A DNA stretch of 64,000 nt from a virus. The stretch is from the IMG/VR virus record IMGVR_UViG_3300027760_000026, positions 1-64,000 of that record; one strand, written 5' to 3'. This document shows positions 1-64,000 of the stretch, piece after piece (the first letter of the stretch is position 1; the number at the start of each line of letters is the position of its first letter). The notes below the pieces were generated by a model that was given only the letters and a program-made list of their open reading frames with translations, searched no databases and was not told the DNA's origin. Position numbers and translations under genes: made by a program.

Positions 1-392
1 GTTGATCCAACAAAGATTGCTTTGTCAACTGTGACATTAGATTCTTTACTCTTTAGTCCTTTTAGTTCACGAAATGATTTCTGTAGATTCATCAATTTCT
101 CATTTGCTTCTGCTGTGTTTTTAATTAGTGTTGCAACAACTTCAAACGCACGTGGATGTTCAGTTTCAGATGCAATTGCTAATAGATGATCAATAGCATC
201 GTTGCCCTTTCTTACAAGAGACTGAAGTGTTTTTCTTGAGTCAGCATAATCTCTCTCAAGATCTGATTCAAGATCTTTTGAGATGGAAGCAATCTCGACA
301 ATATCTTTTGGTGTTTCTTTTTGCACAACTGGTGTCTTGATAGAGGGTGCAACATCAAAGATTTCTTCCATAGATTTTTCAAATTTAGACAT
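1..392 (-). CDS. gp16: Small terminase subunit, gp16-like (3' end outside window)
   Basis: Recognises phage DNA and regulates the large terminase during head filling (known role of the T4 gp16 family). The visible 130 residues start MSKFEKSMEEIFDV. They carry the acidic LESDLERDYADSR segment and a helical core with HPRAFEVVATLIKNTAEAN, which lines up with T4 gp16 SPRHMEVFATLMGQM and its flanking helices. The visible part ends in VDKAIFVGS, matching the T4 NATVFMGS region, so roughly the last quarter is off the window. The ATG is at 392; an AAGGA lies 12 bases upstream and an AGG close to the start. It follows gp13-gp14-gp15, as in T4, but with a fibre-like gene in between. The large terminase is expected just beyond the left edge. 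The assignment rests on residue-level resemblance plus gene order. Confidence 0.85.
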   Translation of the reverse strand, partial: MSKFEKSMEEIFDVAPSIKTPVVQKETPKDIVEIASISKDLESDLERDYADSRKTLQSLVRKGNDAIDHLLAIASETEHPRAFEVVATLIKNTAEANEKLMNLQKSFRELKGLKSKESNVTVDKAIFVGS

Positions 393-408
393 AACCTAAT
401 AATATCCT

Positions 409-1137
409 TTACACTATACCAGAACCACTAATCATCCATGTGTTAGCAGCGACTTGAATAAGAGTCGCTACACCGTATGTTGAAACGTTGCGTGTTGTGG
501 ATGTTGTGTTTCCTGCTAGATATAAAGAGACTCCGGTATTAGGAGTTACTCTTACGTTAGCACTTGCAGTTGTTCGTGAAACGATCATTATCGTTGTTCC
601 ATTGCTGAACGAAGCGTTCGATGACCATGGAATATACAAGTTAACACTGGTGGATTGTGTGAAATATAGATGCTTACCAACATCAGAAGAACTTAAAATA
701 TAGTTTGTATTCTGTGCGTTTTGCGTCAAGACACCAAAATTGTTTGAGTTTGTGTTAGCTAAATTAAACGCAGCGTTAGCGTGTGAGAATGCAATATTAC
801 TACCATTATACGCAGATTGTGATATTAAACTTGATGTGTTCGATAGATTAAATGCTCCATTCGCATGTAGAAAACCTACGTTTGCTTGATTAAATGCAGC
901 ATTAGCATGTAGAAAATCTATGTTTGCTTGATTAAATGCCGCGTTTGCATGTCTTAAAACAATATTCGTTGAGTTCGCAAGATAAGATTCAGAAGCCATT
1001 CGAACGCCACCCGCAATACTGCCTGTGTGAACAGTAACAATATTGTTAGTTGTTTCAATAATTATTTCACCTGCAGCACCAGTTGTGTTTGCAACTACTG
1101 TGTTTGCATATCTTTTAAATTGAAGCGTTCTTGACAT
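409..1137 (-). CDS. Small fibre-like virion protein with NAAF repeats
   Basis: 242 residues, function not established. Residues about 60-125 hold repeated HANAAFNQAN-type units, an Asn/Ala-rich pattern common in fibres of T4-like marine phages and probably a trimeric stalk. The C-terminal 95 residues form a separate beta-rich domain (VGKHLYF at its start, NTWMISGSGIV at its end). It resembles the C-terminus of the fibre at 7387-8382 (SGKHVYV to DTWYIFGIGLT), so the two share a tip or trimerisation domain. An AAGG lies about 9 bases before the ATG. It sits between gp15 and gp16, which are adjacent in T4, and may decorate the neck or tail top. That location is inference from gene position only. 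Confidence 0.7.
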   Translation of the reverse strand: MSRTLQFKRYANTVVANTTGAAGEIIIETTNNIVTVHTGSIAGGVRMASESYLANSTNIVLRHANAAFNQANIDFLHANAAFNQANVGFLHANGAFNLSNTSSLISQSAYNGSNIAFSHANAAFNLANTNSNNFGVLTQNAQNTNYILSSSDVGKHLYFTQSTSVNLYIPWSSNASFSNGTTIMIVSRTTASANVRVTPNTGVSLYLAGNTTSTTRNVSTYGVATLIQVAANTWMISGSGIV

Positions 1138-1148
1138 TTTAACTACCT

Positions 1149-2243
1149 TTAATTAAGTAAGTCTATTACTCTTTCGTTTTCTATTTGTAGATCATCTTTG
1201 CCCATCTCAAATGGCAAATCGCCAGAGAAGTCTGTAGACGTTGTAATTGTTTCTGGGAAATCTGGATACTCAAACATCTGCGTAGTGTATGTATAATCAT
1301 TATTACCACGTGCATCAGTTGGAGATGGAGTGATGATAGTCTGAACAAGTTTGTTTGATTTCAGATCAACACTTGAAGGTGTCCAATTTGAATCTGTTGA
1401 CATTCCAATCAAAGGTGTACCAGACACAAAGTGACCATGATTGAAAGCAACTTCTAGTAAATACGACTCATTATTCCAATTGATAACTTTACCTGTTGCA
1501 ACTGCACTATCGAAAGAATAACCTTGATATACTTTTTCGCCATATTTGTAATTACCCCAACCACCATCTGCCATCGTAAAGATAACATTTCTATCAGATA
1601 ATGTGTTATCATCATAGATGTTTGTGATTGCAGCGCGAATAATCTTAGGTTCACGAATCGCACCATAGATATATGCTTTGACTGTGAAGTTTAGTGTCCA
1701 GATAACTGTACGAATCTTGCTGTTATAATCACCCTCATATTCAATATCATGAGATATACCTTTGAATACAATAGGTACTTCTTTGATGATTCCTAACTCT
1801 TCAACTAGATTGACATTGATTGTGTAGTCTGGTGTGAAGTATGGTAGAATCTTCTCGATAATTTGTGCAGAGTCTTCGAAATTTCTAACATAAAGATACA
1901 ATGAGAATTCAAAATCAAATGGTACTGGATTATAAACTGATAAAGTTACGCCATCTTCTGAGTGTTTGTTTCTATAGTTTGTGTTTAATTTTCTTCCAGA
2001 ATCATAACTCATATCTGTCATTTCATATGACAACATTGGTAGAGTGATCTGAACTTTCTTGTCAAGTAATGGATCACTTTCTAATCTAGAAACATACTTC
2101 TCTTTTGGACCATAGATAATTGGAACTAAAAAGTTCTCAAGTTCGGCACCAGTTTCTGTGTATCGAGTAAGTTTAATCTGATTAAAGAAATCGCCAAATG
2201 CTACAATTATCTTTCGAATAGTTTTATGGTATGAATAACTCAT
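1149..2243 (-). CDS. gp15: Tail terminator / sheath stabiliser, gp15-like
   Basis: Caps the finished tail tube and sheath and links the tail to the neck (T4 gp15 role). The N-terminus SYHKTIRKIIVAFGDFFNQI parallels T4 gp15 SSFRRYATLMGDLFSNIQI. VPIIYGPKEKYVSRL matches VPITYASKEHFMMKL, LPMLSYEMTDMSYD matches LPRINLHLVDFSYN, and IIEKILPYFTPDY matches IVEQILPYFQPHF. At 364 aa it is about 90 residues longer than T4 gp15 (272 aa), with the extra sequence at the C-terminal side after residue 220. The ATG overlaps the gp14 stop in an ATGA, so translation is probably coupled. Confidence 0.9.
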   Translation of the reverse strand: MSYSYHKTIRKIIVAFGDFFNQIKLTRYTETGAELENFLVPIIYGPKEKYVSRLESDPLLDKKVQITLPMLSYEMTDMSYDSGRKLNTNYRNKHSEDGVTLSVYNPVPFDFEFSLYLYVRNFEDSAQIIEKILPYFTPDYTINVNLVEELGIIKEVPIVFKGISHDIEYEGDYNSKIRTVIWTLNFTVKAYIYGAIREPKIIRAAITNIYDDNTLSDRNVIFTMADGGWGNYKYGEKVYQGYSFDSAVATGKVINWNNESYLLEVAFNHGHFVSGTPLIGMSTDSNWTPSSVDLKSNKLVQTIITPSPTDARGNNDYTYTTQMFEYPDFPETITTSTDFSGDLPFEMGKDDLQIENERVIDLLN

Positions 2244-3118
2244 GATATTCTACCAAAAGGATTAATTTCTTTGATGTCATCAACATAGCCTGTTGCTTCA
2301 ACTTGAATTACTTTATTGTCGTACATTTCTCGTGCTTGTGGATCAGATAATTCATCATATGATGATGTTATGATACGGAATGCATTTGATGTATTACCAC
2401 GAATATACATTCCAGAACCAAATGTTCCAACAAGATCTGTAATCTTAATAATACCCTCCTCGACATCCCAGTATGTACATAGACCAAATGCTGTATTGGA
2501 TGAATTGTGAACGTATTCACCGACGAGATAGTTACCATTACCAGATGCGGTATTGACATTCATAGATATTGTATAAGAATCTTGAACAACGATGTCATCA
2601 ATACGTGGTACGCCAACATCGATTGTCTCTTGTGAATACTTGAATTTCTCTAGTTCTAATTTATAGAAGTATGGATACTTGTTACCAAGCACATAGAATG
2701 CATCAGTGTAGTTTACATACTTGATTTCATACATTTCACCAGTTTGTGACATGAATGGGATATAGATTAAATCACCTTCTCTTGGACGCGCATATGTTTC
2801 TCTTGGCACCCATCGAGTAAACGATCTTTTAGAGATAATAACTGACATATTATTACGAATCTCAAGACCAAACTTAGAGAAGAACTCACGTTCGCCTTCG
2901 TAACCATCTACGTTAGTGATATACAATTCTAATGGATATGCAGCAGTAAACTCTTTGAGTGGATCTTCACCATAGATTAGATCTCGTGCCTGATCATTAG
3001 TGTTAGGAATGTAGTAACAATCTACACCGTATATTTTTATTGATTCTACCATCAAATCTTCAATGAGTCTTTGCTCCGGATTTGATGCATAGTTATTGAA
3101 ATATACGTTAGTTGCCAT
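2240..3118 (-). CDS. gp14: Neck protein, gp14-like
   Basis: Part of the neck that closes the DNA-filled head and receives the tail (T4 gp14 role). The N-terminus YFNNYASNPEQRLIEDLMVE with SIKIYGVDCYYIP matches T4 gp14 VNFNHYKPTQQLVTDIVAESIQIYGMDVYYVP. DGYEGEREFFSKFGLEI matches FEGYEGANSFYSKFGMQV, and PREGDLIYIPF matches PKEGDLIYFPM. The length of 292 aa exceeds T4 gp14 (256 aa). It lies between gp13 and gp15 as in T4, with four bases between it and the gp13 stop and an ATGA overlap with gp15. No strong ribosome binding site precedes it, so it is probably coupled to gp13. Confidence 0.9.
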   Translation of the reverse strand: MATNVYFNNYASNPEQRLIEDLMVESIKIYGVDCYYIPNTNDQARDLIYGEDPLKEFTAAYPLELYITNVDGYEGEREFFSKFGLEIRNNMSVIISKRSFTRWVPRETYARPREGDLIYIPFMSQTGEMYEIKYVNYTDAFYVLGNKYPYFYKLELEKFKYSQETIDVGVPRIDDIVVQDSYTISMNVNTASGNGNYLVGEYVHNSSNTAFGLCTYWDVEEGIIKITDLVGTFGSGMYIRGNTSNAFRIITSSYDELSDPQAREMYDNKVIQVEATGYVDDIKEINPFGRIS

Positions 3119-3122
3119 GATA

Positions 3123-3902
3123 TTAGTTTAGGTAAAAGTCAACAGGCAATGAATAAGAATCAAGCATTTCTTGTTCTAACTTTGCAATCTCTTCAGATGC
3201 TTCATCAAAGATCTTATCACCATTCAACATTACGCCACCAGGCAATTGAACACCTTGAAATTTCTTTAAGTTTGCACCCCAATTACGTTTGATTAGTGCA
3301 GTTGCATATTCTTTTAACCAACGATCATTCCATACAGAAACATAGTCTTCTGGTTTTACTAGTGCATGACACTCTGCAATCACAACAGTTCCTGCATTGA
3401 CTGCTGTACCCCAACCCCAATCACAGAATAACTTATGCATGTGACGTTGGAATCGAATAGGAACTTCACCAGTAAACATTAACTCTAGTGATCTAAGATG
3501 CTGCATCGTCAATGTGTAGTTAATATATGATGCAGAAGTGAAGTCATATAGTTCGTTCAATCTAAGTTGATATCTCAGATCGAACATATTGTTCTGTGCA
3601 ATCGAATCGGAGATTGGAAATATTCTTGTGACACCAATAATATTAACAGATGCGTTTGTCGTATCTCTTGTCACATCTGGTGACATGTTGATGTATTTGT
3701 TTGTAATATCAGTAGCGTCTAATCTTTTGATATAGTATACTTTCTGGAGTGCATCAAAGTGGTAGTCTTGCCAGTATTGGAGTGCATCATCAATTCTATC
3801 TTCTACCTGATCATCATCAACGTTAATTTCAATAACAGGAAATCCAAGTCTCCTTAGACAATAATCTTTGAATAGATTTCTTGTAGATACTAATGTTGCC
3901 AT
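3123..3902 (-). CDS. gp13: Neck protein, gp13-like
   Basis: Head-completion or neck protein that binds the portal and pairs with gp14 (T4 role). The segment LGFPVIEINVDDDQVEDRID with DALQYWQDYHFDA parallels T4 gp13 LGAPVIQIEVTDDQVDDCIADAVQWFQDQHHDG. At 259 aa it is somewhat shorter than T4 gp13 (309 aa). It is the first gene of the gp13-gp14-gp15 block and has its own late-type promoter motif at 3931-3938, about 29 bases before the ATG. The leader between them holds a GGA about 8 bases before the start. Order and spacing agree with a neck operon switched on late in infection. Confidence 0.9.
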   Translation of the reverse strand: MATLVSTRNLFKDYCLRRLGFPVIEINVDDDQVEDRIDDALQYWQDYHFDALQKVYYIKRLDATDITNKYINMSPDVTRDTTNASVNIIGVTRIFPISDSIAQNNMFDLRYQLRLNELYDFTSASYINYTLTMQHLRSLELMFTGEVPIRFQRHMHKLFCDWGWGTAVNAGTVVIAECHALVKPEDYVSVWNDRWLKEYATALIKRNWGANLKKFQGVQLPGGVMLNGDKIFDEASEEIAKLEQEMLDSYSLPVDFYLN

Positions 3903-3930
3903 GGTGCATTTCCGAAAATATGTATTATAC

Positions 3931-3938
3931 TATTTATC
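3931..3938 (-). promoter_or_regulatory. Late promoter motif GATAAATA before gp13
   Basis: The minus strand reads GATAAATA, fitting the NATAAATA late promoter of T4-like cyanophages (T4: TATAAATA). It lies 29-36 bases upstream of the gp13 start and two bases after the stop codon of the adhesin gene at 3941. It would drive gp13-gp14-gp15. Confidence 0.6.
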
Positions 3939-3940
3939 TA

Positions 3941-5497
3941 TCACTGGTATCGATAACGAATGACAACTATACCTGATCCTCCTGATCCACCAACTTTAGT
4001 TTCAGATCCATTACCGCCAACCCCGCCTCCACCTCCACCAGTATTAACAGTGCCAGGGAAACCATTTAGTCCCGCTTCAGTGCCGCCTGCTCCGCCCCCA
4101 CCTATTCCCCCTGAACCATTAGGAGTTACACCATAAGCGTCTCGTTGTCCACCCCCGCCTCCACCAGCATAATAAACACTAGTGCCAGTTATAGTTGATG
4201 ATAGTCCTGGACCACCGTTTATAAAGGCACTGATAGGATATCCACCAAAACTGCCAGCGTAAGCACTACTACTAGCAGGAGCAGTCTGTCCAGGACCACC
4301 TGCACCCCCACCCCCGCAACCTGCTGCATAAACATAACCACCACCATTATTACCTTGTCCTGCTGTTCCCAATCCAGGGGCGCCGCCACCTTGAGTACCA
4401 CCACCACCTGATCCTCCGTCCTTTCCCGCTTGTGGCCCATTGTGTGTACCACCTCCACCTCCACCAATAGATGTAATAGCAGAGAATATTGAATCTGATC
4501 CATTTTCTCCTCGAACATTACCCCCAGCGCCAGTACCGCCAGCTCCTACGGTAATACTGTAAGATTGTGCGCTGACACTAATGGTACCAGTTCTAAATCC
4601 ACCAGCACCACCACCACCGGCGTTCGACTGACCAGCACCACCACCTGCGCCTCCTCCAGCTACTACTAGATATTCAACACTACTACTAGTAGGTGTAATA
4701 GAATTAACATTGAAAGTACCGCTTGATGTAAAAGTGTGTATTTTATAATTACCATCATAAGTGATTGTACCGCCAGTAGCCGACAAATAACCAATTCCTA
4801 ATAAAGGATTCCATGTACTGTTATAGTATACTTCCAAATAACCAGTTTGACTATTAATTCTAGTATAACCATTATATGCGGTTGCGGGACGTTGCGCTGT
4901 ATTACCCACTGGTAAAGCGAATGCACCATTGCTTGAATTTTGTTGATCACTAACTGCCGTTGGCGTAACACTAACATTAGCCCATGATGCAGTGGTGCCA
5001 TTTGTTGTCAAGAATTTACCAGAATTAGCAGTTTGCGTTGGTAATGTAGTTACATTTGACCAACTTGAATTAGTACCATCAGTCGTTAAGTATTTACCAG
5101 AGTTACCACTTTGAGATGGAAGTGCCGAAACATTCGACCAAGATGATACACTACCATCAGTAGTTAGATACTTACCAGAGTTACCTGTTTGAGATGGCAA
5201 TGTATTTGATGCACTTATTCTACCGTTTGCAGCAACTGTAATGGTTGTACCATCTGCAATTACACCACCTAAAGTACTTGTTGTTGCTGCAGGTAATGTG
5301 TAACTTGATCCAGACACAAATGGTGCAGAATTGGCATAGTAATAATTGGCAGCATACACTGCTGTTGCATATAGATTGCCTCTAATTCCTGCTCCACCTG
5401 CAACAATCAGAGCACCAGTTGTGTTACTTGTACTTGATGTTGTGTTTGGTAGAGATAGAGAATCTATCGCAGTGGTAATTAATCTTCTTATTGCCAT
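3941..5497 (-). CDS. Glycine-rich adhesin-like tail fibre protein
   Basis: 518 residues. The start MAIRRLITTAIDSL is followed by a TTGALIVAGGAGIRGNL unit, a repeat seen in several fibres of this window. Residues 99-176 are three 26-residue NSGKYLTTDG repeats. A beta segment with HTFTSSGTFNV follows near residue 255, and a glycine-rich domain runs from VEYLVVAGGGAGGG to GGSGIVVIRYRYQ at the end. Glycine-rich tips of this type in T4-like adhesins (for example phage S16 gp38) form packed polyglycine-II helices with variable loops that bind host receptors. That role is inferred here. A late promoter motif lies at 5523-5530. Which virion structure carries the protein is not visible. Confidence 0.75.
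   Translation of the reverse strand: MAIRRLITTAIDSLSLPNTTSSTSNTTGALIVAGGAGIRGNLYATAVYAANYYYANSAPFVSGSSYTLPAATTSTLGGVIADGTTITVAANGRISASNTLPSQTGNSGKYLTTDGSVSSWSNVSALPSQSGNSGKYLTTDGTNSSWSNVTTLPTQTANSGKFLTTNGTTASWANVSVTPTAVSDQQNSSNGAFALPVGNTAQRPATAYNGYTRINSQTGYLEVYYNSTWNPLLGIGYLSATGGTITYDGNYKIHTFTSSGTFNVNSITPTSSSVEYLVVAGGGAGGGAGQSNAGGGGAGGFRTGTISVSAQSYSITVGAGGTGAGGNVRGENGSDSIFSAITSIGGGGGGTHNGPQAGKDGGSGGGGTQGGGAPGLGTAGQGNNGGGYVYAAGCGGGGAGGPGQTAPASSSAYAGSFGGYPISAFINGGPGLSSTITGTSVYYAGGGGGGQRDAYGVTPNGSGGIGGGGAGGTEAGLNGFPGTVNTGGGGGGVGGNGSETKVGGSGGSGIVVIRYRYQ
4970..5203 (-). repeat. Three 26-residue NSGKYLTT coding repeats
   Basis: Three consecutive 78-bp units encode the pattern LPxQTxNSGKYLTTDGTxxS followed by WANVS. 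Four more copies occur in the gene at 16752-17348. Both arrays contain an identical 42-base block (5015-5056 and 17007-17048). Confidence 0.85.
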
Positions 5498-5522
5498 TTT
5501 TTTACTCTAAAAGTTTATTCTA

Positions 5523-5530
5523 TATTTATT
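5523..5530 (-). promoter_or_regulatory. Late promoter motif AATAAATA before the 3941-5497 gene
   Basis: AATAAATA on the minus strand, 26-33 bases before the start at 5497, directly abutting the TAA stop of the 5531-5890 gene. It fits NATAAATA. Confidence 0.55.
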
Positions 5531-5890
5531 TTATACCATATCCGGAGTAGTAAAAACATAATTATAACTTCTTCTTATTCCTCCGTTATCACACCAGAGT
5601 TCTAATGTGTATGTCGTGTTTGATTCTAGATAAATTCTGGAGTGTTCTATGTAGTTATCAAATAATACATTCTCCGTTGAAATATATTTTTTAGTAATAC
5701 CAAATGTTTCAGTAAACAGTTGTTCTGAATCTTTTTTAAGTTTAACACCAAAAGTTAGATTGTTAAATATGACAACTGATTCACCATCGGAGAAATAGAA
5801 TCTCACATCTGCATAGTGAGATTGCATATCTTCTTCTCTGACTGTCCATTCACCACTTTGTAAATTGCAATTAACTAGAATTTTACTCAT
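5531..5890 (-). CDS. Small protein of unknown function between two adhesins
   Basis: 119 residues, not recognised. It has no glycine-rich or repeat sequence. The predicted character is mixed beta, with hydrophobic strands such as VRFYFSDGESVVIFNNLTFG and a charged middle (KKDSEQLFTETFG). It has the strongest ribosome binding site of the region, AGGAGG six bases before the ATG, suggesting high expression. It lies between two glycine-rich adhesin genes, where T4-like phages often encode small accessory or assembly proteins. A chaperone or adaptor role is a guess from position only. Confidence 0.6.
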   Translation of the reverse strand: MSKILVNCNLQSGEWTVREEDMQSHYADVRFYFSDGESVVIFNNLTFGVKLKKDSEQLFTETFGITKKYISTENVLFDNYIEHSRIYLESNTTYTLELWCDNGGIRRSYNYVFTTPDMV

Positions 5891-5912
5891 ATCAACCTCC
5901 TATGATATAAAA

Positions 5913-7385
5913 TTATGGATAAGGGTATCTAATTACCACTACTCCTGGATATCCGGCAGATGGACTTGCACCACCCAATGGACCATTGCTTCTACCACCA
6001 CCACCGCCTCCATAATATGATCCTGGCGAAGCTCCTCCACCGGTTGGAGCTCCGGGTCCACCTCCTCCTGATCCACCAATTCCACCGGGAGCACCACCCT
6101 CTGCTGCTACTCCTCCAGGCGCTGGCCAAACTCTGTTTGATGCGCCACCGCCACCACCGCCACTATATGTGTTTCCATCAAAAGGTGAATATTCTCCATT
6201 TCCGCCTGGTCCACCAGCGCCTGGATCTGGCGACGGTCTAGGATCCTGTGCTGGCGGTGAAGATGCTTTGTTTCCTCCATTACCATCGCTGCCAGCACCT
6301 CCTCCGCCACCGCCTCCCCATCTATTATATTGGTTGAATGGACTATTATCTGCTCCGGGTAATCCACCCGCATGTGCTCCTTGATTACGAAATTGAGATC
6401 CGGACCAACCACCTTGAGTACCACCGCCGCCGTCCCAACCAGTATAAGAACTACCAGCAACTAACTGACTACCCACAGGCGACGGTCTGTTGACTCTTGA
6501 ATTATCTGCGCTGCTCGGTCTAAATACAGCTCCTTGTCCGACGGTAACTACTCTTGATTCCGTTGTGGGTATTCCTATTCCATAAGATGTAATAATTTGT
6601 CCGCCCCCTGCACCTGCACCTGGACCCTGCCCGGCATTACCACCTCCAGCTCCAACAAGTAGTATATCAAATGAGTGTCCTGCTTGATTTGATGAAACTG
6701 AGAACTCTCCTGGAGAATTAAACACATGGAATCTATATCCAGCAAAAGAACCGGTGCCATCATATACTGATCCTCCACCCGCAGATATTGGAGCAAATAA
6801 TGGTCTAACAGAATTGCTTGATGAACTTTGTGCACCTTCACCAACAGAGTTAGTTGCTGATACCGTAAATGTGTAGTCCGTGTTTCCGTTCAAACCAGTC
6901 ACTGTTATAGGTGAACTAGATCCTGTTACAGTGTGTCCACCTGATGATCTGACAGTGTATTGTGTAATCGAATCGCCGCCACCCCAAGATGGAGCGGAAA
7001 ACGAAACAGTTGCTTGAAGTGTGCCTGGAGAACCAACAACAGCAGATACACTAGTAGGTGCATCAGGCACGCTCCAAATTCTTGCAGAGTTGGAACTAGC
7101 AGAAGATAATCCAGTGCCGATTAGATTTCTTGCTACTACTGTGAATGTGTATGTTGTACTTGATGTTAATCCAGTTACAGTAATCGGTGAACTAGATCCG
7201 GTTGCAGTAATACCACCGGGTGATGATGTAACAGTATAGTCAAGAATAGGACTGCCGCCGTCATATCCAGCAGTAAATGTTACAGTTGCAGAACTTGTAG
7301 ATATTGCAGTAGCAGTTCCTATTGTAGGTGCAATTGGCGTTGATATACCACCACTCGCTGCAAACATACCTAAAAAACCAGACAT
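5913..7385 (-). CDS. FN3-repeat glycine-rich adhesin
   Basis: 490 residues. Two fibronectin type III modules lie at about residues 16-105 and 106-195, each with the APTIGTATA/DAPTSVSAV start, SSPITVTGL turn and YTFTV strand. A short beta segment (YRFHVFNSPGEFSVSSNQAG) follows, then a glycine-rich domain from about residue 240 to the end, closing with GVVVIRYPYP. The start MSGFLGMFAASGGIS is short and lacks an obvious virion-attachment domain, so it may attach through FN3 or be carried by another fibre. One base separates the ATG from the stop of the 7387-8382 gene. A receptor-binding tip role is inferred. Confidence 0.75.
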   Translation of the reverse strand: MSGFLGMFAASGGISTPIAPTIGTATAISTSSATVTFTAGYDGGSPILDYTVTSSPGGITATGSSSPITVTGLTSSTTYTFTVVARNLIGTGLSSASSNSARIWSVPDAPTSVSAVVGSPGTLQATVSFSAPSWGGGDSITQYTVRSSGGHTVTGSSSPITVTGLNGNTDYTFTVSATNSVGEGAQSSSSNSVRPLFAPISAGGGSVYDGTGSFAGYRFHVFNSPGEFSVSSNQAGHSFDILLVGAGGGNAGQGPGAGAGGGQIITSYGIGIPTTESRVVTVGQGAVFRPSSADNSRVNRPSPVGSQLVAGSSYTGWDGGGGTQGGWSGSQFRNQGAHAGGLPGADNSPFNQYNRWGGGGGGGAGSDGNGGNKASSPPAQDPRPSPDPGAGGPGGNGEYSPFDGNTYSGGGGGGASNRVWPAPGGVAAEGGAPGGIGGSGGGGPGAPTGGGASPGSYYGGGGGGRSNGPLGGASPSAGYPGVVVIRYPYP

Positions 7386-7386
7386 A

Positions 7387-8382
7387 TTACGTCAATCCTA
7401 TTCCAAAAATATACCAAGTATCTGTTGCAACTTTCAAACATGTTGCAATACCATTTGATGCAAGAGTTCTATTACCAGTAGAAACAGAGTTTGCCCACTT
7501 CAACGTAACACCAGAACCTTGTGTAATTGTAAGTGATGTTGCATTACTAACGACAGTGATTACTGCACCGATTTCAAATGGTACAGAAGAGTTTGGTGGT
7601 ATTGTTACACCAGAACTAACATAAACATGTTTACCTGAATCACCAAGTGCTAAGTTACCCGATGATGTACCACTCTGAGGCATGTTTCTAAAACCAAACT
7701 GATACTGAGTACCAGAGAAATCTAATACTGTACTTACGTTTGCAAGTCCAGTGAGTGTTTTGTTTGTTAATGTCTGAGTACCGGTGAGTGTGACTGCTAC
7801 GTTTGCATCAAGAGATATAGTCGTTGCTGATGTTCCATTATAAGAAGAACCGACTGTAGAATTAATACCACTACCGAATGTTAGTGATGCAAGTGTGAAG
7901 TTATTACCAAGTGTAACAGTAGATCCATTAATAGTAATAGAAGAATTAGATAACTTAGAGTTGGGAATATTTCCTGACAACATCGTGTTACTAATAGTAC
8001 CAACGTCATTTGATGTAATCATTGCACCAGATGTTGTTGGGAAAGTAATTACATTACCACTTGATGTAGTAATCGTAGATACATTTACAGTAGTTGCTGT
8101 GATTGTTCCGTTCGCAGTGATTGATCCATTACTAATAATCGAGTTACTAGTGATTGATCCATTACTAATAATCGAGTTACTAGTGATTGATCCATTACTA
8201 ATAATCGAGTTACTAGTGATTGTTCCTAATACAGTTACATTAGAGAACACGTTTGATATTAGTGGTACACCATTAGCATAGAAGTATCCATTCGCATACA
8301 TGCGATCCGTTATAGCAGCATTAGATGCAACTATAGTGCTTGCTATATTGATGTTGTCTGTAAGAAATGAATAGTTTGCCAT
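7387..8382 (-). CDS. Tail fibre protein with 11-residue tandem repeats
   Basis: 331 residues. The N-terminal part contains YANGYFYANGVPL, a motif found in many marine-phage fibres. Three identical 11-residue units (SNSIISNGSIT) follow at about residues 56-88. The middle holds a phage-fibre pattern (MLSGNIPNSKLSNSSITING; TLTGTQTLTNKTLTGL). The last 85 residues form a beta domain starting at SGKHVYV that resembles the C-terminus of the 409-1137 protein. It is probably a trimeric fibre segment. An AATAAATA at 8388-8395 is too near the start to act as a normal promoter for it, and the GGAG upstream is at long spacing. Confidence 0.7.
   Translation of the reverse strand: MANYSFLTDNINIASTIVASNAAITDRMYANGYFYANGVPLISNVFSNVTVLGTITSNSIISNGSITSNSIISNGSITSNSIISNGSITANGTITATTVNVSTITTSSGNVITFPTTSGAMITSNDVGTISNTMLSGNIPNSKLSNSSITINGSTVTLGNNFTLASLTFGSGINSTVGSSYNGTSATTISLDANVAVTLTGTQTLTNKTLTGLANVSTVLDFSGTQYQFGFRNMPQSGTSSGNLALGDSGKHVYVSSGVTIPPNSSVPFEIGAVITVVSNATSLTITQGSGVTLKWANSVSTGNRTLASNGIATCLKVATDTWYIFGIGLT
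8118..8216 (-). repeat. Perfect 33-bp tandem repeat, three copies
   Basis: Copies at 8118-8150, 8151-8183 and 8184-8216 are identical base for base; partial copies flank them. They encode an 11-residue unit in the fibre gene. The lack of any synonymous change points to recent slippage or unequal exchange. Confidence 0.9.
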
Positions 8383-8411
8383 GTTTTTATTTATTTAACT
8401 CCACTTGATGA

Positions 8412-10205
8412 TTACCAGGTCACTGTTCCAGTACCAGATGTGAATTTATAAATCTTATACCCAGCGCGACTTGATGTATCGGGCGTTGGCACCGAAGGCC
8501 CAGTAGTTCCATTACACACCAATGATGATGTCATTGCAGTGATATTTGGGAAAGAACTTGGATAGGCAATGATGACTACGCCAGAACCACCGTTTCCGCC
8601 AGCTCCATCGCTACTTCCGTTATAACCGCCTCCTCCACCACCTCCGCCAGTATTTGTAGCTCCAGCACTACCGGCTCCACCCTGACCACCAGCGCCGCCA
8701 GATGTTGGAGATGCTGGAGCTGTTACGGTTCCAGTATATCCACCGCCGTTTCTTGCGCCACCAGAACCGCCACCTGCATAAGTTACCGAAGTGCCAGTAA
8801 TACTGGAAGCAAAGCCAGTCCCGCCAGCGCCCGATGCGGAACCAGAACCAGCGCCGCCAACTCCAATCGCCCCTCCTCCGCCACCAGATGGGTAAGGCGT
8901 TGCAGCAGTTGCAAGTCCGTTGCCCCCAACTTGTCCTTGCCCAGCAATAGCTGAACCTCCATAAAGCCCGTTTAAACCAGCCGTTGCTGCGCCACCACCA
9001 GATGCCCCTGCCAAACCGTTTGCAGTTCCGCCTCCACCTCCACCTCCACCAGAAGCAGTAATCCCTCCAAATACAGAACTAGAACCATTAGTTCCATTTC
9101 CTTGAGATGCTCCTCCGGTTCCGTTTGCACCAACAGTGACGGTAATTGCAGAACCAGAAACAACACCAAAGTTACTATGTGCTAAGTAACCACCTGCACC
9201 GCCGCCACCACCCAAACTACCGCCACCACCTCCACCACCAACAACAAGCAGATCCATGCCAGTAATGGCAAACTGAATCGGTGAAGTCCTTGGAGTTAAT
9301 GTGCTTGAAGATGTAAACACATGCACAACAAAGTTACCGGACACATAAACTGTTCCACCATCGAAATACTGAGTTGTACCAGGATAACGAATGACTACGA
9401 TGCCTGATCCACCTGCCGCAGCAGCACTTGCAGCGGCATACCCTGATGCGCCACCACCACCACCACCTGTATTGACTGCACCAGCTTCTGTAACCCCATT
9501 ATTACCGTTGCCGCCTTTACCTCCCCCACCATAACCGCCAGCACCACCACTATTCGCCGCATTAACATTTGCGCCACCACCACCTCCACCAGCATAAGCG
9601 ACTCGGGTACCCGTGATATCAGAAGCAATACCGGCGCCGCCAGCACCTCCAAAACCAGTGCCGCCACCCGCCACAGTAAACGAACCGGGTAACCCTACTG
9701 TTCCTGCACCACCACCACCGCTTGCGCCACAACCAGTAGCGTTTGTGCTAGCGGCAGCGCCACCAGCATTGCCTTGTCCAGAAGTCCCCGCTCCCGGCTG
9801 TGTTTTTTGCGCACCACCGCCACCAGAACCACCACTTAAACCATTTATGCTTGTACTGCCATCCCAATTTCGACAACCGCCTCCTCCGCCTATTGCAGAA
9901 ACTAGTGTAACCCCACTTAAAACAATAGTTGTATTGACTCCAGATGTGCCGACCAGGTCGTTTCCGCCGCCAGCACCTCCAGTACCTATGGTGACAGTGA
10001 AAGATTGACCTGTAGCTGGGGCGCCAATATATCCTTGAAGTAATCCGCCACCGCCACCGCCGCCAGAATAGTATCTACCACCTCCACCTCCGCCTCCGGC
10101 AACAGCTAGATACTCTACCACAGTAGGAGGGACACCTATCCAATCTAAATTTTTAATTGCTTGTGCAACTTGACTTAGTGTCCACATCCCGCTGTATGCT
10201 GGCAT
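8412..10205 (-). CDS. Double glycine-rich domain adhesin
   Basis: 597 residues with two complete glycine-rich units. The N-terminus MPAYSGMWTLSQVAQAIKNL is a short attachment-type segment. Unit 1 starts at VEYLAVAGGGGGGG (about residue 30) and ends GIVVIRYP. A linker with NFVVHVFTSSSTLTP leads to unit 2, which starts MDLLVVGGGGGGG (about residue 320) and ends GVVIIAYP. The C-terminus is YKIYKFTSGTGTVTW. Polyglycine-II sandwich adhesin folds are the known structural model for such tips; receptor binding is inference. It has a strong ribosome binding site (AGGAG, 8 bases before the ATG). The gene uses more GGC and GCC codons than the core genes, suggesting a separate history. Confidence 0.75.
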   Translation of the reverse strand: MPAYSGMWTLSQVAQAIKNLDWIGVPPTVVEYLAVAGGGGGGGRYYSGGGGGGGLLQGYIGAPATGQSFTVTIGTGGAGGGNDLVGTSGVNTTIVLSGVTLVSAIGGGGGCRNWDGSTSINGLSGGSGGGGAQKTQPGAGTSGQGNAGGAAASTNATGCGASGGGGAGTVGLPGSFTVAGGGTGFGGAGGAGIASDITGTRVAYAGGGGGGANVNAANSGGAGGYGGGGKGGNGNNGVTEAGAVNTGGGGGGASGYAAASAAAAGGSGIVVIRYPGTTQYFDGGTVYVSGNFVVHVFTSSSTLTPRTSPIQFAITGMDLLVVGGGGGGGSLGGGGGAGGYLAHSNFGVVSGSAITVTVGANGTGGASQGNGTNGSSSVFGGITASGGGGGGGGTANGLAGASGGGAATAGLNGLYGGSAIAGQGQVGGNGLATAATPYPSGGGGGAIGVGGAGSGSASGAGGTGFASSITGTSVTYAGGGSGGARNGGGYTGTVTAPASPTSGGAGGQGGAGSAGATNTGGGGGGGGYNGSSDGAGGNGGSGVVIIAYPSSFPNITAMTSSLVCNGTTGPSVPTPDTSSRAGYKIYKFTSGTGTVTW

Positions 10206-10210
10206 TTCTA

Positions 10211-10606
10211 TTACTCCTGAACTGGCGCTGTTTCTTCCGTTGATGGCACAACTGGAAAGACAAATTCAATCCATGAAGTTGTTGCTTCATCCCATGTATA
10301 CATCTTGCCTTCCTCAACAGGCATAGGAGTTGGTGCATTCCACAAACATGTTTCTTCATTCAATAACCAAGAAGCATATGGTTTAGGTGGAATAAAAGCA
10401 TCTCTTACACTATCATAAGTGTAACCAACGCCGGCATAATTCTTACGTAATGGTGTACCACCTAGTGTATGTACTCCACCTTGTGTATTATATGAAGTCT
10501 GAACCCAAGATGCAGGATCACCCCAATGACCTAGATCAAGAACTTCTTTTTCAATTACAATCACTTGTGTGACTACACCGTTTTCTACTTTAGCAAAATG
10601 TGCCAT
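10211..10606 (-). CDS. Small adhesin-island protein, NYAGxG family (copy 1)
   Basis: 131 residues from the ATG at 10606, chosen because GGAG lies 8 bases upstream and MAHFAKVENGVVTQV aligns with the start of its paralogue at 17352-17753. A further in-frame ATG at 10651 lacks this support. The conserved core is GGTPLRKNYAGVGYTYD, then DAFIPPKPYASW, ending in a MYTWDEATTSWIEF strand. I recall the same family as an unnamed protein in many T4-like cyanophages; its function is not known to me. Its position directly beside glycine-rich adhesin genes suggests a role in fibre assembly or decoration, by analogy only with gp38/Tfa-type assembly proteins. Confidence 0.75.
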   Translation of the reverse strand: MAHFAKVENGVVTQVIVIEKEVLDLGHWGDPASWVQTSYNTQGGVHTLGGTPLRKNYAGVGYTYDSVRDAFIPPKPYASWLLNEETCLWNAPTPMPVEEGKMYTWDEATTSWIEFVFPVVPSTEETAPVQE

Positions 10607-10620
10607 ATTAAAATCTCCGT

Positions 10621-11493
10621 TTAGAAAGTAATAGAACCAGAACTGGTCCAAATATATATCTGATATCCGTTGTTGTATAGTATTTGTGGATTGCCTGTTG
10701 TACTTGCGGGTGGTGCTAGATTTTGTGGGTAACGAATAATAACGATGCCGGAGCCGCCGTTTGAAGAATTGCCAGAGCTATAGCCGTTACCCCCGCTGCC
10801 GCCACCTGTATTGGCTTGCCCCGCAGTAGATGACCCATCATATCCACCTACACCACCGCCACCGGCCCCACCCAATCCCCCCGGTCTTGGACCGCGATTG
10901 TCGCCGCCGCCACCTCCACCGCCAGCATAAAAAATTCTTGAGCCAGTAATAACTGAACAAAATCCTGTCCCACCGCTTCCACCAGCGGAAGATGACCCAT
11001 TCACTCCTACAGAACCCGCGCCACCCCCACCACCGCCGGTCGTATAACTTGAATTATCTGTGCTATACAAACCCCCTGAGTTTCCCTGATCTGCGGTTCC
11101 AGCACCGCCTGTAGTTAAACCGCCGCCACCGCCAGAACCTCCAGAGCCACCAACGTAACTATTTCCATTTGAAGACCCAAAACCACCGCCAAGTGATTTA
11201 ATCCCGGTGCCGGTGCCGCTACTTGTCAAATAAAATTCTGAAAACCCACCAGCATTGCCAGCATTGCCAGATGCAACTCCAGCCCCGCCAGCACCAACGG
11301 TAATTGTGTAAGAAACACCTGCGGTAATGTTGTAACCAGAAGCAGTTAAAACACCACCTGCACCGCCACCGCCAGCCGAATTAGAACCACCAGAACCCCC
11401 GCCAGCGACAACAAGATACTCAATCGTGCTAGTCTTTTGGTCTGTGAAGGGGTTAAATGTTGCGCTTAGAAAACCTCCTAGATATTGACTCAT
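10621..11493 (-). CDS. Glycine-rich adhesin
   Basis: 290 residues, almost entirely one glycine-rich domain. It has a short N-terminus (MSQYLGGFLSATFNPF), then IEYLVVAGGGSGG near residue 25, tracts of GGGGG separated by variable loops, GIVIIRYPQNL near residue 250, and the C-terminal motif YQIYIWTSSGSITF. With no FN3 or stalk modules it is the simplest member of the family here. An AAGGA precedes the ATG and overlaps the stop of the upstream adhesin gene, consistent with coupled translation. The coding sequence is visibly richer in GGC and GCC codons than the neck and baseplate genes. Confidence 0.75.
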   Translation of the reverse strand: MSQYLGGFLSATFNPFTDQKTSTIEYLVVAGGGSGGSNSAGGGGAGGVLTASGYNITAGVSYTITVGAGGAGVASGNAGNAGGFSEFYLTSSGTGTGIKSLGGGFGSSNGNSYVGGSGGSGGGGGLTTGGAGTADQGNSGGLYSTDNSSYTTGGGGGGAGSVGVNGSSSAGGSGGTGFCSVITGSRIFYAGGGGGGGDNRGPRPGGLGGAGGGGVGGYDGSSTAGQANTGGGSGGNGYSSGNSSNGGSGIVIIRYPQNLAPPASTTGNPQILYNNGYQIYIWTSSGSITF

Positions 11494-11503
11494 ATTATAA
11501 TCC

Positions 11504-13027
11504 TTAGAAGGTTATAGAACCAGAACTGGTCCAAGTGTATACACGATTCTTGTATCCTAGACCGGTTGCAAATGGGGAGAGTTGATTCCATGCGGGGGAA
11601 CCTCCAGTGGACGATAAAGTTAAACTACTGGCAGAACTGTCTGCTAAGAAAGATCCAGATACATTGCCCATTAATAGAACTGTTGACGCCGATGGAACAA
11701 AAGGAGCCGTTGGAACCGTATAAGTAGTTAGCGTAGGGTCATACATAGCCACGTTAGACATTCTGATATTGCTAATGTACGCATTTTTTGCGGGATAAGA
11801 GCCTGGAGAAGTATTATATGTGGAAATATAATAATTAGTCAAACTGGTTGAAGTCGAATTAGTTGTGGTTCCCACCCGGGTGCCATTAGAAAATAATGCC
11901 ACATTGACACCAGAACGAACTAAAGCAACATGATTCCATGTGTTTAAAACAATAGATGTCGAAGTTCCGTTACGAATCAATGGAAAATTAGAATATAAAT
12001 ATTGACTTGGATGAAATCCAATTTGAAAGTCGTTTAAAGCAGCACTTGCCGAAAGATAAATGTCTAAATCTCCCGATCCCGGTGCTACTGTTGGATAAAC
12101 CCAAAATTCAACGGTGTAATTTCCAGTCCCAAAATTTAATGCCGATGTAGTAGGCCCAACCAAATAGGTTGAACCGTTGAAAAACATACTCCCCGACCCG
12201 CTGGTGCTGACTGTTGGGCTACCAGTGGTTGATGCTGCGGCAGCGTAGATGTCTGGGTAACTCACGATGACAATACCGGAACCGCCGGCAGCATTACCAC
12301 CACCACCACCTCCGGTATTAACTCCTCCTGCGCTGCTTTGATTCCCACCTCCGCCTACTCCTCCAACACCGTATACAACATAAGCACCACCTGCTCTGGA
12401 TCCAGAACCGCCGCCGGCATAAGTTGTTACAGTACCGGAAATAGCGGAAGCAATACCCGCTCCTCCACCGTTAAATATGTTGTCATATTGAGATGAACTG
12501 CCGCCGGTAAACCCAACGGTGCCAGCACCACCTCCACCGCCACCAGCATATGGTTGTCCATTACTTAAATGTCCAATACCACCACTATTACCTTGTCCAG
12601 AAGTGCCTTGACCGCCTTGATTTAACCTATAAGCACCAGATATTGTTGCTCCACCTCCGCCGGAACCACCACTTATACCTGCTTGACCAGTCGTACTACT
12701 ACCATTATATCCCCCGCCACCACCACCGCCTAAAGCGGTTATTGAACCAAGTACTGAGTTTTGACCAGAACCGCCAGTTGACCCGTAATCAGAAACAGCT
12801 GCTGCTGCACCACCACCACCAACGGTAACTGTGATAGAAGTGTTGACGTTGACCGGAACGGTCCCTTGCAACAAACCTCCTGCTCCGCCACCACCACCGG
12901 CAGATCCGCCACCGCCGCCACCAGCAACTACAAGGTAGTCTACTGCTGGGGTTGACATCGTACCAGTCCACGCCTTCTGTTGTAGACCTTGTAGTTGTTG
13001 TTTTAAGGTAAAAAGACCTCGTGCCAT
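11504..13027 (-). CDS. Glycine-rich adhesin with LamG-like lectin domain
   Basis: 507 residues. N-terminus MARGLFTLKQQLQGLQQKAW, glycine-rich domain from VDYLVVAGGGGGGS (about residue 30) to GIVIVSYPDI (about 260). A concanavalin/LamG_3-type jelly roll then runs from about residue 280 to 430: FNGSTYLVGP, YTVEFWVYP, NTWNHVALVRSG, VALFSNGTRVGT, YISNIRMSNVAMYD. This is the typical order of strands in laminin-G-like carbohydrate-binding domains. The C-terminus is NRVYTWTSSGSITF. It is the only adhesin in the island with a LamG domain and probably binds surface glycans (inference). AAGG lies 11 bases before the ATG. Confidence 0.8.
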   Translation of the reverse strand: MARGLFTLKQQLQGLQQKAWTGTMSTPAVDYLVVAGGGGGGSAGGGGGAGGLLQGTVPVNVNTSITVTVGGGGAAAAVSDYGSTGGSGQNSVLGSITALGGGGGGGYNGSSTTGQAGISGGSGGGGATISGAYRLNQGGQGTSGQGNSGGIGHLSNGQPYAGGGGGGAGTVGFTGGSSSQYDNIFNGGGAGIASAISGTVTTYAGGGSGSRAGGAYVVYGVGGVGGGGNQSSAGGVNTGGGGGGNAAGGSGIVIVSYPDIYAAAASTTGSPTVSTSGSGSMFFNGSTYLVGPTTSALNFGTGNYTVEFWVYPTVAPGSGDLDIYLSASAALNDFQIGFHPSQYLYSNFPLIRNGTSTSIVLNTWNHVALVRSGVNVALFSNGTRVGTTTNSTSTSLTNYYISTYNTSPGSYPAKNAYISNIRMSNVAMYDPTLTTYTVPTAPFVPSASTVLLMGNVSGSFLADSSASSLTLSSTGGSPAWNQLSPFATGLGYKNRVYTWTSSGSITF

Positions 13028-13038
13028 TGTATACTACC

Positions 13039-13929
13039 TTAAAAAGTTATTGTGCCACTGGCAGTAAATACATAAATGCGCCAGCTTCCGGTTACATAAG
13101 TTTGTGGACTACCAGTGGTTGCAACGGCTGGGGCTAGGTAACTTGGATAGCGTATAACTACAATACCACTGCCGCCTGCTCCACCGCGCATTGATGGATT
13201 TGCAGAACCACCAGAAGCATCATAAAACCCGCCGCCTCCTCCGCCGCCTGTATTGGCAAACCCAGAATAACCTATTAATTGACCAGAAGCTACCCCACCT
13301 ACTCCACCTTGCCCACCGGCATTACCACCACCGGCTACACCAAGTCCTGGTCCAGTATAACCACCGCCACCGCCACCACCGGCATATTGAGTTGGTGTTC
13401 CTGAAATAGAAGATACTAATCCTGTACCACCACTTCCGCCATTTATAGAATTTCCGTTAGTTCCAGCAGAGCCAGCACCTCCGCCCCCACCACAACCATT
13501 AGAACCTGATACTCCCGCTGTCCCGCCAGAAAACCCCTGTCCGGCCCTCCCCGTTCCACCAGAACCACCTTGAACTGCACCGCCACCAGAACCACCATTT
13601 GTCCCGGGATTGCTTGAGTTAAAACTTCCACCCCCACCGCCCCCAACTGAGGTAATAACGCCAAACACGGAATTTGCGCCACTACCGCCTGGGCTAGAAT
13701 CTGAAGTAGAACCGGCCCCACCAGACCCAACCGTAACAGTGATTTGAGAACCTGGTGTAATTGCATATCCTGTGGCAGTTAATAAACCGCCAGCACCTCC
13801 ACCACCACCAAATCCGTATCCACCACCACCCCCACCCGCAACAACAAGATATTCGACAGTGGTGACTGGACCGTTTAGTCCTGTGACACTTCCATTAGAA
13901 AGATAAGAACCATTATATCTAAGAGACAT
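13039..13929 (-). CDS. Glycine-rich adhesin
   Basis: 296 residues from the ATG at 13929, which begins one base after the TGA of the 13931-14302 gene (TGACATG). An in-frame TTG at 13965 would overlap that gene by 35 bases and is less likely. N-terminus MSLRYNGSYLSNGSVTGL, then VEYLVVAGGGGGG near residue 30, a glycine-rich domain ending GIVVIRYPSYLAP, and the C-terminal motif WRIYVFTASGTITF shared with the two adhesins downstream. Without a visible ribosome binding site it probably depends on translational coupling to the small gene before it. A receptor-binding role is inferred. Confidence 0.75.
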   Translation of the reverse strand: MSLRYNGSYLSNGSVTGLNGPVTTVEYLVVAGGGGGGYGFGGGGGAGGLLTATGYAITPGSQITVTVGSGGAGSTSDSSPGGSGANSVFGVITSVGGGGGGSFNSSNPGTNGGSGGGAVQGGSGGTGRAGQGFSGGTAGVSGSNGCGGGGGAGSAGTNGNSINGGSGGTGLVSSISGTPTQYAGGGGGGGYTGPGLGVAGGGNAGGQGGVGGVASGQLIGYSGFANTGGGGGGGFYDASGGSANPSMRGGAGGSGIVVIRYPSYLAPAVATTGSPQTYVTGSWRIYVFTASGTITF

Positions 13930-13930
13930 G

Positions 13931-14302
13931 TCAGGTAATTGCTTCGTAGGTGGCAGTATATTCAATTGCAGAACCAGTGCCAGATGTGACTACAACGCTC
14001 TGATTTTCATTGACATAGAATGAAGTAGTCTTATCGACAACAATAAGTGCAGCATTTGCAGGTACTGAAATCTGATAACAGATTCGATATGCTGTACCAC
14101 CACCAGCAGTTGCAGAGTTAATACTGACTGTTGTAGTTGCAGGACTGCCAGTCACGTTAGTTGCAACGATACTATCAATCTTGTTGACAGTATTAGAAGC
14201 AGGAGTTAATGAAGTCCAAGTAGTTGCAGCTGTATTAGCTGGAATTAGATATACAGTATTGCCGTATATCGATGTTACGTTTACGATATTAGGATTTGCC
14301 AT
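13931..14302 (-). CDS. Small beta-rich virion protein (copy 1 of a pair)
   Basis: 123 residues, related to the 117-residue product of 16395-16748. Both have an internal Ala/Thr-rich sheet, a xAYRxxxQIxVPAxxxLxVxxK motif (here YRICYQISVPANAALIVVDK), an acidic NENQSVVV / EEGDALRL segment and the terminal YEAIT / YEDIS. Small proteins of this pattern are common near fibres in T4-like marine phages, usually annotated only as structural or hypothetical. AGAGGA lies 6 bases before the ATG. The function is unknown; a beta-sandwich virion decoration or connector is plausible. Confidence 0.7.
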   Translation of the reverse strand: MANPNIVNVTSIYGNTVYLIPANTAATTWTSLTPASNTVNKIDSIVATNVTGSPATTTVSINSATAGGGTAYRICYQISVPANAALIVVDKTTSFYVNENQSVVVTSGTGSAIEYTATYEAIT

Positions 14303-14311
14303 TTTTTCCTC

Positions 14312-14707
14312 TTAGAATCCAAAAATCAATGCCATGGCAATACTTTTGCCTGTTGAGATGCCCGATACTCCGTTTGCACCATTCGTGCCGTTTGTACCGG
14401 CTTGTGCAAGAACTGTCCAGTATGTATTCGCCGTTGCTGGATTTTGATTTGATCCTGCTAGTATTGATATATAGCTAGATCCAGAATATGTTACCATATC
14501 ATTTACAACATATGATGTTGAATTTGACCATGCACCTTTAGGTGTAAATCCTAATGAATATGATAGATTGTTCCATGCAGTATTACCAGTACCAACTTTG
14601 AATCGATTCGTGTCAGTTTCTACACCAACTTCACCTATAGCCAGAAGTGTATTGGCAGAAGTCCATTGTGAATATGTACCATTTCTGAGTTGAATTTGTT
14701 GTGCCAT
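14312..14707 (-). CDS. Fibre protein with tropism-determinant-type N-terminus, CBM and collagen-like tail
   Basis: 131 residues. Residues 1-45 (QIQLRNGTYSQWTSANTLLA, then GEVGVETDTNRFKVGTG) match the N-terminal domain of phage major tropism determinant and similar fibre attachment domains. Residues 56-101 (GAWSNSTSYVVNDMVTYSGS, then YWTVLAQAG) match a CBM5/12-type chitin/cellulose-binding fold. A short collagen-like run of G-x-x triplets (GTNGTNGANGVSG) follows. Its ATG overlaps the stop of the 58-residue gene before it as TAATG, with a GGGGGA upstream. It probably forms a short trimeric connector carrying a carbohydrate-binding module. Confidence 0.75.
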   Translation of the reverse strand: MAQQIQLRNGTYSQWTSANTLLAIGEVGVETDTNRFKVGTGNTAWNNLSYSLGFTPKGAWSNSTSYVVNDMVTYSGSSYISILAGSNQNPATANTYWTVLAQAGTNGTNGANGVSGISTGKSIAMALIFGF

Positions 14708-14883
14708 TATGGCGATCCCCCGTTGACTGTTGTTGTTCCGCCATAATTCGTTGTTGGTGTTCCACCATCTATGTTGGCAGAAACGACTGATCTAACCCAA
14801 CCATATCCATCATACACCCAGACTTCACCATTGATTGTGGTTGTTGTTCCTGCCGTTGGATTATTTGGAAAGTTTTGTGCCAT
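14707..14883 (-). CDS. Tiny 58-residue virion-type protein
   Basis: 58 residues starting MAQNFPNNPTAGTTTTINGE and continuing VWVYDGYGWV. The FPNNPT...W.YDG..W pattern is a small domain found widely in fibre-associated proteins of marine phages. It starts six bases after the stop of the 14890-16395 adhesin and overlaps the next gene as TAATG, so it is embedded in a coupled series. No good ribosome binding site of its own is seen. It ends in a Gly/Thr-rich tail (TTNYGGTTTVNGGSP). Function unknown; likely a fibre decoration domain. Confidence 0.65.
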   Translation of the reverse strand: MAQNFPNNPTAGTTTTINGEVWVYDGYGWVRSVVSANIDGGTPTTNYGGTTTVNGGSP

Positions 14884-14889
14884 TTTAGT

Positions 14890-16395
14890 TTACCAAGAAA
14901 TTGTACCTGTGCCACTGTAGAATCTATACACTCTATAACCAGATCTAGAAGGTTGATCATATGATAGACCACCAGAAATTGAAGTAGGTGCTGTATATTG
15001 ATTTGAATATGCGATAATCACTACACCAGAAGAACCGTATCCTCCGGCACCACCATTATATCCACCAGCGCCTCCACCACCACCACCCGTGTTAGAGTAA
15101 GGCGCATTATAACCTCCACCATTTGTGCCACCTGAACCACCTATTCCTGATCCACCACTACCTACTGTTCCTAACTCATTTCCGCCTCCGCCACCACCAG
15201 CATATGATGTTGATGTACCAGTTATAGAACTAGAAACGCCTGCACCACCTGCACCACCACTGTAATTACCGCCTGCGCCACCTGCGCCACCACCACCAGC
15301 AGCACCATATGGCGGACTACCTCCAGGTTGGCCATGCCAACCGCCAGTACCTCCTGAATTTCCCCCACCATAACTTCCGCCACCAGAACCAGGTGAACCA
15401 TCACCCCATCCACCGCCGCCACCTGAACCACCTGCAGTTCCATTTTCACCAGCACCGTGAGTGCCAGTTCCTCCAGTACCACCACCATATGCATAAATTG
15501 CTGCAAATTGACTTGGTGATCCACTACCATTATTTGAACCACCACCACCCACTGTCACTGTATAACTAGTAGATGCAGATATTCCTATTGTTGAATTGTA
15601 GTAACCACCAGCACCACCGCCACCAGATGATCCAATTGCTGTACCACAATCTCTGCCACCACCTCCACCAGCAAGAACTAGATATTCAACTGATGACGGT
15701 GTTGTTGCTGGTGTTGTTATCTGATTACTTGCAGAACTTGCAGCACCTTGACCAACAGCATTTGTTGCTCTTACCGTGAACGTATAATTTGTTATTGGAC
15801 TAAGACCTGAAACAGTAATTGTACCAGATCCTGCTTGAGATAATGTTCCTGTTATATTACCAGGTGAAGATGTTGCCGTATAAGATGTTATCGCAGTACC
15901 ACCATTACTTGCTGGTGCAGTAAATGTGACGGTGGCTGAGAATGGTCCTGTGGCAGTAGCTGTACCAATCGTTGGCGCGCCAGGTAATGCCCATGTTGTT
16001 ATACTGCCAGATGCAGAAGAACTTAAACTATTACCTGATGCATTTGTTGCATACACTGTGAATGTATAACTCGTTCCTGTCGTTAGTCCAGTGACTGTGA
16101 TTGTACCAGAACCTGATTGGCTTAGTGTTGCGGTTACTCCACCTGGAGATGATACGGCAGTATAAGATGTGATTGTACTACCACCACCATAAGATGGTGC
16201 AGTAAATGCAACAGTTGCAGTTGTCGAACCAGTAGTTGTTGCTGCACCAATCGTTGGTGCATCTGGTTTATTAGATGGCCAAACATTAGCACCTTGAGCA
16301 ATTTGGGCTTCTTGTACTGACCAAATCCCAGAACCACCAGTCGAAGTGGTGGTTACTTTTCTCGGTCCAATAATGCCGCCATTGCCTTTACGCAT
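14890..16395 (-). CDS. FN3-repeat glycine-rich adhesin
   Basis: 501 residues. The N-terminus MRKGNGGIIGPRKVTTTST with GIWSVQEAQIA is an attachment-type leader I associate with many marine-phage fibre proteins. Two FN3 modules follow at about 45-140 and 141-232 (DAPTIGAAT, GAPTIGTAT; each ends YTFTVYATN or YTFTVRATN). A glycine-rich domain runs from VEYLVLAGGGGG (about 240) to GVVIIAYSNQY. The C-terminus is YRVYRFYSGTGTISW, as in the adhesins at 17786, 20129 and 53776. GAGG lies 9 bases before the ATG, and the start overlaps the previous stop as TAATG. It is probably a receptor-binding tip on an FN3 stalk. Confidence 0.8.
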   Translation of the reverse strand: MRKGNGGIIGPRKVTTTSTGGSGIWSVQEAQIAQGANVWPSNKPDAPTIGAATTTGSTTATVAFTAPSYGGGSTITSYTAVSSPGGVTATLSQSGSGTITVTGLTTGTSYTFTVYATNASGNSLSSSASGSITTWALPGAPTIGTATATGPFSATVTFTAPASNGGTAITSYTATSSPGNITGTLSQAGSGTITVSGLSPITNYTFTVRATNAVGQGAASSASNQITTPATTPSSVEYLVLAGGGGGRDCGTAIGSSGGGGAGGYYNSTIGISASTSYTVTVGGGGSNNGSGSPSQFAAIYAYGGGTGGTGTHGAGENGTAGGSGGGGGWGDGSPGSGGGSYGGGNSGGTGGWHGQPGGSPPYGAAGGGGAGGAGGNYSGGAGGAGVSSSITGTSTSYAGGGGGGNELGTVGSGGSGIGGSGGTNGGGYNAPYSNTGGGGGGAGGYNGGAGGYGSSGVVIIAYSNQYTAPTSISGGLSYDQPSRSGYRVYRFYSGTGTISW

Positions 16396-16748
16396 TAACT
16401 AATATCCTCATATGAACATATTGCTTCTAATTTATTGTTAGCACTAGCAGTAAGTCTGAGTGCATCACCCTCTTCAAGATAAAATGATTTAGAGACAACA
16501 TCTAATGTTGATGCAGCAGGAACTATAATCTGAGAACCTAATCGATACGCAGTCGCACTTCTATAAAGATCCATTGTTAATGTGTAGTTATTTGCACCAT
16601 CGACATTACTAATATATAAGGCATTTACTTTAAGAACTTTATTACTACCACCAGCGCAAGATGCGATTGCAGTTGCTGAAGTAGTCACTAATTGTACTGC
16701 TGTTTTTCCATTTACATTCGTGGATACTAATACATTTGGTGCTGTCAT
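16395..16748 (-). CDS. Small beta-rich virion protein (copy 2 of a pair)
   Basis: 117 residues, paralogue of 13931-14302. Characteristic segments are VLKVNALYISNVDGANNYTL, SATAYRLGSQIIVPAASTLD, YLEEGDALRLTA and the terminal CSYEDIS. I associate this sequence type with small structural proteins of cyanophages, function unknown. It lies three bases after the NSGKYLTT repeat gene and overlaps the next adhesin gene by one base (TAATG). Like the other copy, it immediately precedes or neighbours a glycine-rich adhesin, which hints at a shared assembly role. Confidence 0.7.
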   Translation of the reverse strand: MTAPNVLVSTNVNGKTAVQLVTTSATAIASCAGGSNKVLKVNALYISNVDGANNYTLTMDLYRSATAYRLGSQIIVPAASTLDVVSKSFYLEEGDALRLTASANNKLEAICSYEDIS

Positions 16749-16751
16749 TTT

Positions 16752-17348
16752 TTAAGAACCCCCGAATAAAATTGACATCGTATACGCTTGACTTGCAGTG
16801 AATGATGTTACATTAGCCCAAGATGCTGAACTGCCATTAGTAGTTAAATACTTACCAGAATTACCAGTTTGAGTTGGCAATGCTGACACATTAGCCCATG
16901 ATGCAGTAGTACCATCTGTCGTTAAGTATTTACCAGAATTACTTGTCTGTGATGGTAGTGCAGAAACATTAGCCCATGATGCAGAAGTACCATCTGTCGT
17001 TAAGTATTTACCAGAATTAGCAGTTTGCGTTGGTAATGTAGTTACATTAGCCCAAGTAAGATCTGAACCATTCGTCGTTAAATACTTACCAGAGTTGTTT
17101 GTTTGAACTGGAATAGAACCAGAACCACTAACTATCGATCCAGCAGAAACCCACTGAGAACTATCGCCATCAGTATAATACACATATGTATTTAGATTAT
17201 TACTGTTTAACCATAGACTTCCATTCTTAGCGCCAGCAGGTGCAGTATCACTAACTGTTAGACTACCAGATACTGATGATCCATCAGCGAGAAAGAAACT
17301 ATTCGCTGTTATCGATCCAGTAAGAGCTAGTGAATTTCTTAATGCCAT
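16752..17348 (-). CDS. Fibre protein with NSGKYLTT repeats
   Basis: 198 residues. Residues 1-30 (MALRNSLALTGSITANSFFL) form a fibre-type leader, residues 31-70 hold a TVSDTAPAGAKNGSLWLNSN domain typical of short marine-phage fibres, and residues 78-181 are four 26-residue repeats of the NSGKYLTTDG type. The C-terminus is short (FTASQAYTMSILFGGS). The repeats match those in the larger adhesin at 3941-5497, including an identical 42-base stretch. No glycine-rich tip is present, so it may be a stalk or a shortened adhesin whose tip has been lost. Confidence 0.7.
   Translation of the reverse strand: MALRNSLALTGSITANSFFLADGSSVSGSLTVSDTAPAGAKNGSLWLNSNNLNTYVYYTDGDSSQWVSAGSIVSGSGSIPVQTNNSGKYLTTNGSDLTWANVTTLPTQTANSGKYLTTDGTSASWANVSALPSQTSNSGKYLTTDGTTASWANVSALPTQTGNSGKYLTTNGSSASWANVTSFTASQAYTMSILFGGS
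16806..17117 (-). repeat. Four 26-residue NSGKYLTT coding repeats
   Basis: Four 78-bp units code for LP.QT.NSGKYLTT[DN]G....WANV. They are close to, but not identical with, one another. Related repeats occur at 4970-5203. Confidence 0.85.
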
Positions 17349-17351
17349 TTT

Positions 17352-17753
17352 TTATTCTGTTGGTGGTGTTGGTGTTGGAATTACAAACTCTTCCCAATTG
17401 AGTAAGTCTTCATTCCAAATATAGAACTTGCCATCATCTGGTCGTGCAACTGGTGCTTCCCATTGACATGTAGATTCTACTAGTGTCCAAGATGGATATG
17501 GTTTCGGTGGAATAAATGCATCTCGTGCTTCATCCCATGTGAATCCAATACCAGCATAATTCTTTCTAAAAGGAGTACCACCGTTCCGATGTTCACCTCC
17601 AATCGTATTGTATGATGTTCTCCGACAAATCATACCTTCACGAAACTGTGCATAATGGACTTCCCAATCTGGTTCAGTCTTATCTGTTTCGTCCTTGCCT
17701 GTAATTACTTCAGTTACAATATTTTGATCATTAATAAAAGCATAATGTCCCAT
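17352..17753 (-). CDS. Small adhesin-island protein, NYAGxG family (copy 2)
   Basis: 133 residues, paralogue of 10211-10606. It starts MGHYAFINDQNIVTEVITGK; the core GGTPFRKNYAGIGFTWDEAR and DAFIPPKPYPSW are shared with copy 1, as is a terminal FYIWNEDLLNWEEFV strand. AAGGAGGT lies 7 bases before the ATG and a perfect TATAAATA promoter motif is at 17777-17784, so this copy looks independently and strongly expressed. The family is unnamed to me; it recurs in T4-like marine phages beside fibres. Function unknown. Confidence 0.8.
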   Translation of the reverse strand: MGHYAFINDQNIVTEVITGKDETDKTEPDWEVHYAQFREGMICRRTSYNTIGGEHRNGGTPFRKNYAGIGFTWDEARDAFIPPKPYPSWTLVESTCQWEAPVARPDDGKFYIWNEDLLNWEEFVIPTPTPPTE

Positions 17754-17776
17754 TTAAAACCTCCTTGATAATAATG

Positions 17777-17784
17777 TATTTATA
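17777..17784 (-). promoter_or_regulatory. Late promoter motif TATAAATA before the 17352-17753 gene
   Basis: A perfect T4 late consensus on the minus strand, 24-31 bases before the ATG at 17753. It begins one base after the stop codon of the adhesin gene at 17786. A leader with AAGGAGGT follows. Confidence 0.75.
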
Positions 17785-17785
17785 C

Positions 17786-20095
17786 TTACCAACTAATCGT
17801 TCCTGTACCACCAGTAAAGCGATATACTCTATAACCGGATCTTGTTGGTTGATCGTATGATAGTCCACCAGATATTGATGATAGTGCATTAAATGTATTT
17901 GGATAAGCGATAATTACTACACCAGATCCGCCAGAAGCACCTGCTCCATTACTTCCAATATATGCTCCACCACCACCTCCTCCACCTAGATTAGGAGTTC
18001 CGGCTGACACATTAGAATTACTTTGACTACCACCTCCGCCTTGACCGCCTCCTCCAGTACCGCCTGCACCACCATTGGTGATGCCACCTGGACCGCCGCC
18101 GTCCGCTGATCCACCGCCTCCTCCACCGCCTGCATATGTTACTGATGATCCTGTAATAGAACTAGGTGAACCATTTCCACCAACACCATATGAATTATAA
18201 GGTCCTGCTGCTCCTGCTCCGCCTCCGCCGCCACCGTTGTATGATACTGATCCAGCATCTTGTCCAGGTGTAGAAGCACCGTTATTTCCTTGACCGCCGG
18301 TACCACTACCACCACTACTATTAAATCTTCCTGATCCACCACCTCCAGATCCACCTGCTCCACCAGCACTTGTATCACCGTATGCTCCATAACCACCACC
18401 AGTTGATGTTATCGATGCAAATATCGAACTACTACCTTGAGTACCTCTGTCTGCTCCACCAGTTCCAGGACCAGTGAAACTTGCTCCACCTGCGCCGCCG
18501 CCGCCAACTGTAACTGTATAATTAGTACTCGCTGAAACCGATAAAGTAGAAGTCAACATACCACCAGCACCACCGCCTCCACCGAATCTGGAACCACCAC
18601 CGCCTCCACCAGCAACCACTAGATATTCAACTGATGATGGTGTTGCTGCAGCTGTCGTTATTTGATTGGAAGCAGCACTTGATGAACTATTACCAGCAGC
18701 ATTAGTGGCGTATACTGTGAATGTATAACTTGTATTTTGAGTCAGTCCAGAAATAGAAATTGTACCAGAACCTGCTTGCGTCAACGTGCCTGTTATACCA
18801 CCAGGAGATGACACGGCAGTATAAGAAGTGATTGGTGAGTTACCATTCGAAGCGGGTGCCGTGAACGTCACGGTTGCTGTACTGGTGCCAGTCTGTGTCG
18901 CGGTGCCAATAGTTGGGGCACCAGCAACTGATTTTGCATACCACAATAAAGTTCTCGTTGCAGTTCTATTCGTTGTCGCAGATGTTGCAGTAATTAAAGA
19001 TGTTGTGTTTGCAACCGTATTGGGTGTACCAGTGATGTTACTTCCAGAAATACTTAATCCACCAGGTAATGTATTTGCACTATATGTTATAGATTTACCT
19101 GCGGCACTTGACGCACTTAATGCTTGAGTAACAGAACCACCAACTGTGATGTTATACAGAGTTTCGTTTGCAGGCGAAGACCATGTAACAACATCTGGAT
19201 TAATTTGAAAATTAATATTTCTAGTTGCAGTTTTATTGGTTGTATTTGATGTTGCCGTAATTAATGAGTTGTTTGTTCCAACAACAGAAGGTGTTCCAGA
19301 TATAGTGTTACCACTTATACTTACACCAGTTGGCAATGTGTTTGCCGTATATGCGACTGAGCGACCAGTTGCGCTTGTTGCATTCAATGCTTGACTTATT
19401 GATCCGTACTCATATGCAGTTACAGTAGTTCCGTCTGCGGGCGAAGACCATGTAACAACATCTGGATTAACAGTAATCGAAAAGTTTCTAAGTGTTCCCT
19501 GATTCTCTTGATCTTTTGCTTCAATAACAAAGTTATATGCTGTCTGTGAACCAATTGCACCAGTATTGCCAGATATGACACCTGTGTTTGCATTTAATGT
19601 TGCACCCGGAGGTAATGATCCAGAGTTTACAAGATAATATACAGTTGAGTTTGATGATGCAGATAATGTTGTTACATTACCGGTAAAACTTGTCAATTCA
19701 TATGTTGTAGATATTGAACCCGATGCAGTTGACCAAGTAGGAACACCAGAATAATTTATACCAGGAATGTATGTTGCAGATCCAGATCCATCTGTGTTGT
19801 ATAGGTATATAATATATGAACCCGCTGCCTTAGCAGGAGATGTAAATGTTAATTGAGTTGGTGAAACATATGTAACAACACTTGCTTGTGTTCTATCAAC
19901 ATACACGGTAGTGTTGGATGTAAATCCAGAACCATTTATTGTAATTACATCTCCACCGCCAGTGTTCGCGGCAGTGTCATCACCAACATATCCAATAGAT
20001 GTTACCTTTAAGGTCAGAAAAGAAACATCTGAAGAAAACTTTGCTGCGGTAACTGCATTATTAGCAATTGACTTTTCTTTAATCTTACTTACCAT
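17786..20095 (-). CDS. IPT/TIG, Ig-like, FN3 and glycine-rich adhesin
   Basis: 769 residues. Modules in order: leader MVSKIKEKSIANNAVTAAKF; an IPT/TIG Ig-fold at about 34-110 (GGDVITINGSGFTSNTTVYV); three cadherin-like/He_PIG modules at about 118-385, each with a TLPxGxSISGNxIxGTP turn; one FN3 at about 390-480; a glycine-rich domain from VEYLVVAGGGGGGS (about 487) to GVVIIAYPNTF; and the terminal YRVYRFTGGTGTISW. It is a close paralogue of 20129-22945, which has two additional FN3 modules. It probably forms a long stalk with a receptor-binding tip. Late promoter motif at 20120-20127. Confidence 0.8.
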   Translation of the reverse strand: MVSKIKEKSIANNAVTAAKFSSDVSFLTLKVTSIGYVGDDTAANTGGGDVITINGSGFTSNTTVYVDRTQASVVTYVSPTQLTFTSPAKAAGSYIIYLYNTDGSGSATYIPGINYSGVPTWSTASGSISTTYELTSFTGNVTTLSASSNSTVYYLVNSGSLPPGATLNANTGVISGNTGAIGSQTAYNFVIEAKDQENQGTLRNFSITVNPDVVTWSSPADGTTVTAYEYGSISQALNATSATGRSVAYTANTLPTGVSISGNTISGTPSVVGTNNSLITATSNTTNKTATRNINFQINPDVVTWSSPANETLYNITVGGSVTQALSASSAAGKSITYSANTLPGGLSISGSNITGTPNTVANTTSLITATSATTNRTATRTLLWYAKSVAGAPTIGTATQTGTSTATVTFTAPASNGNSPITSYTAVSSPGGITGTLTQAGSGTISISGLTQNTSYTFTVYATNAAGNSSSSAASNQITTAAATPSSVEYLVVAGGGGGGSRFGGGGGAGGMLTSTLSVSASTNYTVTVGGGGAGGASFTGPGTGGADRGTQGSSSIFASITSTGGGYGAYGDTSAGGAGGSGGGGSGRFNSSGGSGTGGQGNNGASTPGQDAGSVSYNGGGGGGAGAAGPYNSYGVGGNGSPSSITGSSVTYAGGGGGGGSADGGGPGGITNGGAGGTGGGGQGGGGSQSNSNVSAGTPNLGGGGGGGAYIGSNGAGASGGSGVVIIAYPNTFNALSSISGGLSYDQPTRSGYRVYRFTGGTGTISW

Positions 20096-20119
20096 AGTGA
20101 ATAGTCGCCTTTTTGTACA

Positions 20120-20127
20120 TATTTATA
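20120..20127 (-). promoter_or_regulatory. Late promoter motif TATAAATA before the 17786-20095 gene
   Basis: A perfect TATAAATA on the minus strand, 25-32 bases before the ATG at 20095 and one base after the stop codon of the 20129-22945 gene, the same layout as at 17777-17784. Confidence 0.75.
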
Positions 20128-20128
20128 C

Positions 20129-22945
20129 TTACCAACTGATTGGTCCAGATCCACCATAGAATCTATACACTCTATAACCTGGTCTTCCACCCGGAACATC
20201 ATATGCAAGTCCTGGACTAATATTTGTGATGCCAGGATAAGCTGTCGGATATGCAATAACGACTACTCCTGATCCACCTGCTCCACCCGGATTACCTGGA
20301 CCACCATCTCCAGCTCCACCACCGCCTCCACCTCCAGTGTAAGAACTACCTGGATTTCCGGAACTAATTGATCCGCCTGGACCACCACCGCCATTACCAC
20401 CAGATCCTCCTGGCGCATTTTGACCTCCACCACCTCCACCGCCAGAATAATATATTTCTGGACCTGATATGCCTGGCGCTAATCCGGTGCCTCCAGGTCC
20501 AGCTGGAGAACCTCCTGGTGAAGTTCCAGCTGATCCCATTCCACCACCGCCGCCGCCTACCCATGGTCCAGGTCCACCACCATCTCTTCCATTTCCACCT
20601 GGATAACCTTGATTGCCTGGTGCTCCTCCCATATTTCCATTTTGTCCACCACCACCACCGCAACCACCAGACTGTGCGGGCGTTGAGTTTTGAAATGATG
20701 TACCACCACCTCCACCACCATTTCCTGTGTAAGATGCAAATGTTGATGGTGAACCAGGAGAAGATGGACCAAAGTTTGGTGATGCTCCAGCTCCTCCACC
20801 AATAGATATACTATATGGAGTTCCTTGTGATATTGGTTGTGTTCCTGTCACCATTCCACCGGCACCTCCTCCACCACCTCCTCTATCACATCCACCACCA
20901 CCGCTACCACCTCCTGCAACAACCATAAATTCGACTGATGGTGGTATGGCTGCCTGTGTTGTTATTTGATTACTAGAAGAAGATGATGAACTATTACCCA
21001 CTGAGTTAGTCGCATAAACGGTGAATGTGTATGACGTAGATGCAGATAAACCAGAAATGGAAATAGTACCAGAACCTGATTGTGATAGTGTTCCTGTCAC
21101 TCCACCGGGTGAAGATACTGCCGTATAGGATGTGATTGTTGCACCACCATTAAATCCTGGCGCAGAAAATGATACGGTTGCTGTTGTTTGTCCAGTCGCA
21201 GATGCAGAACCAATTGTTGGTGCGTTAGGTACAGTTATAGGAGTTACACTATTACTAGAAGAAGATGATGAACTATTACCCACAGAGTTAGTTGCATAAA
21301 CAGTAAATGAATATGTTGTTCCTGGAGTCAATCCGCTGACATTAATCGTACCAGATCCTGCTTGACTTAATGTGCCAGTAATATTGCCAGGTGAAGACAC
21401 TGCCGTATAACTCGTAATCGGTGTACCACCATTTGATGCAGGAGCAGTAAACGATATAGATGCTGTTGTGGAACTAGTCGCTGTTGCAGATCCAATAGTT
21501 GGTGCACCAGAAATAGAGTATGTCGTTATAGAATTACTTGATGAACTTGCATTACTTTGTCCAGCAGCATTTACTGCCTTAACTGTGAACGTGTAAGATG
21601 TTCCAGTTGTTAATCCTGTCATATTAATTGGTGAACTAGAACCTGTTGCAGTAATATTACCAGGTGATGATGTTGCAATATATTGTGTGATTGGTGAATT
21701 ACCATCATAAACAGGTGCAGTAAATTCCACAGTTGCCGTTGTTGAACCTGTTACTGTTGCGGTACCAATCGTGGGTGCATTTGGCACAGTTTTAACATAA
21801 AATAGAAGTGTTCTAGTTGCAGTTCTATTTGTTGTCGCAGATGTTGCAGTTATTAGACTTGTTGTGTTTGCTTGAGTTGATAGTGTTCCTGTAATGGTGT
21901 TTCCAGAAATACTCAGTCCGCCTGGTAATGTATTTGCAGTATATGTTATTGATCTACCTGTTGCACTTGTTGCATTCAAAGATTGTGTGATTGAAGATCC
22001 AACATTACTATTAATTAATGTATTATCTGCTGGTGAACTCCACGTAACAACATCTGGATTAATTTGAAAATTAATATTTCTAGTTGCAGTTTTGTTAGAA
22101 GTTGCCGCCGTCGCAGTAATTAATGCATTAGTTGTTCCTGTTACAGTTGGTGTACCAGAAACAGTATTACCACTTATACTTACACCAGTTGGTAGTGTGT
22201 TTGCCGTATATGCAACTGAACGACCAATCGCAGAAGATGCAGCAAATGCTTGACTTATTGAACCGTATTCATAACTAGTTAATGTTGTTCCGTTCGCAGG
22301 TGAACTCCATGTAACAACATCTGGATTAATTGTAATACTGAATGGACGAATTACACCTTGATTCTCTGCATCATATGCTTCAATAGAAAATGAATATGTT
22401 GTTACTCCAGAAACTGAACTGGATATACCAGTTATTGCACCCGTGTTTGCATTTAATGTTGAACCAGATGGAAGTGTTCCACTCGATAATCTGTATCTAA
22501 TAGTGGAGTCACTTGATGCAGATAGAACAGTAACATTAGAAGATAACTCTACGGTTTCATATGATGTGCCAATAGATCCAGATGCAGTTGACCACGATGG
22601 TGTACCAGAATAACTAACACCAGGAATATAGAATGCTGTACCACCGTCTGGATTATAAACATAAAGATCATATGTTCCAGCACTCTTTGCTGGGGCAGAG
22701 AATGTTACTTGAGATGAAGAAACATATGTTACAGGAGTTACTATTGATGTGTCTAGATAAACATAACAACCAGAATTAAAGTTTTTACCATTGATTGTTA
22801 CAGTCTGTCCACCAGCAGTATCGGTTGCAGTATCATCACCGACATATACAACAGAAGATATTGTGGGAATATCTATCTTAATAGATATCTTATCTGATGT
22901 TATTGAATTTGAACCAAACGCACTTGTTCTTGCTTTATTTACCAT
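20129..22945 (-). CDS. Long IPT/TIG, Ig-like, three-FN3 and glycine-rich adhesin
   Basis: 938 residues. Modules: leader MVNKARTSAFGSNSITSDKI; IPT/TIG at about 28-108 (GGQTVTINGKNFNSGCYVYL); three He_PIG-like Ig modules at about 118-385; three FN3 modules at about 390-670; a glycine-rich domain from VEFMVVAGGGSGGG (about 680) to GVVVIAYPTAY; and the terminal YRVYRFYGGSGPISW. The last 30 residues are nearly those of the 53776-56778 protein, 33 kb away. The ATG follows the TGA of the upstream gene after three bases and lacks a clear ribosome binding site, so coupling is likely. Function by inference: elongated receptor-binding fibre. Confidence 0.8.
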   Translation of the reverse strand: MVNKARTSAFGSNSITSDKISIKIDIPTISSVVYVGDDTATDTAGGQTVTINGKNFNSGCYVYLDTSIVTPVTYVSSSQVTFSAPAKSAGTYDLYVYNPDGGTAFYIPGVSYSGTPSWSTASGSIGTSYETVELSSNVTVLSASSDSTIRYRLSSGTLPSGSTLNANTGAITGISSSVSGVTTYSFSIEAYDAENQGVIRPFSITINPDVVTWSSPANGTTLTSYEYGSISQAFAASSAIGRSVAYTANTLPTGVSISGNTVSGTPTVTGTTNALITATAATSNKTATRNINFQINPDVVTWSSPADNTLINSNVGSSITQSLNATSATGRSITYTANTLPGGLSISGNTITGTLSTQANTTSLITATSATTNRTATRTLLFYVKTVPNAPTIGTATVTGSTTATVEFTAPVYDGNSPITQYIATSSPGNITATGSSSPINMTGLTTGTSYTFTVKAVNAAGQSNASSSSNSITTYSISGAPTIGSATATSSTTASISFTAPASNGGTPITSYTAVSSPGNITGTLSQAGSGTINVSGLTPGTTYSFTVYATNSVGNSSSSSSSNSVTPITVPNAPTIGSASATGQTTATVSFSAPGFNGGATITSYTAVSSPGGVTGTLSQSGSGTISISGLSASTSYTFTVYATNSVGNSSSSSSSNQITTQAAIPPSVEFMVVAGGGSGGGGCDRGGGGGGAGGMVTGTQPISQGTPYSISIGGGAGASPNFGPSSPGSPSTFASYTGNGGGGGGTSFQNSTPAQSGGCGGGGGQNGNMGGAPGNQGYPGGNGRDGGGPGPWVGGGGGGMGSAGTSPGGSPAGPGGTGLAPGISGPEIYYSGGGGGGGQNAPGGSGGNGGGGPGGSISSGNPGSSYTGGGGGGGAGDGGPGNPGGAGGSGVVVIAYPTAYPGITNISPGLAYDVPGGRPGYRVYRFYGGSGPISW

Positions 22946-22948
22946 ACA

Positions 22949-25402
22949 TCATACAACGATATAATTCTTCTGTAATTTAACTGTGCTTGTATCTGATGCA
23001 CTTGTGCCTGTTAACAATACATTACCAGAAGAAATGCTAGAAGTAAAATTCACCAGTTGAGAAGCACCAGTATATATTGTTCCGTACGTGACTATGTATG
23101 ATGTTGTTCCATTATGAAGAATAATTACTTCAGATGCTTGATATTGACTTCCGTTTGTAATCGAGAGTATATATTTACCAGTTCTATACTTTGAAATTTC
23201 AAATTGATCAATTGTAGTTGCAGATGTTCCAACGGAAACTGCTGCAGCAGAACTACCCGAAATTAAATGTGAAAGATACTGTGTATCACTTATTGATGTA
23301 TTTGATCCAGCAGTTGAAGTAAATGTGATTGTATTTGTTGACGGATTTGTCGTGATTGTCATTCCAAAACCAGCAGCGAATGTCATTGTCGAATTATTAC
23401 TATTCGCTACAACTGGAGATTGGCCACTCACTACAAAATTAGAGAAAGTATTTCCTATAGTTCCACCACCACCAGATGATGCAAACGTAATAGTTCTTGT
23501 AGATGCATTTGTTGTCAATGTCATTCCAGAACCAGAAGCCAGAGTTAATACTGATGGTCCTTGTGGAAAAATAGAAGATTGTCCAGACACATTAATCGAT
23601 GTGAATGTGTTTGTTGCAAGAGGAGATGTTGCAGTGAATGTTCTAATCTCAAGAATAGAATTTGCAGGAAGATTACTATCGAATGTTAGAATGTTTCCGT
23701 TATTGACCAGATATGCATTTGTTGGTTGAACTAGTCCATCAACTACAACAAAGATATCATTTGCAGATGCATTATTTGCTAGTGCAAATCTTGATTGTGA
23801 TCCGTTTGCAGTGAATATTTGATTGACTTGTGGATTACTTGCAAAAGGAGTGCCGTCATAGAAATAATATCCACTTGAATATACTGTGGAAGAATAAATT
23901 TTATCTGTATATACATTACCAGTAATGGATGTGTATCCGTTGCCCGCATACGAGTTACCGAATGTACGAACATCGATAACAGCATTAGCATCAGGCGCTG
24001 TATAAAATTTAAGATTTAATCCATCAACATAATAATGATCTAATGGCTGTTGAGGTACAGTATCGACAAGAACTAATATATCAGTTGCAAGAACATAACC
24101 GTTTAGACCAAAAGATGTTTGTGATCCATTTGCAGTAAATGTCTGTGCAAGAATTGGAATAACATTCGACAGTGGTGTTGCAGTACCAAATGTACGAACA
24201 GAGATAATAGAATTTGCATCTGGTGCTGTATCAAATGTCATTATTGCGCCAGACATTGTATAGTCAACGTTTGGAATCTGTGGAATATTCTCAACAGTTA
24301 CGAGAATGTCAGTTGCAGAAACAGTTGAACTTAAAACAAAAGAAGTTTGCGCACCGTTAGCCGTGAATGTTTGACTTAGAAATGGTACTGTATTACCATA
24401 AGATGAAGATATGGTGATTGTATTTGATGTACCATTTGTGGATAACGTAATGCCAGAACCAGCAGAGAATGTTAGAACTGCATTATTACTGTTAGCGATT
24501 GCAGTCTGTTGTCCAGACACTGCAACACGAGTAAATGCATTAGATGCACCACCAACTGTACCGCCCGAAGATGTGAATACGTTGCCGTTTGCATCAAAGT
24601 AATAAGAAGCATAAACTGCATTTGCTCTTATTGTTGTTGTTAGTATACCTGTACTATTGATCGATGTATTGCTGTTGCCGATTACAACGTTGCCAGTAAA
24701 AGTAGATGTATTACCAGTTACTGTAATGCCATTAGATGATTGAACACCTGATGTAACATTCAATGAATAAACAGTTAAAGAATTACCAGTAATATTACCT
24801 GATACTGTTAGATTATTTGATGTTAGAATGTTAGCAGTTAATATCTTACCGACAGTTACATTGCCAGTGAAAATAGAATCTGTGCCACCAACGTTTAGAT
24901 TTCCACCAATACCTGTGCCACCAACGACAGTTAATGCACCAGTTAAATTAGAAATAGATGCATCTGCACCAGTAACTCTTAGAACAGGACCAGCAGCACC
25001 AACATCTTTAATAAAGATGGTGCCGGTCATTGCAGGAGTATTCTGCGACTTATAGAATAGTGTGTCTGGTGCATCAAATGGAACTGGGAATGTTATCGTC
25101 CCCGCATCAGTTCCGTTATTGATTACATTTGAATATGCGTTTGTGCTACCAGAAGATTGATCTGTCTTGATCCAGAGTGGATTACCAGTAGATGTTACTG
25201 CAAATCTATATGTGAAACCACGAACAAGTGATAGTGTTGGATTATCAGCACCATTAAATAGGAATGATGATGTACCATTGCTCGTGACGTTGTATGTGTT
25301 TGCACCATAAAAATACCCAGTGAATTCACCCTGTGTATTAATGATACCAACATCACCTACCGCAATGCCACTATCTATATTAAACGCTTGAATTATAGCC
25401 AA
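22949..25402 (-). CDS. Tail fibre protein (817 aa), TTG start
   Basis: 817 residues. The start is a TTG at 25402 giving MAIIQAFNIDSGIAVGDVGI. No in-frame ATG lies between it and the upstream stop, an AGGGAAG lies upstream, and the sister fibres also start MAI. Early residues include a NVTSNGTSSFLFNGADNPTL segment, then fibre repeats such as LTGALTVVGGTGIGGNLNVG. Three domains of the type QTFTANGxQTSFxLxxxVxA lie at about 345-600. The last 100 residues (TTIDQFEISKYRTGKYILSI, then GSQYQASEVIILHNG) match the C-terminus of the giant fibre upstream, so the two share a tip or trimerisation domain. Late promoter motif at 25430-25437. Confidence 0.75.
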   Translation of the reverse strand: MAIIQAFNIDSGIAVGDVGIINTQGEFTGYFYGANTYNVTSNGTSSFLFNGADNPTLSLVRGFTYRFAVTSTGNPLWIKTDQSSGSTNAYSNVINNGTDAGTITFPVPFDAPDTLFYKSQNTPAMTGTIFIKDVGAAGPVLRVTGADASISNLTGALTVVGGTGIGGNLNVGGTDSIFTGNVTVGKILTANILTSNNLTVSGNITGNSLTVYSLNVTSGVQSSNGITVTGNTSTFTGNVVIGNSNTSINSTGILTTTIRANAVYASYYFDANGNVFTSSGGTVGGASNAFTRVAVSGQQTAIANSNNAVLTFSAGSGITLSTNGTSNTITISSSYGNTVPFLSQTFTANGAQTSFVLSSTVSATDILVTVENIPQIPNVDYTMSGAIMTFDTAPDANSIISVRTFGTATPLSNVIPILAQTFTANGSQTSFGLNGYVLATDILVLVDTVPQQPLDHYYVDGLNLKFYTAPDANAVIDVRTFGNSYAGNGYTSITGNVYTDKIYSSTVYSSGYYFYDGTPFASNPQVNQIFTANGSQSRFALANNASANDIFVVVDGLVQPTNAYLVNNGNILTFDSNLPANSILEIRTFTATSPLATNTFTSINVSGQSSIFPQGPSVLTLASGSGMTLTTNASTRTITFASSGGGGTIGNTFSNFVVSGQSPVVANSNNSTMTFAAGFGMTITTNPSTNTITFTSTAGSNTSISDTQYLSHLISGSSAAAVSVGTSATTIDQFEISKYRTGKYILSITNGSQYQASEVIILHNGTTSYIVTYGTIYTGASQLVNFTSSISSGNVLLTGTSASDTSTVKLQKNYIVV

Positions 25403-25429
25403 GGTCTATTCTTCCCTTTAATTTTATAA

Positions 25430-25437
25430 TATTTATT
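25430..25437 (-). promoter_or_regulatory. Late promoter motif AATAAATA before the 22949-25402 gene
   Basis: AATAAATA on the minus strand, 28-35 bases before the TTG start. It overlaps the TAA stop of the giant fibre gene. It fits NATAAATA. Confidence 0.5.
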
Positions 25438-28400
25438 TGCGAATTGTTGTTCGGTGCATCTTCAAAGTGGTTGCTGAAAATACAGGAGTAAACTTCAGAG
25501 TTAACGCACCAGCAACAACAGAAGCATCAAATGTACCAAGAACAACAGAACTCTTTACTGTACCAAACTGTGATATGTATGCATTTGTATCATCATGAAT
25601 CATCGTTAATTCAGTTGCATGATATCTAGTTCCAGAAGTCATTTGAATAAAATACTTAGCACTTCTGAAATTAGCAGCAGAGAATTGATCAACAGTAACT
25701 TGAGATAATCCTGACGTTGTAAATGTGTTTGATGACATCCAAGAGATTGGATTCAAATAGATGCCATTGTTTGCAGTAATAGAATTTACGTTTGATGTTC
25801 CATTTACTTTACTGTTTCCAAGAACTAAGATATTACCGTTAGCTGTTATATCATTATCTGATTGAATGAAATTGGCACGTAGATTCGATGTGGTGGTAAT
25901 ATCACCCGATACAGATAGAGCACTTTGAATCGTAACATTACCAGATAGGATTGTGTTGCCGGTAATCGTTGCTTCATCTAACGTAACTTTGACGTTACTT
26001 GTTAGTACAGAATCTCTAATGATGGAATAACTAACAGTAGACATTCCAAGCATGTTGTTGCCAACAGTAACATGCTTGAGTGTTACGTTGCTGATCGCAC
26101 CACCGATGATATTGACTGCATCAGCATTCTGCATACCAAGTGTGCCGATACCTAAGTCTCCAGCAGGAATTGATGCCACGGCAGTGAATGCACCAGTACC
26201 ATTACCTTTGATATAACCAGTTAGATTGTTTGTGCCAGTACCACCCTGTGATACAGCTAATGGTGTGACAAGACCAGTTAGACGAGTAATATCAGAGTTG
26301 ACGCCAGACTTTGCAGCACCAAGATTAGTTCTCGCTGCACCGATTGTTGTTGCAGCAGTACCACCTTTAGAGATAGGAACTGTACTTAATGCAAGATTGA
26401 ATGTTCCTGCAGCAGTGATTGGCGATCCGGATACAGAGAATGGTTCACCTGGATCAAACTCAAGACCGACAAATGTTACTGTACCAGTTCCAGGAACTGA
26501 TTGCCAGTATGCATTTCCACCATCTGTAAAGAGTACATAACCATTGTTATTTGCCTGAGAAGGCAACAAATTGTTGATTGCATTCGCTCTGGCAGTAGCA
26601 CCAGTACCACCATTCGCAACTGCAAGTCCATTGAAAGGAGTATTGATAAAAACAGTTTGTCCAACATTCGCTGTCGTTACTGTGAAACTTGTACTAACTA
26701 CATCACGAACAACACCTTGTGATGTTGCAGTCCATGCAAGTTCATTATTGCCAACGTGAGTAAGAACTGTATTCGAGATACCATTTGGAGAAGGATATGG
26801 ATATTCCCACTCAAGAGAAATATCAGAACCTGGATCATATGGATTAGCTGGTCTATATCGTAAGAATGGTGCCAACAAATAATTATTTGATGAACCGTTA
26901 GTATAATTTATACCACGTGTGTTTGCAAATACGGCATTAGAAGAGTGTGTATTTGGAGTGGTGTATATTGAACGCCAAGTAATCTTATCTAATGTAGCAG
27001 ACGCTGGTGGATTCCAAAATGTTAGAACTTGTCTATGTGTGGGCGACTCGGAGTCTAGTTTTAGTAAATTCGATTTCGCATTTCTTCTATTGATATCATT
27101 ATCAAGTGAACCACCCGCTCCTGTTCCACCATTCGTTAGTGGAACAACAACGCCAGGAATTAATCCACCCGCAGCACCCGAGATGTTACCTGAGATAACA
27201 CTACCGGGAATATGAATGTTCGATGTCATCCGTGCGCCGGCAGTATTGCCATTCACATAGACATAACCAAATGATAGTGCGCCGTTACCGGTGCCACCAT
27301 TTGCAACTGGTACTTCACCCAGTTTCATTGTGATGTTACCGGCAGCAGTAATTGGCGAGTTACCGATTACAATAGAGTTATCTGCCGGTACACTAATACC
27401 AACAGATGTTACTGTACCAACACCAGAAACGGATACCCATTCAACATCAGACGAATCTGATTTAACAAGGAGTGCTTTACCATTATTACCGTCATATGAT
27501 GGCAACAGATTGATCATAGCGCCAATTCTGTTATTAGCGCCAGTACCACCGTGTTGAACATTCATGTTTGATAACAACAGATTGCCAGAGATTGTATTAC
27601 CTGGAATATGAATGTTAGCAGTTACAATCGTTCCATTACTGGATAGATAACCAGAACCCATGTTTGGATTACCAGTACCACCCTTCGTCAACTGAACGAC
27701 TGGCAACTTCGAATGAGTAATAGTATTCAGAGCAATGTTAATTCTACCATTGCTTGTGATATAACCTACTGAATTGCCAGCAGTATTATAGTTGATGATA
27801 GTGATATCAGAATCAGTTGCTTCACCGCGAACACCAATAACAGTACCACCACCAGCTAATGTATTCCATTGAATCTGACCATACTGGTCCATCATCAACG
27901 CCATACCGACGTTAGCAGTATCATATCTGTTATTTGCGTAGTCGTAACCAACATCGATTACTGCCTTCCACTGTGCCTGACGAGTCCAGTAATTTAAATC
28001 TTGATTGTATGTTTCAGTAACAGTTAACTTCTGACCATTTTTATTCACCATCGTTGGATATGGTGACTTAAAGTCTATGAAATCACTAGTGCCAGCATAT
28101 GTTGCACCGATTGGAGCATCTGGCATTTTCAAAGTCAGAACATAATCTGTGCCAAAACCTTGAGTATAAACTGTGGCACTATTTTGTGATGGCCAAGATA
28201 GTTGATCACCATATGTGCCAGAATATGTTACGCCATATTGATCTGGTTTTAATAGAAGATTCTTCTTAGCGCCCAATCTACCATAATAAGCGCCACCGGA
28301 ACCTACTCGTCCATCATATGCACCAGTGCCACCATATGCAACTCTTATACCTTTGGTTAATCCAGCAAGTTCTGTGATATTTGTGTTAACACCTGCACCT

Positions 28401-31400
28401 GCAACACCAAGTGCATCAAGGAGATCGGCAGTATTTGTTACACCTGTGCCACCTCTATTGATTGGAATTACTGAAACATCAATTTGTGGATTACCATTTG
28501 CACCAGTTCCATTTGTTACAAATAAACCCGCTTGTGCATTTGCGGTAATTGTTCGTTGGACAACACTACCATCTTGAGTTTTAGTTAAAAGACCAGCTGT
28601 GTTACTGAGATTGCTTATGGAAACACTATCGCGGCTGATTACTCTTTCCCACAATAATGGATCTGTATCAACAACAATTGGATCAAGAGTTTTTAATATC
28701 CACACGGACTCTTGATATTGAATACCATCGGAGACTGCAACCATCGTACCACCAACTGTGTTAGAGTCGATGTTCATATCAGTTGATCTGATATAATTTT
28801 GTCCCTCACCTTGGAACACATAGATACCGTTGTTTATCGGACTATCTTGACCTGTGAATAGAACACGATCATATAGTTGTAGAACAACACCATCATATAC
28901 ACTCAAATTCGATCCGTTATTTGCAACAGCAGATACAGAAGTGTTTGATGTTACAACCGATCTGACTGGTTGAAGAACTGCACCGAAAGGAACTTTGTCT
29001 GAGGTTGCAACAGCTCTTCTATCATTATCTTCAACAGTAATATAAAGTTGACCGCCATCAAACTCAAGATCACCATTTAGAGGATCAGTCTTTAGTGTAC
29101 CTGCTGTAAACTTGAATGGAGAATCTGTCGTACTACCACGCCCAGGTCTAATCGTAGTATTGTTTGCCATGGATATATCACCATTGACAGTCAATCTAGA
29201 TCCTACATTAGCTTGTCCAGCAACAAATAATGTATTCGCAGAAATTCTATTTCTAGATGCAATACCACCATAGACAATTAGTGCGCCTGTTGTAATTCCT
29301 TCAGATGTAGTATTATTTGTAATCTGAACAGGAATAAATGTCGATGCACCTTGTTCAGTGACCGATTGTAATGTGGGCGTTATGTTTGCCGTAGCGAATG
29401 CTGCATCAAGTCTTGTAGCAATATTAGTACCATCACTCAGCGTAATCGATCTCGCATTTACAGAGTTTGCTGATACGTTACCTGTGATGATAACTGATTT
29501 ACCAGTATTGGCACCTGAAGTGAAACGAACAATCTCACTGCTCTTGCCCATGCCGTTTGCGGAGATAACAACATCATTGTGATAAGATCCAATGATTGTG
29601 TTACCACCACGAGTTGTGGTATTGCCGTGTGTGAATAAGTATCCGTCATTCTTTTGAATGATATCAAACTCTTCACCAACATAGTTGTAGTTGCTACTTG
29701 CAAGGCCTAAGTCTAGATATCCATCTGTTGGTGAACCATTGTCAGCAGTAATGAACACATCAAACGATGCATTAGCGCCAGAGTTAATATTTTGCATATT
29801 AAGTCCAGCATAACCATTATAGTTTGCAGACAACTGCTGAACCATCTGTGGTTCTACAAGATATCCTACTGGAATACCAGCATACAGTGCATTGAATCCG
29901 TTAGCAGTATAACCAAAGAATTGACCAGCGTTACCAGAAACAGTAACAGATGTTACGTTGCCGATGAAGTTGACGTTACCTAAAACACTCAGATCATTTT
30001 GGATGATTACGTTGCCAGAAATTGTGCCGCCAGATAAAGATAACTTCGTATTCGCAGCATTAAACGCAGCTTGTGCCAGTACAGATCCTGAATTAGCCTG
30101 ACCTGATCCAGAGTTAGCAACAGCAAAGGCTAGATTGGCAAGATTGTTTGCAGTAACTGCCTGTGCATATGCTAAATTTGCGATTGCATTTGCAGTATTA
30201 GCCTGTGCATATGCTGCATTTGCTGTAGTTGTATCAATGTTTGCAGTGCTTACATTTGAAATTCTACCATCAGTGCCAATCGTAATGATAGGAATCTGAT
30301 TGTTTGCACCATATGTTCCTGCATTAGATAGAATTCTTGACAACGAAAGATTTATTGTCTTTGTCGTTGTATTTGAAACAATTATAATACCATTTGCTAC
30401 GTTAGCATTAATGTGTACCGTATCTGCATTCGAGGTTGCAGTAATCGCATTACCGTTTGCAACAATTCTATAGAATGCAAGTGATGCTTTCGAGTTTGCA
30501 ATTTGTCTTGCAACTCTATCAATTGCACTTGGTGGTGCGGTACTGACAAGAAGATAAACGGTCTGACTCTTGTATTGTGGAACTGAATCCGAAACTGTAA
30601 TAACGTATGGTGAATTAACAGCAGTAACTGAAGATACACCACTAATCGTACCAGTAATCGTATCAAATATTAATCCTGTTGGCAGAGTACTTGGAGAAAT
30701 TGCGTACTTGTATGTTCCAGTACCACCTGAACCAGCGACAGGTGTAACACTGGTGATATCTCCTTGATAAATGTCTACGTTTGAAACTTGCAGCACTGCC
30801 TCTAGAGGAATAGGCATAGTTTCGGCAACAGTCATAAAGAATGTTGCTTGTGCAGTCTGATTTGCACTATCAGATATATTGACAGTATATAAAGTATTCG
30901 CTGTTGTGTAATCTGATTTTCCTGTAATTTCACCAGTTGAAGTGTTTAATTTCAGAATATCAGGTAAAGCAGGAGATATACTATATGTTAATGGATCAAA
31001 ACCACCAGTAGCTACAATCGGAGTAAATTCATCAACAAGTTTATATTTAACTACAGTCTTAGTTGGAGTGTTTACAGTTGCAGACAATAATGGAGCAGAA
31101 GCTGTAAGAAAGAATGTACTACTCGTACTATTATTTAAAATGTCTGTTGCTGTGATTGTGTAAGATGTATTTGTGCTGAGTGAGGTTGTCAGACCAGTAA
31201 TTGCACCGGTTGTTGCACTTAATTTTAATCCAGTTGGCAAACTTGGACCAATAGAATATCTTAGTGGTTGATATCCACCAGTTGCAACAACTGGAATAAC
31301 TGATGTTAATGCTAGTGATGTTGTAACATTGACCGAAGGAACAACTGTATTTGCAACCAATGCTGGTGGAACTGTAACACCCATAATAAATGTATTGGTG

Positions 31401-34099
31401 TTTACTTTTCCTTCAGAGTCAGTAATAGTAATTGTGTATGTTGTATTTCCAACTATACTTGCTGAGTTACCAGTAATAAGACCACTGTTACTATTGATCT
31501 CAACATACTCTGGCAAAGTAGGCGAAACAGAATATGTGTATGGTGTAAATCCACCTTTGGCTTCTACTGGTGTAAATGGTGTTAATACCAAATATCGGTA
31601 CAACTGAGTGTTGCCGGTCGTTGTTCTGTTTGCCAATAATGGTTGATTGATCGACGTTAGATAGAATGAACTATTACTGTTTTGACTTATAGCATCAGTA
31701 GCAGTAACAACATACAAAGCGTTCGCGGATTTCTCAGACGATAGACCAGATATTACACCATTGTTTTTATCGAATATTAAACCAGTAGGTAATGTTGGTG
31801 TTATTGAGAATGTAAGTGTTCCAAATCCACCAGTTGCTGTGACTGGAGTGAACGGTGTATCATCTACTAACTTGATGACAGTCTTGACTGGAATTACAGT
31901 AGTTGTCGCCAATACAGGAGGAACTTCAACCGTCAATACAAATGATTTAGATCCAGATTTGCCAGATGAATCTGTTACTGTTATAGTATGAGTAGTTGGA
32001 CCAACAGAAAATGTTGCAGTTCCAGTAATTTTACCAGTCGTTGCAGATAGTGACAGTCCTGCTGTTAGTGCAGGAGAAACTGAGAATGTATATACTCCAG
32101 ATCCACCTGTCGCAGTGACAGGAGCAAACTCTGTTGTTGCAACGCCTCTAAATATTGATTGTGTTGGTATTGCTTGTTTTACTACTAGAGTTGGACTATC
32201 GATTGTGAGTGAGAATGTACTGTTACTAATTTGTTGTGCTTGATCACGAACGGTAACAATATAATTATTAGCATTTGCAAAAGATGCAGCAGTTCCAGAA
32301 ATCGCACCAGTGGCAGCATTGATTGCTAATCCAGATGGTAAAGTTGGAGTAGTGCTCCAAGATAATGTGCCATAACCACCAGTTGCAGTAACTGGAGAAA
32401 ATGCAGTTGCCGGTTCGCCTGCCACAACATTCTGCGAAGGAATTACTGTGGTTGTAACAAGTGGAGTTGGTGCATTAACGGTTAGATAGAATGTCTTATT
32501 AACACTGGTTGGTGTTTGATCTGTTGCCGTAATTACATATGTTGTATTCGAATGTACTGCATTGGCTGTACCATCAATCTCACCAGTTGTTGTTGAGAAA
32601 GTTAATAGTGGATGTAATGCAGGCGAAATAGAATATGTAATCGTACCTGTTCCACCCGTTGCCGTCACTGGAATGAAAGCATTTACTTCCACATTTGAAG
32701 TAATAATTTTTGATGGAATTTCTAGAGTAGAAGATAGTGCTGTTGCCGCAACAGAAAGTGAAAATGTTTTACTACTAGTTTGTGATGCTTGATCCGTGAC
32801 TGTAACAGTATATGTTGTTACAGAACTGGTTGCAGTTGGAGTTCCAGATATTGCACCATTCGTTGTAGAGAATGTCAGTCCTGTAGGCAGTGCTGGTGAA
32901 ATAGCATATGCTAGTGTTCCAAATCCACCGGATGCGGTGACTGGTGTAAACGTTGGTGCTAAAATATTCTTAGTTAATGTAGTAGTTGGAACTACTTGTG
33001 TTGTTGTTAATGCAAGTAGTGCATCAACTACAAGCGTGAAGGTAGCAGTCGCTGTTAATGGTACTGCACCCGCATCTTTAATTGTAACCGTATACAGTGT
33101 TGAAGAACTTGGTACAGTTGCAGTACCAGTAATTGCACCAAGTGAAGAGAAAGTTAATCCAGCAGGCAGTGCTGGTAAAACTGTAAATGTTAATACTCCT
33201 GTACCGCCTGTTGCGGTCACTGGAGTGAACGATGTTGTTGCAATGTTCTGTTGTAACGTCTTAGTTGGAATAACAGTCTTTGCAATCAAAGGAATGGATT
33301 CAACTGATAGTGAGAATGTTTCAGATTTAGATTGAGGAGGAGATCCAGAATCTGTAACTGTTACTGTGTATGTCGTTGCAGGCGATGCGGTAGCACTAGT
33401 ACCTGTGATTTCACCAGTAGATGTGTTGAGTGTGAATCCAGTAGGCAACGGTGGAGCGATTGCGAATGTTATTGCACCGGATCCACCAGATGCAACAACT
33501 GGAGTATATCCCGATTCGGCAACACCAACCGTTTCAGTCTTAGTTGGAACTGATTGAGTTAATGCTAAAATAGATGCAGTTGCTGTACTTAAACTAAATG
33601 AAATTGATCCAGATAAACCAGAAGAATCTGTTACTGTGACTTTATAAGAAGTTAGAGGTGTTGCTGCTGACGCTGCACCTGTGATCGACAATTTAATACT
33701 ATTATAAAGTGATCCATTAACTGTGATTGTCGAGAATACTTTATTTAAAGTTAGTCCAGCAGGCAGTGCAGGAGAAATGCTATAGTTTAATCCAACAAAT
33801 GTACCAGATGTGCTATACGAAGTTGCAATTGCGCCACCGCCATAGACTGTTCCAATATCAAAGTCAACAGTTTGTGATAAATTTAAATTCTTAGTTGTTA
33901 TTAATGCAGAAGAAACTAATGGAGGAACAGAAGTTGGAACAACTGGATTTGTTCCAGTATACTTACTCCATAATTTGATAACAGCAGGTTTTGTTAAAAC
34001 AACCGGAGCACCATTGACTACAAAGTAATCACCAATAGAATATTGAGGTAGATTCGTTGAAGGTTGTGTTGCTGGATACGGAGAATAAAAAATTGCCAT
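25433..34099 (-). CDS. Giant tail fibre protein (2888 aa)
   Basis: The largest gene of the window. Residues 1-60 form a leader (MAIFYSPYPATQPSTNLPQY). About 66-1185 hold twelve Ig-like He_PIG/cadherin-type repeats of about 90 residues, each with a VxATGGxGxLxYSISPxLPx core and a TYTVTVTD strand. About 1190-1330 is a coiled Ala/Asn segment (AAYAQANTANAIANLAYAQA). The remainder is a fibre shaft with nine GGTG/GGTA motifs (for example VANGGTGATARANAINNLLP), typical of phage tail fibres. The last 100 residues match the end of the 22949-25402 protein. It is probably a long, trimeric, distal host-range fibre. No ribosome binding site is obvious. A perfect TATAAATA lies inside the upstream gene at 34216-34223. 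Confidence 0.8.
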   Translation of the reverse strand: MAIFYSPYPATQPSTNLPQYSIGDYFVVNGAPVVLTKPAVIKLWSKYTGTNPVVPTSVPPLVSSALITTKNLNLSQTVDFDIGTVYGGGAIATSYSTSGTFVGLNYSISPALPAGLTLNKVFSTITVNGSLYNSIKLSITGAASAATPLTSYKVTVTDSSGLSGSISFSLSTATASILALTQSVPTKTETVGVAESGYTPVVASGGSGAITFAIAPPLPTGFTLNTSTGEITGTSATASPATTYTVTVTDSGSPPQSKSETFSLSVESIPLIAKTVIPTKTLQQNIATTSFTPVTATGGTGVLTFTVLPALPAGLTFSSLGAITGTATVPSSSTLYTVTIKDAGAVPLTATATFTLVVDALLALTTTQVVPTTTLTKNILAPTFTPVTASGGFGTLAYAISPALPTGLTFSTTNGAISGTPTATSSVTTYTVTVTDQASQTSSKTFSLSVAATALSSTLEIPSKIITSNVEVNAFIPVTATGGTGTITYSISPALHPLLTFSTTTGEIDGTANAVHSNTTYVITATDQTPTSVNKTFYLTVNAPTPLVTTTVIPSQNVVAGEPATAFSPVTATGGYGTLSWSTTPTLPSGLAINAATGAISGTAASFANANNYIVTVRDQAQQISNSTFSLTIDSPTLVVKQAIPTQSIFRGVATTEFAPVTATGGSGVYTFSVSPALTAGLSLSATTGKITGTATFSVGPTTHTITVTDSSGKSGSKSFVLTVEVPPVLATTTVIPVKTVIKLVDDTPFTPVTATGGFGTLTFSITPTLPTGLIFDKNNGVISGLSSEKSANALYVVTATDAISQNSNSSFYLTSINQPLLANRTTTGNTQLYRYLVLTPFTPVEAKGGFTPYTYSVSPTLPEYVEINSNSGLITGNSASIVGNTTYTITITDSEGKVNTNTFIMGVTVPPALVANTVVPSVNVTTSLALTSVIPVVATGGYQPLRYSIGPSLPTGLKLSATTGAITGLTTSLSTNTSYTITATDILNNSTSSTFFLTASAPLLSATVNTPTKTVVKYKLVDEFTPIVATGGFDPLTYSISPALPDILKLNTSTGEITGKSDYTTANTLYTVNISDSANQTAQATFFMTVAETMPIPLEAVLQVSNVDIYQGDITSVTPVAGSGGTGTYKYAISPSTLPTGLIFDTITGTISGVSSVTAVNSPYVITVSDSVPQYKSQTVYLLVSTAPPSAIDRVARQIANSKASLAFYRIVANGNAITATSNADTVHINANVANGIIIVSNTTTKTINLSLSRILSNAGTYGANNQIPIITIGTDGRISNVSTANIDTTTANAAYAQANTANAIANLAYAQAVTANNLANLAFAVANSGSGQANSGSVLAQAAFNAANTKLSLSGGTISGNVIIQNDLSVLGNVNFIGNVTSVTVSGNAGQFFGYTANGFNALYAGIPVGYLVEPQMVQQLSANYNGYAGLNMQNINSGANASFDVFITADNGSPTDGYLDLGLASSNYNYVGEEFDIIQKNDGYLFTHGNTTTRGGNTIIGSYHNDVVISANGMGKSSEIVRFTSGANTGKSVIITGNVSANSVNARSITLSDGTNIATRLDAAFATANITPTLQSVTEQGASTFIPVQITNNTTSEGITTGALIVYGGIASRNRISANTLFVAGQANVGSRLTVNGDISMANNTTIRPGRGSTTDSPFKFTAGTLKTDPLNGDLEFDGGQLYITVEDNDRRAVATSDKVPFGAVLQPVRSVVTSNTSVSAVANNGSNLSVYDGVVLQLYDRVLFTGQDSPINNGIYVFQGEGQNYIRSTDMNIDSNTVGGTMVAVSDGIQYQESVWILKTLDPIVVDTDPLLWERVISRDSVSISNLSNTAGLLTKTQDGSVVQRTITANAQAGLFVTNGTGANGNPQIDVSVIPINRGGTGVTNTADLLDALGVAGAGVNTNITELAGLTKGIRVAYGGTGAYDGRVGSGGAYYGRLGAKKNLLLKPDQYGVTYSGTYGDQLSWPSQNSATVYTQGFGTDYVLTLKMPDAPIGATYAGTSDFIDFKSPYPTMVNKNGQKLTVTETYNQDLNYWTRQAQWKAVIDVGYDYANNRYDTANVGMALMMDQYGQIQWNTLAGGGTVIGVRGEATDSDITIINYNTAGNSVGYITSNGRINIALNTITHSKLPVVQLTKGGTGNPNMGSGYLSSNGTIVTANIHIPGNTISGNLLLSNMNVQHGGTGANNRIGAMINLLPSYDGNNGKALLVKSDSSDVEWVSVSGVGTVTSVGISVPADNSIVIGNSPITAAGNITMKLGEVPVANGGTGNGALSFGYVYVNGNTAGARMTSNIHIPGSVISGNISGAAGGLIPGVVVPLTNGGTGAGGSLDNDINRRNAKSNLLKLDSESPTHRQVLTFWNPPASATLDKITWRSIYTTPNTHSSNAVFANTRGINYTNGSSNNYLLAPFLRYRPANPYDPGSDISLEWEYPYPSPNGISNTVLTHVGNNELAWTATSQGVVRDVVSTSFTVTTANVGQTVFINTPFNGLAVANGGTGATARANAINNLLPSQANNNGYVLFTDGGNAYWQSVPGTGTVTFVGLEFDPGEPFSVSGSPITAAGTFNLALSTVPISKGGTAATTIGAARTNLGAAKSGVNSDITRLTGLVTPLAVSQGGTGTNNLTGYIKGNGTGAFTAVASIPAGDLGIGTLGMQNADAVNIIGGAISNVTLKHVTVGNNMLGMSTVSYSIIRDSVLTSNVKVTLDEATITGNTILSGNVTIQSALSVSGDITTTSNLRANFIQSDNDITANGNILVLGNSKVNGTSNVNSITANNGIYLNPISWMSSNTFTTSGLSQVTVDQFSAANFRSAKYFIQMTSGTRYHATELTMIHDDTNAYISQFGTVKSSVVLGTFDASVVAGALTLKFTPVFSATTLKMHRTTIRK
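30545..33905 (-). repeat. Twelve He_PIG/Ig-like coding repeats
   Basis: About 270-bp units encode twelve diverged Ig-like modules with recurring TPVTATGG, SPALPTGL, GAISGT and TYTVTVTD motifs. Boundaries are approximate. Divergence between units suggests an old array, unlike the FN3 array at 54577-55941. Confidence 0.8.
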
Positions 34100-34108
34100 A
34101 TTTTTCTA

Positions 34109-35032
34109 TTAAAACCTAACTGTTAAGTCTTTGAAATCATTATATGTAGTGAAGTCAGTATAGATGTAGATGCTATCTGTTGTGTCATCATAATAGAAGT
34201 CACCAGGTATCAAAGTATTTATATCTAGATTTGCAGCCCAGTCAACGTTCGTTATGAATCTCGCCGCACGATTACTTTGTGCCCATGTGTTGCTGCCAAA
34301 AAATATTGAGCCACCAATATTAATTGATACATTAGCGAAAGCAACATTACCTGAAATGATATTATTTGCAAAAGCGAATGCTGCATCTGCATTAATTGTT
34401 GCAATATTTGCCTGACGGTATGCAGCATTCGCAACAATGAATGCTATGTTTGCATTTGCAGTAGCACTATTAGCCTGACGGTATGCAGCATTAGCAATCG
34501 TTAACGCATTATTTGCATCGGTGGTTGCAATATTTGCTTGTGCGTATGCCGCATTCGCAACAGTAAATGCAATGTTTGCGTTTGCCGTCGCACTATTCGC
34601 CTGTAGATATGCAGAGTTGGCTATTGTGAGTGCGTTGTTTGCATCTCTTGTTGCAGTATTTGCCTGAGTATACCCACTATTTGCAATTGTCAGAGCATTG
34701 TTTGCATCTCTTGTTGCAGTATTCGCCTGTTCATAAGACGCATTAGCAATTGTTCCAGCATTATTTGCATCTTTTGTTGCAGTATTCGCCTGATTATACG
34801 CAGAATTGGCAATTACAATTACGCTATTTACAACACCAAATACAGTATTGATTGTTTCTAATACTGATTTACCACCAATTTCAATAATAAAAGATCCATT
34901 AGTGGTAGTGTTCGAACCGATGTAAAGAGTATTCGATACGAACGAGTATGCTAACTGACCATCTAGAAGATTATTTGGTGTCGTATTGGCATACGATCTT
35001 AATATTTGAACTGATGCGTTATTTGCTGCCAT
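34109..35032 (-). CDS. Fibre protein with seven 21-residue (three-heptad) repeats
   Basis: 307 residues. Residues 8-55 (VQILRSYANTTPNNLLDGQL, AYSFVSNTLYIG) match the N-terminal attachment domain of tropism-determinant-like fibres. Residues 79-225 are seven 21-residue units of the pattern YxQANxATxxANxAxxIANxA. The C-terminal 80 residues hold a globular segment ending NDFKDLTVRF. Each unit is exactly three heptads with Ala/Ile/Tyr at regular positions, so a trimeric coiled coil is likely. The start overlaps the stop of the 72-residue gene as TAATG. It probably links the giant fibre to the baseplate, an inference from adjacency. Confidence 0.75.
   Translation of the reverse strand: MAANNASVQILRSYANTTPNNLLDGQLAYSFVSNTLYIGSNTTTNGSFIIEIGGKSVLETINTVFGVVNSVIVIANSAYNQANTATKDANNAGTIANASYEQANTATRDANNALTIANSGYTQANTATRDANNALTIANSAYLQANSATANANIAFTVANAAYAQANIATTDANNALTIANAAYRQANSATANANIAFIVANAAYRQANIATINADAAFAFANNIISGNVAFANVSINIGGSIFFGSNTWAQSNRAARFITNVDWAANLDINTLIPGDFYYDDTTDSIYIYTDFTTYNDFKDLTVRF
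34216..34223 (-). promoter_or_regulatory. Possible late promoter for the giant fibre, inside upstream gene
   Basis: A perfect TATAAATA on the minus strand within the end of the 34109-35032 gene, about 120 bases before the giant fibre ATG. The giant gene has no other motif close by. A chance match in AT-rich coding DNA is also possible. Confidence 0.35.
34358..34798 (-). repeat. Seven 63-bp coding repeats (21-residue units)
   Basis: Seven in-register units, each 21 residues, in the fibre at 34109-35032. Some neighbouring units are nearly identical in protein sequence (units 2 and 3; units 4 and 6), so duplication has been partly recent. Confidence 0.85.
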
Positions 35033-35250
35033 TAAAAATATCCATCATCGATTACGTATGGACTAAAAACAAAAGTATTAGTATTCGCTTGATATACTAG
35101 AACATAACCATCTTGAATGCCAGTAATACTAACATCAGATAGATTTTTTAGTTGCGATACACCACCACCACCGGCAGTACCGATTGTAACTCTAGCAGTC
35201 TCTGGTCTTTGTGATCTAACAGAAATTGTACCGATCGTTTGAGTTGCCAT
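35032..35250 (-). CDS. Small 72-residue fibre-associated protein
   Basis: 72 residues starting MATQTIGTISVRSQRPETAR. The segment LKNLSDVSITGIQDGYVLVY is a motif found in many phage fibre proteins, ending DDGYF. It lies seven bases after the 35257 gene and overlaps the next as TAATG. AGG lies 9 bases before the ATG. It is probably a small virion connector or a detached domain of a fibre; its function is unknown. Confidence 0.65.
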   Translation of the reverse strand: MATQTIGTISVRSQRPETARVTIGTAGGGGVSQLKNLSDVSITGIQDGYVLVYQANTNTFVFSPYVIDDGYF

Positions 35251-35256
35251 CTTTGT

Positions 35257-35592
35257 TTACCTAGTTACGTTAGGAGAAACTTCAGCAATACCCTCAAGAA
35301 TTCTACTCTTATTTCCAGTGCCATCATTGATTAAAAGATCATAAACATACCGACCGGGTGCAATATTAGATGTGGTATTAGCATCTAAAGTTAATGTTAT
35401 TGATCCAGTGGAAGTATTTATTGCAGTCGTAAAAGTTGCAGTCGTGTTTGCAGAGTAGTAAGATTTTCTAATCTGACTAGACGCAGAAAAATTCATTAGA
35501 TTATATGATGCACCATAAGTGTCATCTAATGTCACACTTGTTGAGAAAGAAGAACCTTTCTCAATATACAGGTAATAATAAGAAGCACCCAT
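35257..35592 (-). CDS. Small beta-sandwich virion protein (111 aa)
   Basis: 111 residues. The pattern YYYLYIEKGSSFSTSVTLDD, then ASSQIRKSYYSANTTATFTT, a SITLTLDANTTSNIAPGRYV stretch and DLLINDGTGNKSRILEGIAEV resembles the small Ig/BppU-type upper-baseplate or fibre-attachment domains of tailed phages. The ribosome binding site GAGGGG lies 7 bases before the ATG but is inside a possible hairpin (35595-35637) whose loop holds a late promoter. It begins a four-gene series leading to the giant fibre, so it may head that transcript. Confidence 0.65.
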   Translation of the reverse strand: MGASYYYLYIEKGSSFSTSVTLDDTYGASYNLMNFSASSQIRKSYYSANTTATFTTAINTSTGSITLTLDANTTSNIAPGRYVYDLLINDGTGNKSRILEGIAEVSPNVTR

Positions 35593-35594
35593 TC

Positions 35595-35637
35595 GAATCC
35601 CCTCTTCTTTAAATGATATTTATGTCAAGAGGGATTC
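35595..35637 (-). promoter_or_regulatory. Hairpin sequestering a ribosome binding site, late promoter in its loop
   Basis: On the minus strand GAATCCCTCTT (35637-35627) can pair with AAGAGGGGATTC (35606-35595), an 11-bp stem with one bulged G and a 20-base loop. The 3' arm contains the ribosome binding site of the 35257-35592 gene; the 5' arm is the end of the upstream fibre gene. No U-run follows, so it does not look like a terminator. T4 uses such structures to silence read-through transcripts of e, soc and 49. Confidence 0.6.
35617..35624 (-). promoter_or_regulatory. Late promoter motif CATAAATA before the 35257-35592 gene
   Basis: CATAAATA on the minus strand, 25-32 bases before the ATG at 35592, directly after the TGA of the S74 fibre gene. 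It lies in the loop of the hairpin; a transcript starting about six bases downstream would lack the 5' arm. Confidence 0.6.
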
Positions 35638-37508
35638 TTTAATTTCTCTATTTCTTCTTTTAAAGATGTTACCTGAGAATTTAATTCTTTGATGGATTCA
35701 ATCAATAATCCTACCATGTTTCCATATGCGACAGTATACATGCCACTGTGAGTTGTAGACACAGCTTCTGGTAGAACATTAATCAATTCTTGTGCAATCA
35801 CACCAGTCTGAGAACCAACATCAATATCAGTTCTTTCAAAAGTATATCCAGATATCTTATTCACTTTTTCTAGAGCATTTTCAATAACTTTGATATTTTT
35901 TTTCAGTCTCGCGTCAGAGTATGCAGTTACGTTGCCGCCGCAAGTTAAGTCTGTTCCATTATAAGTTAGTCCAGAACCAGTTGCTAGTGCTGATCCAGAA
36001 GATGCATACACAACACCACCAGAAGTAAATGAACTTAGTCCAGTACCACCTTGGTTTGTCGGTACTGTTCCAGAAGATGTTAACTTCTTGTTTCCATCCG
36101 TGAATACTGGTTTGGTTGCAGTGAGTGTTGCAGCAGTAATATCACCGGTGATTACTGCCTCAGATCCAACATATAGTTTTTTAATAATGCCAACGCCACC
36201 ACCAACAACTAATGCACCAGTGCTAGTTGAAGATGAATCTGTTGCAGAGAAAATTGTTGCATTAGCACCAACGTTTATAAAACTGTCAGTAGAGATGCTT
36301 CCGTTTGAATATATTCTCTTAGCAACGCCAAGACCGCCTTTTACTACTACTGCACCAACAATTGGACTTGCTGCATCTGTAGTATTATTTGCATAAATAA
36401 CACCGTTTGATGAGATGCTTCCAGTAACATTCAATCTCAGTGCAACTCCAAGACCGCCCTTAGTCTGTATAGCACCAGTAGAATCACTGAAAGATTCTGC
36501 TGCATAATTTACATAGAGTGGACCGGAAGAACTTATAGATCCATCTGAATGTATACTAGTACCTGCAATTAAATTAGCAACACCAAGACCACCAGCAACT
36601 ACTGCTGCACCATTATTGTATGAAGTTGATTCTGTTGTGTCATTTACCTTGAATATGCCGCCAACATTCAACCTTTTAGTAATACCAACTCCACCAGCAG
36701 TTACTATTGCACCCGTTGATACAGATGTTGATTCATTTGTGTTAGCAAAATATGCTGAACCAGTTACTGCTAAATTTGCACCAAGTGTTGTGTTGCCAGA
36801 AACAGTTAATCTTTGACCAATATCTACGTTTGCAGAAACTATCATCGAGTTTGAGATGTTAACTTTACCGCCAAGTTGAATCTCAGCAGTTGATTGTACC
36901 TTCATAGTGCCACCAATATAGATATCACCACCGATACCCATACCACCAGTGACAACAAATGCACCAGAACTAATTGATGTCGAATCTCTACTGTTAGGAA
37001 TTACAACTGTACCAGATGCATCAAGATAAATGTCATCACTTGTGTCGTTAGTAACTTGAATGTGTAACTTTCTTGCATCACCAGCAGTCGCATAGTACTT
37101 AATGTTTGCAGAATCGCCAGTCGTTCCGCCCAGAAATGAAATACCATTTGATCCAGATCCAAAAGTTGGCATAATCATACCGCCAACTAGAAGATTACCA
37201 AGAATGTTTGCAGTACCATTAGCTAAGAAACTAGTTCCTGTATTCGAAAGATAAAGTTGTCTTTGTACAGTTAAATCATTCTGAACTGTTGCAGATGATC
37301 CAGAACCGGCAACAGTTAAGACACCCTGTACGATTGCATCATTCTTGACCAGTAGACCCGTGCCAGAACTATTAATTGTGAACGTGCCAGAATCTTTGAT
37401 GTAGTTGTTCGCACCAATATCATTGGTTTCTGCCAGAACTTTGTTCGTCGTGACAACCCAATCACCAAAAGTATTGGCATATCCTAATGGTACTACTTGA
37501 TTAGACAT
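35625..37508 (-). CDS. Tail fibre with S74 autoproteolytic chaperone domain
   Basis: 627 residues. The N-terminus MSNQVVPLGYANTFGDWVVT and NNYIKDSGTFTINSSGTGLL are typical of fibre attachment. The shaft has about six repeats of the STSTGALVVGGGVGIxKxLxVxG type. The last 97 residues form a peptidase S74 intramolecular chaperone: SDARLKKNI with S531 and K536 five residues apart, the Ser-Lys spacing of the catalytic dyad in the K1F endosialidase domain, then GVIAQELINVLPEAV and a C-terminal coiled coil. In that family the chaperone trimerises the fibre and cuts itself off before the Ser-Asp bond. The start overlaps the upstream small gene by eight bases, with AAGGA five bases before the ATG. Confidence 0.88.
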   Translation of the reverse strand: MSNQVVPLGYANTFGDWVVTTNKVLAETNDIGANNYIKDSGTFTINSSGTGLLVKNDAIVQGVLTVAGSGSSATVQNDLTVQRQLYLSNTGTSFLANGTANILGNLLVGGMIMPTFGSGSNGISFLGGTTGDSANIKYYATAGDARKLHIQVTNDTSDDIYLDASGTVVIPNSRDSTSISSGAFVVTGGMGIGGDIYIGGTMKVQSTAEIQLGGKVNISNSMIVSANVDIGQRLTVSGNTTLGANLAVTGSAYFANTNESTSVSTGAIVTAGGVGITKRLNVGGIFKVNDTTESTSYNNGAAVVAGGLGVANLIAGTSIHSDGSISSSGPLYVNYAAESFSDSTGAIQTKGGLGVALRLNVTGSISSNGVIYANNTTDAASPIVGAVVVKGGLGVAKRIYSNGSISTDSFINVGANATIFSATDSSSTSTGALVVGGGVGIIKKLYVGSEAVITGDITAATLTATKPVFTDGNKKLTSSGTVPTNQGGTGLSSFTSGGVVYASSGSALATGSGLTYNGTDLTCGGNVTAYSDARLKKNIKVIENALEKVNKISGYTFERTDIDVGSQTGVIAQELINVLPEAVSTTHSGMYTVAYGNMVGLLIESIKELNSQVTSLKEEIEKLKNPS

Positions 37509-37734
37509 TTTTATCCTTGATTAATTCTGCTAGTAATTGTTTAATCTCTGACATATCACTCTTGATCGTTGAAAGTTCATCATTTAATTTATTTATTTCT
37601 TGTTTCTGAGTCTTCAACAATCTGACCTTCAAGTAGTATTCATTTCTTTCCGTATAGTCAGTGCTTGAGAGTTGCATTGTTCTAATGTCTCTGACAAAAT
37701 TAGCACCCTCAATCTTGACTAAGTTTTCAGACAT
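37501..37734 (-). CDS. Small coiled-coil protein upstream of the S74 fibre
   Basis: 77 residues from the ATG at 37734, preferred over an in-frame start at 37761 because GGTGA lies just upstream and the preceding gene's TGA ends only one base before. N-terminus MSENLVKIEGANFVRDIRTM, C-terminal heptad pattern EINKLNDELSTIKSDMSEIK and LLAELI. I recall similar short proteins at this position in T4-like cyanophages, without a known function. The C-terminus overlaps the start of the fibre gene. It may help assembly or attachment of that fibre. Confidence 0.65.
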   Translation of the reverse strand: MSENLVKIEGANFVRDIRTMQLSSTDYTERNEYYLKVRLLKTQKQEINKLNDELSTIKSDMSEIKQLLAELIKDKNV

Positions 37735-37735
37735 A

Positions 37736-39394
37736 TCAGATATCACCCGTAGGTAATGCAATAACTCTCAAATCTTTGACAAATGGTGAGAAAGTCGAAT
37801 CTGCCGATGCCATTACAATTTTAATGGCATATTTGTAGAAGTCATTAAATATTAATCCAGTCTTTGGATTAGTATATGATACATAGTTTTGTGAAACACC
37901 AGCAGTACCTGGTGCCAATTCAAATTCAATCAAATCGTCTCTTGTTGCAGAATATCTAATAGATTTACTAATCGAAGTCATTTGTTGCCAATTCGCTTCT
38001 TCAATAATCAGAGTATCATCTCTCGAAATAATCTTATAGTAAACAAAGATCTTTGTATTCGTTGGGCGATATGCAGTAAGGAATACACGTAGATCACCAG
38101 AATCATTACCGGCAGCGAGAGTGACTGGATATGTTTGATATCTAACTAGTCCATTACCACCAGAGACTGATGTTTCACCATATACTACTACGTTTGCAGG
38201 AGTAGTGTTTGCGGCAGAGATCGAGATTGTTGGATTCTTAGAGTATCCAGAACCAGGAGTAGTGACATACACACTAGTTAATACACCTGATGTAATATAA
38301 CCCTCAACGATTGCCTGAACACCATCTGCTTCGTTTGGCGCCGACACAGTGATATTGCCCGATATCTTTCCGTTAGCGCCGCTTAAATATCCTCCACCTC
38401 CACCAGTAATAGTAATTATATTATTTGATATAGGCATATTATTAATAATGTTCTTGATCACAAAGATATTAGTGCCATCATCAGAAATAACCGGTGAAAC
38501 TCTTTCATCTTCAGTTGTTAATTTTGCATTTAAATAAAAAGAATTTCTTGTATCGTTAAGAGTAAGAACTCGTTTGCCGTTGTTATCATTCAAGTAGATG
38601 TTATTGACAGCTCGAGTTGCATAATCACCAGGATTTACAATCTTAGAAGCTTCAAGTAAGAATGTAGTATTCAACATTGTTTGCGATGTGTATACAATAT
38701 TTGTTTTCTCTGGTTTATGGTGTGATGTTGAAAGATTGTATTGATCGTATACAACATTGGCTGAATACTTTTTGTTCGCACTCGATTCAACGATGTTAGT
38801 TTTTTGTAATCCATCAGAAACAATAAACTTTAATGTTGGTGAAACAGAGGTATCAAAACTACATCTGTTGATTACAAACATTAAGTCTCTTGTTTGATCC
38901 GCATCATAGTTAATACCATTCTGAGATTCAAACAATGTTCCAATGTAAGGACTTTTTGCAATCTTAGATAGTGTTGTTGGTGTAGGATCTGTCGATAAAT
39001 CTTTGACAGAAGATGCCAATGGTGTATCATTCTGTTGGGCGCACCACAAATTATAACCAGATGAATTGGTTCTTAGAACGAATGCATACAATTCACCAGA
39101 TTTCACATACACTGGTGCTGGGAATTTAAATTCCGTGTATGTCGTTGAGTCGATATACTGTGGTGAAGTTGAAACCTTAATGTCAACTGGATATAAAACA
39201 ACCTCAGAAAAGTCCAACATCTTTGCAGTTGGATATGCACTTTGAGTTGTTACGATAGCAAGATGCACTGGAATCTGAACAGTTGGTTTCGTTTTGAAGA
39301 ACAATCGAATAGAACTTAGAAATACACCGTACGGATAAGATGCATCATCAATAATAAATGATTGTGCTAACGGATCTAAGATAGTTATTGCCAT
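37736..39394 (-). CDS. Baseplate-type virion protein, C-terminal part of a larger cyanophage protein
   Basis: 552 residues starting MAITILDPLAQSFIIDDASY, then YGVFLSSIRLFFKTK. As I recall, cyanophage structural proteins contain the sequence DPVAQTFxID...YPNGVFLSSVxFFFKTK internally, so this is probably the C-terminal portion of a protein that is continuous elsewhere. About residues 365-405 hold a GSGYSKNPTISI module shared with other baseplate proteins here. The ATG (39394) follows the TAA of the Hint-containing gene with no gap and in the same frame. A weak GGA lies about nine bases before the start. Probable location: peripheral baseplate. Confidence 0.7.
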   Translation of the reverse strand: MAITILDPLAQSFIIDDASYPYGVFLSSIRLFFKTKPTVQIPVHLAIVTTQSAYPTAKMLDFSEVVLYPVDIKVSTSPQYIDSTTYTEFKFPAPVYVKSGELYAFVLRTNSSGYNLWCAQQNDTPLASSVKDLSTDPTPTTLSKIAKSPYIGTLFESQNGINYDADQTRDLMFVINRCSFDTSVSPTLKFIVSDGLQKTNIVESSANKKYSANVVYDQYNLSTSHHKPEKTNIVYTSQTMLNTTFLLEASKIVNPGDYATRAVNNIYLNDNNGKRVLTLNDTRNSFYLNAKLTTEDERVSPVISDDGTNIFVIKNIINNMPISNNIITITGGGGGYLSGANGKISGNITVSAPNEADGVQAIVEGYITSGVLTSVYVTTPGSGYSKNPTISISAANTTPANVVVYGETSVSGGNGLVRYQTYPVTLAAGNDSGDLRVFLTAYRPTNTKIFVYYKIISRDDTLIIEEANWQQMTSISKSIRYSATRDDLIEFELAPGTAGVSQNYVSYTNPKTGLIFNDFYKYAIKIVMASADSTFSPFVKDLRVIALPTGDI

Positions 39395-40915
39395 TTAAAA
39401 TAGTTCCATATTCGTTCGTTCTGTTGACTTAACATTGTGTGAAATCAATCCTTCTGTGATATATGTATGCGCTTGATCAATCTCAAATTTAATGACTTCA
39501 CCGTCACCAATGTCTGTAATAGAAACAATTTCTTTACTACTCAGATCATAAATTACATCATAGTTCATTCCCATTACAGATTCACCAACGGAAATATCAC
39601 ACACTTTTTTCCAAGAATCATCAGACATTAAAAATTTATGCGTAGAAGAGACTTTAAGTTTTTTACCATTAGCAAATTCAATTTCAACTTTAGGTTGAAT
39701 CATTCTTTCTGCTTCTAGAATCTTGAATGTTCCAGGTTCTCTTGAGTGTTCGTGAATCGTTATAACTTTATCGCCAACATTTAAATCGCCGGCACGAACC
39801 CAATGTGAATCTTCACAGAAAATTAGTGTGTCTGGATCTGGACAACCACCACCATATGAAACATCGTTAATAGGAACTAATGTACCATTAGTGATAGCAT
39901 CGAGTGCACCATCTGATTGACGATATATTTCAGTTGCTGACGTGGTTGTTCCTCGACTTGTTGTTGTCGTAGAAGCACCAGTACCAGCAGAGAATTGTGA
40001 ATCAGCAGCCTTATCAAATGTACCAGAAGCAAAATAAGTTGCCTGTGCATATGTTGTTTCAGATCCTAATTGATTCACATAATTACCGGTGGTTGGATCA
40101 GTGCCAACATATCTGTTATCAAGTCTAAAGATTCTGTTACCTGTTGGGAAAATACCACCACGAAGATAGAATACACCGGAACATTTACCGATTTCATTAC
40201 TTGATGGTTTTCCAATAGAATATGTACTCTGACCAGCAATAAAAGATAGTCCACCTGCACTTAATGTTGCAACTTTTGTTGTTCCATTATATGCAGTAAT
40301 TGTTCTGACAGGATAATCCGCAACAACTTCATCTGTGTATGTGGTGTCGGATGAAGTATTTGTTGAAACAGTAATGATGTTAAACGTATTACCATTGTAG
40401 TAATTATTTACAGAAGATGCTCTGCCATTCAGTGTAACGTATTGTGTAGATGTATTTGATACAGCAACTTTACCAGATAGATGACCGAAAGCAGAAATAG
40501 TACCAGAATCGGTAGAGTTTACATATACACCATATGAATCATAGTATGCATTATAAAGAGTACCACCCACAACTAAATCGGTAGGAATATTATCAAAGTC
40601 ATCAATGATGTAAAGTCTCATATCAACTATAGTACCAGAACCTTTCTTATATACGTCAATAATTGTTCCGGTCTTGATAAAACTAGAATTTGTTGGTTTG
40701 TATCCAACGACATCGCCGACTTTAAAATTACCAGATGTGTTTGTAACATCGATGGTATTTGGTCTTCTGATTAATCGTGTGACGCGATACTCATCAAACC
40801 ATGCATCAAGTTCTGTGTCAGAAAGTAAATTCGACACATTAAAAGTGATTTGTTTCTCACGGCAGTATGGAACTACTGGTGGTATTGTTGCAGTTGTCGT
40901 TATAGTTGTTGCCAT
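39395..40915 (-). CDS. Baseplate-type virion protein with intein-like Hint domain
   Basis: 506 residues. Residues 1-357 are a beta-rich structural part (REKQITFNVSNLLSDTELDA near the start; YLRGGIFPTGNRIFRLDNRY near 255) that matches the middle region I recall of large cyanophage structural proteins. Residues 358-494 form a Hint domain: Cys358 after SYGGG, a VSSTHKF motif with Ser and His three apart, and the terminal HTYITEGLISHN. No homing endonuclease is inserted. Only 12 residues (VKSTERTNMELF) follow before the TAA. Residue +1 is Val, not Cys/Ser/Thr, as in A-type bacterial intein-like domains, so self-cleavage is more likely than splicing. Confidence 0.8.
   Translation of the reverse strand: MATTITTTATIPPVVPYCREKQITFNVSNLLSDTELDAWFDEYRVTRLIRRPNTIDVTNTSGNFKVGDVVGYKPTNSSFIKTGTIIDVYKKGSGTIVDMRLYIIDDFDNIPTDLVVGGTLYNAYYDSYGVYVNSTDSGTISAFGHLSGKVAVSNTSTQYVTLNGRASSVNNYYNGNTFNIITVSTNTSSDTTYTDEVVADYPVRTITAYNGTTKVATLSAGGLSFIAGQSTYSIGKPSSNEIGKCSGVFYLRGGIFPTGNRIFRLDNRYVGTDPTTGNYVNQLGSETTYAQATYFASGTFDKAADSQFSAGTGASTTTTSRGTTTSATEIYRQSDGALDAITNGTLVPINDVSYGGGCPDPDTLIFCEDSHWVRAGDLNVGDKVITIHEHSREPGTFKILEAERMIQPKVEIEFANGKKLKVSSTHKFLMSDDSWKKVCDISVGESVMGMNYDVIYDLSSKEIVSITDIGDGEVIKFEIDQAHTYITEGLISHNVKSTERTNMELF
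39434..39844 (-). other. Hint (intein-like) domain coding region
   Basis: 137 codons, Cys358 to Asn494. Block A is CPDPDTLIFCEDSHWVRAGD plus LNVGDKV, block B is KLKVSSTHKFLM, and the C-terminal blocks are VIKFEIDQAHTYITEGLISHN. This is the size of a mini-intein without an endonuclease. Established family behaviour: N-S acyl shift at Cys1 and Asn cyclisation at the end. Confidence 0.85.
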
Positions 40916-40925
40916 TTTTTATCTC

Positions 40926-43900
40926 TTAAAAATCAATTACTTGTTCAAATTGGACATACATAACATCACCGTAGTATGCAATTCTAAGTGCCATACATCC
41001 TATATCAAGTGTGTTTGTTGCGTCATAATACAATGTGTGATTGCCAGCTGTAACATATATAGAGGTCGCGTATACATTAGAAGGTGCATACACCGGTGTG
41101 TTGAAACCGTTAGTTGTTGTTACACCACCAGCATAAGCCATTCCAGATGAACCAAAAACATTAGTGCCATCTAGTGTTACGGTTCCAGTATCATCAACTG
41201 AACCTTCAAATAGATAGTATCCAGATTTAGTAAATGTGACGGTATATGTTCTGTTGAATGTTTTATTTGTTCTACCTAAATCTGCATATCCCCAAACACC
41301 AAATTCATTTCTAAATTGACCAGCATCTCCCTGTTGTGAAGTGTATACCGCAGCACTTCCAGTTGGTGGATTATTGCTCGTGAATATTGCATTAATTGAT
41401 GTGCCAGGAATGGGACCAACCTTGATATACTCAGGTGGAGGTATATCTTTAGTCACAGGACCTTGACTTGATGGAGGAGTATATACATCTATCCAGTTAT
41501 CAATAGCTGGAGAAATTGTCATCAGACCTTCGACGTTTCTGGTAGTGAAAGAGTTGATGTTAACTTCGCGTGATGCTAATTTCTGAACAACCAATTCTTT
41601 CTGTGTGTATGGTAGAGTGAAAACGTTTGTTGTTCCAACTTTGTGTGGTTGATAGAACAACTCAGAAACTGCCTGTTCAACTGAAATAGGTTTAGCAACA
41701 ACAGGATCATAATCTTTATTGTAAAGATCGAAAGATTCTGTTGTAGTTGCAGGAGATAAAGTTCCGTTTGTCGTATCAATTTGTGCAAAGTAACTATTAT
41801 TATAAGTATCTGCGACAGAGAAAGTTGTGAAGTTGTCAACAAGAATACCATTCTTGAATCGATTCAAACCAAAGTTATCTTGGATTTGTAAAGAAGTTGC
41901 AGACTGTTCAAGAAGATTTAATGATGTGTAATACTCTAGGTTCTCAATTCTTTCATTCAGTCCAGAGATATCTTTCATCAACCATGTCCTATGTGTGATA
42001 GGAATGATCGATAGATTTGGAATAACACCAGGATACTCGCCAGGAATGTATGCTGTGTATGGATCATACACCAGTTTTGCAAGTATAAGACTATTCGATT
42101 CTTCTGGTGGATATGCAGGTGTCAACGATGGTACACCTTGAACCAATTTGATAACAGAATCTTTAGTGAGAACTAATAGATCTTTTCTACCCAAATAGTA
42201 GTAGTAATCTGAAGTAAACGAAGACTCATCTTCTGGTAACAATGAACCATAGAAATTACTTGTCGTAGGAGTTACAGAATATTTAAATAAGTTTATATCA
42301 GATTGAACATTCCTAACTTGTGGTCTGAAATCAATACAATCTCTTAATTGATATGTTGTGCCGCCAGAAGATGTGAATGTTCCAATCTCTGCATAATTTT
42401 CATTTGAATATGAATTAATATTAAAGTATCCGTCACCGCCAGAATGTTCATAGTAATCAAATAGAATCCACAATCTAGTTGGAACTGGATAACCAGGTTT
42501 CAATGAAATCGATGCGTGACCATAGTATGTGTCACGTTGACCATTATCAAACGAGAAGTTATTAGTGACATCTTTATTAGTATCAGTCAACATCGATAGT
42601 GTCGGTGTTGCTGCACCAGGATCAACAATCTTGACGATTTTCTTAACGTCAGACACATAAAGAGATTGTGGAAGTCCAGATGTGACGATTGCAGAACTAC
42701 TGTTAACGTAGATTTGACCCTTAGATAAATCTATTAATGTGTTAGTGTTAACAATCCCAGAAGCACCAACGATACCTAATCCATAGGTATTTGCAGTAGC
42801 TAAAGTCTTAGTCTTTCTGACATAACTTGTGTTGTCAGCACCAATAATATTCATGCGTGAGTAAATCGATGCAGTAAATGGTAACAAATCTGGTGCAGAG
42901 AATGTTGCTGTAGTCTTCTGTGAATTGACAACAACAGTTCTATTAAGTCCTGCGATTGCATTTCCAACAAAAGGAATAATCTGACCATTAGTCAAGTTTG
43001 CATTCGACTGTTTATCAGTACATACGACAATAAAGTTTTGTTTAATCGAATCGATGCTTTCAGCAGAACCAGTTCTAATAAAGTTCAATACAGATTGTGC
43101 AGCAACATCAATCGTAAGTGCTTTGTAAACACCTGTAGTAGTTGTTGTGAATGCTTGACCTCGATAAACTTGTGTAGAAACATATGATGCATCTGATACA
43201 GAAGATACATATGGATTACCAAGTTGAAAAACTAATTCTGCATCGCCCGCGTCTGCAACAAATGTATCACCAGTCGAAAGAGAACCAACCTTACTTCTGT
43301 TGTCGATCTGTGCAGAACCATAAACAGTAAATGGTGCAGATCCACCAACTTTTGCAAAACTTTCAATGTCTTTTACTGCACTCTTGATAGAGAATTTTGA
43401 AGCGTTTGTTGGCAATACAGTAAAGACTGGTGAAACTTTCAATATTTTAATTGTTGAGTTTGCAAAATATGTTTCAATAGTTCTAGTTTGCCCAGCACCA
43501 GGACCGCTATCGATAGATAGAATCATGCCACCATATAAGTTTGCCACACGGGTGCTAAATGTTGCGAGTGTATTATTATTAACAGAAACAGTGTTCGCAT
43601 TAGCAAACTCAACATTTCCAGATAAAGATTTAACCGTTAAATCTGATATGTGTGCTTTGTACACATAAGATGTTGTATCAGAATCAGTTCCGCTGGTATT
43701 ATAACGAAGATAACGTAATCGACCAGTCGCAGCAAGAGTTGAATTATATGTCATCGTATTCGTAGTTGTAACCATTGCTGTATTACAAATATGAAAATCG
43801 ATTGCTTGTGATGTTGTCGTATCAATGTAGTCGCCGTTGGCGCCTGCAAGTGTATTCACATAGAAGTAATTACCATATGCAGGAGTAACAATATTGTTAT

Positions 43901-45002
43901 TAATGTTTGCAGTTGTTCTTGCTCTATCGGCATCTAGTTTTAGAGTGCTTTGATTTTCTGTTCTGTAACCATGAACATACGCAAGACCAGGGCCAACATT
44001 AAGAATATACTTGTCAGTTCCTGAAGTGAAAGTATTCTTCGAAGGAATTATACTAAAATTCTTGACAACAAAGTCACCATTAGTTTCAAATGTTCTCTTT
44101 GCAAAGTAGTCATCAATCTGTGAATATGACGTAGAATTAACTTGACGAATGATTTCACCAGACTCAACTCGTGCCAATTCAATAAAGTTCGAATCAGCAC
44201 CTGCACCATCAGTTGACTTCTTAGTTGTCAGAGTTAAATTGATTGTATATCTGTCTGCGCCTGGTCCTTGAAAGTTCGATGAACCTAATGCTGGATCCAA
44301 CAATGTTGAATCTGTAACATAGTCTGTGACATACTCAACAATATCTAGACCAATTCTAGCGTTTGGAGTATTATCATACTTGTTTAGAATGATTGTCTGT
44401 GGTAACACATCGACAAAGTTACCAATGGAATACTTGTTGTATGTACCATCATCATTTTCTTTAGACGATGTTGAGTAACCATTGACAACATAAAATATGC
44501 CATTTGCAACTGACGCAATCGAAGATTTACCATTTGCATTTGATGTAACAGTTGTTGCAACAGTACCATTCTCTATTGTGTCTAGTATTAAAACATTAGC
44601 ACTGTTTGTAAACTTAGTCGAAGAAGAATATGTTAGAATTAGAGTAGGAGGATCGCCATCAGCTACACCCTCTTCAGTTGCAACAACATAAGCTATAACT
44701 TTACCTGTAGCGTCCGTGATATATTGATTTTTAAAATCAGATGCAACGATTTCTGAACCAGCATACTCATAGTTTAGTTTTAGATATTCGACATTAGTGT
44801 CAATCGTTAACTTACCGCCTTTGATTGGCGTGTTCTGTGTGAAGAAGTGATCCGCAAAATTAGAGATTTGATTCTGAAGAATCGTCTGCGCCTGAGTTAA
44901 CTCTCTTGCTTGAACTGCACGACCTGGTCTAAAAAGAATCTTGTGATAATTATTACTTGGATCAAAATCGTCATAATAGGGATCCACATTAAAATTTAAC
45001 AT
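40926..45002 (-). CDS. Large baseplate-type virion protein, DUF4815-like N-terminus
   Basis: 1358 residues. The N-terminus VDPYYDDFDPSNNYHKILFR, then PGRAVQARELTQAQTILQNQ and ISNFADHFF, is the hallmark I recognise from large T4-like cyanophage structural proteins (DUF4815 type). A helical segment at about 990-1040 (LNERIENLEYYTSLNLLEQS) resembles a coiled coil. The C-terminal 150 residues (FTKSGYYLFEGSVDDTGTVT, then TAGNHTLYYDATN) look like a PA14/GLEYA-type lectin fold; that is tentative. Only ten bases separate it from the Hint gene. Together with the next two ORFs it probably corresponds to one large protein of relatives. Probable role: peripheral baseplate or fibre-anchoring protein, perhaps a gp10 equivalent by position. 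Confidence 0.7.
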   Translation of the reverse strand: MLNFNVDPYYDDFDPSNNYHKILFRPGRAVQARELTQAQTILQNQISNFADHFFTQNTPIKGGKLTIDTNVEYLKLNYEYAGSEIVASDFKNQYITDATGKVIAYVVATEEGVADGDPPTLILTYSSSTKFTNSANVLILDTIENGTVATTVTSNANGKSSIASVANGIFYVVNGYSTSSKENDDGTYNKYSIGNFVDVLPQTIILNKYDNTPNARIGLDIVEYVTDYVTDSTLLDPALGSSNFQGPGADRYTINLTLTTKKSTDGAGADSNFIELARVESGEIIRQVNSTSYSQIDDYFAKRTFETNGDFVVKNFSIIPSKNTFTSGTDKYILNVGPGLAYVHGYRTENQSTLKLDADRARTTANINNNIVTPAYGNYFYVNTLAGANGDYIDTTTSQAIDFHICNTAMVTTTNTMTYNSTLAATGRLRYLRYNTSGTDSDTTSYVYKAHISDLTVKSLSGNVEFANANTVSVNNNTLATFSTRVANLYGGMILSIDSGPGAGQTRTIETYFANSTIKILKVSPVFTVLPTNASKFSIKSAVKDIESFAKVGGSAPFTVYGSAQIDNRSKVGSLSTGDTFVADAGDAELVFQLGNPYVSSVSDASYVSTQVYRGQAFTTTTTGVYKALTIDVAAQSVLNFIRTGSAESIDSIKQNFIVVCTDKQSNANLTNGQIIPFVGNAIAGLNRTVVVNSQKTTATFSAPDLLPFTASIYSRMNIIGADNTSYVRKTKTLATANTYGLGIVGASGIVNTNTLIDLSKGQIYVNSSSAIVTSGLPQSLYVSDVKKIVKIVDPGAATPTLSMLTDTNKDVTNNFSFDNGQRDTYYGHASISLKPGYPVPTRLWILFDYYEHSGGDGYFNINSYSNENYAEIGTFTSSGGTTYQLRDCIDFRPQVRNVQSDINLFKYSVTPTTSNFYGSLLPEDESSFTSDYYYYLGRKDLLVLTKDSVIKLVQGVPSLTPAYPPEESNSLILAKLVYDPYTAYIPGEYPGVIPNLSIIPITHRTWLMKDISGLNERIENLEYYTSLNLLEQSATSLQIQDNFGLNRFKNGILVDNFTTFSVADTYNNSYFAQIDTTNGTLSPATTTESFDLYNKDYDPVVAKPISVEQAVSELFYQPHKVGTTNVFTLPYTQKELVVQKLASREVNINSFTTRNVEGLMTISPAIDNWIDVYTPPSSQGPVTKDIPPPEYIKVGPIPGTSINAIFTSNNPPTGSAAVYTSQQGDAGQFRNEFGVWGYADLGRTNKTFNRTYTVTFTKSGYYLFEGSVDDTGTVTLDGTNVFGSSGMAYAGGVTTTNGFNTPVYAPSNVYATSIYVTAGNHTLYYDATNTLDIGCMALRIAYYGDVMYVQFEQVIDF

Positions 45003-45006
45003 TCTT

Positions 45007-46386
45007 CTAATATCCTAAAACTAGTTTAAATTGTTCAGATCCATCCGCACTTCTTGTGACAGCTTGTCTATTTTCAACGTACATCAAATATCCAGAGAAT
45101 GGAACAAAGAGTGTATCATTCTTTTGTAGTGCGACTCTTGCTGTTTTAGAAGAATCACCATAAAATATTTGATTTAAGTTTGCAGTACCTTGATTATTTA
45201 GTAACTTTAATTGATTCGTTGATGTGTCGAAACTTAATGTCGTTGCAGTAAAGTATGCAGTGGCCAGTAATCCGTTGTTAGATTGAAACACAGTTTCATC
45301 TTGATTATATGTTCCAGATCCAGTCGAAACCAGATAGTCGGTTGATAGTCTGTATGTCGTTGAGTTTGCGATTATCTTATCTGATCCAAAGTAAACATAC
45401 GGATTTGAGATTAGACCGATTTGTCTAAAGTCAATGTCTGTTGGTATGGCACCAGATTCAGACTTATCAAAAGATGCAGTCACCATAATGTGTCTGCAAC
45501 CTAATTCAGAAATTGGATTGAATCCATGTCCACCAATAGAAGAAGGATACACTACGGCAGTTGCATTAGATCCATTTGCAGATGAGATTGTGACGTTAGC
45601 AAAAGTATAGTTCGAACCAGTATTCGAAACTGTAATATCTGTAACTACACCGAGAGAGATTGTTGCATTTCCAGAAGCATATTTTCCATCACCCGTGATA
45701 GTTACAAAGACATCAACGTTTGCTGGATCATATCCAGAACCACCATTAGTCACGTTAATAACATCAATCGAACCAGATCCAGCAAAAGTGTCAACTGCAT
45801 TCGGAACTGACTGTGGTAAAGGAACTGGCATCCATGTGTCATCTAGAAACTTAATCTTGTTAGCATATGTAATCGTGTACATATACTTCCATTTGTATCC
45901 GTCACTACTTTGAAAGACATTGTTTGTATTAAATGTACCGGGTTCGAAGTATGGTTCTTTTGAAGTGATACCACCATTATTATTCCACAGGCACTTGAAT
46001 ACTTGATCAAATTTATTCTTGGCATAGAATCTTTTCGTAATAGTTCCGTTTGGATCACGTTGAAACATGTCAATATCATCACGATAGTAATCGTATACTT
46101 CACCTAAATTCCAATCGATTCTCTCTACAACCGGTACCATGTCATTTGAAGTAATCTTCTTCGCAATGAACATGTTTTTGTAAAGATCTTTGATGTATTT
46201 CTGTGTCTGCAATGGTGCAGGTGGATTAGTCTCAGTTGTCCACGTTTGCACCCTAGAAAGAAAACAATACATTGAATTCAAATACTCACCAGTCGAAGGA
46301 AGAATCACCGACGATGAATAATACGTTGACGTAGAATGAAATACGCCAGAGTTGTATGTTAAAAGACCTACGTTTGCTGATGCCAT
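45007..46386 (-). CDS. gp8: Baseplate wedge protein, gp8-like
   Basis: 459 residues; T4 gp8 has 334. Shared features: VPVVERIDWNLGEVYDYYRD aligns with T4 VIPRRDWGDTRYPDPY; VFQSSDGYKWKYMYTITYAN aligns with EPGDGYVWEYLFEIPPD; DIDFRQIGLISNPYVY aligns with KGFRQISIITNPLEA; and the end LMYVENRQAVTRSADGSEQF aligns with T4 MIYMENRPPIIMAMDQTEEI. The added length comes largely from a module at about 205-290 containing GGSGYDPANV, which also occurs in the gp6-like and other baseplate proteins here. gp8 dimers join baseplate wedges to gp7 and gp10 in T4. Confidence 0.85.
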   Translation of the reverse strand: MASANVGLLTYNSGVFHSTSTYYSSSVILPSTGEYLNSMYCFLSRVQTWTTETNPPAPLQTQKYIKDLYKNMFIAKKITSNDMVPVVERIDWNLGEVYDYYRDDIDMFQRDPNGTITKRFYAKNKFDQVFKCLWNNNGGITSKEPYFEPGTFNTNNVFQSSDGYKWKYMYTITYANKIKFLDDTWMPVPLPQSVPNAVDTFAGSGSIDVINVTNGGSGYDPANVDVFVTITGDGKYASGNATISLGVVTDITVSNTGSNYTFANVTISSANGSNATAVVYPSSIGGHGFNPISELGCRHIMVTASFDKSESGAIPTDIDFRQIGLISNPYVYFGSDKIIANSTTYRLSTDYLVSTGSGTYNQDETVFQSNNGLLATAYFTATTLSFDTSTNQLKLLNNQGTANLNQIFYGDSSKTARVALQKNDTLFVPFSGYLMYVENRQAVTRSADGSEQFKLVLGY

Positions 46387-46399
46387 GTTTTAATACCGA

Positions 46400-48286
46400 T
46401 TAAGAATATGATACTGAACAATATGTATTTGCAAGATCGCCAGCAAATGAATAATATTTAATTCTCGCTGTTGTTAGACTACCCAGTGTGAATGTTGTTG
46501 CACCGACTGTAGAGTTAACAGCAGAACAACCGTGTGTGATTGTTTTATTTGAACCACCACCGGTAGCATAATTAGTGATGAATAAAGTGATATCAGAACC
46601 TGTTTTAAAATTAGACAACGTAACTGCCATATTCGCAACAACGTTACAACGAACCCATGTGTCTGTTCCAAAATCTAATGTAATCGCTGTTTGATTTCCT
46701 GCGTAACTTCTTGTATTGAAAATTAATCCATTTGGAACATATATGGTAGAATTTGCATCGTCAATGATCGCTGTATTACTTGCTTGAATTAGATTGTTGT
46801 TTGCAAAGAGAATAGCGCCGTTTGGTTTACCATACGCTTGCCGGGCCGCAATATCAATTTGAATTTTGCCATTTGCAGTTCCGTTTGATAGAATCTTTGC
46901 CACTTGATATACGGCATTTGCTCCAGTCGGTGCTACGTTTGTTGCTTGACCAGGAGTAGTAGACAAGAAGATTATCTGTCCATTGTTGCCAAAAGAAGAT
47001 GCGTCCATGTCAGACACGATTCCCTTTGTATACACAAATCCATATGCACCATTTGCAATACCAACTTTAACAAATCCTTCGACTGTTGCGTTTGCAGCAG
47101 ATCCTGCATCAGCAAGAACAACATAAGGAACAGCATTCTGAGTTACTACACCAGCTAATCGTACCCATGAGTTTGAAGCAATTGCAGAACCAGTACCGTT
47201 ATATATACGTTCAAATAAAACTTTCGAGATGGCTGGTCTATCACCAGTTACGTCAGTGTCTTGTACTAAAGAGATTGTATTTGCAGAGTACCAAACTTGA
47301 CCAGACGTTTGTGTTGGTGAAATTAATTGTGGAAACCACTGAATAGAATTCGAAGTAGACGTTGAAGAAATAATATTAGAGAAGAACACATTACCATACA
47401 AAGTATTACATGTTAATGTACCAGTAATATTTATATCTTTCGTAAACTGAGCAGTGTTTGCTCTAAACGTATCAACGAAAATACCTTGATTGGGAGAGTT
47501 CGCAACCAGATTACCAGATAGACGAAGTTCTTGTAGTTGAATGCTCGCAGTGTTTTGAACTGCCGTGTTTGATAGATTGAATGCAGCGTTTGCATGTGTG
47601 AATGTATTATTTGCTTTATCGAATGCTGCCTGAGAAGATAACGCTGATCCACTGGCAGCAGTGGTTTGTGTAGTACCATCGGAGAACACAAAAGAACCAG
47701 TGGTCCTAACATTACTAGCCGTTAAGTTACCAGTCACACTCAATGGTTTCAAAAAATCAAAAGCAGAGTTGCTGACTCTACCAACAATGTTGTCTGAACT
47801 TAATCCACCAACCATGAAAATAATATTTGCACGAGTGGATGCTGTACCGATTATTAGATTACCTTGTGCGCTTGTCGTGGATGGACCGTAGACGTAGACA
47901 TAACCATCATATGCTTTAAATGCGCTATAGTTTAATGGATCAGAGAATGTTTTGCCACTGATACCAAAGTCAATGTAACTATTTGAGTTGTCACTATCAC
48001 TCGTTGATGCAACAAAGTCAGAAGATCCATTTGAATTAAAATTCTGAAGATTAATTTGTAAGAATGTGTTACTGCTTGATGCAAACTGTCCGATTACGTT
48101 TTGATAAAGAATTGAATTATTGCCTACGTTCAGAACTTCATTAGAGAATAAACCTCTGGCTAAAACATTAGCAGTAATTCTTCCAGTGATATTCGTGGGT
48201 AAATCCACACCCACAAATATTGTATTTGATGTATTACTTTGGATTGCTGCAATTACTGGCAGTTCAGAGATTTTTACTAATGACAT
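46400..48286 (-). CDS. Virion structural protein with NAAF-type stalk
   Basis: 628 residues. N-terminus MSLVKISELPVIAAIQSNTS; a fibre-type region (YIDFGISGKTFSDPLNYSAF; GYVYVYGPSTTSAQGNLIIG) resembles a segment of the giant fibre (SFDVFITADNGSPTDGYLDL), suggesting a shared domain. About 190-245 is a TGSFVFSDGTTQTTA segment with AAFDKANNTFTHANAAFNLS repeats. The C-terminal 100 residues (AITLDFGTDTWVRCNVVANM) form a beta domain. AGGA lies 6 bases before the ATG. It lies among baseplate genes, so it is probably a short fibre or baseplate-attached protein. Confidence 0.65.
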   Translation of the reverse strand: MSLVKISELPVIAAIQSNTSNTIFVGVDLPTNITGRITANVLARGLFSNEVLNVGNNSILYQNVIGQFASSSNTFLQINLQNFNSNGSSDFVASTSDSDNSNSYIDFGISGKTFSDPLNYSAFKAYDGYVYVYGPSTTSAQGNLIIGTASTRANIIFMVGGLSSDNIVGRVSNSAFDFLKPLSVTGNLTASNVRTTGSFVFSDGTTQTTAASGSALSSQAAFDKANNTFTHANAAFNLSNTAVQNTASIQLQELRLSGNLVANSPNQGIFVDTFRANTAQFTKDINITGTLTCNTLYGNVFFSNIISSTSTSNSIQWFPQLISPTQTSGQVWYSANTISLVQDTDVTGDRPAISKVLFERIYNGTGSAIASNSWVRLAGVVTQNAVPYVVLADAGSAANATVEGFVKVGIANGAYGFVYTKGIVSDMDASSFGNNGQIIFLSTTPGQATNVAPTGANAVYQVAKILSNGTANGKIQIDIAARQAYGKPNGAILFANNNLIQASNTAIIDDANSTIYVPNGLIFNTRSYAGNQTAITLDFGTDTWVRCNVVANMAVTLSNFKTGSDITLFITNYATGGGSNKTITHGCSAVNSTVGATTFTLGSLTTARIKYYSFAGDLANTYCSVSYS

Positions 48287-48289
48287 TTT

Positions 48290-51259
48290 TTATCCTAAAA
48301 TTAGTCGTGTTCCGTTTTGTGTTGTAATCGTGTCTCCTACCTCAGTAGTCAATTCTGGATAGAAAACAGTACCCAATGAATTATATATGAACACATCATC
48401 CGACTGAATATCTCTTCCTGTAGAAATTAAAAGAGAATTGGCAGTGTTGGTAGCGATGTTAACAGATGGAGTAACAAAAAGAACGTTGTTCGAATAACTG
48501 ACATAAGTTACCGTTCCTTGATAAAAGATATTTGCACTATTGCCAACACGAATCTTATCTCCAGCACAGAAGATGTCTCTTACCTTAGTCAAAGGATACT
48601 TGTACTCTCCATTATTTATCAGATCATATCGTCCGGTTAGACTTGGAAGTGTAATCTTCGAAGACGAGTTAACTAAGTTTGCATATGCAACGTTTGCAAA
48701 TCTGAGATATACATTATCTTTGATTACCGCAGTATTACTGGCATCACTAACAGATACGATTTCAGAGTACACATTTGGACCAAATTCATTATATGTAAAT
48801 GAAATTCTTGCACCAACTTTTGCAATATTAGAAAGAATTGCACCAGACAAATTAGAGAACTTAATTATATTGTTACTTGGATTTTCAAACGTCGCATACA
48901 TCGCTGCATTAGATGCTGTCGTTCCAGTGTAGTACGACAATGCTTGACTATTTGAAACAAACGATTCACGGTGTACAATAATCTCTTGTGTGTTTGCTTT
49001 AATGGTTGTAATTGGTTTGACTTTTGTTCCTGCTGGATGCAGAAGTCTATACAACACAGTCCTATATGCTTCAAATGATTTTTGTACTTTGAGTTGATAT
49101 GTAAAACTGTTGAAATCTTCACTCTCCAATACTTGAAACGAAGAAGGAAATCCATCTTCATTTAAATACTGCCCATTACCAATAATGATACCGCCAAGAA
49201 ACTTTGCAGTTGCTTCTGCTAGTCCATTACCATATGTTCTAATACCATTCTTAAATACATATTCACCTTCCGAATCAACAGTCGTATATGACGTATCAAC
49301 ATTCATATAAAGATTTGCAGAGTTACTTCTCGTTATAACTAAATGTCTATCTGTCTTAGTATTCGATGTGTAATTGTACACTCTGAGAAGATACTTATCG
49401 TTTGTTCTTATTTCACCGCCTGATTGTATCAATTTGATCGAATCAACATTTGCTTTGAAGACACTAGTGTTTACATTAGCACCTTGGAATACAATCTCAC
49501 CTGTACGAGCGATCTTACTTCTATCTTCAATATTTGATACGATAATGTCACGAACTTTAAGTGATACTTTTGGTTGAGAGATGTAGTCTTCACCATAATT
49601 TTCAATTCTAAATGAAATGATCTGACCGATACCTCTGGCATCCATGATTGGATTAATCTGTGCGCCTTCACCTAGAACAGTAGACACATATATGTTAGCG
49701 CGAACACCGTTCGCCGTTGCAACATTTAAAGTTGGCAACTTATTCTGAATGTATCCTAATCCACCTTTTGGATATCTAATCTGTGGATTTGTATTTGCAT
49801 AATTATAATCAATAGAAATGATTGTGCCAGATGCATTAACAGTAACAGATGCATTTGCACCAACTCCACCACTATAATCATTATTGGTGAATGTTACAAA
49901 CTGACCATTAGCATATCCTGTACCACCATCACGAATCTTAATAGGTCCAAGTATACCTAGATTACCCAGAATACCTTTTGTCGTAGTCGAAGAAGTTGTA
50001 TCGTATAATGATAATGGTTTAACCGTTGGCAATCTCTTGTATCCACTACCACCAGATTTCATCAATACGCCGCCGATCGGATACGTAGCGAAACCTGTGA
50101 ATGTGAATGCATTAGCAAGTGTACATGAAACTCTTGCACCACTATTTGCTGGGAATATGTTATATGCAGAACCAATAACTTGGTTACGGACAGTATTGCT
50201 CAGATAGTCTTGTGGAATCCATGTGGTGCGAACTAATCCAGCAGGATCAATTGTTACTACGTTTGCTGCAGCACCTCTACCTCCACCACCTGTGATGGAA
50301 ATAAAAGTATTTGGATCCATTCTATATCCATATGATCCGTTGATCATATCAAGACGATCTAATGAACCAAGTGTAGTCTCATGTACATATGCATTAGCAG
50401 AAATTGGATTTGCAGTATTAGGATTTAATCCACCATAGAATACAACAGGATCACCAGGATAACCAGATGATTGGCCAAGATAAAGTAGTCCGCGTCTATT
50501 TGGATTAACTTTGAGTGATGAGATTGAACCTAATACTTTTGCTCTCAACAGAGTTGCACCAGAAGTTCCTTCTGCAACGATTGCACCATTCTTAAAATAA
50601 AGATTCTGATTATTGTTGTCTACGACACGAATGAATTCACCAGATTGAAAGACACGTTCCACGGTCGAGATGTACACTTCGATGTTATCATCAACTCTTC
50701 TCGATCTTTCGACTACTGCAAAAGACTTAGATGTTTCACCAAACAGTTTTAAATTATCTATTCCAAGAAACTGTCCGTCATTCGTATCAATCTTTAAACT
50801 TTTAGAGATGTACCATTTACCATCCGATGCACGAAGAACTGCTTCACCCGTAGGAAACAATTCAACATCAGAGTTATAGATTGCTCTAAAGATGAACTTG
50901 TATGCAGCAGAAGTACCTTTAGTGGAATAGAACTGCTTACCAATTTTAATTAACTTTGCTTTATCTGTCAAGCATTCTGTTGGAAAACTAGGCAGAAAAT
51001 TATTAAAGAAGTAATCAATAAATCTATTGAAACTTGTTGGATCTTCTGAGAAATCTACGTCATTATAGTTGAGTAGATTCTGAGATCCATAGATAGCACC
51101 CTCAGAGTTTGCAGAATCTTTTATATCACTTTGTTCTGCCCACTCGTAGTATGCTTTAAGAAAAGCGATAAACGTCTGATAGTTATTATCTATCCGAAGG
51201 AATTCAGGTAACTGAAACGGTACCTTAATCGATGGTTTGTTATTAAGATAAGTTGCCAT
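48290..51259 (-). CDS. Large baseplate wedge protein, candidate gp7 equivalent
   Basis: 989 residues. The N-terminus ATYLNNKPSIKVPFQLPEFL, then AFLKAYYEWAEQSDIKDSAN and FYSTKGTSAAYKFIFRAIYN, is a conserved pattern I recognise from large cyanophage baseplate proteins next to gp6. The middle part has repeated GGSGYKRLPTV / GGTGYANGQFV / GGLGYIQNKLPTL modules, also seen in gp6-like, gp8-like and the 552-aa protein. The C-terminus is helical/beta without known motifs. It is one TAATG overlap after gp6, where T4 encodes gp7, and its size is close to T4 gp7 (1032 aa). I see no residue-level match to gp7, so the equivalence is positional. Confidence 0.65.
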   Translation of the reverse strand: MATYLNNKPSIKVPFQLPEFLRIDNNYQTFIAFLKAYYEWAEQSDIKDSANSEGAIYGSQNLLNYNDVDFSEDPTSFNRFIDYFFNNFLPSFPTECLTDKAKLIKIGKQFYSTKGTSAAYKFIFRAIYNSDVELFPTGEAVLRASDGKWYISKSLKIDTNDGQFLGIDNLKLFGETSKSFAVVERSRRVDDNIEVYISTVERVFQSGEFIRVVDNNNQNLYFKNGAIVAEGTSGATLLRAKVLGSISSLKVNPNRRGLLYLGQSSGYPGDPVVFYGGLNPNTANPISANAYVHETTLGSLDRLDMINGSYGYRMDPNTFISITGGGGRGAAANVVTIDPAGLVRTTWIPQDYLSNTVRNQVIGSAYNIFPANSGARVSCTLANAFTFTGFATYPIGGVLMKSGGSGYKRLPTVKPLSLYDTTSSTTTKGILGNLGILGPIKIRDGGTGYANGQFVTFTNNDYSGGVGANASVTVNASGTIISIDYNYANTNPQIRYPKGGLGYIQNKLPTLNVATANGVRANIYVSTVLGEGAQINPIMDARGIGQIISFRIENYGEDYISQPKVSLKVRDIIVSNIEDRSKIARTGEIVFQGANVNTSVFKANVDSIKLIQSGGEIRTNDKYLLRVYNYTSNTKTDRHLVITRSNSANLYMNVDTSYTTVDSEGEYVFKNGIRTYGNGLAEATAKFLGGIIIGNGQYLNEDGFPSSFQVLESEDFNSFTYQLKVQKSFEAYRTVLYRLLHPAGTKVKPITTIKANTQEIIVHRESFVSNSQALSYYTGTTASNAAMYATFENPSNNIIKFSNLSGAILSNIAKVGARISFTYNEFGPNVYSEIVSVSDASNTAVIKDNVYLRFANVAYANLVNSSSKITLPSLTGRYDLINNGEYKYPLTKVRDIFCAGDKIRVGNSANIFYQGTVTYVSYSNNVLFVTPSVNIATNTANSLLISTGRDIQSDDVFIYNSLGTVFYPELTTEVGDTITTQNGTRLILG

Positions 51260-53367
51260 TATCTTTGAATTGCAGTAACAGTTACTTCTACAGAGGTTGG
51301 ATCAAACTCATCGATTGTTAATATTCTATTATATTCTGATGTGAGAATAGTTGATGCAGGAACAGCAGATAACTTTAGATATCCAAATTCATTATTAATT
51401 GCAGATGCAGAGAAATCTTTGAGTGTTACAATTCCATCATTGTAACTAATAGTTCCTGCGTTAGCGTTGATAGTTTCAGCAATCGCACCCTTATAATAAA
51501 ATGTTTCAAGATTACCAGTTGCAGAATCAAGTGTTGCGGTGGCCGATGCTAATTGTCCTGTCTTATCACTAATTGATGGTTTTATAGTAACTACCGCATA
51601 GGTATAACCTAATCCTCCACTTGTAACATCAATTCTGATTACTCTACCATTTGCGAGAACTGCTGTTGCTTCGGCAAAGTCACCATCACCTTCAATCGTA
51701 ACAGTTGGTGTTTTGGTGTAATTAAAACCTTGATTAGTAACATTGATTGCCGTGACACTACCTACGATTTTACCATTAATTGGTGGAATCTCTCTGTAAT
51801 ATACACCAGTTCTTGTGACTGGTGCAATTAAAGCATTAGAACTATCGACTACAGTAATATCTGGCTCAGTATAAAAAGAAGACTGAACCATAACATCAGA
51901 ATAATTACGTTTAAGTGGGAATCCAAACTTTGCTTGATATGTTGCATTAGAATTCAACACAGGATATAGTTTCTTCTCAACTCTAAGTTCTGTTTCGTTT
52001 GTTAAAATTGAAAGATCACAGTATTGAATTGCTGTGATTAATTGTGGCAATCTTAACGTAGCATTAAATGTGTTCAGAGTTGTCGTAGAGAAGTTTCTAA
52101 TTACAGAGATAACCAATTGTTTAAGTTGTCCAGGTGTCAAAGTTGTCTTCTTTGGATCATATAACACAGTAGTTCTTAACTTGACGTATGTGTAATCCGG
52201 ATCAACAATCGTTGGCAATACTGTCATCACCGAAACTGGTTTGATAACATCGACAATCAACTTCTGTTTTTGTGATTCAGTTAATGAATATCCACCAGAA
52301 GGTTTAATCGAACAGAATACTCTACCATATACTGGAGGATCATTCTCTTCACCACCCCAAACAGTAACCGATTGGATAGGTAATGCAGTTGAATTCTTCT
52401 GAATCAAATACATATAGTCTTCTTTGGTAACCGCTCTACCTTGTGCAGAGTATGCTTTGGGTGCAGTATACTTGACAGAATTAATTGATTCTTTATCTTT
52501 GCCTTCAGTTGCAGCAGAAACAGAAGATACTGATACGTTAGAATAACCACCCACTCTAGACATTATTGAGAAACTATTGGCACCAAATGAAACAGTACCG
52601 TCTGTTGCAACGTATGTGATATTGACAACATTATCATCTTTAAGTGCGTAGCCTAAAATTCCATCGCCGAAATAGATTTGATACTTTCCGTTTAGTCCTT
52701 CTTGTAAGAAGTAAACTTTAGTCGAAGGACCTAGTGCCAAGTAATCTGAAACTTGTGTGTATGTCTCAAATGTCAAATTAGTAGAAGACTCTTGTACATT
52801 AACAACAATCGTCGATGTATCGATTGTGGAATCTGGAATATCAAATGTCAACTTTGGATTCGTAGTCTTATTGACTGTGAAACTATATGATGCAGAAGTT
52901 CCTTGAATGATACTAACATCATCAAAGATTGCAGTATTCGCAGTTACATTAGTTGTATATGCATCTGTCGTAACAAAAGTATAGTTAACAGAATCAATTG
53001 CTTCAGAAATGAATGGTGTAAATTTAGGTAATGTCAGAGACGCATCGGATACACCATTAACCGTAATCTTAACAGTTGCACGTGGTGCAGATGCAGAAGA
53101 TGGCATATAGTTCAACAACTTCGCATGAGAAATTACAGAGTTTCTTTGTACAGCAGAATCGAGAAACATCTCATTTGCAACCATATTTAAATAGTATGCA
53201 TTATATTGAGTGTTGTATGCAAGAAGATCGATTAGAACGGATAGTGCAGATGCATCATAGTTATAGTCTTTAAGTTTATCCTGTTGTTGCAGAAACGTCT
53301 TAAAACTATCTTTAATAGAATTAAAGTCTAGATTGGTAATTTGAAGACCAGAGTTTGCTGATGCCAT
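51259..53367 (-). CDS. gp6: Baseplate wedge protein, gp6-like
   Basis: 702 residues against 660 in T4. The N-terminal region LSVLIDLLAYNTQYNAYYLN, then MVANEMFLDSAVQRNSVISH and AKLLNYMP, is the signature of gp6/gpJ-like wedge proteins. The middle SAQGRAVTKEDYMYLIQKN and VTVWGGEENDPPVYGRVFCS are also conserved in the family. gp6 dimers form the continuous ring that joins six wedges around the hub in T4. Near the C-terminus (about 535-610) lies a GFNYTKTPTVTIEGDG / GGLGYTYAVVTI module that is repeated in other baseplate proteins here. Start overlaps the gp25 stop as TAATG. Confidence 0.9.
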   Translation of the reverse strand: MASANSGLQITNLDFNSIKDSFKTFLQQQDKLKDYNYDASALSVLIDLLAYNTQYNAYYLNMVANEMFLDSAVQRNSVISHAKLLNYMPSSASAPRATVKITVNGVSDASLTLPKFTPFISEAIDSVNYTFVTTDAYTTNVTANTAIFDDVSIIQGTSASYSFTVNKTTNPKLTFDIPDSTIDTSTIVVNVQESSTNLTFETYTQVSDYLALGPSTKVYFLQEGLNGKYQIYFGDGILGYALKDDNVVNITYVATDGTVSFGANSFSIMSRVGGYSNVSVSSVSAATEGKDKESINSVKYTAPKAYSAQGRAVTKEDYMYLIQKNSTALPIQSVTVWGGEENDPPVYGRVFCSIKPSGGYSLTESQKQKLIVDVIKPVSVMTVLPTIVDPDYTYVKLRTTVLYDPKKTTLTPGQLKQLVISVIRNFSTTTLNTFNATLRLPQLITAIQYCDLSILTNETELRVEKKLYPVLNSNATYQAKFGFPLKRNYSDVMVQSSFYTEPDITVVDSSNALIAPVTRTGVYYREIPPINGKIVGSVTAINVTNQGFNYTKTPTVTIEGDGDFAEATAVLANGRVIRIDVTSGGLGYTYAVVTIKPSISDKTGQLASATATLDSATGNLETFYYKGAIAETINANAGTISYNDGIVTLKDFSASAINNEFGYLKLSAVPASTILTSEYNRILTIDEFDPTSVEVTVTAIQR

Positions 53368-53762
53368 TATCGTGTTCGCTCTAAGATAAGATTGACTGAT
53401 GTTGTTTGTACATTATTACCAATATAGAATTCAATCGTTATTGAATATGCATTTCTATCTATGTCTTCGTCAATAGTAACCTGAACGAGACTTACTCTTG
53501 GTTCATGGTTTGTTATAACTGATTCTATCTCAGTCTTTAATGTTGCCGCGGTGATTGGACTAATTGGTTCAAATAATAATTGTTCAATACCAGATCCCAA
53601 ATTTGGTTGAAATGGTCTCTCATAGTGTTTAGTCAGAAGTAAATAACGGACAGCCCGTACCACAGCCATGTCATCATAACTGAGTGCAATGTCATTCCGA
53701 CCAGGGGTTTTAGTAAAACTAAAGTCCAAATCAGAGTAAAGTTTTGTTAGTGTGGTTGCCAT
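53367..53762 (-). CDS. gp25: Baseplate wedge protein, gp25-like
   Basis: 131 residues, against 132 in T4 gp25. TLTKLYSDLDFSFTK parallels T4 NINKLYSDIDPEMKM; ERPFQPNLGSGIEQLLFEPI parallels SRPFDPEFGCDLSDQLFENM; SPITAATLKTEIESVITNHE with PRV parallels TPLTADTVERNIESAVRNYEPRI. gp25 nucleates sheath assembly at the baseplate (T4 and T6SS TssE family). It is followed without gap by gp6. A TATAAATA five bases before the ATG appears too close to serve it and seems to be part of the 3' cassette of the upstream adhesin. Confidence 0.9.
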   Translation of the reverse strand: MATTLTKLYSDLDFSFTKTPGRNDIALSYDDMAVVRAVRYLLLTKHYERPFQPNLGSGIEQLLFEPISPITAATLKTEIESVITNHEPRVSLVQVTIDEDIDRNAYSITIEFYIGNNVQTTSVNLILERTR

Positions 53763-53775
53763 CTTTTATTTATAC

Positions 53776-56700
53776 TTACCATTGTATTGGTCCAGAACCA
53801 CCATAAAATCTATACACTCTATAACCTGGTCTTCCACCTGGAGTATCATAAGATAGTCCAGGACTGATTGATGATAGTGCAGTAAATGCTGTCGGATATG
53901 CAATAATTACAACTCCAGGTCCTCCTGCGCCAGCAGTACCTCCAGTACCATTTCCACCTCCACCACTTCCTGTATATGAAGCACCAGGATTTTGTCCACC
54001 ACCAGAACCGCCTATACCTGATCCTCCTGAACCTTGAGTGCCTGGATCAATCTGACCACCTCCACCACCAGCGTAAAATATACCCGGTCCTGCTATGCCT
54101 GGTGCAAGACCAGGTCCGCCAGGTCCGCCAAATGTAGTGTTTCCTCCTGTTCCTGCTCCACCAGCTCCTCCACCTCCACCTGATCCGAAGTTTGGATTAG
54201 TTATTCCTGGACCGCCTGGATAACCTTGACCTCCTATTCCTGGTCCACCGGAACCATCATAGTGTCCACCGCCTCCAGATCCTCCTGGTAATCCTGGTCC
54301 TGTGCCGCCGCCATCATTACCTGCTCCGCCACCACCACCAGTTGATGTTATATTAAAGAATGTTGATGGATTACCAGGACTACCTCTACCGTTCACGCCA
54401 TTTGATCCACCACCGCCACCTCCGACAGTAATACTATATGGAGTTCCAGCAGAAACTGATACTGTGGATGTTAACAATCCACCAGCACCACCACCACCTC
54501 CTCTACCTCCTGATGCACCACCACCTCCTGCACCTCCAGCGACAACTAGATATTCAACAGAACTAGGTGCGGATTGTGATGTTGTTATACTATTGCTTGC
54601 AGAACTAGATGAACTATTACCGGCAGCATTAGTCGCATATACTGTGAATGTGTAGGAAGTACCCGCAGTTAATCCACTCACAGAAATAGTACCAGATCCT
54701 GCTTGAGATAGTGTTCCTGTTACACCGCCTGGAGAAGATACTGCCGTGTAAGATGTAATCGTTGAACCGCCATCTGACGCAGGAGCAGTAAAGGCAACCG
54801 TTGCAGTTGTTTGTCCAGTTGATGTTGCAGTGCCAATCGTAGGCGTACCTGGAACTGTATAAGGTGTTGCAGAATTACTAGCAGAACTTGCAGAACTTGT
54901 ACCCGCAGCATTCGTTGCAGTCATAGTAAACGTATAGGCAGTTCCATTAGTCAAACCAGATACTGTGATTGGACTTGTAGATCCTGTTCCTGTAATATTA
55001 CCGGGAGAAGATGTAGCAGTATATCCAGTGATTGTATTGCCACCTGTGCTTGCTGGTGCAGTAAATGTAACTTGTACAGCTCCACTGCCAGATCTTGTTG
55101 CAGTACCTATAGTTGGTGCACCAGGTACTGTGTATGGTGTTGCAGAATTACTGGCAGAACTTGCGGAACTTGTACCCGCAGCATTCGTTGCAGTTACAGT
55201 AAATGTATAGGCAGTTCCGTTAGTTAATCCAGTCACAGTAATTGGACTTGTAGATCCTGTTCCTGTTATACTACCAGGAGAAGATGTAACAGTATATCCA
55301 GTAATTGCACTACCACCTCCGTCAGGATAAGAGAACGTGACTTGTACACTTTGACTTGCCGATCTTGTTGCAGTACCAATAGTAGGCGCTGCGGGTACTG
55401 TATAAGGTGTTGCTGAGTTACTTGCAGAACTTGCAGAACTCGTACCAGCATCATTTGTTGCGGTGATAGTAAAAGTGTAAGCAGTTCCGTTAGTTAATCC
55501 AGTCACAGTAATTGGACTCGTAGTTCCCGCCGCAATAATATTACCTGGTGAAGATGTGACAGTATAAATAGTGATTGTATTGCCACCATTGTTCGGCGCA
55601 GTAAATTCTACGTTAACTGCTTGGCTTGCATACCTTGTTGCGGCACCAATAGTTGGTGCAGATGGTAATGTATACGGCGTGGCAGAATTACTTGCAAAAC
55701 TGGCAGAACTTGTTCCAACTGAGTTTGTCGCAGTCACAGTAAATGTATATGCAGTTCCATTTGTCAGACCAGATACTGTGATTGGACTTGTGGATCCTGT
55801 CGCAGTAATATTACCGGGTGAAGAAGTAACGGTGTAACCAGTGATTGCGCTACCACCTGTGTTTGTTGGTGCAGTAAACGCAACTTGAATTGTTTGGCTA
55901 CCAGTTCTTGTCGCTGTGCCTATAGTTGGTATACCAGGTACTGTAGTGGTTATATCTCCACCACCTGTAGTAGTACCCGCGATTCTTTGTTTTAGTTTAT
56001 CTGTTCCAATTAAAGTGTTAACTAGATATTTTTCTGTTTCACCCATACCAGAGAATTTCTGTCCGGCATTTACTTCAGCAACAATAGATTTAGATTGATT
56101 GAAGAAATTGACATCCGATGCCTCTTTTCCGGACATATATGTGTTTATTGTATTTAGATTTGTAGTAATCGTGGTAACTAAACCGGCAGAAAGATTACTC
56201 TTTTTTAACATAATCTGTGGATCTGCTACATCAGGTTCATAATAAATTGTGTTTGCTATGACATTTGGATAAGTTCTAATAACAGTATAGTAATCCGCAA
56301 GATTGTTCGCGGTATAAAGACTACTAAAGTTCCCAATCATAGGTGCATTATTTGTCACACCGTCACTTTGAAAGCACACATACGATAAAGTTCTACCAAT
56401 AGCTATAGCCGTTGAAAGATGAGGTAATGATCCAGTATCAGCATTAGGTTCAACCATTCCAGATATTCTATTGGTGTGTGCAATAAAATTATTGGCAGTA
56501 TTAACTAGATTGTTTGAAGCATTAGCAACTGATGTTATACCAATAGTACCACTACTGTTTGCAAACACTTGTGTTGAGATGGATAAAATTAAATTAGCAG
56601 AATTCGCAACTGGATTTTGATAGTATGCACCAGTATTACTACTAGCAATGTCTGAATATTGCCAATCACTCAATAATTTTGGAATAGCATTCATGTGTTT

Positions 56701-56778
56701 AATCGTTGAGTTTGAGTACGATATTGTACTATTACTCAAATCAGTAGGAAAAGATAATCTACCAAAAATACTTGCCAT
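53776..56778 (-). CDS. Virion protein with five FN3 modules and a glycine-rich adhesin tip
   Basis: 1000 residues. Residues 1-268 are a unique domain (MASIFGRLSFPTDLSNSTIS; LSTAIAIGRTLSYVCFQSDG; AGQKFSGMGETEKYLVNTLI) that looks like a core virion protein, unlike any adhesin in the island. Residues 280-734 are five FN3 modules of about 91 residues. About 740-965 is a glycine-rich domain (VEYLVVAGGAGGGG to GVVIIAYPTAF) and the end is YRVYRFYGGSGPIQW. It lies between gp25 and the gp5 beta-helix gene, among baseplate core genes. AAGGA lies 7 bases before the ATG. Most likely a baseplate-located protein on which receptor-binding modules have been added (inference). Confidence 0.75.
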   Translation of the reverse strand: MASIFGRLSFPTDLSNSTISYSNSTIKHMNAIPKLLSDWQYSDIASSNTGAYYQNPVANSANLILSISTQVFANSSGTIGITSVANASNNLVNTANNFIAHTNRISGMVEPNADTGSLPHLSTAIAIGRTLSYVCFQSDGVTNNAPMIGNFSSLYTANNLADYYTVIRTYPNVIANTIYYEPDVADPQIMLKKSNLSAGLVTTITTNLNTINTYMSGKEASDVNFFNQSKSIVAEVNAGQKFSGMGETEKYLVNTLIGTDKLKQRIAGTTTGGGDITTTVPGIPTIGTATRTGSQTIQVAFTAPTNTGGSAITGYTVTSSPGNITATGSTSPITVSGLTNGTAYTFTVTATNSVGTSSASFASNSATPYTLPSAPTIGAATRYASQAVNVEFTAPNNGGNTITIYTVTSSPGNIIAAGTTSPITVTGLTNGTAYTFTITATNDAGTSSASSASNSATPYTVPAAPTIGTATRSASQSVQVTFSYPDGGGSAITGYTVTSSPGSITGTGSTSPITVTGLTNGTAYTFTVTATNAAGTSSASSASNSATPYTVPGAPTIGTATRSGSGAVQVTFTAPASTGGNTITGYTATSSPGNITGTGSTSPITVSGLTNGTAYTFTMTATNAAGTSSASSASNSATPYTVPGTPTIGTATSTGQTTATVAFTAPASDGGSTITSYTAVSSPGGVTGTLSQAGSGTISVSGLTAGTSYTFTVYATNAAGNSSSSSASNSITTSQSAPSSVEYLVVAGGAGGGGASGGRGGGGGAGGLLTSTVSVSAGTPYSITVGGGGGGSNGVNGRGSPGNPSTFFNITSTGGGGGAGNDGGGTGPGLPGGSGGGGHYDGSGGPGIGGQGYPGGPGITNPNFGSGGGGGAGGAGTGGNTTFGGPGGPGLAPGIAGPGIFYAGGGGGQIDPGTQGSGGSGIGGSGGGQNPGASYTGSGGGGNGTGGTAGAGGPGVVIIAYPTAFTALSSISPGLSYDTPGGRPGYRVYRFYGGSGPIQW
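54577..55941 (-). repeat. Five tandem FN3 coding repeats (about 273 bp each)
   Basis: Five units start with PTIGTATRxxS and end with TNAAGTSSASSASNSATPYT or a close variant. Several neighbouring units are very similar at DNA level, including synonymous positions, which points to recent tandem duplication. Confidence 0.85.
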
Positions 56779-56788
56779 AATTTATTCC

Positions 56789-57625
56789 TTAAACCATCGA
56801 TGGAATAGGTGGACCTGTTGGTCCTTTAGGTGATATATGTATATGCGAGTCATAAAGTGTTGTATTAACTATGTCTGTCATCATAACTGCTGACATTGTA
56901 CCAAAGTTTGCTAATGGTGCATTTACTGATGTTACAGCATTAAGAGATATACCTGCGTTTATCATACCAATACAATTTATCTGTGTAGGAATTGCAACAG
57001 GTATACCAATCGCCAAACCACCAGTTACTGATACAAAACCTAAAGGACCTGCACTAACTCCTGCCAATGCATCAATTCTTCCACTTGATGTAATCTTGTC
57101 TGCCGTTATTTCACCATCGACGTTCAAATCACCTCTGAGTGAGATAACATCACCCGCGGTTAATTTAAGTGATCCTAATAGTGTTGCACCGGCACGAATC
57201 TCCATATCATTCTTTGCAGTAATGTTTGCAATACCATTAACTAATTTAGAATAATTGCCACCAACTTTTAAATCATAATTACCCTCAACATACTCTGTCT
57301 TATCACCTTTGACATGAATATTAACATCACCCTCAACATTAATATTACATGATCCTTTAACTAAAACATTCTTATCTTGAATTGTAATTTCATAACCATT
57401 ACCATATACTTTATGCACTTCTGATCCATCAGGATGCATCTCAATAAAAGTACCTGTTCTATGTTCTATACGAACACGTTCTCTATTTGGAGTATCATCC
57501 AATTGAATAGAATGACCAGATTCACCATTCCATGTCGCATTATATGGATACATTGGTGGGAATTCTTCACTCGCTGGCGATTCAGGTTCTGACCATCCAT
57601 CCCAAAAGTCTGGTTTATTTGCCAT
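56789..57625 (-). CDS. gp5C: Baseplate spike beta-helix, gp5 C-terminal part
   Basis: 278 residues. Residues 34-75 (GHSIQLDDTPNRERVRIEHR, TGTFIEMHPDGSEV) match the T4 gp5 segment GHIQEFDDTPGQERYRLVHPTGTYEEVSPSG. Residues 85-135 have the octad repeat of the gp5 triple beta-helix: VKGSCNIN, VEGDVNIH, VKGDKTEY, VEGNYDLK. The C-terminus contains H261-x-H263 followed by a GPTGPP run, like the iron-binding tips of P2 gpV and phi92 gp138 spikes; T4 instead uses a separate PAAR protein. No lysozyme domain. GAGGAAG lies 4-5 bases before the ATG. Confidence 0.85.
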   Translation of the reverse strand: MANKPDFWDGWSEPESPASEEFPPMYPYNATWNGESGHSIQLDDTPNRERVRIEHRTGTFIEMHPDGSEVHKVYGNGYEITIQDKNVLVKGSCNINVEGDVNIHVKGDKTEYVEGNYDLKVGGNYSKLVNGIANITAKNDMEIRAGATLLGSLKLTAGDVISLRGDLNVDGEITADKITSSGRIDALAGVSAGPLGFVSVTGGLAIGIPVAIPTQINCIGMINAGISLNAVTSVNAPLANFGTMSAVMMTDIVNTTLYDSHIHISPKGPTGPPIPSMV

Positions 57626-57633
57626 TTACTTCC

Positions 57634-58581
57634 TCACGGTGGCGTAGTATTTGCTGAATCGAATCCAGCATTTAAACTAACATCTTGATTAACATATGTG
57701 TCTGTGATATATGCTGATAAACTATCAACATTTGCAGTTGATGGTGAATTAACAACTGCAATTAAAGAAGCAGGAACATTGGCATCTGCAACCTTTTTGT
57801 TAATCACAGAGAGTGCTGCCTCTGATGCTAGGGCTATGGTTCCTACGACTCCAGACACCGTACTCGCCACTTCGTTTACTACGCTACCCACAACCTGACT
57901 TGCTACTCCACCAACCGCTGCAGCAGTGGATGCGACCACTGCACCAGGTAGTGCAGCGACTTGTGCTGCTGCATTTTTAACACCATTTGTAAAATTGACA
58001 AAACATTCTTGAATTAAAGCAAGAACTTTTGCCGGTAATGTTGTGATAAAGCTAATGATTTCTTGAATTTGAAATATCAAAGTCTCATACAATATTGCTG
58101 CCGCTACATATTCAGCAACTTCTTTTAATTTTTCATTGATCAGTCTGATATATTTCTTTGCAACAGATACTGCTGATGATATTAATCCGGAAGGATCAAA
58201 GTTTAGTGCTACGATAATTCCTTTGATTGATAGTCTAAATGCATCTATTGCCTGACCAATCAATGAACGAATAAGTGCGGCAGCAGCATTTCTACTATCA
58301 GCAATCGATTTCTTTATCAGAGTTACTGGATTTTCAATTACACCTAGATTCAAATCTGTCGCTAGATTTATTGAAAACTTAAAGTCACATGAATGTGCCA
58401 AATCACTATTAGTTTTTGCAATAACAGTACCACCCATGAATGATCTTGAGATTGGCGGTGTTGTCTGAGCACCAACTGCACTAAAAGATATACCATCTGG
58501 TAAATATGGTATTAGAGTATTCCTAGTTTCAACTATTGTACTCTGAATTCCATTAATTGCACTGGCTAATGTTTGTGCCAT
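57634..58581 (-). CDS. Hydrophobic protein encoded between the two gp5 halves
   Basis: 315 residues, not recognised. Residues 1-85 are mixed, with SRSFMGGTVIAKTNSDLAHS and CDFKFSINLATDLNLGVIEN. About 85-270 are long helical, Ala/Val/Ile-rich stretches (IRSLIGQAIDAFRLSIKGII; IISFITTLPAKVLALIQECF; STAAAVGGVASQVVGSVVNE). The end is polar. It takes the place that the lysozyme domain holds within T4 gp5, but has no lysozyme motif. The hydrophobic part could insert in or cross the host membrane during tail contraction, or fill the hub; both are guesses. AGGAAA lies 8-9 bases before the ATG. Confidence 0.6.
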   Translation of the reverse strand: MAQTLASAINGIQSTIVETRNTLIPYLPDGISFSAVGAQTTPPISRSFMGGTVIAKTNSDLAHSCDFKFSINLATDLNLGVIENPVTLIKKSIADSRNAAAALIRSLIGQAIDAFRLSIKGIIVALNFDPSGLISSAVSVAKKYIRLINEKLKEVAEYVAAAILYETLIFQIQEIISFITTLPAKVLALIQECFVNFTNGVKNAAAQVAALPGAVVASTAAAVGGVASQVVGSVVNEVASTVSGVVGTIALASEAALSVINKKVADANVPASLIAVVNSPSTANVDSLSAYITDTYVNQDVSLNAGFDSANTTPP

Positions 58582-58583
58582 AG

Positions 58584-58943
58584 TTAAGTTTCCTGAATAG
58601 TATCATTGAATTGCGGTGAGAAACCTTTAGATGAGTTAAAGTTCACCTTCAATCCTGGCAAACAACCCATTACAACAGGTGATTGCCCACCCATACCATC
58701 AGTAAAGAAACCAATAACCCATTCACCTAGAACTGGCGTTGAGAACATTTTAGTCCCACCGGTGACCGGATGCATAGGTAATGCCCACGGTAAATCATTT
58801 GTCGGAATTAGATTTAAATCGTCGGTGTGCCATCCAAAGATTCTAACTTTCAGGCGACCTAGTTTAAGTGGATCATCTCGTCTTTCAACTACACCCATCC
58901 ACCATATAAATCCATCATGCCCCATTCTATTACTAAATGTCAT
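58584..58943 (-). CDS. gp5N: Baseplate spike OB-fold, gp5 N-terminal part
   Basis: 119 residues. WWMGVVERRDDPLKLGRLKV with RIFGWH matches T4 gp5 WFVGVVEDRMDPLKLGRVRVRVVGLH. IPTNDLPWALPMHPVTGG matches IPTEKLPWMSVIQPITSA, and GEWVIGFFTDGMGGQSPVVM with GCLPG follows the same fold. It stops at residue 119, just where T4 gp5 continues into its lysozyme domain. It overlaps the gp27-like stop as ATGA, with AAGG upstream. In T4 the OB-fold mounts the spike on the gp27 hub. The beta-helix part is a separate gene, one gene further on. Confidence 0.88.
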   Translation of the reverse strand: MTFSNRMGHDGFIWWMGVVERRDDPLKLGRLKVRIFGWHTDDLNLIPTNDLPWALPMHPVTGGTKMFSTPVLGEWVIGFFTDGMGGQSPVVMGCLPGLKVNFNSSKGFSPQFNDTIQET

Positions 58944-60349
58944 TGATTTATCACCTTACTTATTGAGTTGTCATCATATGTTGATGCTGCTGCACCAAAC
59001 GAATCTTTTGCCACTTCTAACACCGTTTCATATTTATTGTTGACACCAATAATGTGTCTAACAGATGTTACTATATATGTACCAGAATGATACTCATCTT
59101 TTTCACCAGCATTGTTTCCTGATCCATCAGGTCCTCTTTGGGATGGCAGTATAACTTCAATCTTAGTTCCAACTGTCAGATTTGGATCACCTGATAATAG
59201 AATTCTGACTCTTGAATAGTTAAGTAATGCGAGTTGTGCTGTTCTATTTGGCACCCACACTTCTGCCCTAACATCATTTGCAACGCCATGTTGAATAGAT
59301 TCATTGACAACAAGAGGAAGTTGTTTATGGTTGGTGTTTGTAGTTAACACTTTAAATACAGAATCATAATTTTCATTTGCTCTTTTACCTAATCTATTCT
59401 GTATATTACCGAGAACTGAACCTTCGTTTAGTGCAATTCCTTTTTTAAAGTAATTGTTATAATCAAATGTTGTCGCATTATACGTTCTCGCCAAAGGATC
59501 AATAGTTAATACTTTATTTGCAAAGACACCCATCGTTGTTCCATACAACGAATCAAAAGTATCAAGAATATTATACGACTTGATACCAATCAGTCCAATA
59601 CCAAGTTCTTTAGATGCACCGTCATCACCAACGTTTCTTGGTGTGTACTTATACCTTGCGTATGTTTCCCGTTTGAATAGATTTTGAAGTGATACGAAAT
59701 TGAAACCTTCTGAGTTCTCAAAGAATACATAATCTGCACCCTCACCCTTGGCAGGTAATGCATAGTTTGCCAACCAATTAATTAACTCGAATGGTTTTCT
59801 ATAACCTAAAACAAAATCATATAGACCTTTTGTTCTTCCAACAAGAACTTTTCTTTGTGATCCGTCACTAATCTGCATCATATCAGTTAAAATATTATAT
59901 ACAATTGATGAGATTTCTTGACCAGTATAAGATTTACTAATCTTCATCTGTTCTGATAGAAACAATTCCTCTGAACAGAAATGTAGTGTGTAGTTTTCAC
60001 TTAAATTGTTTTGAATAACCCTTTCACCGACACGATAAACTCTAAAGTATTTGTCAATCTCATATGCAGATTGTTGACCTTTTTTGAATTTGAGATGAAG
60101 GAATTCTGATCCATTCATACCTAATCTGTCTATCATCGAGATGGAATCACTGATTAAAATCATACCAGTAATCGTACCGCGTGTGATATCTTCAAAGTAT
60201 GACAGTTCTACCATCATAGATTTAAGACTAACAGTTTGTCTAGTTGCAATTAAATCTATAGATGTGAGTGAGTATTCATCAGGAACTGTAATACCTGATG
60301 GTGCCTTGGCTGGTATTTCATTCGATACGCCAGTATCAGATATTGGCAT
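58940..60349 (-). CDS. Baseplate hub protein, gp27-like
   Basis: 469 residues; T4 gp27 has 391. The N-terminal VSLKSMMVELSYFEDITRGT, then ITGMILISDSISMIDRLGMN and EFLHLKFKKG, follows the gp27/gpD hub pattern of an LxxxIxxLxxxDSLxG segment with a following beta-barrel. The C-terminal part VRILLSGDPNLTVGTKIEVI, then SGTYIVTSVRHIIGVNNKYE, matches the second tube-like barrel of hub proteins. It is followed directly by the gp5 OB-fold gene, its expected partner. Start overlaps the gp53 stop as TAATG. The trimer would adapt the six-fold tube to the three-fold spike. Similarity to T4 gp27 itself is weak by eye. Confidence 0.65.
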   Translation of the reverse strand: MPISDTGVSNEIPAKAPSGITVPDEYSLTSIDLIATRQTVSLKSMMVELSYFEDITRGTITGMILISDSISMIDRLGMNGSEFLHLKFKKGQQSAYEIDKYFRVYRVGERVIQNNLSENYTLHFCSEELFLSEQMKISKSYTGQEISSIVYNILTDMMQISDGSQRKVLVGRTKGLYDFVLGYRKPFELINWLANYALPAKGEGADYVFFENSEGFNFVSLQNLFKRETYARYKYTPRNVGDDGASKELGIGLIGIKSYNILDTFDSLYGTTMGVFANKVLTIDPLARTYNATTFDYNNYFKKGIALNEGSVLGNIQNRLGKRANENYDSVFKVLTTNTNHKQLPLVVNESIQHGVANDVRAEVWVPNRTAQLALLNYSRVRILLSGDPNLTVGTKIEVILPSQRGPDGSGNNAGEKDEYHSGTYIVTSVRHIIGVNNKYETVLEVAKDSFGAAASTYDDNSISKVINQ

Positions 60350-61041
60350 TATGTTCTCATAAGAATTTTAAATTGTTCTTCCATATCACCAGCAAATGCT
60401 TGATTTAATAACTTAATCTCTCGTCTACTTTCATTCAAATCATTTTCATAGTCATATATGTATACGATGTTCTTAGATATTGCAACAGTAACTTGTGTGC
60501 CACCTGGAATATCATATGTCGTTGTAGATTCTGCCAGTGCATAGTAATCATCAAAGTCGATTGAGTTTTTTGTTACTGTAACAAGATCCGATTCTAAATC
60601 AGTTGTAGTGGTAATCTTTTCGTACCTATAAACCGTAGATTGGACATATGCGTAAACTAATTTATTCAACTCATCTTCAGTTAAATTTAAAGATTCTATT
60701 GTAACAGGATAATTTGTTGAGTTATATAATCTAATAAACTCCGCTTGATACTTTGCAATCAAGTAATCAGTAAATGTCTGATAGTTCATCGGCCAATCCC
60801 ACAATGGATCCATCAATTGATTCGAATACATAACGATCCAATACTTGTATGGATCTCCATAATACTTGTGTGCAACAGTTTCTGGTGTATCACCTTCCTG
60901 AATATTGTACTTATAAAATACAATTGCATTGTCTTGCAAATCTTCTAGAATTCTTGCTCTTGCTAAGAGATTTGTCAGAAGAATATAATTACCATTCTGA
61001 TCTTGATTTAAAACTTTAGGTAAGGTATCGAAGTATAACAT
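60349..61041 (-). CDS. gp53: Baseplate wedge protein, gp53-like
   Basis: 230 residues; T4 gp53 has 196. The region VFYKYNIQEGDTPETVAHKY, then YGDPYKYWIVMYSNQLMDPL and WDWPMNYQTFTDYLIAKY, is the LysM-like, highly conserved signature of gp53 proteins. gp53 completes the inner wedge and clamps wedges together at the hub in T4. It is coupled by TAATG overlaps on both sides (gp48 before, gp27-like after). The C-terminal part ends in a polar helix (DLNESRREIKLLNQAFAGDM). Confidence 0.9.
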   Translation of the reverse strand: MLYFDTLPKVLNQDQNGNYILLTNLLARARILEDLQDNAIVFYKYNIQEGDTPETVAHKYYGDPYKYWIVMYSNQLMDPLWDWPMNYQTFTDYLIAKYQAEFIRLYNSTNYPVTIESLNLTEDELNKLVYAYVQSTVYRYEKITTTTDLESDLVTVTKNSIDFDDYYALAESTTTYDIPGGTQVTVAISKNIVYIYDYENDLNESRREIKLLNQAFAGDMEEQFKILMRT

Positions 61042-62171
61042 TAGTAACCATCCTCGATTCTAGTCTTATCCACAATCTCAATTTCTCTAAACTGTAGGGA
61101 GAGTTTAGTCTGAACTGGTTCACCACCATCATATGTTGCCCAACCAATTGGTGCATAATCCACTGACATATTTTCTAACACACATTGTGTAATTCTATTT
61201 ACTCTTCTGTTCTCTTCACCGTTGTAAAAGAATTTAATTTTGAACATATCAGGAACTTTAAAGAACATACCTTGTGTTCCGAACACACCATTTTTATTAA
61301 TCTCTGGTGCTGATGCATATTTGAATTCGTATATAATTTTCTCAATAGCTAACGCTTCTTCTGCACTATATGGTGTTAATGTAAAATCGAATTGAAATGT
61401 TCTAAATCCAACGGATTGGAACAAGACTTGCAGTTGTGGATTAATAGCTTGTCCAATTCCTCGATTTAATAATTGTGATACTGCTTGACCATCTTTAACT
61501 AATCCTGCTTTTCCTAATAGAGTTCCTGCAAATTGACGAAGATATGGATCATTACCAGCTGCATTCAAAATATTTGCCACAGATGGTGTGCCACCCGATG
61601 TCAGATTTCCAACAGCATTAATTACCGATGAACCAGCTTGTGCCAGAAAATATGGAGTGCCTAATGCGTCGGTCAAACTCTGTTCAGTATAAAATGCACT
61701 ATAATTAACTTGTACGGTATCAGGAACATAAAGATTGATGTACGTTCTTGGTCTACGCACCACATCAGCCTGTGCAATAGTTTGAATTGCAGCAGATGTA
61801 CCACTACCTAAATTTTTAGCTACACTTAAAAAATCTCTACCTAACGTTCCCAAACCAGGAATAAAAGAATCGAGAGCAAGAGTTGCTGCATCAGCTGCAA
61901 TTTTTGTTGCATCTTTCTCTAAATTATCAACTAATTGTTTGCCTGTTTTTTGAAGATTATTTCCAATTTCATTATTGTATTTTGGATCTGGTTCAAGAAT
62001 TGTAAAGTTTATGTAATGTCTACGAGACGAATCTGTGCCGAGATTTCTTGGATATTGATAAGTTGCTCTCTGATATTTGTTTTTATATAATGAACTTAAT
62101 GGTCCACTAACTCCACCTGTTATGGAATCACCCGTTACAGAAGAAACAATGCTTTTTAAACTGAGATCCAT
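61041..62171 (-). CDS. gp48: Baseplate tail-tube cap, gp48-like
   Basis: 376 residues; T4 gp48 has 364. Conserved parts include YPRNLGTDSSRRHYINFTIL near residue 40, RPRTYINLYVPDTVQVNYSA near 145, and the tube-type C-terminal domain with RTFQFDFTLTPYSAEEALAI, MFKIKFFYNGEENRRVNRIT and LENMSVDYAPIGWATY. gp48 lies on the baseplate and starts tube polymerisation together with gp54. It is the first gene of the long minus-strand series and has a perfect TATAAATA 31 bases upstream. A GGA is seven to eight bases before the ATG. Confidence 0.85.
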   Translation of the reverse strand: MDLSLKSIVSSVTGDSITGGVSGPLSSLYKNKYQRATYQYPRNLGTDSSRRHYINFTILEPDPKYNNEIGNNLQKTGKQLVDNLEKDATKIAADAATLALDSFIPGLGTLGRDFLSVAKNLGSGTSAAIQTIAQADVVRRPRTYINLYVPDTVQVNYSAFYTEQSLTDALGTPYFLAQAGSSVINAVGNLTSGGTPSVANILNAAGNDPYLRQFAGTLLGKAGLVKDGQAVSQLLNRGIGQAINPQLQVLFQSVGFRTFQFDFTLTPYSAEEALAIEKIIYEFKYASAPEINKNGVFGTQGMFFKVPDMFKIKFFYNGEENRRVNRITQCVLENMSVDYAPIGWATYDGGEPVQTKLSLQFREIEIVDKTRIEDGY

Positions 62172-62201
62172 ATTTTTCCATATAGGGATTGATATATATT
62201 A

Positions 62202-62209
62202 TATTTATA
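62202..62209 (-). promoter_or_regulatory. Late promoter motif TATAAATA before gp48
   Basis: A perfect T4 late consensus on the minus strand, 31-38 bases before the gp48 ATG, in the divergent gap between gp48 and gp4. Its last plus-strand base is the A of the gp4 start codon. It probably opens the baseplate operon. Confidence 0.75.
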
Positions 62210-62646
62210 TGTCATACAAGGGCAAATTTACTCCTAGAAATCCACGCAAATATCGTGGCGATCCACATAATATTATCTACCGATCAACGTGGGAATGCCG
62301 AGTTATGAGTTGGCTTGACACCAACGATAGTGTTATCGAATGGGCATCTGAGGAGTTATTCGTACCATATAAATCACCGATTGATGGTAAGATGCATCGG
62401 TACTTTCCAGACTTTCTAGTCAGATTCAAACAGAAAGATGGTACGACTAAAGTGATGATGATCGAAGTCAAACCAGAGAGACAAACAAAACCTCCAGTTA
62501 AGAAGTCTAGAGTGACAAAACAATACATTAACGAAGTTGTCACCTGGGGTACAAATGAAGCAAAGTGGAAAGCAGCATCTGAATACTGTCTTGATCGCGG
62601 ATGGACATTTAAGGTGTTAACGGAGTATGATCTTGGGATTAAATAA
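62209..62646 (+). CDS. gp4: Head completion nuclease, gp4-like
   Basis: 145 residues from the ATG at 62209; T4 gp4 has 150. MSYKGKFTPRNPRKYRGDPH, then IIYRSTWECRVMSWLDTN, YFPDFLVRF and MMIEVKPERQ match the gp4 family. A TnsA-like PD-(D/E)xK nuclease centre is visible: E29, D68 and E86-x-K88. In T4 gp4 acts in head completion before tail joining and is packaged with the head. An in-frame ATG at 62077 would extend 132 bases into the gp48 gene on the other strand and is rejected. It is the first gene on the plus strand. Its ribosome binding site is unclear. Confidence 0.88.
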   Translation: MSYKGKFTPRNPRKYRGDPHNIIYRSTWECRVMSWLDTNDSVIEWASEELFVPYKSPIDGKMHRYFPDFLVRFKQKDGTTKVMMIEVKPERQTKPPVKKSRVTKQYINEVVTWGTNEAKWKAASEYCLDRGWTFKVLTEYDLGIK

Positions 62647-62650
62647 TCAA

Positions 62651-62658
62651 CATAAATA
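62651..62658 (+). promoter_or_regulatory. Possible late promoter motif CATAAATA
   Basis: CATAAATA on the plus strand just after the gp4 stop and only six bases before the ATG at 62664. It fits NATAAATA, but a start site about six bases downstream would leave no leader for that ATG. Perhaps it serves the following genes. Confidence 0.35.
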
Positions 62659-62663
62659 TATTC

Positions 62664-63266
62664 ATGAAAGCATCTACCCTAACAACATTAGCACAACAAA
62701 AGACTGGACTAGAATTAGAATTTCTATCCAGAAAGTCGATTGCATGGTATAAAGATCAAATTCAAGGTATGAAAAATCCAACTAGACTTGCAAGAGAGAT
62801 TGCAGTCGAACGGGATCGCCAGGGTAAAAGATTTCTAATGGGTGGACTGTATCATTACTATTATGATCCAAAGACTAAAGAAGAGTTGCCATACTATGAT
62901 ATATTTCCACTTGTGATACCGTTGCAGAAGTATCCAGATGGATTTCTAGGACTCAATCTTCATTATCTACCAATCACAATGCGAGCAACATTCATGGATA
63001 AACTCATGAACTTTGCAATTATGAACAAAGATGATGATCCGATGAGACTCAGAGTAACCTATGATATTTTGAATGCAACGAATCGATATAAAGAATTCAG
63101 ACCTTGTATTAAAAGATATTTGACATCACATATTGTTTCTAAAATTATGACTGTGAAACCTCATGAGTGGGAGACGGCACTCTTTCTACCAACTCATCAG
63201 TTCAAGAAAGCACCTGTGTCAAGAGTACATAAAGATTCACGAGATCAAATTAGAAGGACAACGTAA
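62664..63266 (+). CDS. Conserved T4-like phage protein, function uncertain
   Basis: 200 residues. The core RFLMGGLYHYYYDPKTKEEL, then PYYDIFPLVIPLQKYPDGFL and GLNLHYLP, is a pattern I know from T4-like cyanophages, where the gene lies near gp4. I cannot assign it firmly. A DNA end protector (gp2-type) role has been given to genes at comparable positions and would suit the gp4 neighbourhood, but I see no decisive motif. The C-terminus is basic (SRVHKDSRDQIRRTT), consistent with nucleic-acid contact. It overlaps the next gene as TAATG. Confidence 0.6.
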   Translation: MKASTLTTLAQQKTGLELEFLSRKSIAWYKDQIQGMKNPTRLAREIAVERDRQGKRFLMGGLYHYYYDPKTKEELPYYDIFPLVIPLQKYPDGFLGLNLHYLPITMRATFMDKLMNFAIMNKDDDPMRLRVTYDILNATNRYKEFRPCIKRYLTSHIVSKIMTVKPHEWETALFLPTHQFKKAPVSRVHKDSRDQIRRTT

Positions 63267-63913
63267 TGGCCGGATCTATTGCAGAATTCAAGGCTAGTTT
63301 TAGAACTGAATTAGCCAGACCTAATAAGTTTGACGTATTCATTCCAATTCCAGTTGGATTAGCACCGTATATTACTATATCCAAAGCACTCAACTATCGA
63401 TGTGAAAGTACCGATCTGCCTGGTAGATCGATTGCGACAACTACACAAAAGATTTATGGACCAGAAGAGAAGTTTCCATATCAGACTACTTTTAATGATA
63501 TCAGTCTGACGTTTATCTGTACCGATAAGATGGAAGAGAAGTTATTCTTTGACGCATGGTTAGAGTATATCAATCCATCTGTGACATATAACTTTAAGTA
63601 TAAGAAGAGTTACGCAAGTAATATCAGAATTAATCAGTATGATGTTCGCAATAAAGTTTCATACTCTGTTGACTTAATCGAAGCATTTCCGATTGCAATG
63701 AACGAAATGTCACTAGATTGGTCTGCTGATGGATACCATAAGTTGACAATTACATTTGCATTTACAAAATGGAAAAACAATTCTATACAAGGTCTTGCGA
63801 TGCAATTCCTTGAGACTGGGCAGATTTCTCCACTTGATTCTGTCATTAGAGGCGCAGCAGAAGGTGCAACAGGAATTTCAGTACCATCTATAGCTACAGC
63901 CGCGGGTTTTTAA
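63266..63913 (+). CDS. Tail-tube-fold protein (gp54/gp19 superfamily)
   Basis: 215 residues. FRTELARPNKFDVFIPIP starts the fold. YRCESTDLPGRSIATTTQKI with YGPEEKFPYQTTFNDISLTF, LFFDAWLEYINP, and the final YSVDLIEAFPIAMNEMSLDW with KLTITFAFTKW are the standard strand order of contractile tail-tube proteins. In T4 these are gp19 (tube) and gp54 (tube initiator, which cooperates with gp48). Location near gp48 and gp53 favours a gp54-type initiator; sequence alone does not separate the two. The Ala/Gly-rich tail (VIRGAAEGATGISVPSIATA) is typical of either. AAGGA lies seven bases before the ATG. Confidence 0.75.
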   Translation: MAGSIAEFKASFRTELARPNKFDVFIPIPVGLAPYITISKALNYRCESTDLPGRSIATTTQKIYGPEEKFPYQTTFNDISLTFICTDKMEEKLFFDAWLEYINPSVTYNFKYKKSYASNIRINQYDVRNKVSYSVDLIEAFPIAMNEMSLDWSADGYHKLTITFAFTKWKNNSIQGLAMQFLETGQISPLDSVIRGAAEGATGISVPSIATAAGF

Positions 63914-63929
63914 AATAAAGGAGTGAATT

Positions 63930-64000
63930 GTGGCATTACCGAAAATTGATACACCAATATATAATCTTACATTACCATTGAGTAAAAAAGAGATTACGTT
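63930..64000 (+). CDS. Baseplate hub assembly protein, gp26-like (5' end only)
   Basis: A GTG start at 63930 with AAGGAG about 8 bases upstream gives MALPKIDTPIYNLTLPLSKK then EIT before the window ends. The start resembles T4-like gp26/T4_baseplate family proteins of cyanophages (pattern MALPKxxTPxYxLxLPS). Only 23 residues are visible. Its place directly after a tail-tube-fold gene fits a baseplate or tail-assembly role. Confidence 0.5.
   Translation, partial: MALPKIDTPIYNLTLPLSKKEIT

Follow-up and report, generated by a model that had tools for sequence, protein, structure and literature searches.

A maintained C-terminal intein-like Hint domain in one piece of a divided VrlC baseplate protein in metagenomic phages

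On alignment with their homologues, the open reading frames (ORFs) at 40926-45002, 39395-40915 and 37736-39394 prove to be successive segments of a single VrlC/DUF4815 baseplate protein, and the middle one ends in an intein-like Hint domain which, judged by its substitution pattern, is maintained and no relic. They lie in a 64,000-nt stretch of viral DNA (the window), which comprises positions 1-64,000 of IMG/VR record IMGVR_UViG_3300027760_000026; the region studied was 37,736-40,915 together with its flanks. Taken as a whole, the locus is probably best explained by a divided gene in which a Hint took the place of a different end-domain (the CC domain, described below), with a Hint that mostly cleaves itself and a third piece that joins the baseplate non-covalently.

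Results

Layout of the locus

The features are listed here with their coordinates in the window.

40926..45002, minus strand: piece 1 (1358 aa), the baseplate protein's N-terminal region, of DUF4815/VrlC type (PF16075, E 2e-53; phrog_358 positions 5-1115 of 2056, E 5e-217)
40929..41507, minus strand: extra C-terminal stretch of piece 1, about 190 aa, at the first division (from alignment, tblastn and locus L209)
39395..40915, minus strand: piece 2 (ORF2, 506 aa), VrlC middle part with a C-terminal Hint
40022..40870, minus strand: conserved middle domain of piece 2 (PYCREKQ ... ATYFASG), by alignment continuous with its neighbours in relatives
39845..40021, minus strand: variable linker of piece 2 ending SYGGG (residues 291-357, dN/dS 0.63, weak constraint)
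39434..39844, minus strand: Hint domain, residues 358-494 (Cys358 codon 39842-39844; block-B His426 39638-39640; His493-Asn494 39434-39439)
39398..39433, minus strand: 12-residue tail after the Hint, VKSTERTNMELF, starting at V495
39395..39397, minus strand: stop codon TAA of piece 2, abutting the next start codon
37736..39394, minus strand: piece 3 (ORF3, 552 aa), C-terminal DPLAQSF part of VrlC as a gene of its own (phrog_358 positions 1421 onward, E 6.6e-77)
37501..37743, minus strand: flanking gene downstream of piece 3 for a conserved virion protein of 80 aa (phrog_473)

The TAA of piece 2 (39397-39395) and the ATG of piece 3 (39394-39392) are in one frame with zero bases between them, and the N-terminus of piece 3 reads (M)AITILDPLAQSF. 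Such abutment is ordinary here, as 17 of the 42 gene junctions in the window are at most 4 nt apart. A baseplate wedge gene (phrog_438) is located just upstream of the VrlC pieces.

Three other ORFs of the window were also recorded. The ORF of 2888 aa at 25433-34099 has about a dozen Ig-like repeats (PVTATGG...LP.GL...G.ITG) in its N-terminal half and no PHROG match. Within the baseplate cluster, the 1000-aa protein at 53776-56778 has several domains of the fibronectin type III kind and ends in a Gly-rich domain, and the 628-aa ORF at 46400-48286 had no PHROG match.

A VrlC protein divided twice

VrlC has been described as integral to baseplates of the two-layered type (PMC7029224). The pieces were assigned to it by their conserved N-terminal, middle and DPxAQTF regions and by the gp8-VrlC gene order. 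In Ochrobactrum phage OC, Pelagibacter phage Mosig, Prochlorococcus phage P-HM2, Synechococcus phage S-SCSM2R and Sinorhizobium phages phiM9 and phiM12, VrlC is a single ORF. Alignment with continuous homologues placed the 506-aa ORF between pieces 1 and 3, with both divisions falling at linkers. The division between the 1358-aa and 506-aa ORFs had been missed by the initial annotation of this DNA. This division, the first along the protein, coincides with the stretch of about 190 aa at the end of piece 1, which is common to the window and loci L008 and L209 and absent from fused homologues. The stretch had no Pfam match, and a PA14-like identity was likewise unsupported by Pfam.

Identity and fold of the Hint domain

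The initial annotation had described a complete mini-Hint domain (Cys358 to SHN494) followed by 12 residues beginning with Val at +1, TAA and an in-frame ATG, and every one of these details was confirmed. When the Hint was scanned alone, it matched the Pfam family Intein_splicing (PF14890) with an E value of 8.3e-11 and 42.4 bits (gathering cutoff 35.8), while the score was just under the cutoff when the whole of ORF2 was scanned. An AlphaFold2 model of the domain, for which 21 natural sequences were aligned as input, had pLDDT above 90 over most of its length. The best PDB matches of the predicted fold were inteins, a bacterial intein-like (BIL) domain and hedgehog Hint domains, with TM scores of 0.79/0.87 for the NpuDnaB intein, 0.73/0.82 for the Clostridium thermocellum BIL (PDB 2lwy) and 0.74/0.80 for a hedgehog Hint.

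The predicted fold, the N-terminal nucleophile Cys358 and the block-B His426, both conserved in the family, place the domain in the Hint superfamily. It departs from class 1 inteins in two ways: the +1 position holds Val (window) or Gln (L008) instead of Cys, Ser or Thr, and removal of the domain would not restore a continuous host protein in one ORF, because the ORF stops 12 residues past the Hint. An N-terminal Cys and a His-Asn end with no +1 nucleophile (SHN-V in the window, SHN-Q in L008) are the motifs of A-type BILs; together with the block-B His, they bear out the earlier description of the element as A-type BIL-like. By sequence profile, NpuDnaB (E 3e-9) scored better than 2lwy (E 2e-5), and solved inteins in general outscored the solved BIL.

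Hint relatives in other phage proteins

A search with a DNA pattern for the C-terminal motif of the Hint recovered about 30 full-length relatives in other phage proteins, mostly at 37-47% identity, plus weaker ones. Most are preceded by Gly-rich linkers. Among the hosts are phrog_29329 proteins (L125, L161) and a tape-measure-like protein (L135), as well as central tail fibre J proteins (L099, L146), whose Hints have lower identity. In L125, the Hint lies beyond the end point of the homologues PAU gp264 and LR756500. Each record examined held a single Hint copy. A profile search of genome contigs with a two-row Hint alignment found no Hint, and the same search with a 21-row alignment found four copies in bacteria, which are distant (25-30% identity). 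A Hint family of this sort in virion proteins was not found described in the literature searched, which took in a minority of the subscription papers.

Among 26 aligned copies, Cys1 is present in 25 (the 26th being an alignment edge), and the block-B His and the final His-Asn in all 26. The +1 residue is mostly Lys; Val, Gln, Ile, Asp, Met and Ala also occur, and Ser in a single copy, whereas intein-like copies inside long ORFs (L151, L156, L176), which were found with the same pattern, have Ser or Thr at this position. The missing +1 nucleophile is therefore a family trait, and an A-type-BIL-like one. It had been proposed that splicing was lost at this locus, which is unsupported, since the family as a whole has no +1 Cys or Thr and A-type BILs are able to splice without it (PMC4031507).

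In several relatives (L153, L133, L105, L178, L165, L103 and others), 60-364 residues follow the Hint, which in most of these proteins lies behind a Gly-rich linker, and the proteins would be split in two if the Hint cleaves.

Selection on the Hint

Between the window and L008, dN/dS was 0.06 for the Hint, 0.13 for piece 1, 0.14 for piece 3 and 0.21 for the middle domain, and it reached 0.63 in the linker, the ratios being rough as dS is 1.0-1.6 in the domains and thus near saturation. No other stretch of the locus is as constrained as the Hint, and raw identity gave the same ranking, with 86% for the Hint, 69-77% for the other domains and 52% for the linker. The tail has 4 of its 12 residues in common between the two loci.

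Related phages with a divided VrlC

At the DPxAQTF junction, 79 loci were classed, a count that takes in the window and L008. A continuous, Hint-free VrlC of about 2,000 aa was found in 67 of them, a separate DPxAQTF gene without a Hint in 10 (L018-L027), and a separate DPxAQTF gene with a Hint in two, the window and L008. The earlier statement that the FPTGxRxFRLDNR and DPxAQTF regions lie in one polypeptide in T4-like cyanophages was thus correct, and aligning the three ORFs with their homologues, the check that had been suggested for it, found most relatives continuous and free of the Hint. The two Hint-bearing VrlC loci are independent and come from metagenomic phages; L007 and L011 represent a contig that is almost identical, with a single difference over 17.5 kb, and are not independent.

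Five of the divided loci without a Hint (L018-L020, L026, L027) were read over their whole length. They have the N-terminal and middle parts joined in one piece of about 1,680 aa, which ends at the same linker in a domain of about 120 aa starting CCV(V/I)xTA, the CC domain (for example, L018:7198-7569). It is predicted to be all-helical and is unrelated to the Hint. The remaining five of the ten loci also have it, and the linker before it is Gly-rich in most. Between this piece and the DPxAQTF gene lies an ORF of about 140 aa. This ORF is conserved and Cys-rich across L018-L027 (MGISVADYFAQKEACSDCLEHGDEEHCVTTLLSR...; for example, L018:7575-7991 and L026:7571-8020).

In IMG/VR, the CC domain was found only at the end of the VrlC baseplate piece, and all readable loci show this arrangement as far as the contig extends. 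The 157-kb record of L026 contains a single full-length CC domain, which is that of VrlC, and lacks a Hint. Neither the CC domain nor the 140-aa ORF was found in the records of the window, L007 and L008, which are incomplete records, and neither matched an NCBIfam or Pfam family. An identity of the CC domain as a CFI-box C-terminal domain was not confirmed. It had no tblastn match in phage records; Foldseek against viral models returned weak matches (best E 0.04), the first few with high Foldseek probability.

In phylogenies, the two Hint-bearing loci grouped with L018 and L019 inside the divided clade, with support of 99 in the ORF3 tree and 100 in the DUF4815 tree, the divided clade as a whole having 83 and 97, respectively. 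Holding the CC-domain loci as a clade without the Hint pair was 88 log units worse and was rejected (p-AU 1.4e-7).

Discussion

Published A-type BILs have a His-Asn end and no +1 nucleophile, and their products are mostly cleaved (PMC4031507, PMC7664689). For the Hint described here, self-cleavage near Gly357 is the most likely activity, and mainly cleavage would be expected because there is no +1 nucleophile. Cys358 would form a thioester at Gly357 and Asn494 of the His493-Asn494 pair would cyclise, giving a middle piece that ends at or near SYGGG357, the free Hint and a 12-mer. BIL-type joining of the middle piece to the 12-residue tail could occur occasionally. Piece 3 would be translated from its own start and assemble non-covalently.

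The Hint could instead stay uncleaved, with silent catalysis, and serve the baseplate piece as a folded cap or binding domain at its C-terminus; this is possible, but clearly less probable than self-cleavage. In the sister phages, the same slot is held by an unrelated helical domain without known self-cleaving activity, which means that any compact domain may do. Against a cap, Cys1, the block-B His, the penultimate His and the final Asn are conserved while identity in the family drops to 37%, and this suggests selection on the chemistry; the linker in front of the Hint, moreover, is variable.

As for the order of events, the sister phages are divided without a Hint and the Hint pair is nested among them, therefore the division came first, and the Hint replaced the CC domain later. 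The most economical history is a division with a CC domain followed by replacement of this cassette by a Hint, the direction of change resting on parsimony and on a root among fused homologues. On the sequence evidence, the DPxAQTF part became a separate gene in an ancestor whose upstream piece ended after the linker in the helical CC domain, with the 140-aa ORF adjoining. In the lineage of the window and L008, the CC cassette then gave way to a Hint from the family that elsewhere follows Gly-rich linkers of other phage proteins.

In the initial annotation, an intact VrlC gene was taken to have been entered at this junction by an intein or BIL, which decayed and split the gene, turning one protein into two. 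We consider this very unlikely. Most relatives are indeed unsplit and Hint-free at the junction, and TERTN in the tail resembles EERTN before DPVAQTF in the unsplit L012. However, that match is of four residues, is not seen in L008 (VIDTN) and was judged to be chance, which easily produces it. Ten sister loci are split without a Hint and with a different end-domain, the Hint pair is nested in them, and the strong purifying selection on the Hint contradicts decay.

Slightly more doubtful still is a ligation in trans, in which the free N-terminus of piece 3 attacks the Gly357 thioester and rebuilds the continuous polypeptide after translation. Joining by A-type BILs has been proposed to proceed through attack of the thioester by a free amino group of the C-terminal fragment (PMC4031507), and the two pieces were adjacent in the ancestral protein and probably are so in the baseplate. 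Against this, the sister phages have the same division without a Hint, hence no ligation is needed, the 12-residue C-terminal tail would compete in cis, and no trans example of such geometry was found. Chemically, the thioester could link pieces 2 and 3 again, though such re-joining has no support.

Programmed read-through of the stop into a fused piece 2-Hint-piece 3, which had also been suggested as a way to restore an extended polypeptide, can practically be dismissed: a stop and start in one frame with no base between are seen in the window, but zero-gap junctions are commonplace in this genome, the tail shows poor conservation, two in-frame stops and an 18-nt spacer precede the start in L008, so that read-through is no conserved feature, and the GGA that lies about 10 nt before the ATG of ORF3 in both genomes (overlapping tail codons in the window) fits independent initiation of ORF3.

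One baseplate protein here offers a clean evolutionary series from a whole gene to a divided gene with a helical end-domain and then to a divided gene with a Hint end-domain. On this evidence, a conserved structural gene can keep an intein-like domain as its end-domain, the domain not being a parasite that broke the gene. If the cleavage is true, self-processing would join the known ways of phage baseplate maturation, and the wider Hint family in phage proteins, some of them tail proteins, would be testable as a class. It is a long shot that this family is a phage-specific, autoprocessing, mobile C-terminal cassette of virion proteins which reacts at Gly-rich linkers during assembly, and whose thioester could couple the middle piece with the separately made DPLAQSF piece, or else with some other virion protein.

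Compared with known systems, the VrlC proteins of pelagiphages, cyanophages and rhizobiophages (Mosig, P-HM2, OC, phiM12) have the same three regions in the same order as the window (phrog_358), but as one Hint-free ORF of about 1,740-2,500 aa and not as three ORFs. The Hint relatives in L161, L125, L135, L130, L153, L103, L178 and others are like that of the window in their Gly-rich front flank and SHN end and match it over the full domain, most at 37-47% identity, while their hosts are unrelated to VrlC (phrog_29329, tape-measure-like and others) and their tails range from 9 to 364 residues. The class 1 mini-inteins NpuDnaB (4o1r) and gp41-1 (6qaz) are among the best matches by fold and profile, and blocks A, B, F and G are recognisable; however, the window Hint has no +1 Cys, Ser or Thr, sits at a variable linker and is flanked C-terminally by a 12-residue tail and not by an extein needed for a conserved active site. 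With the C. thermocellum BIL (2lwy), it shares the Hint fold, N-terminal Cys, block-B His, His-Asn end and lack of a +1 Cys or Thr, although identity in the structural alignment is just 18%, and the window Hint is a predicted fold located C-terminally on a phage baseplate piece.
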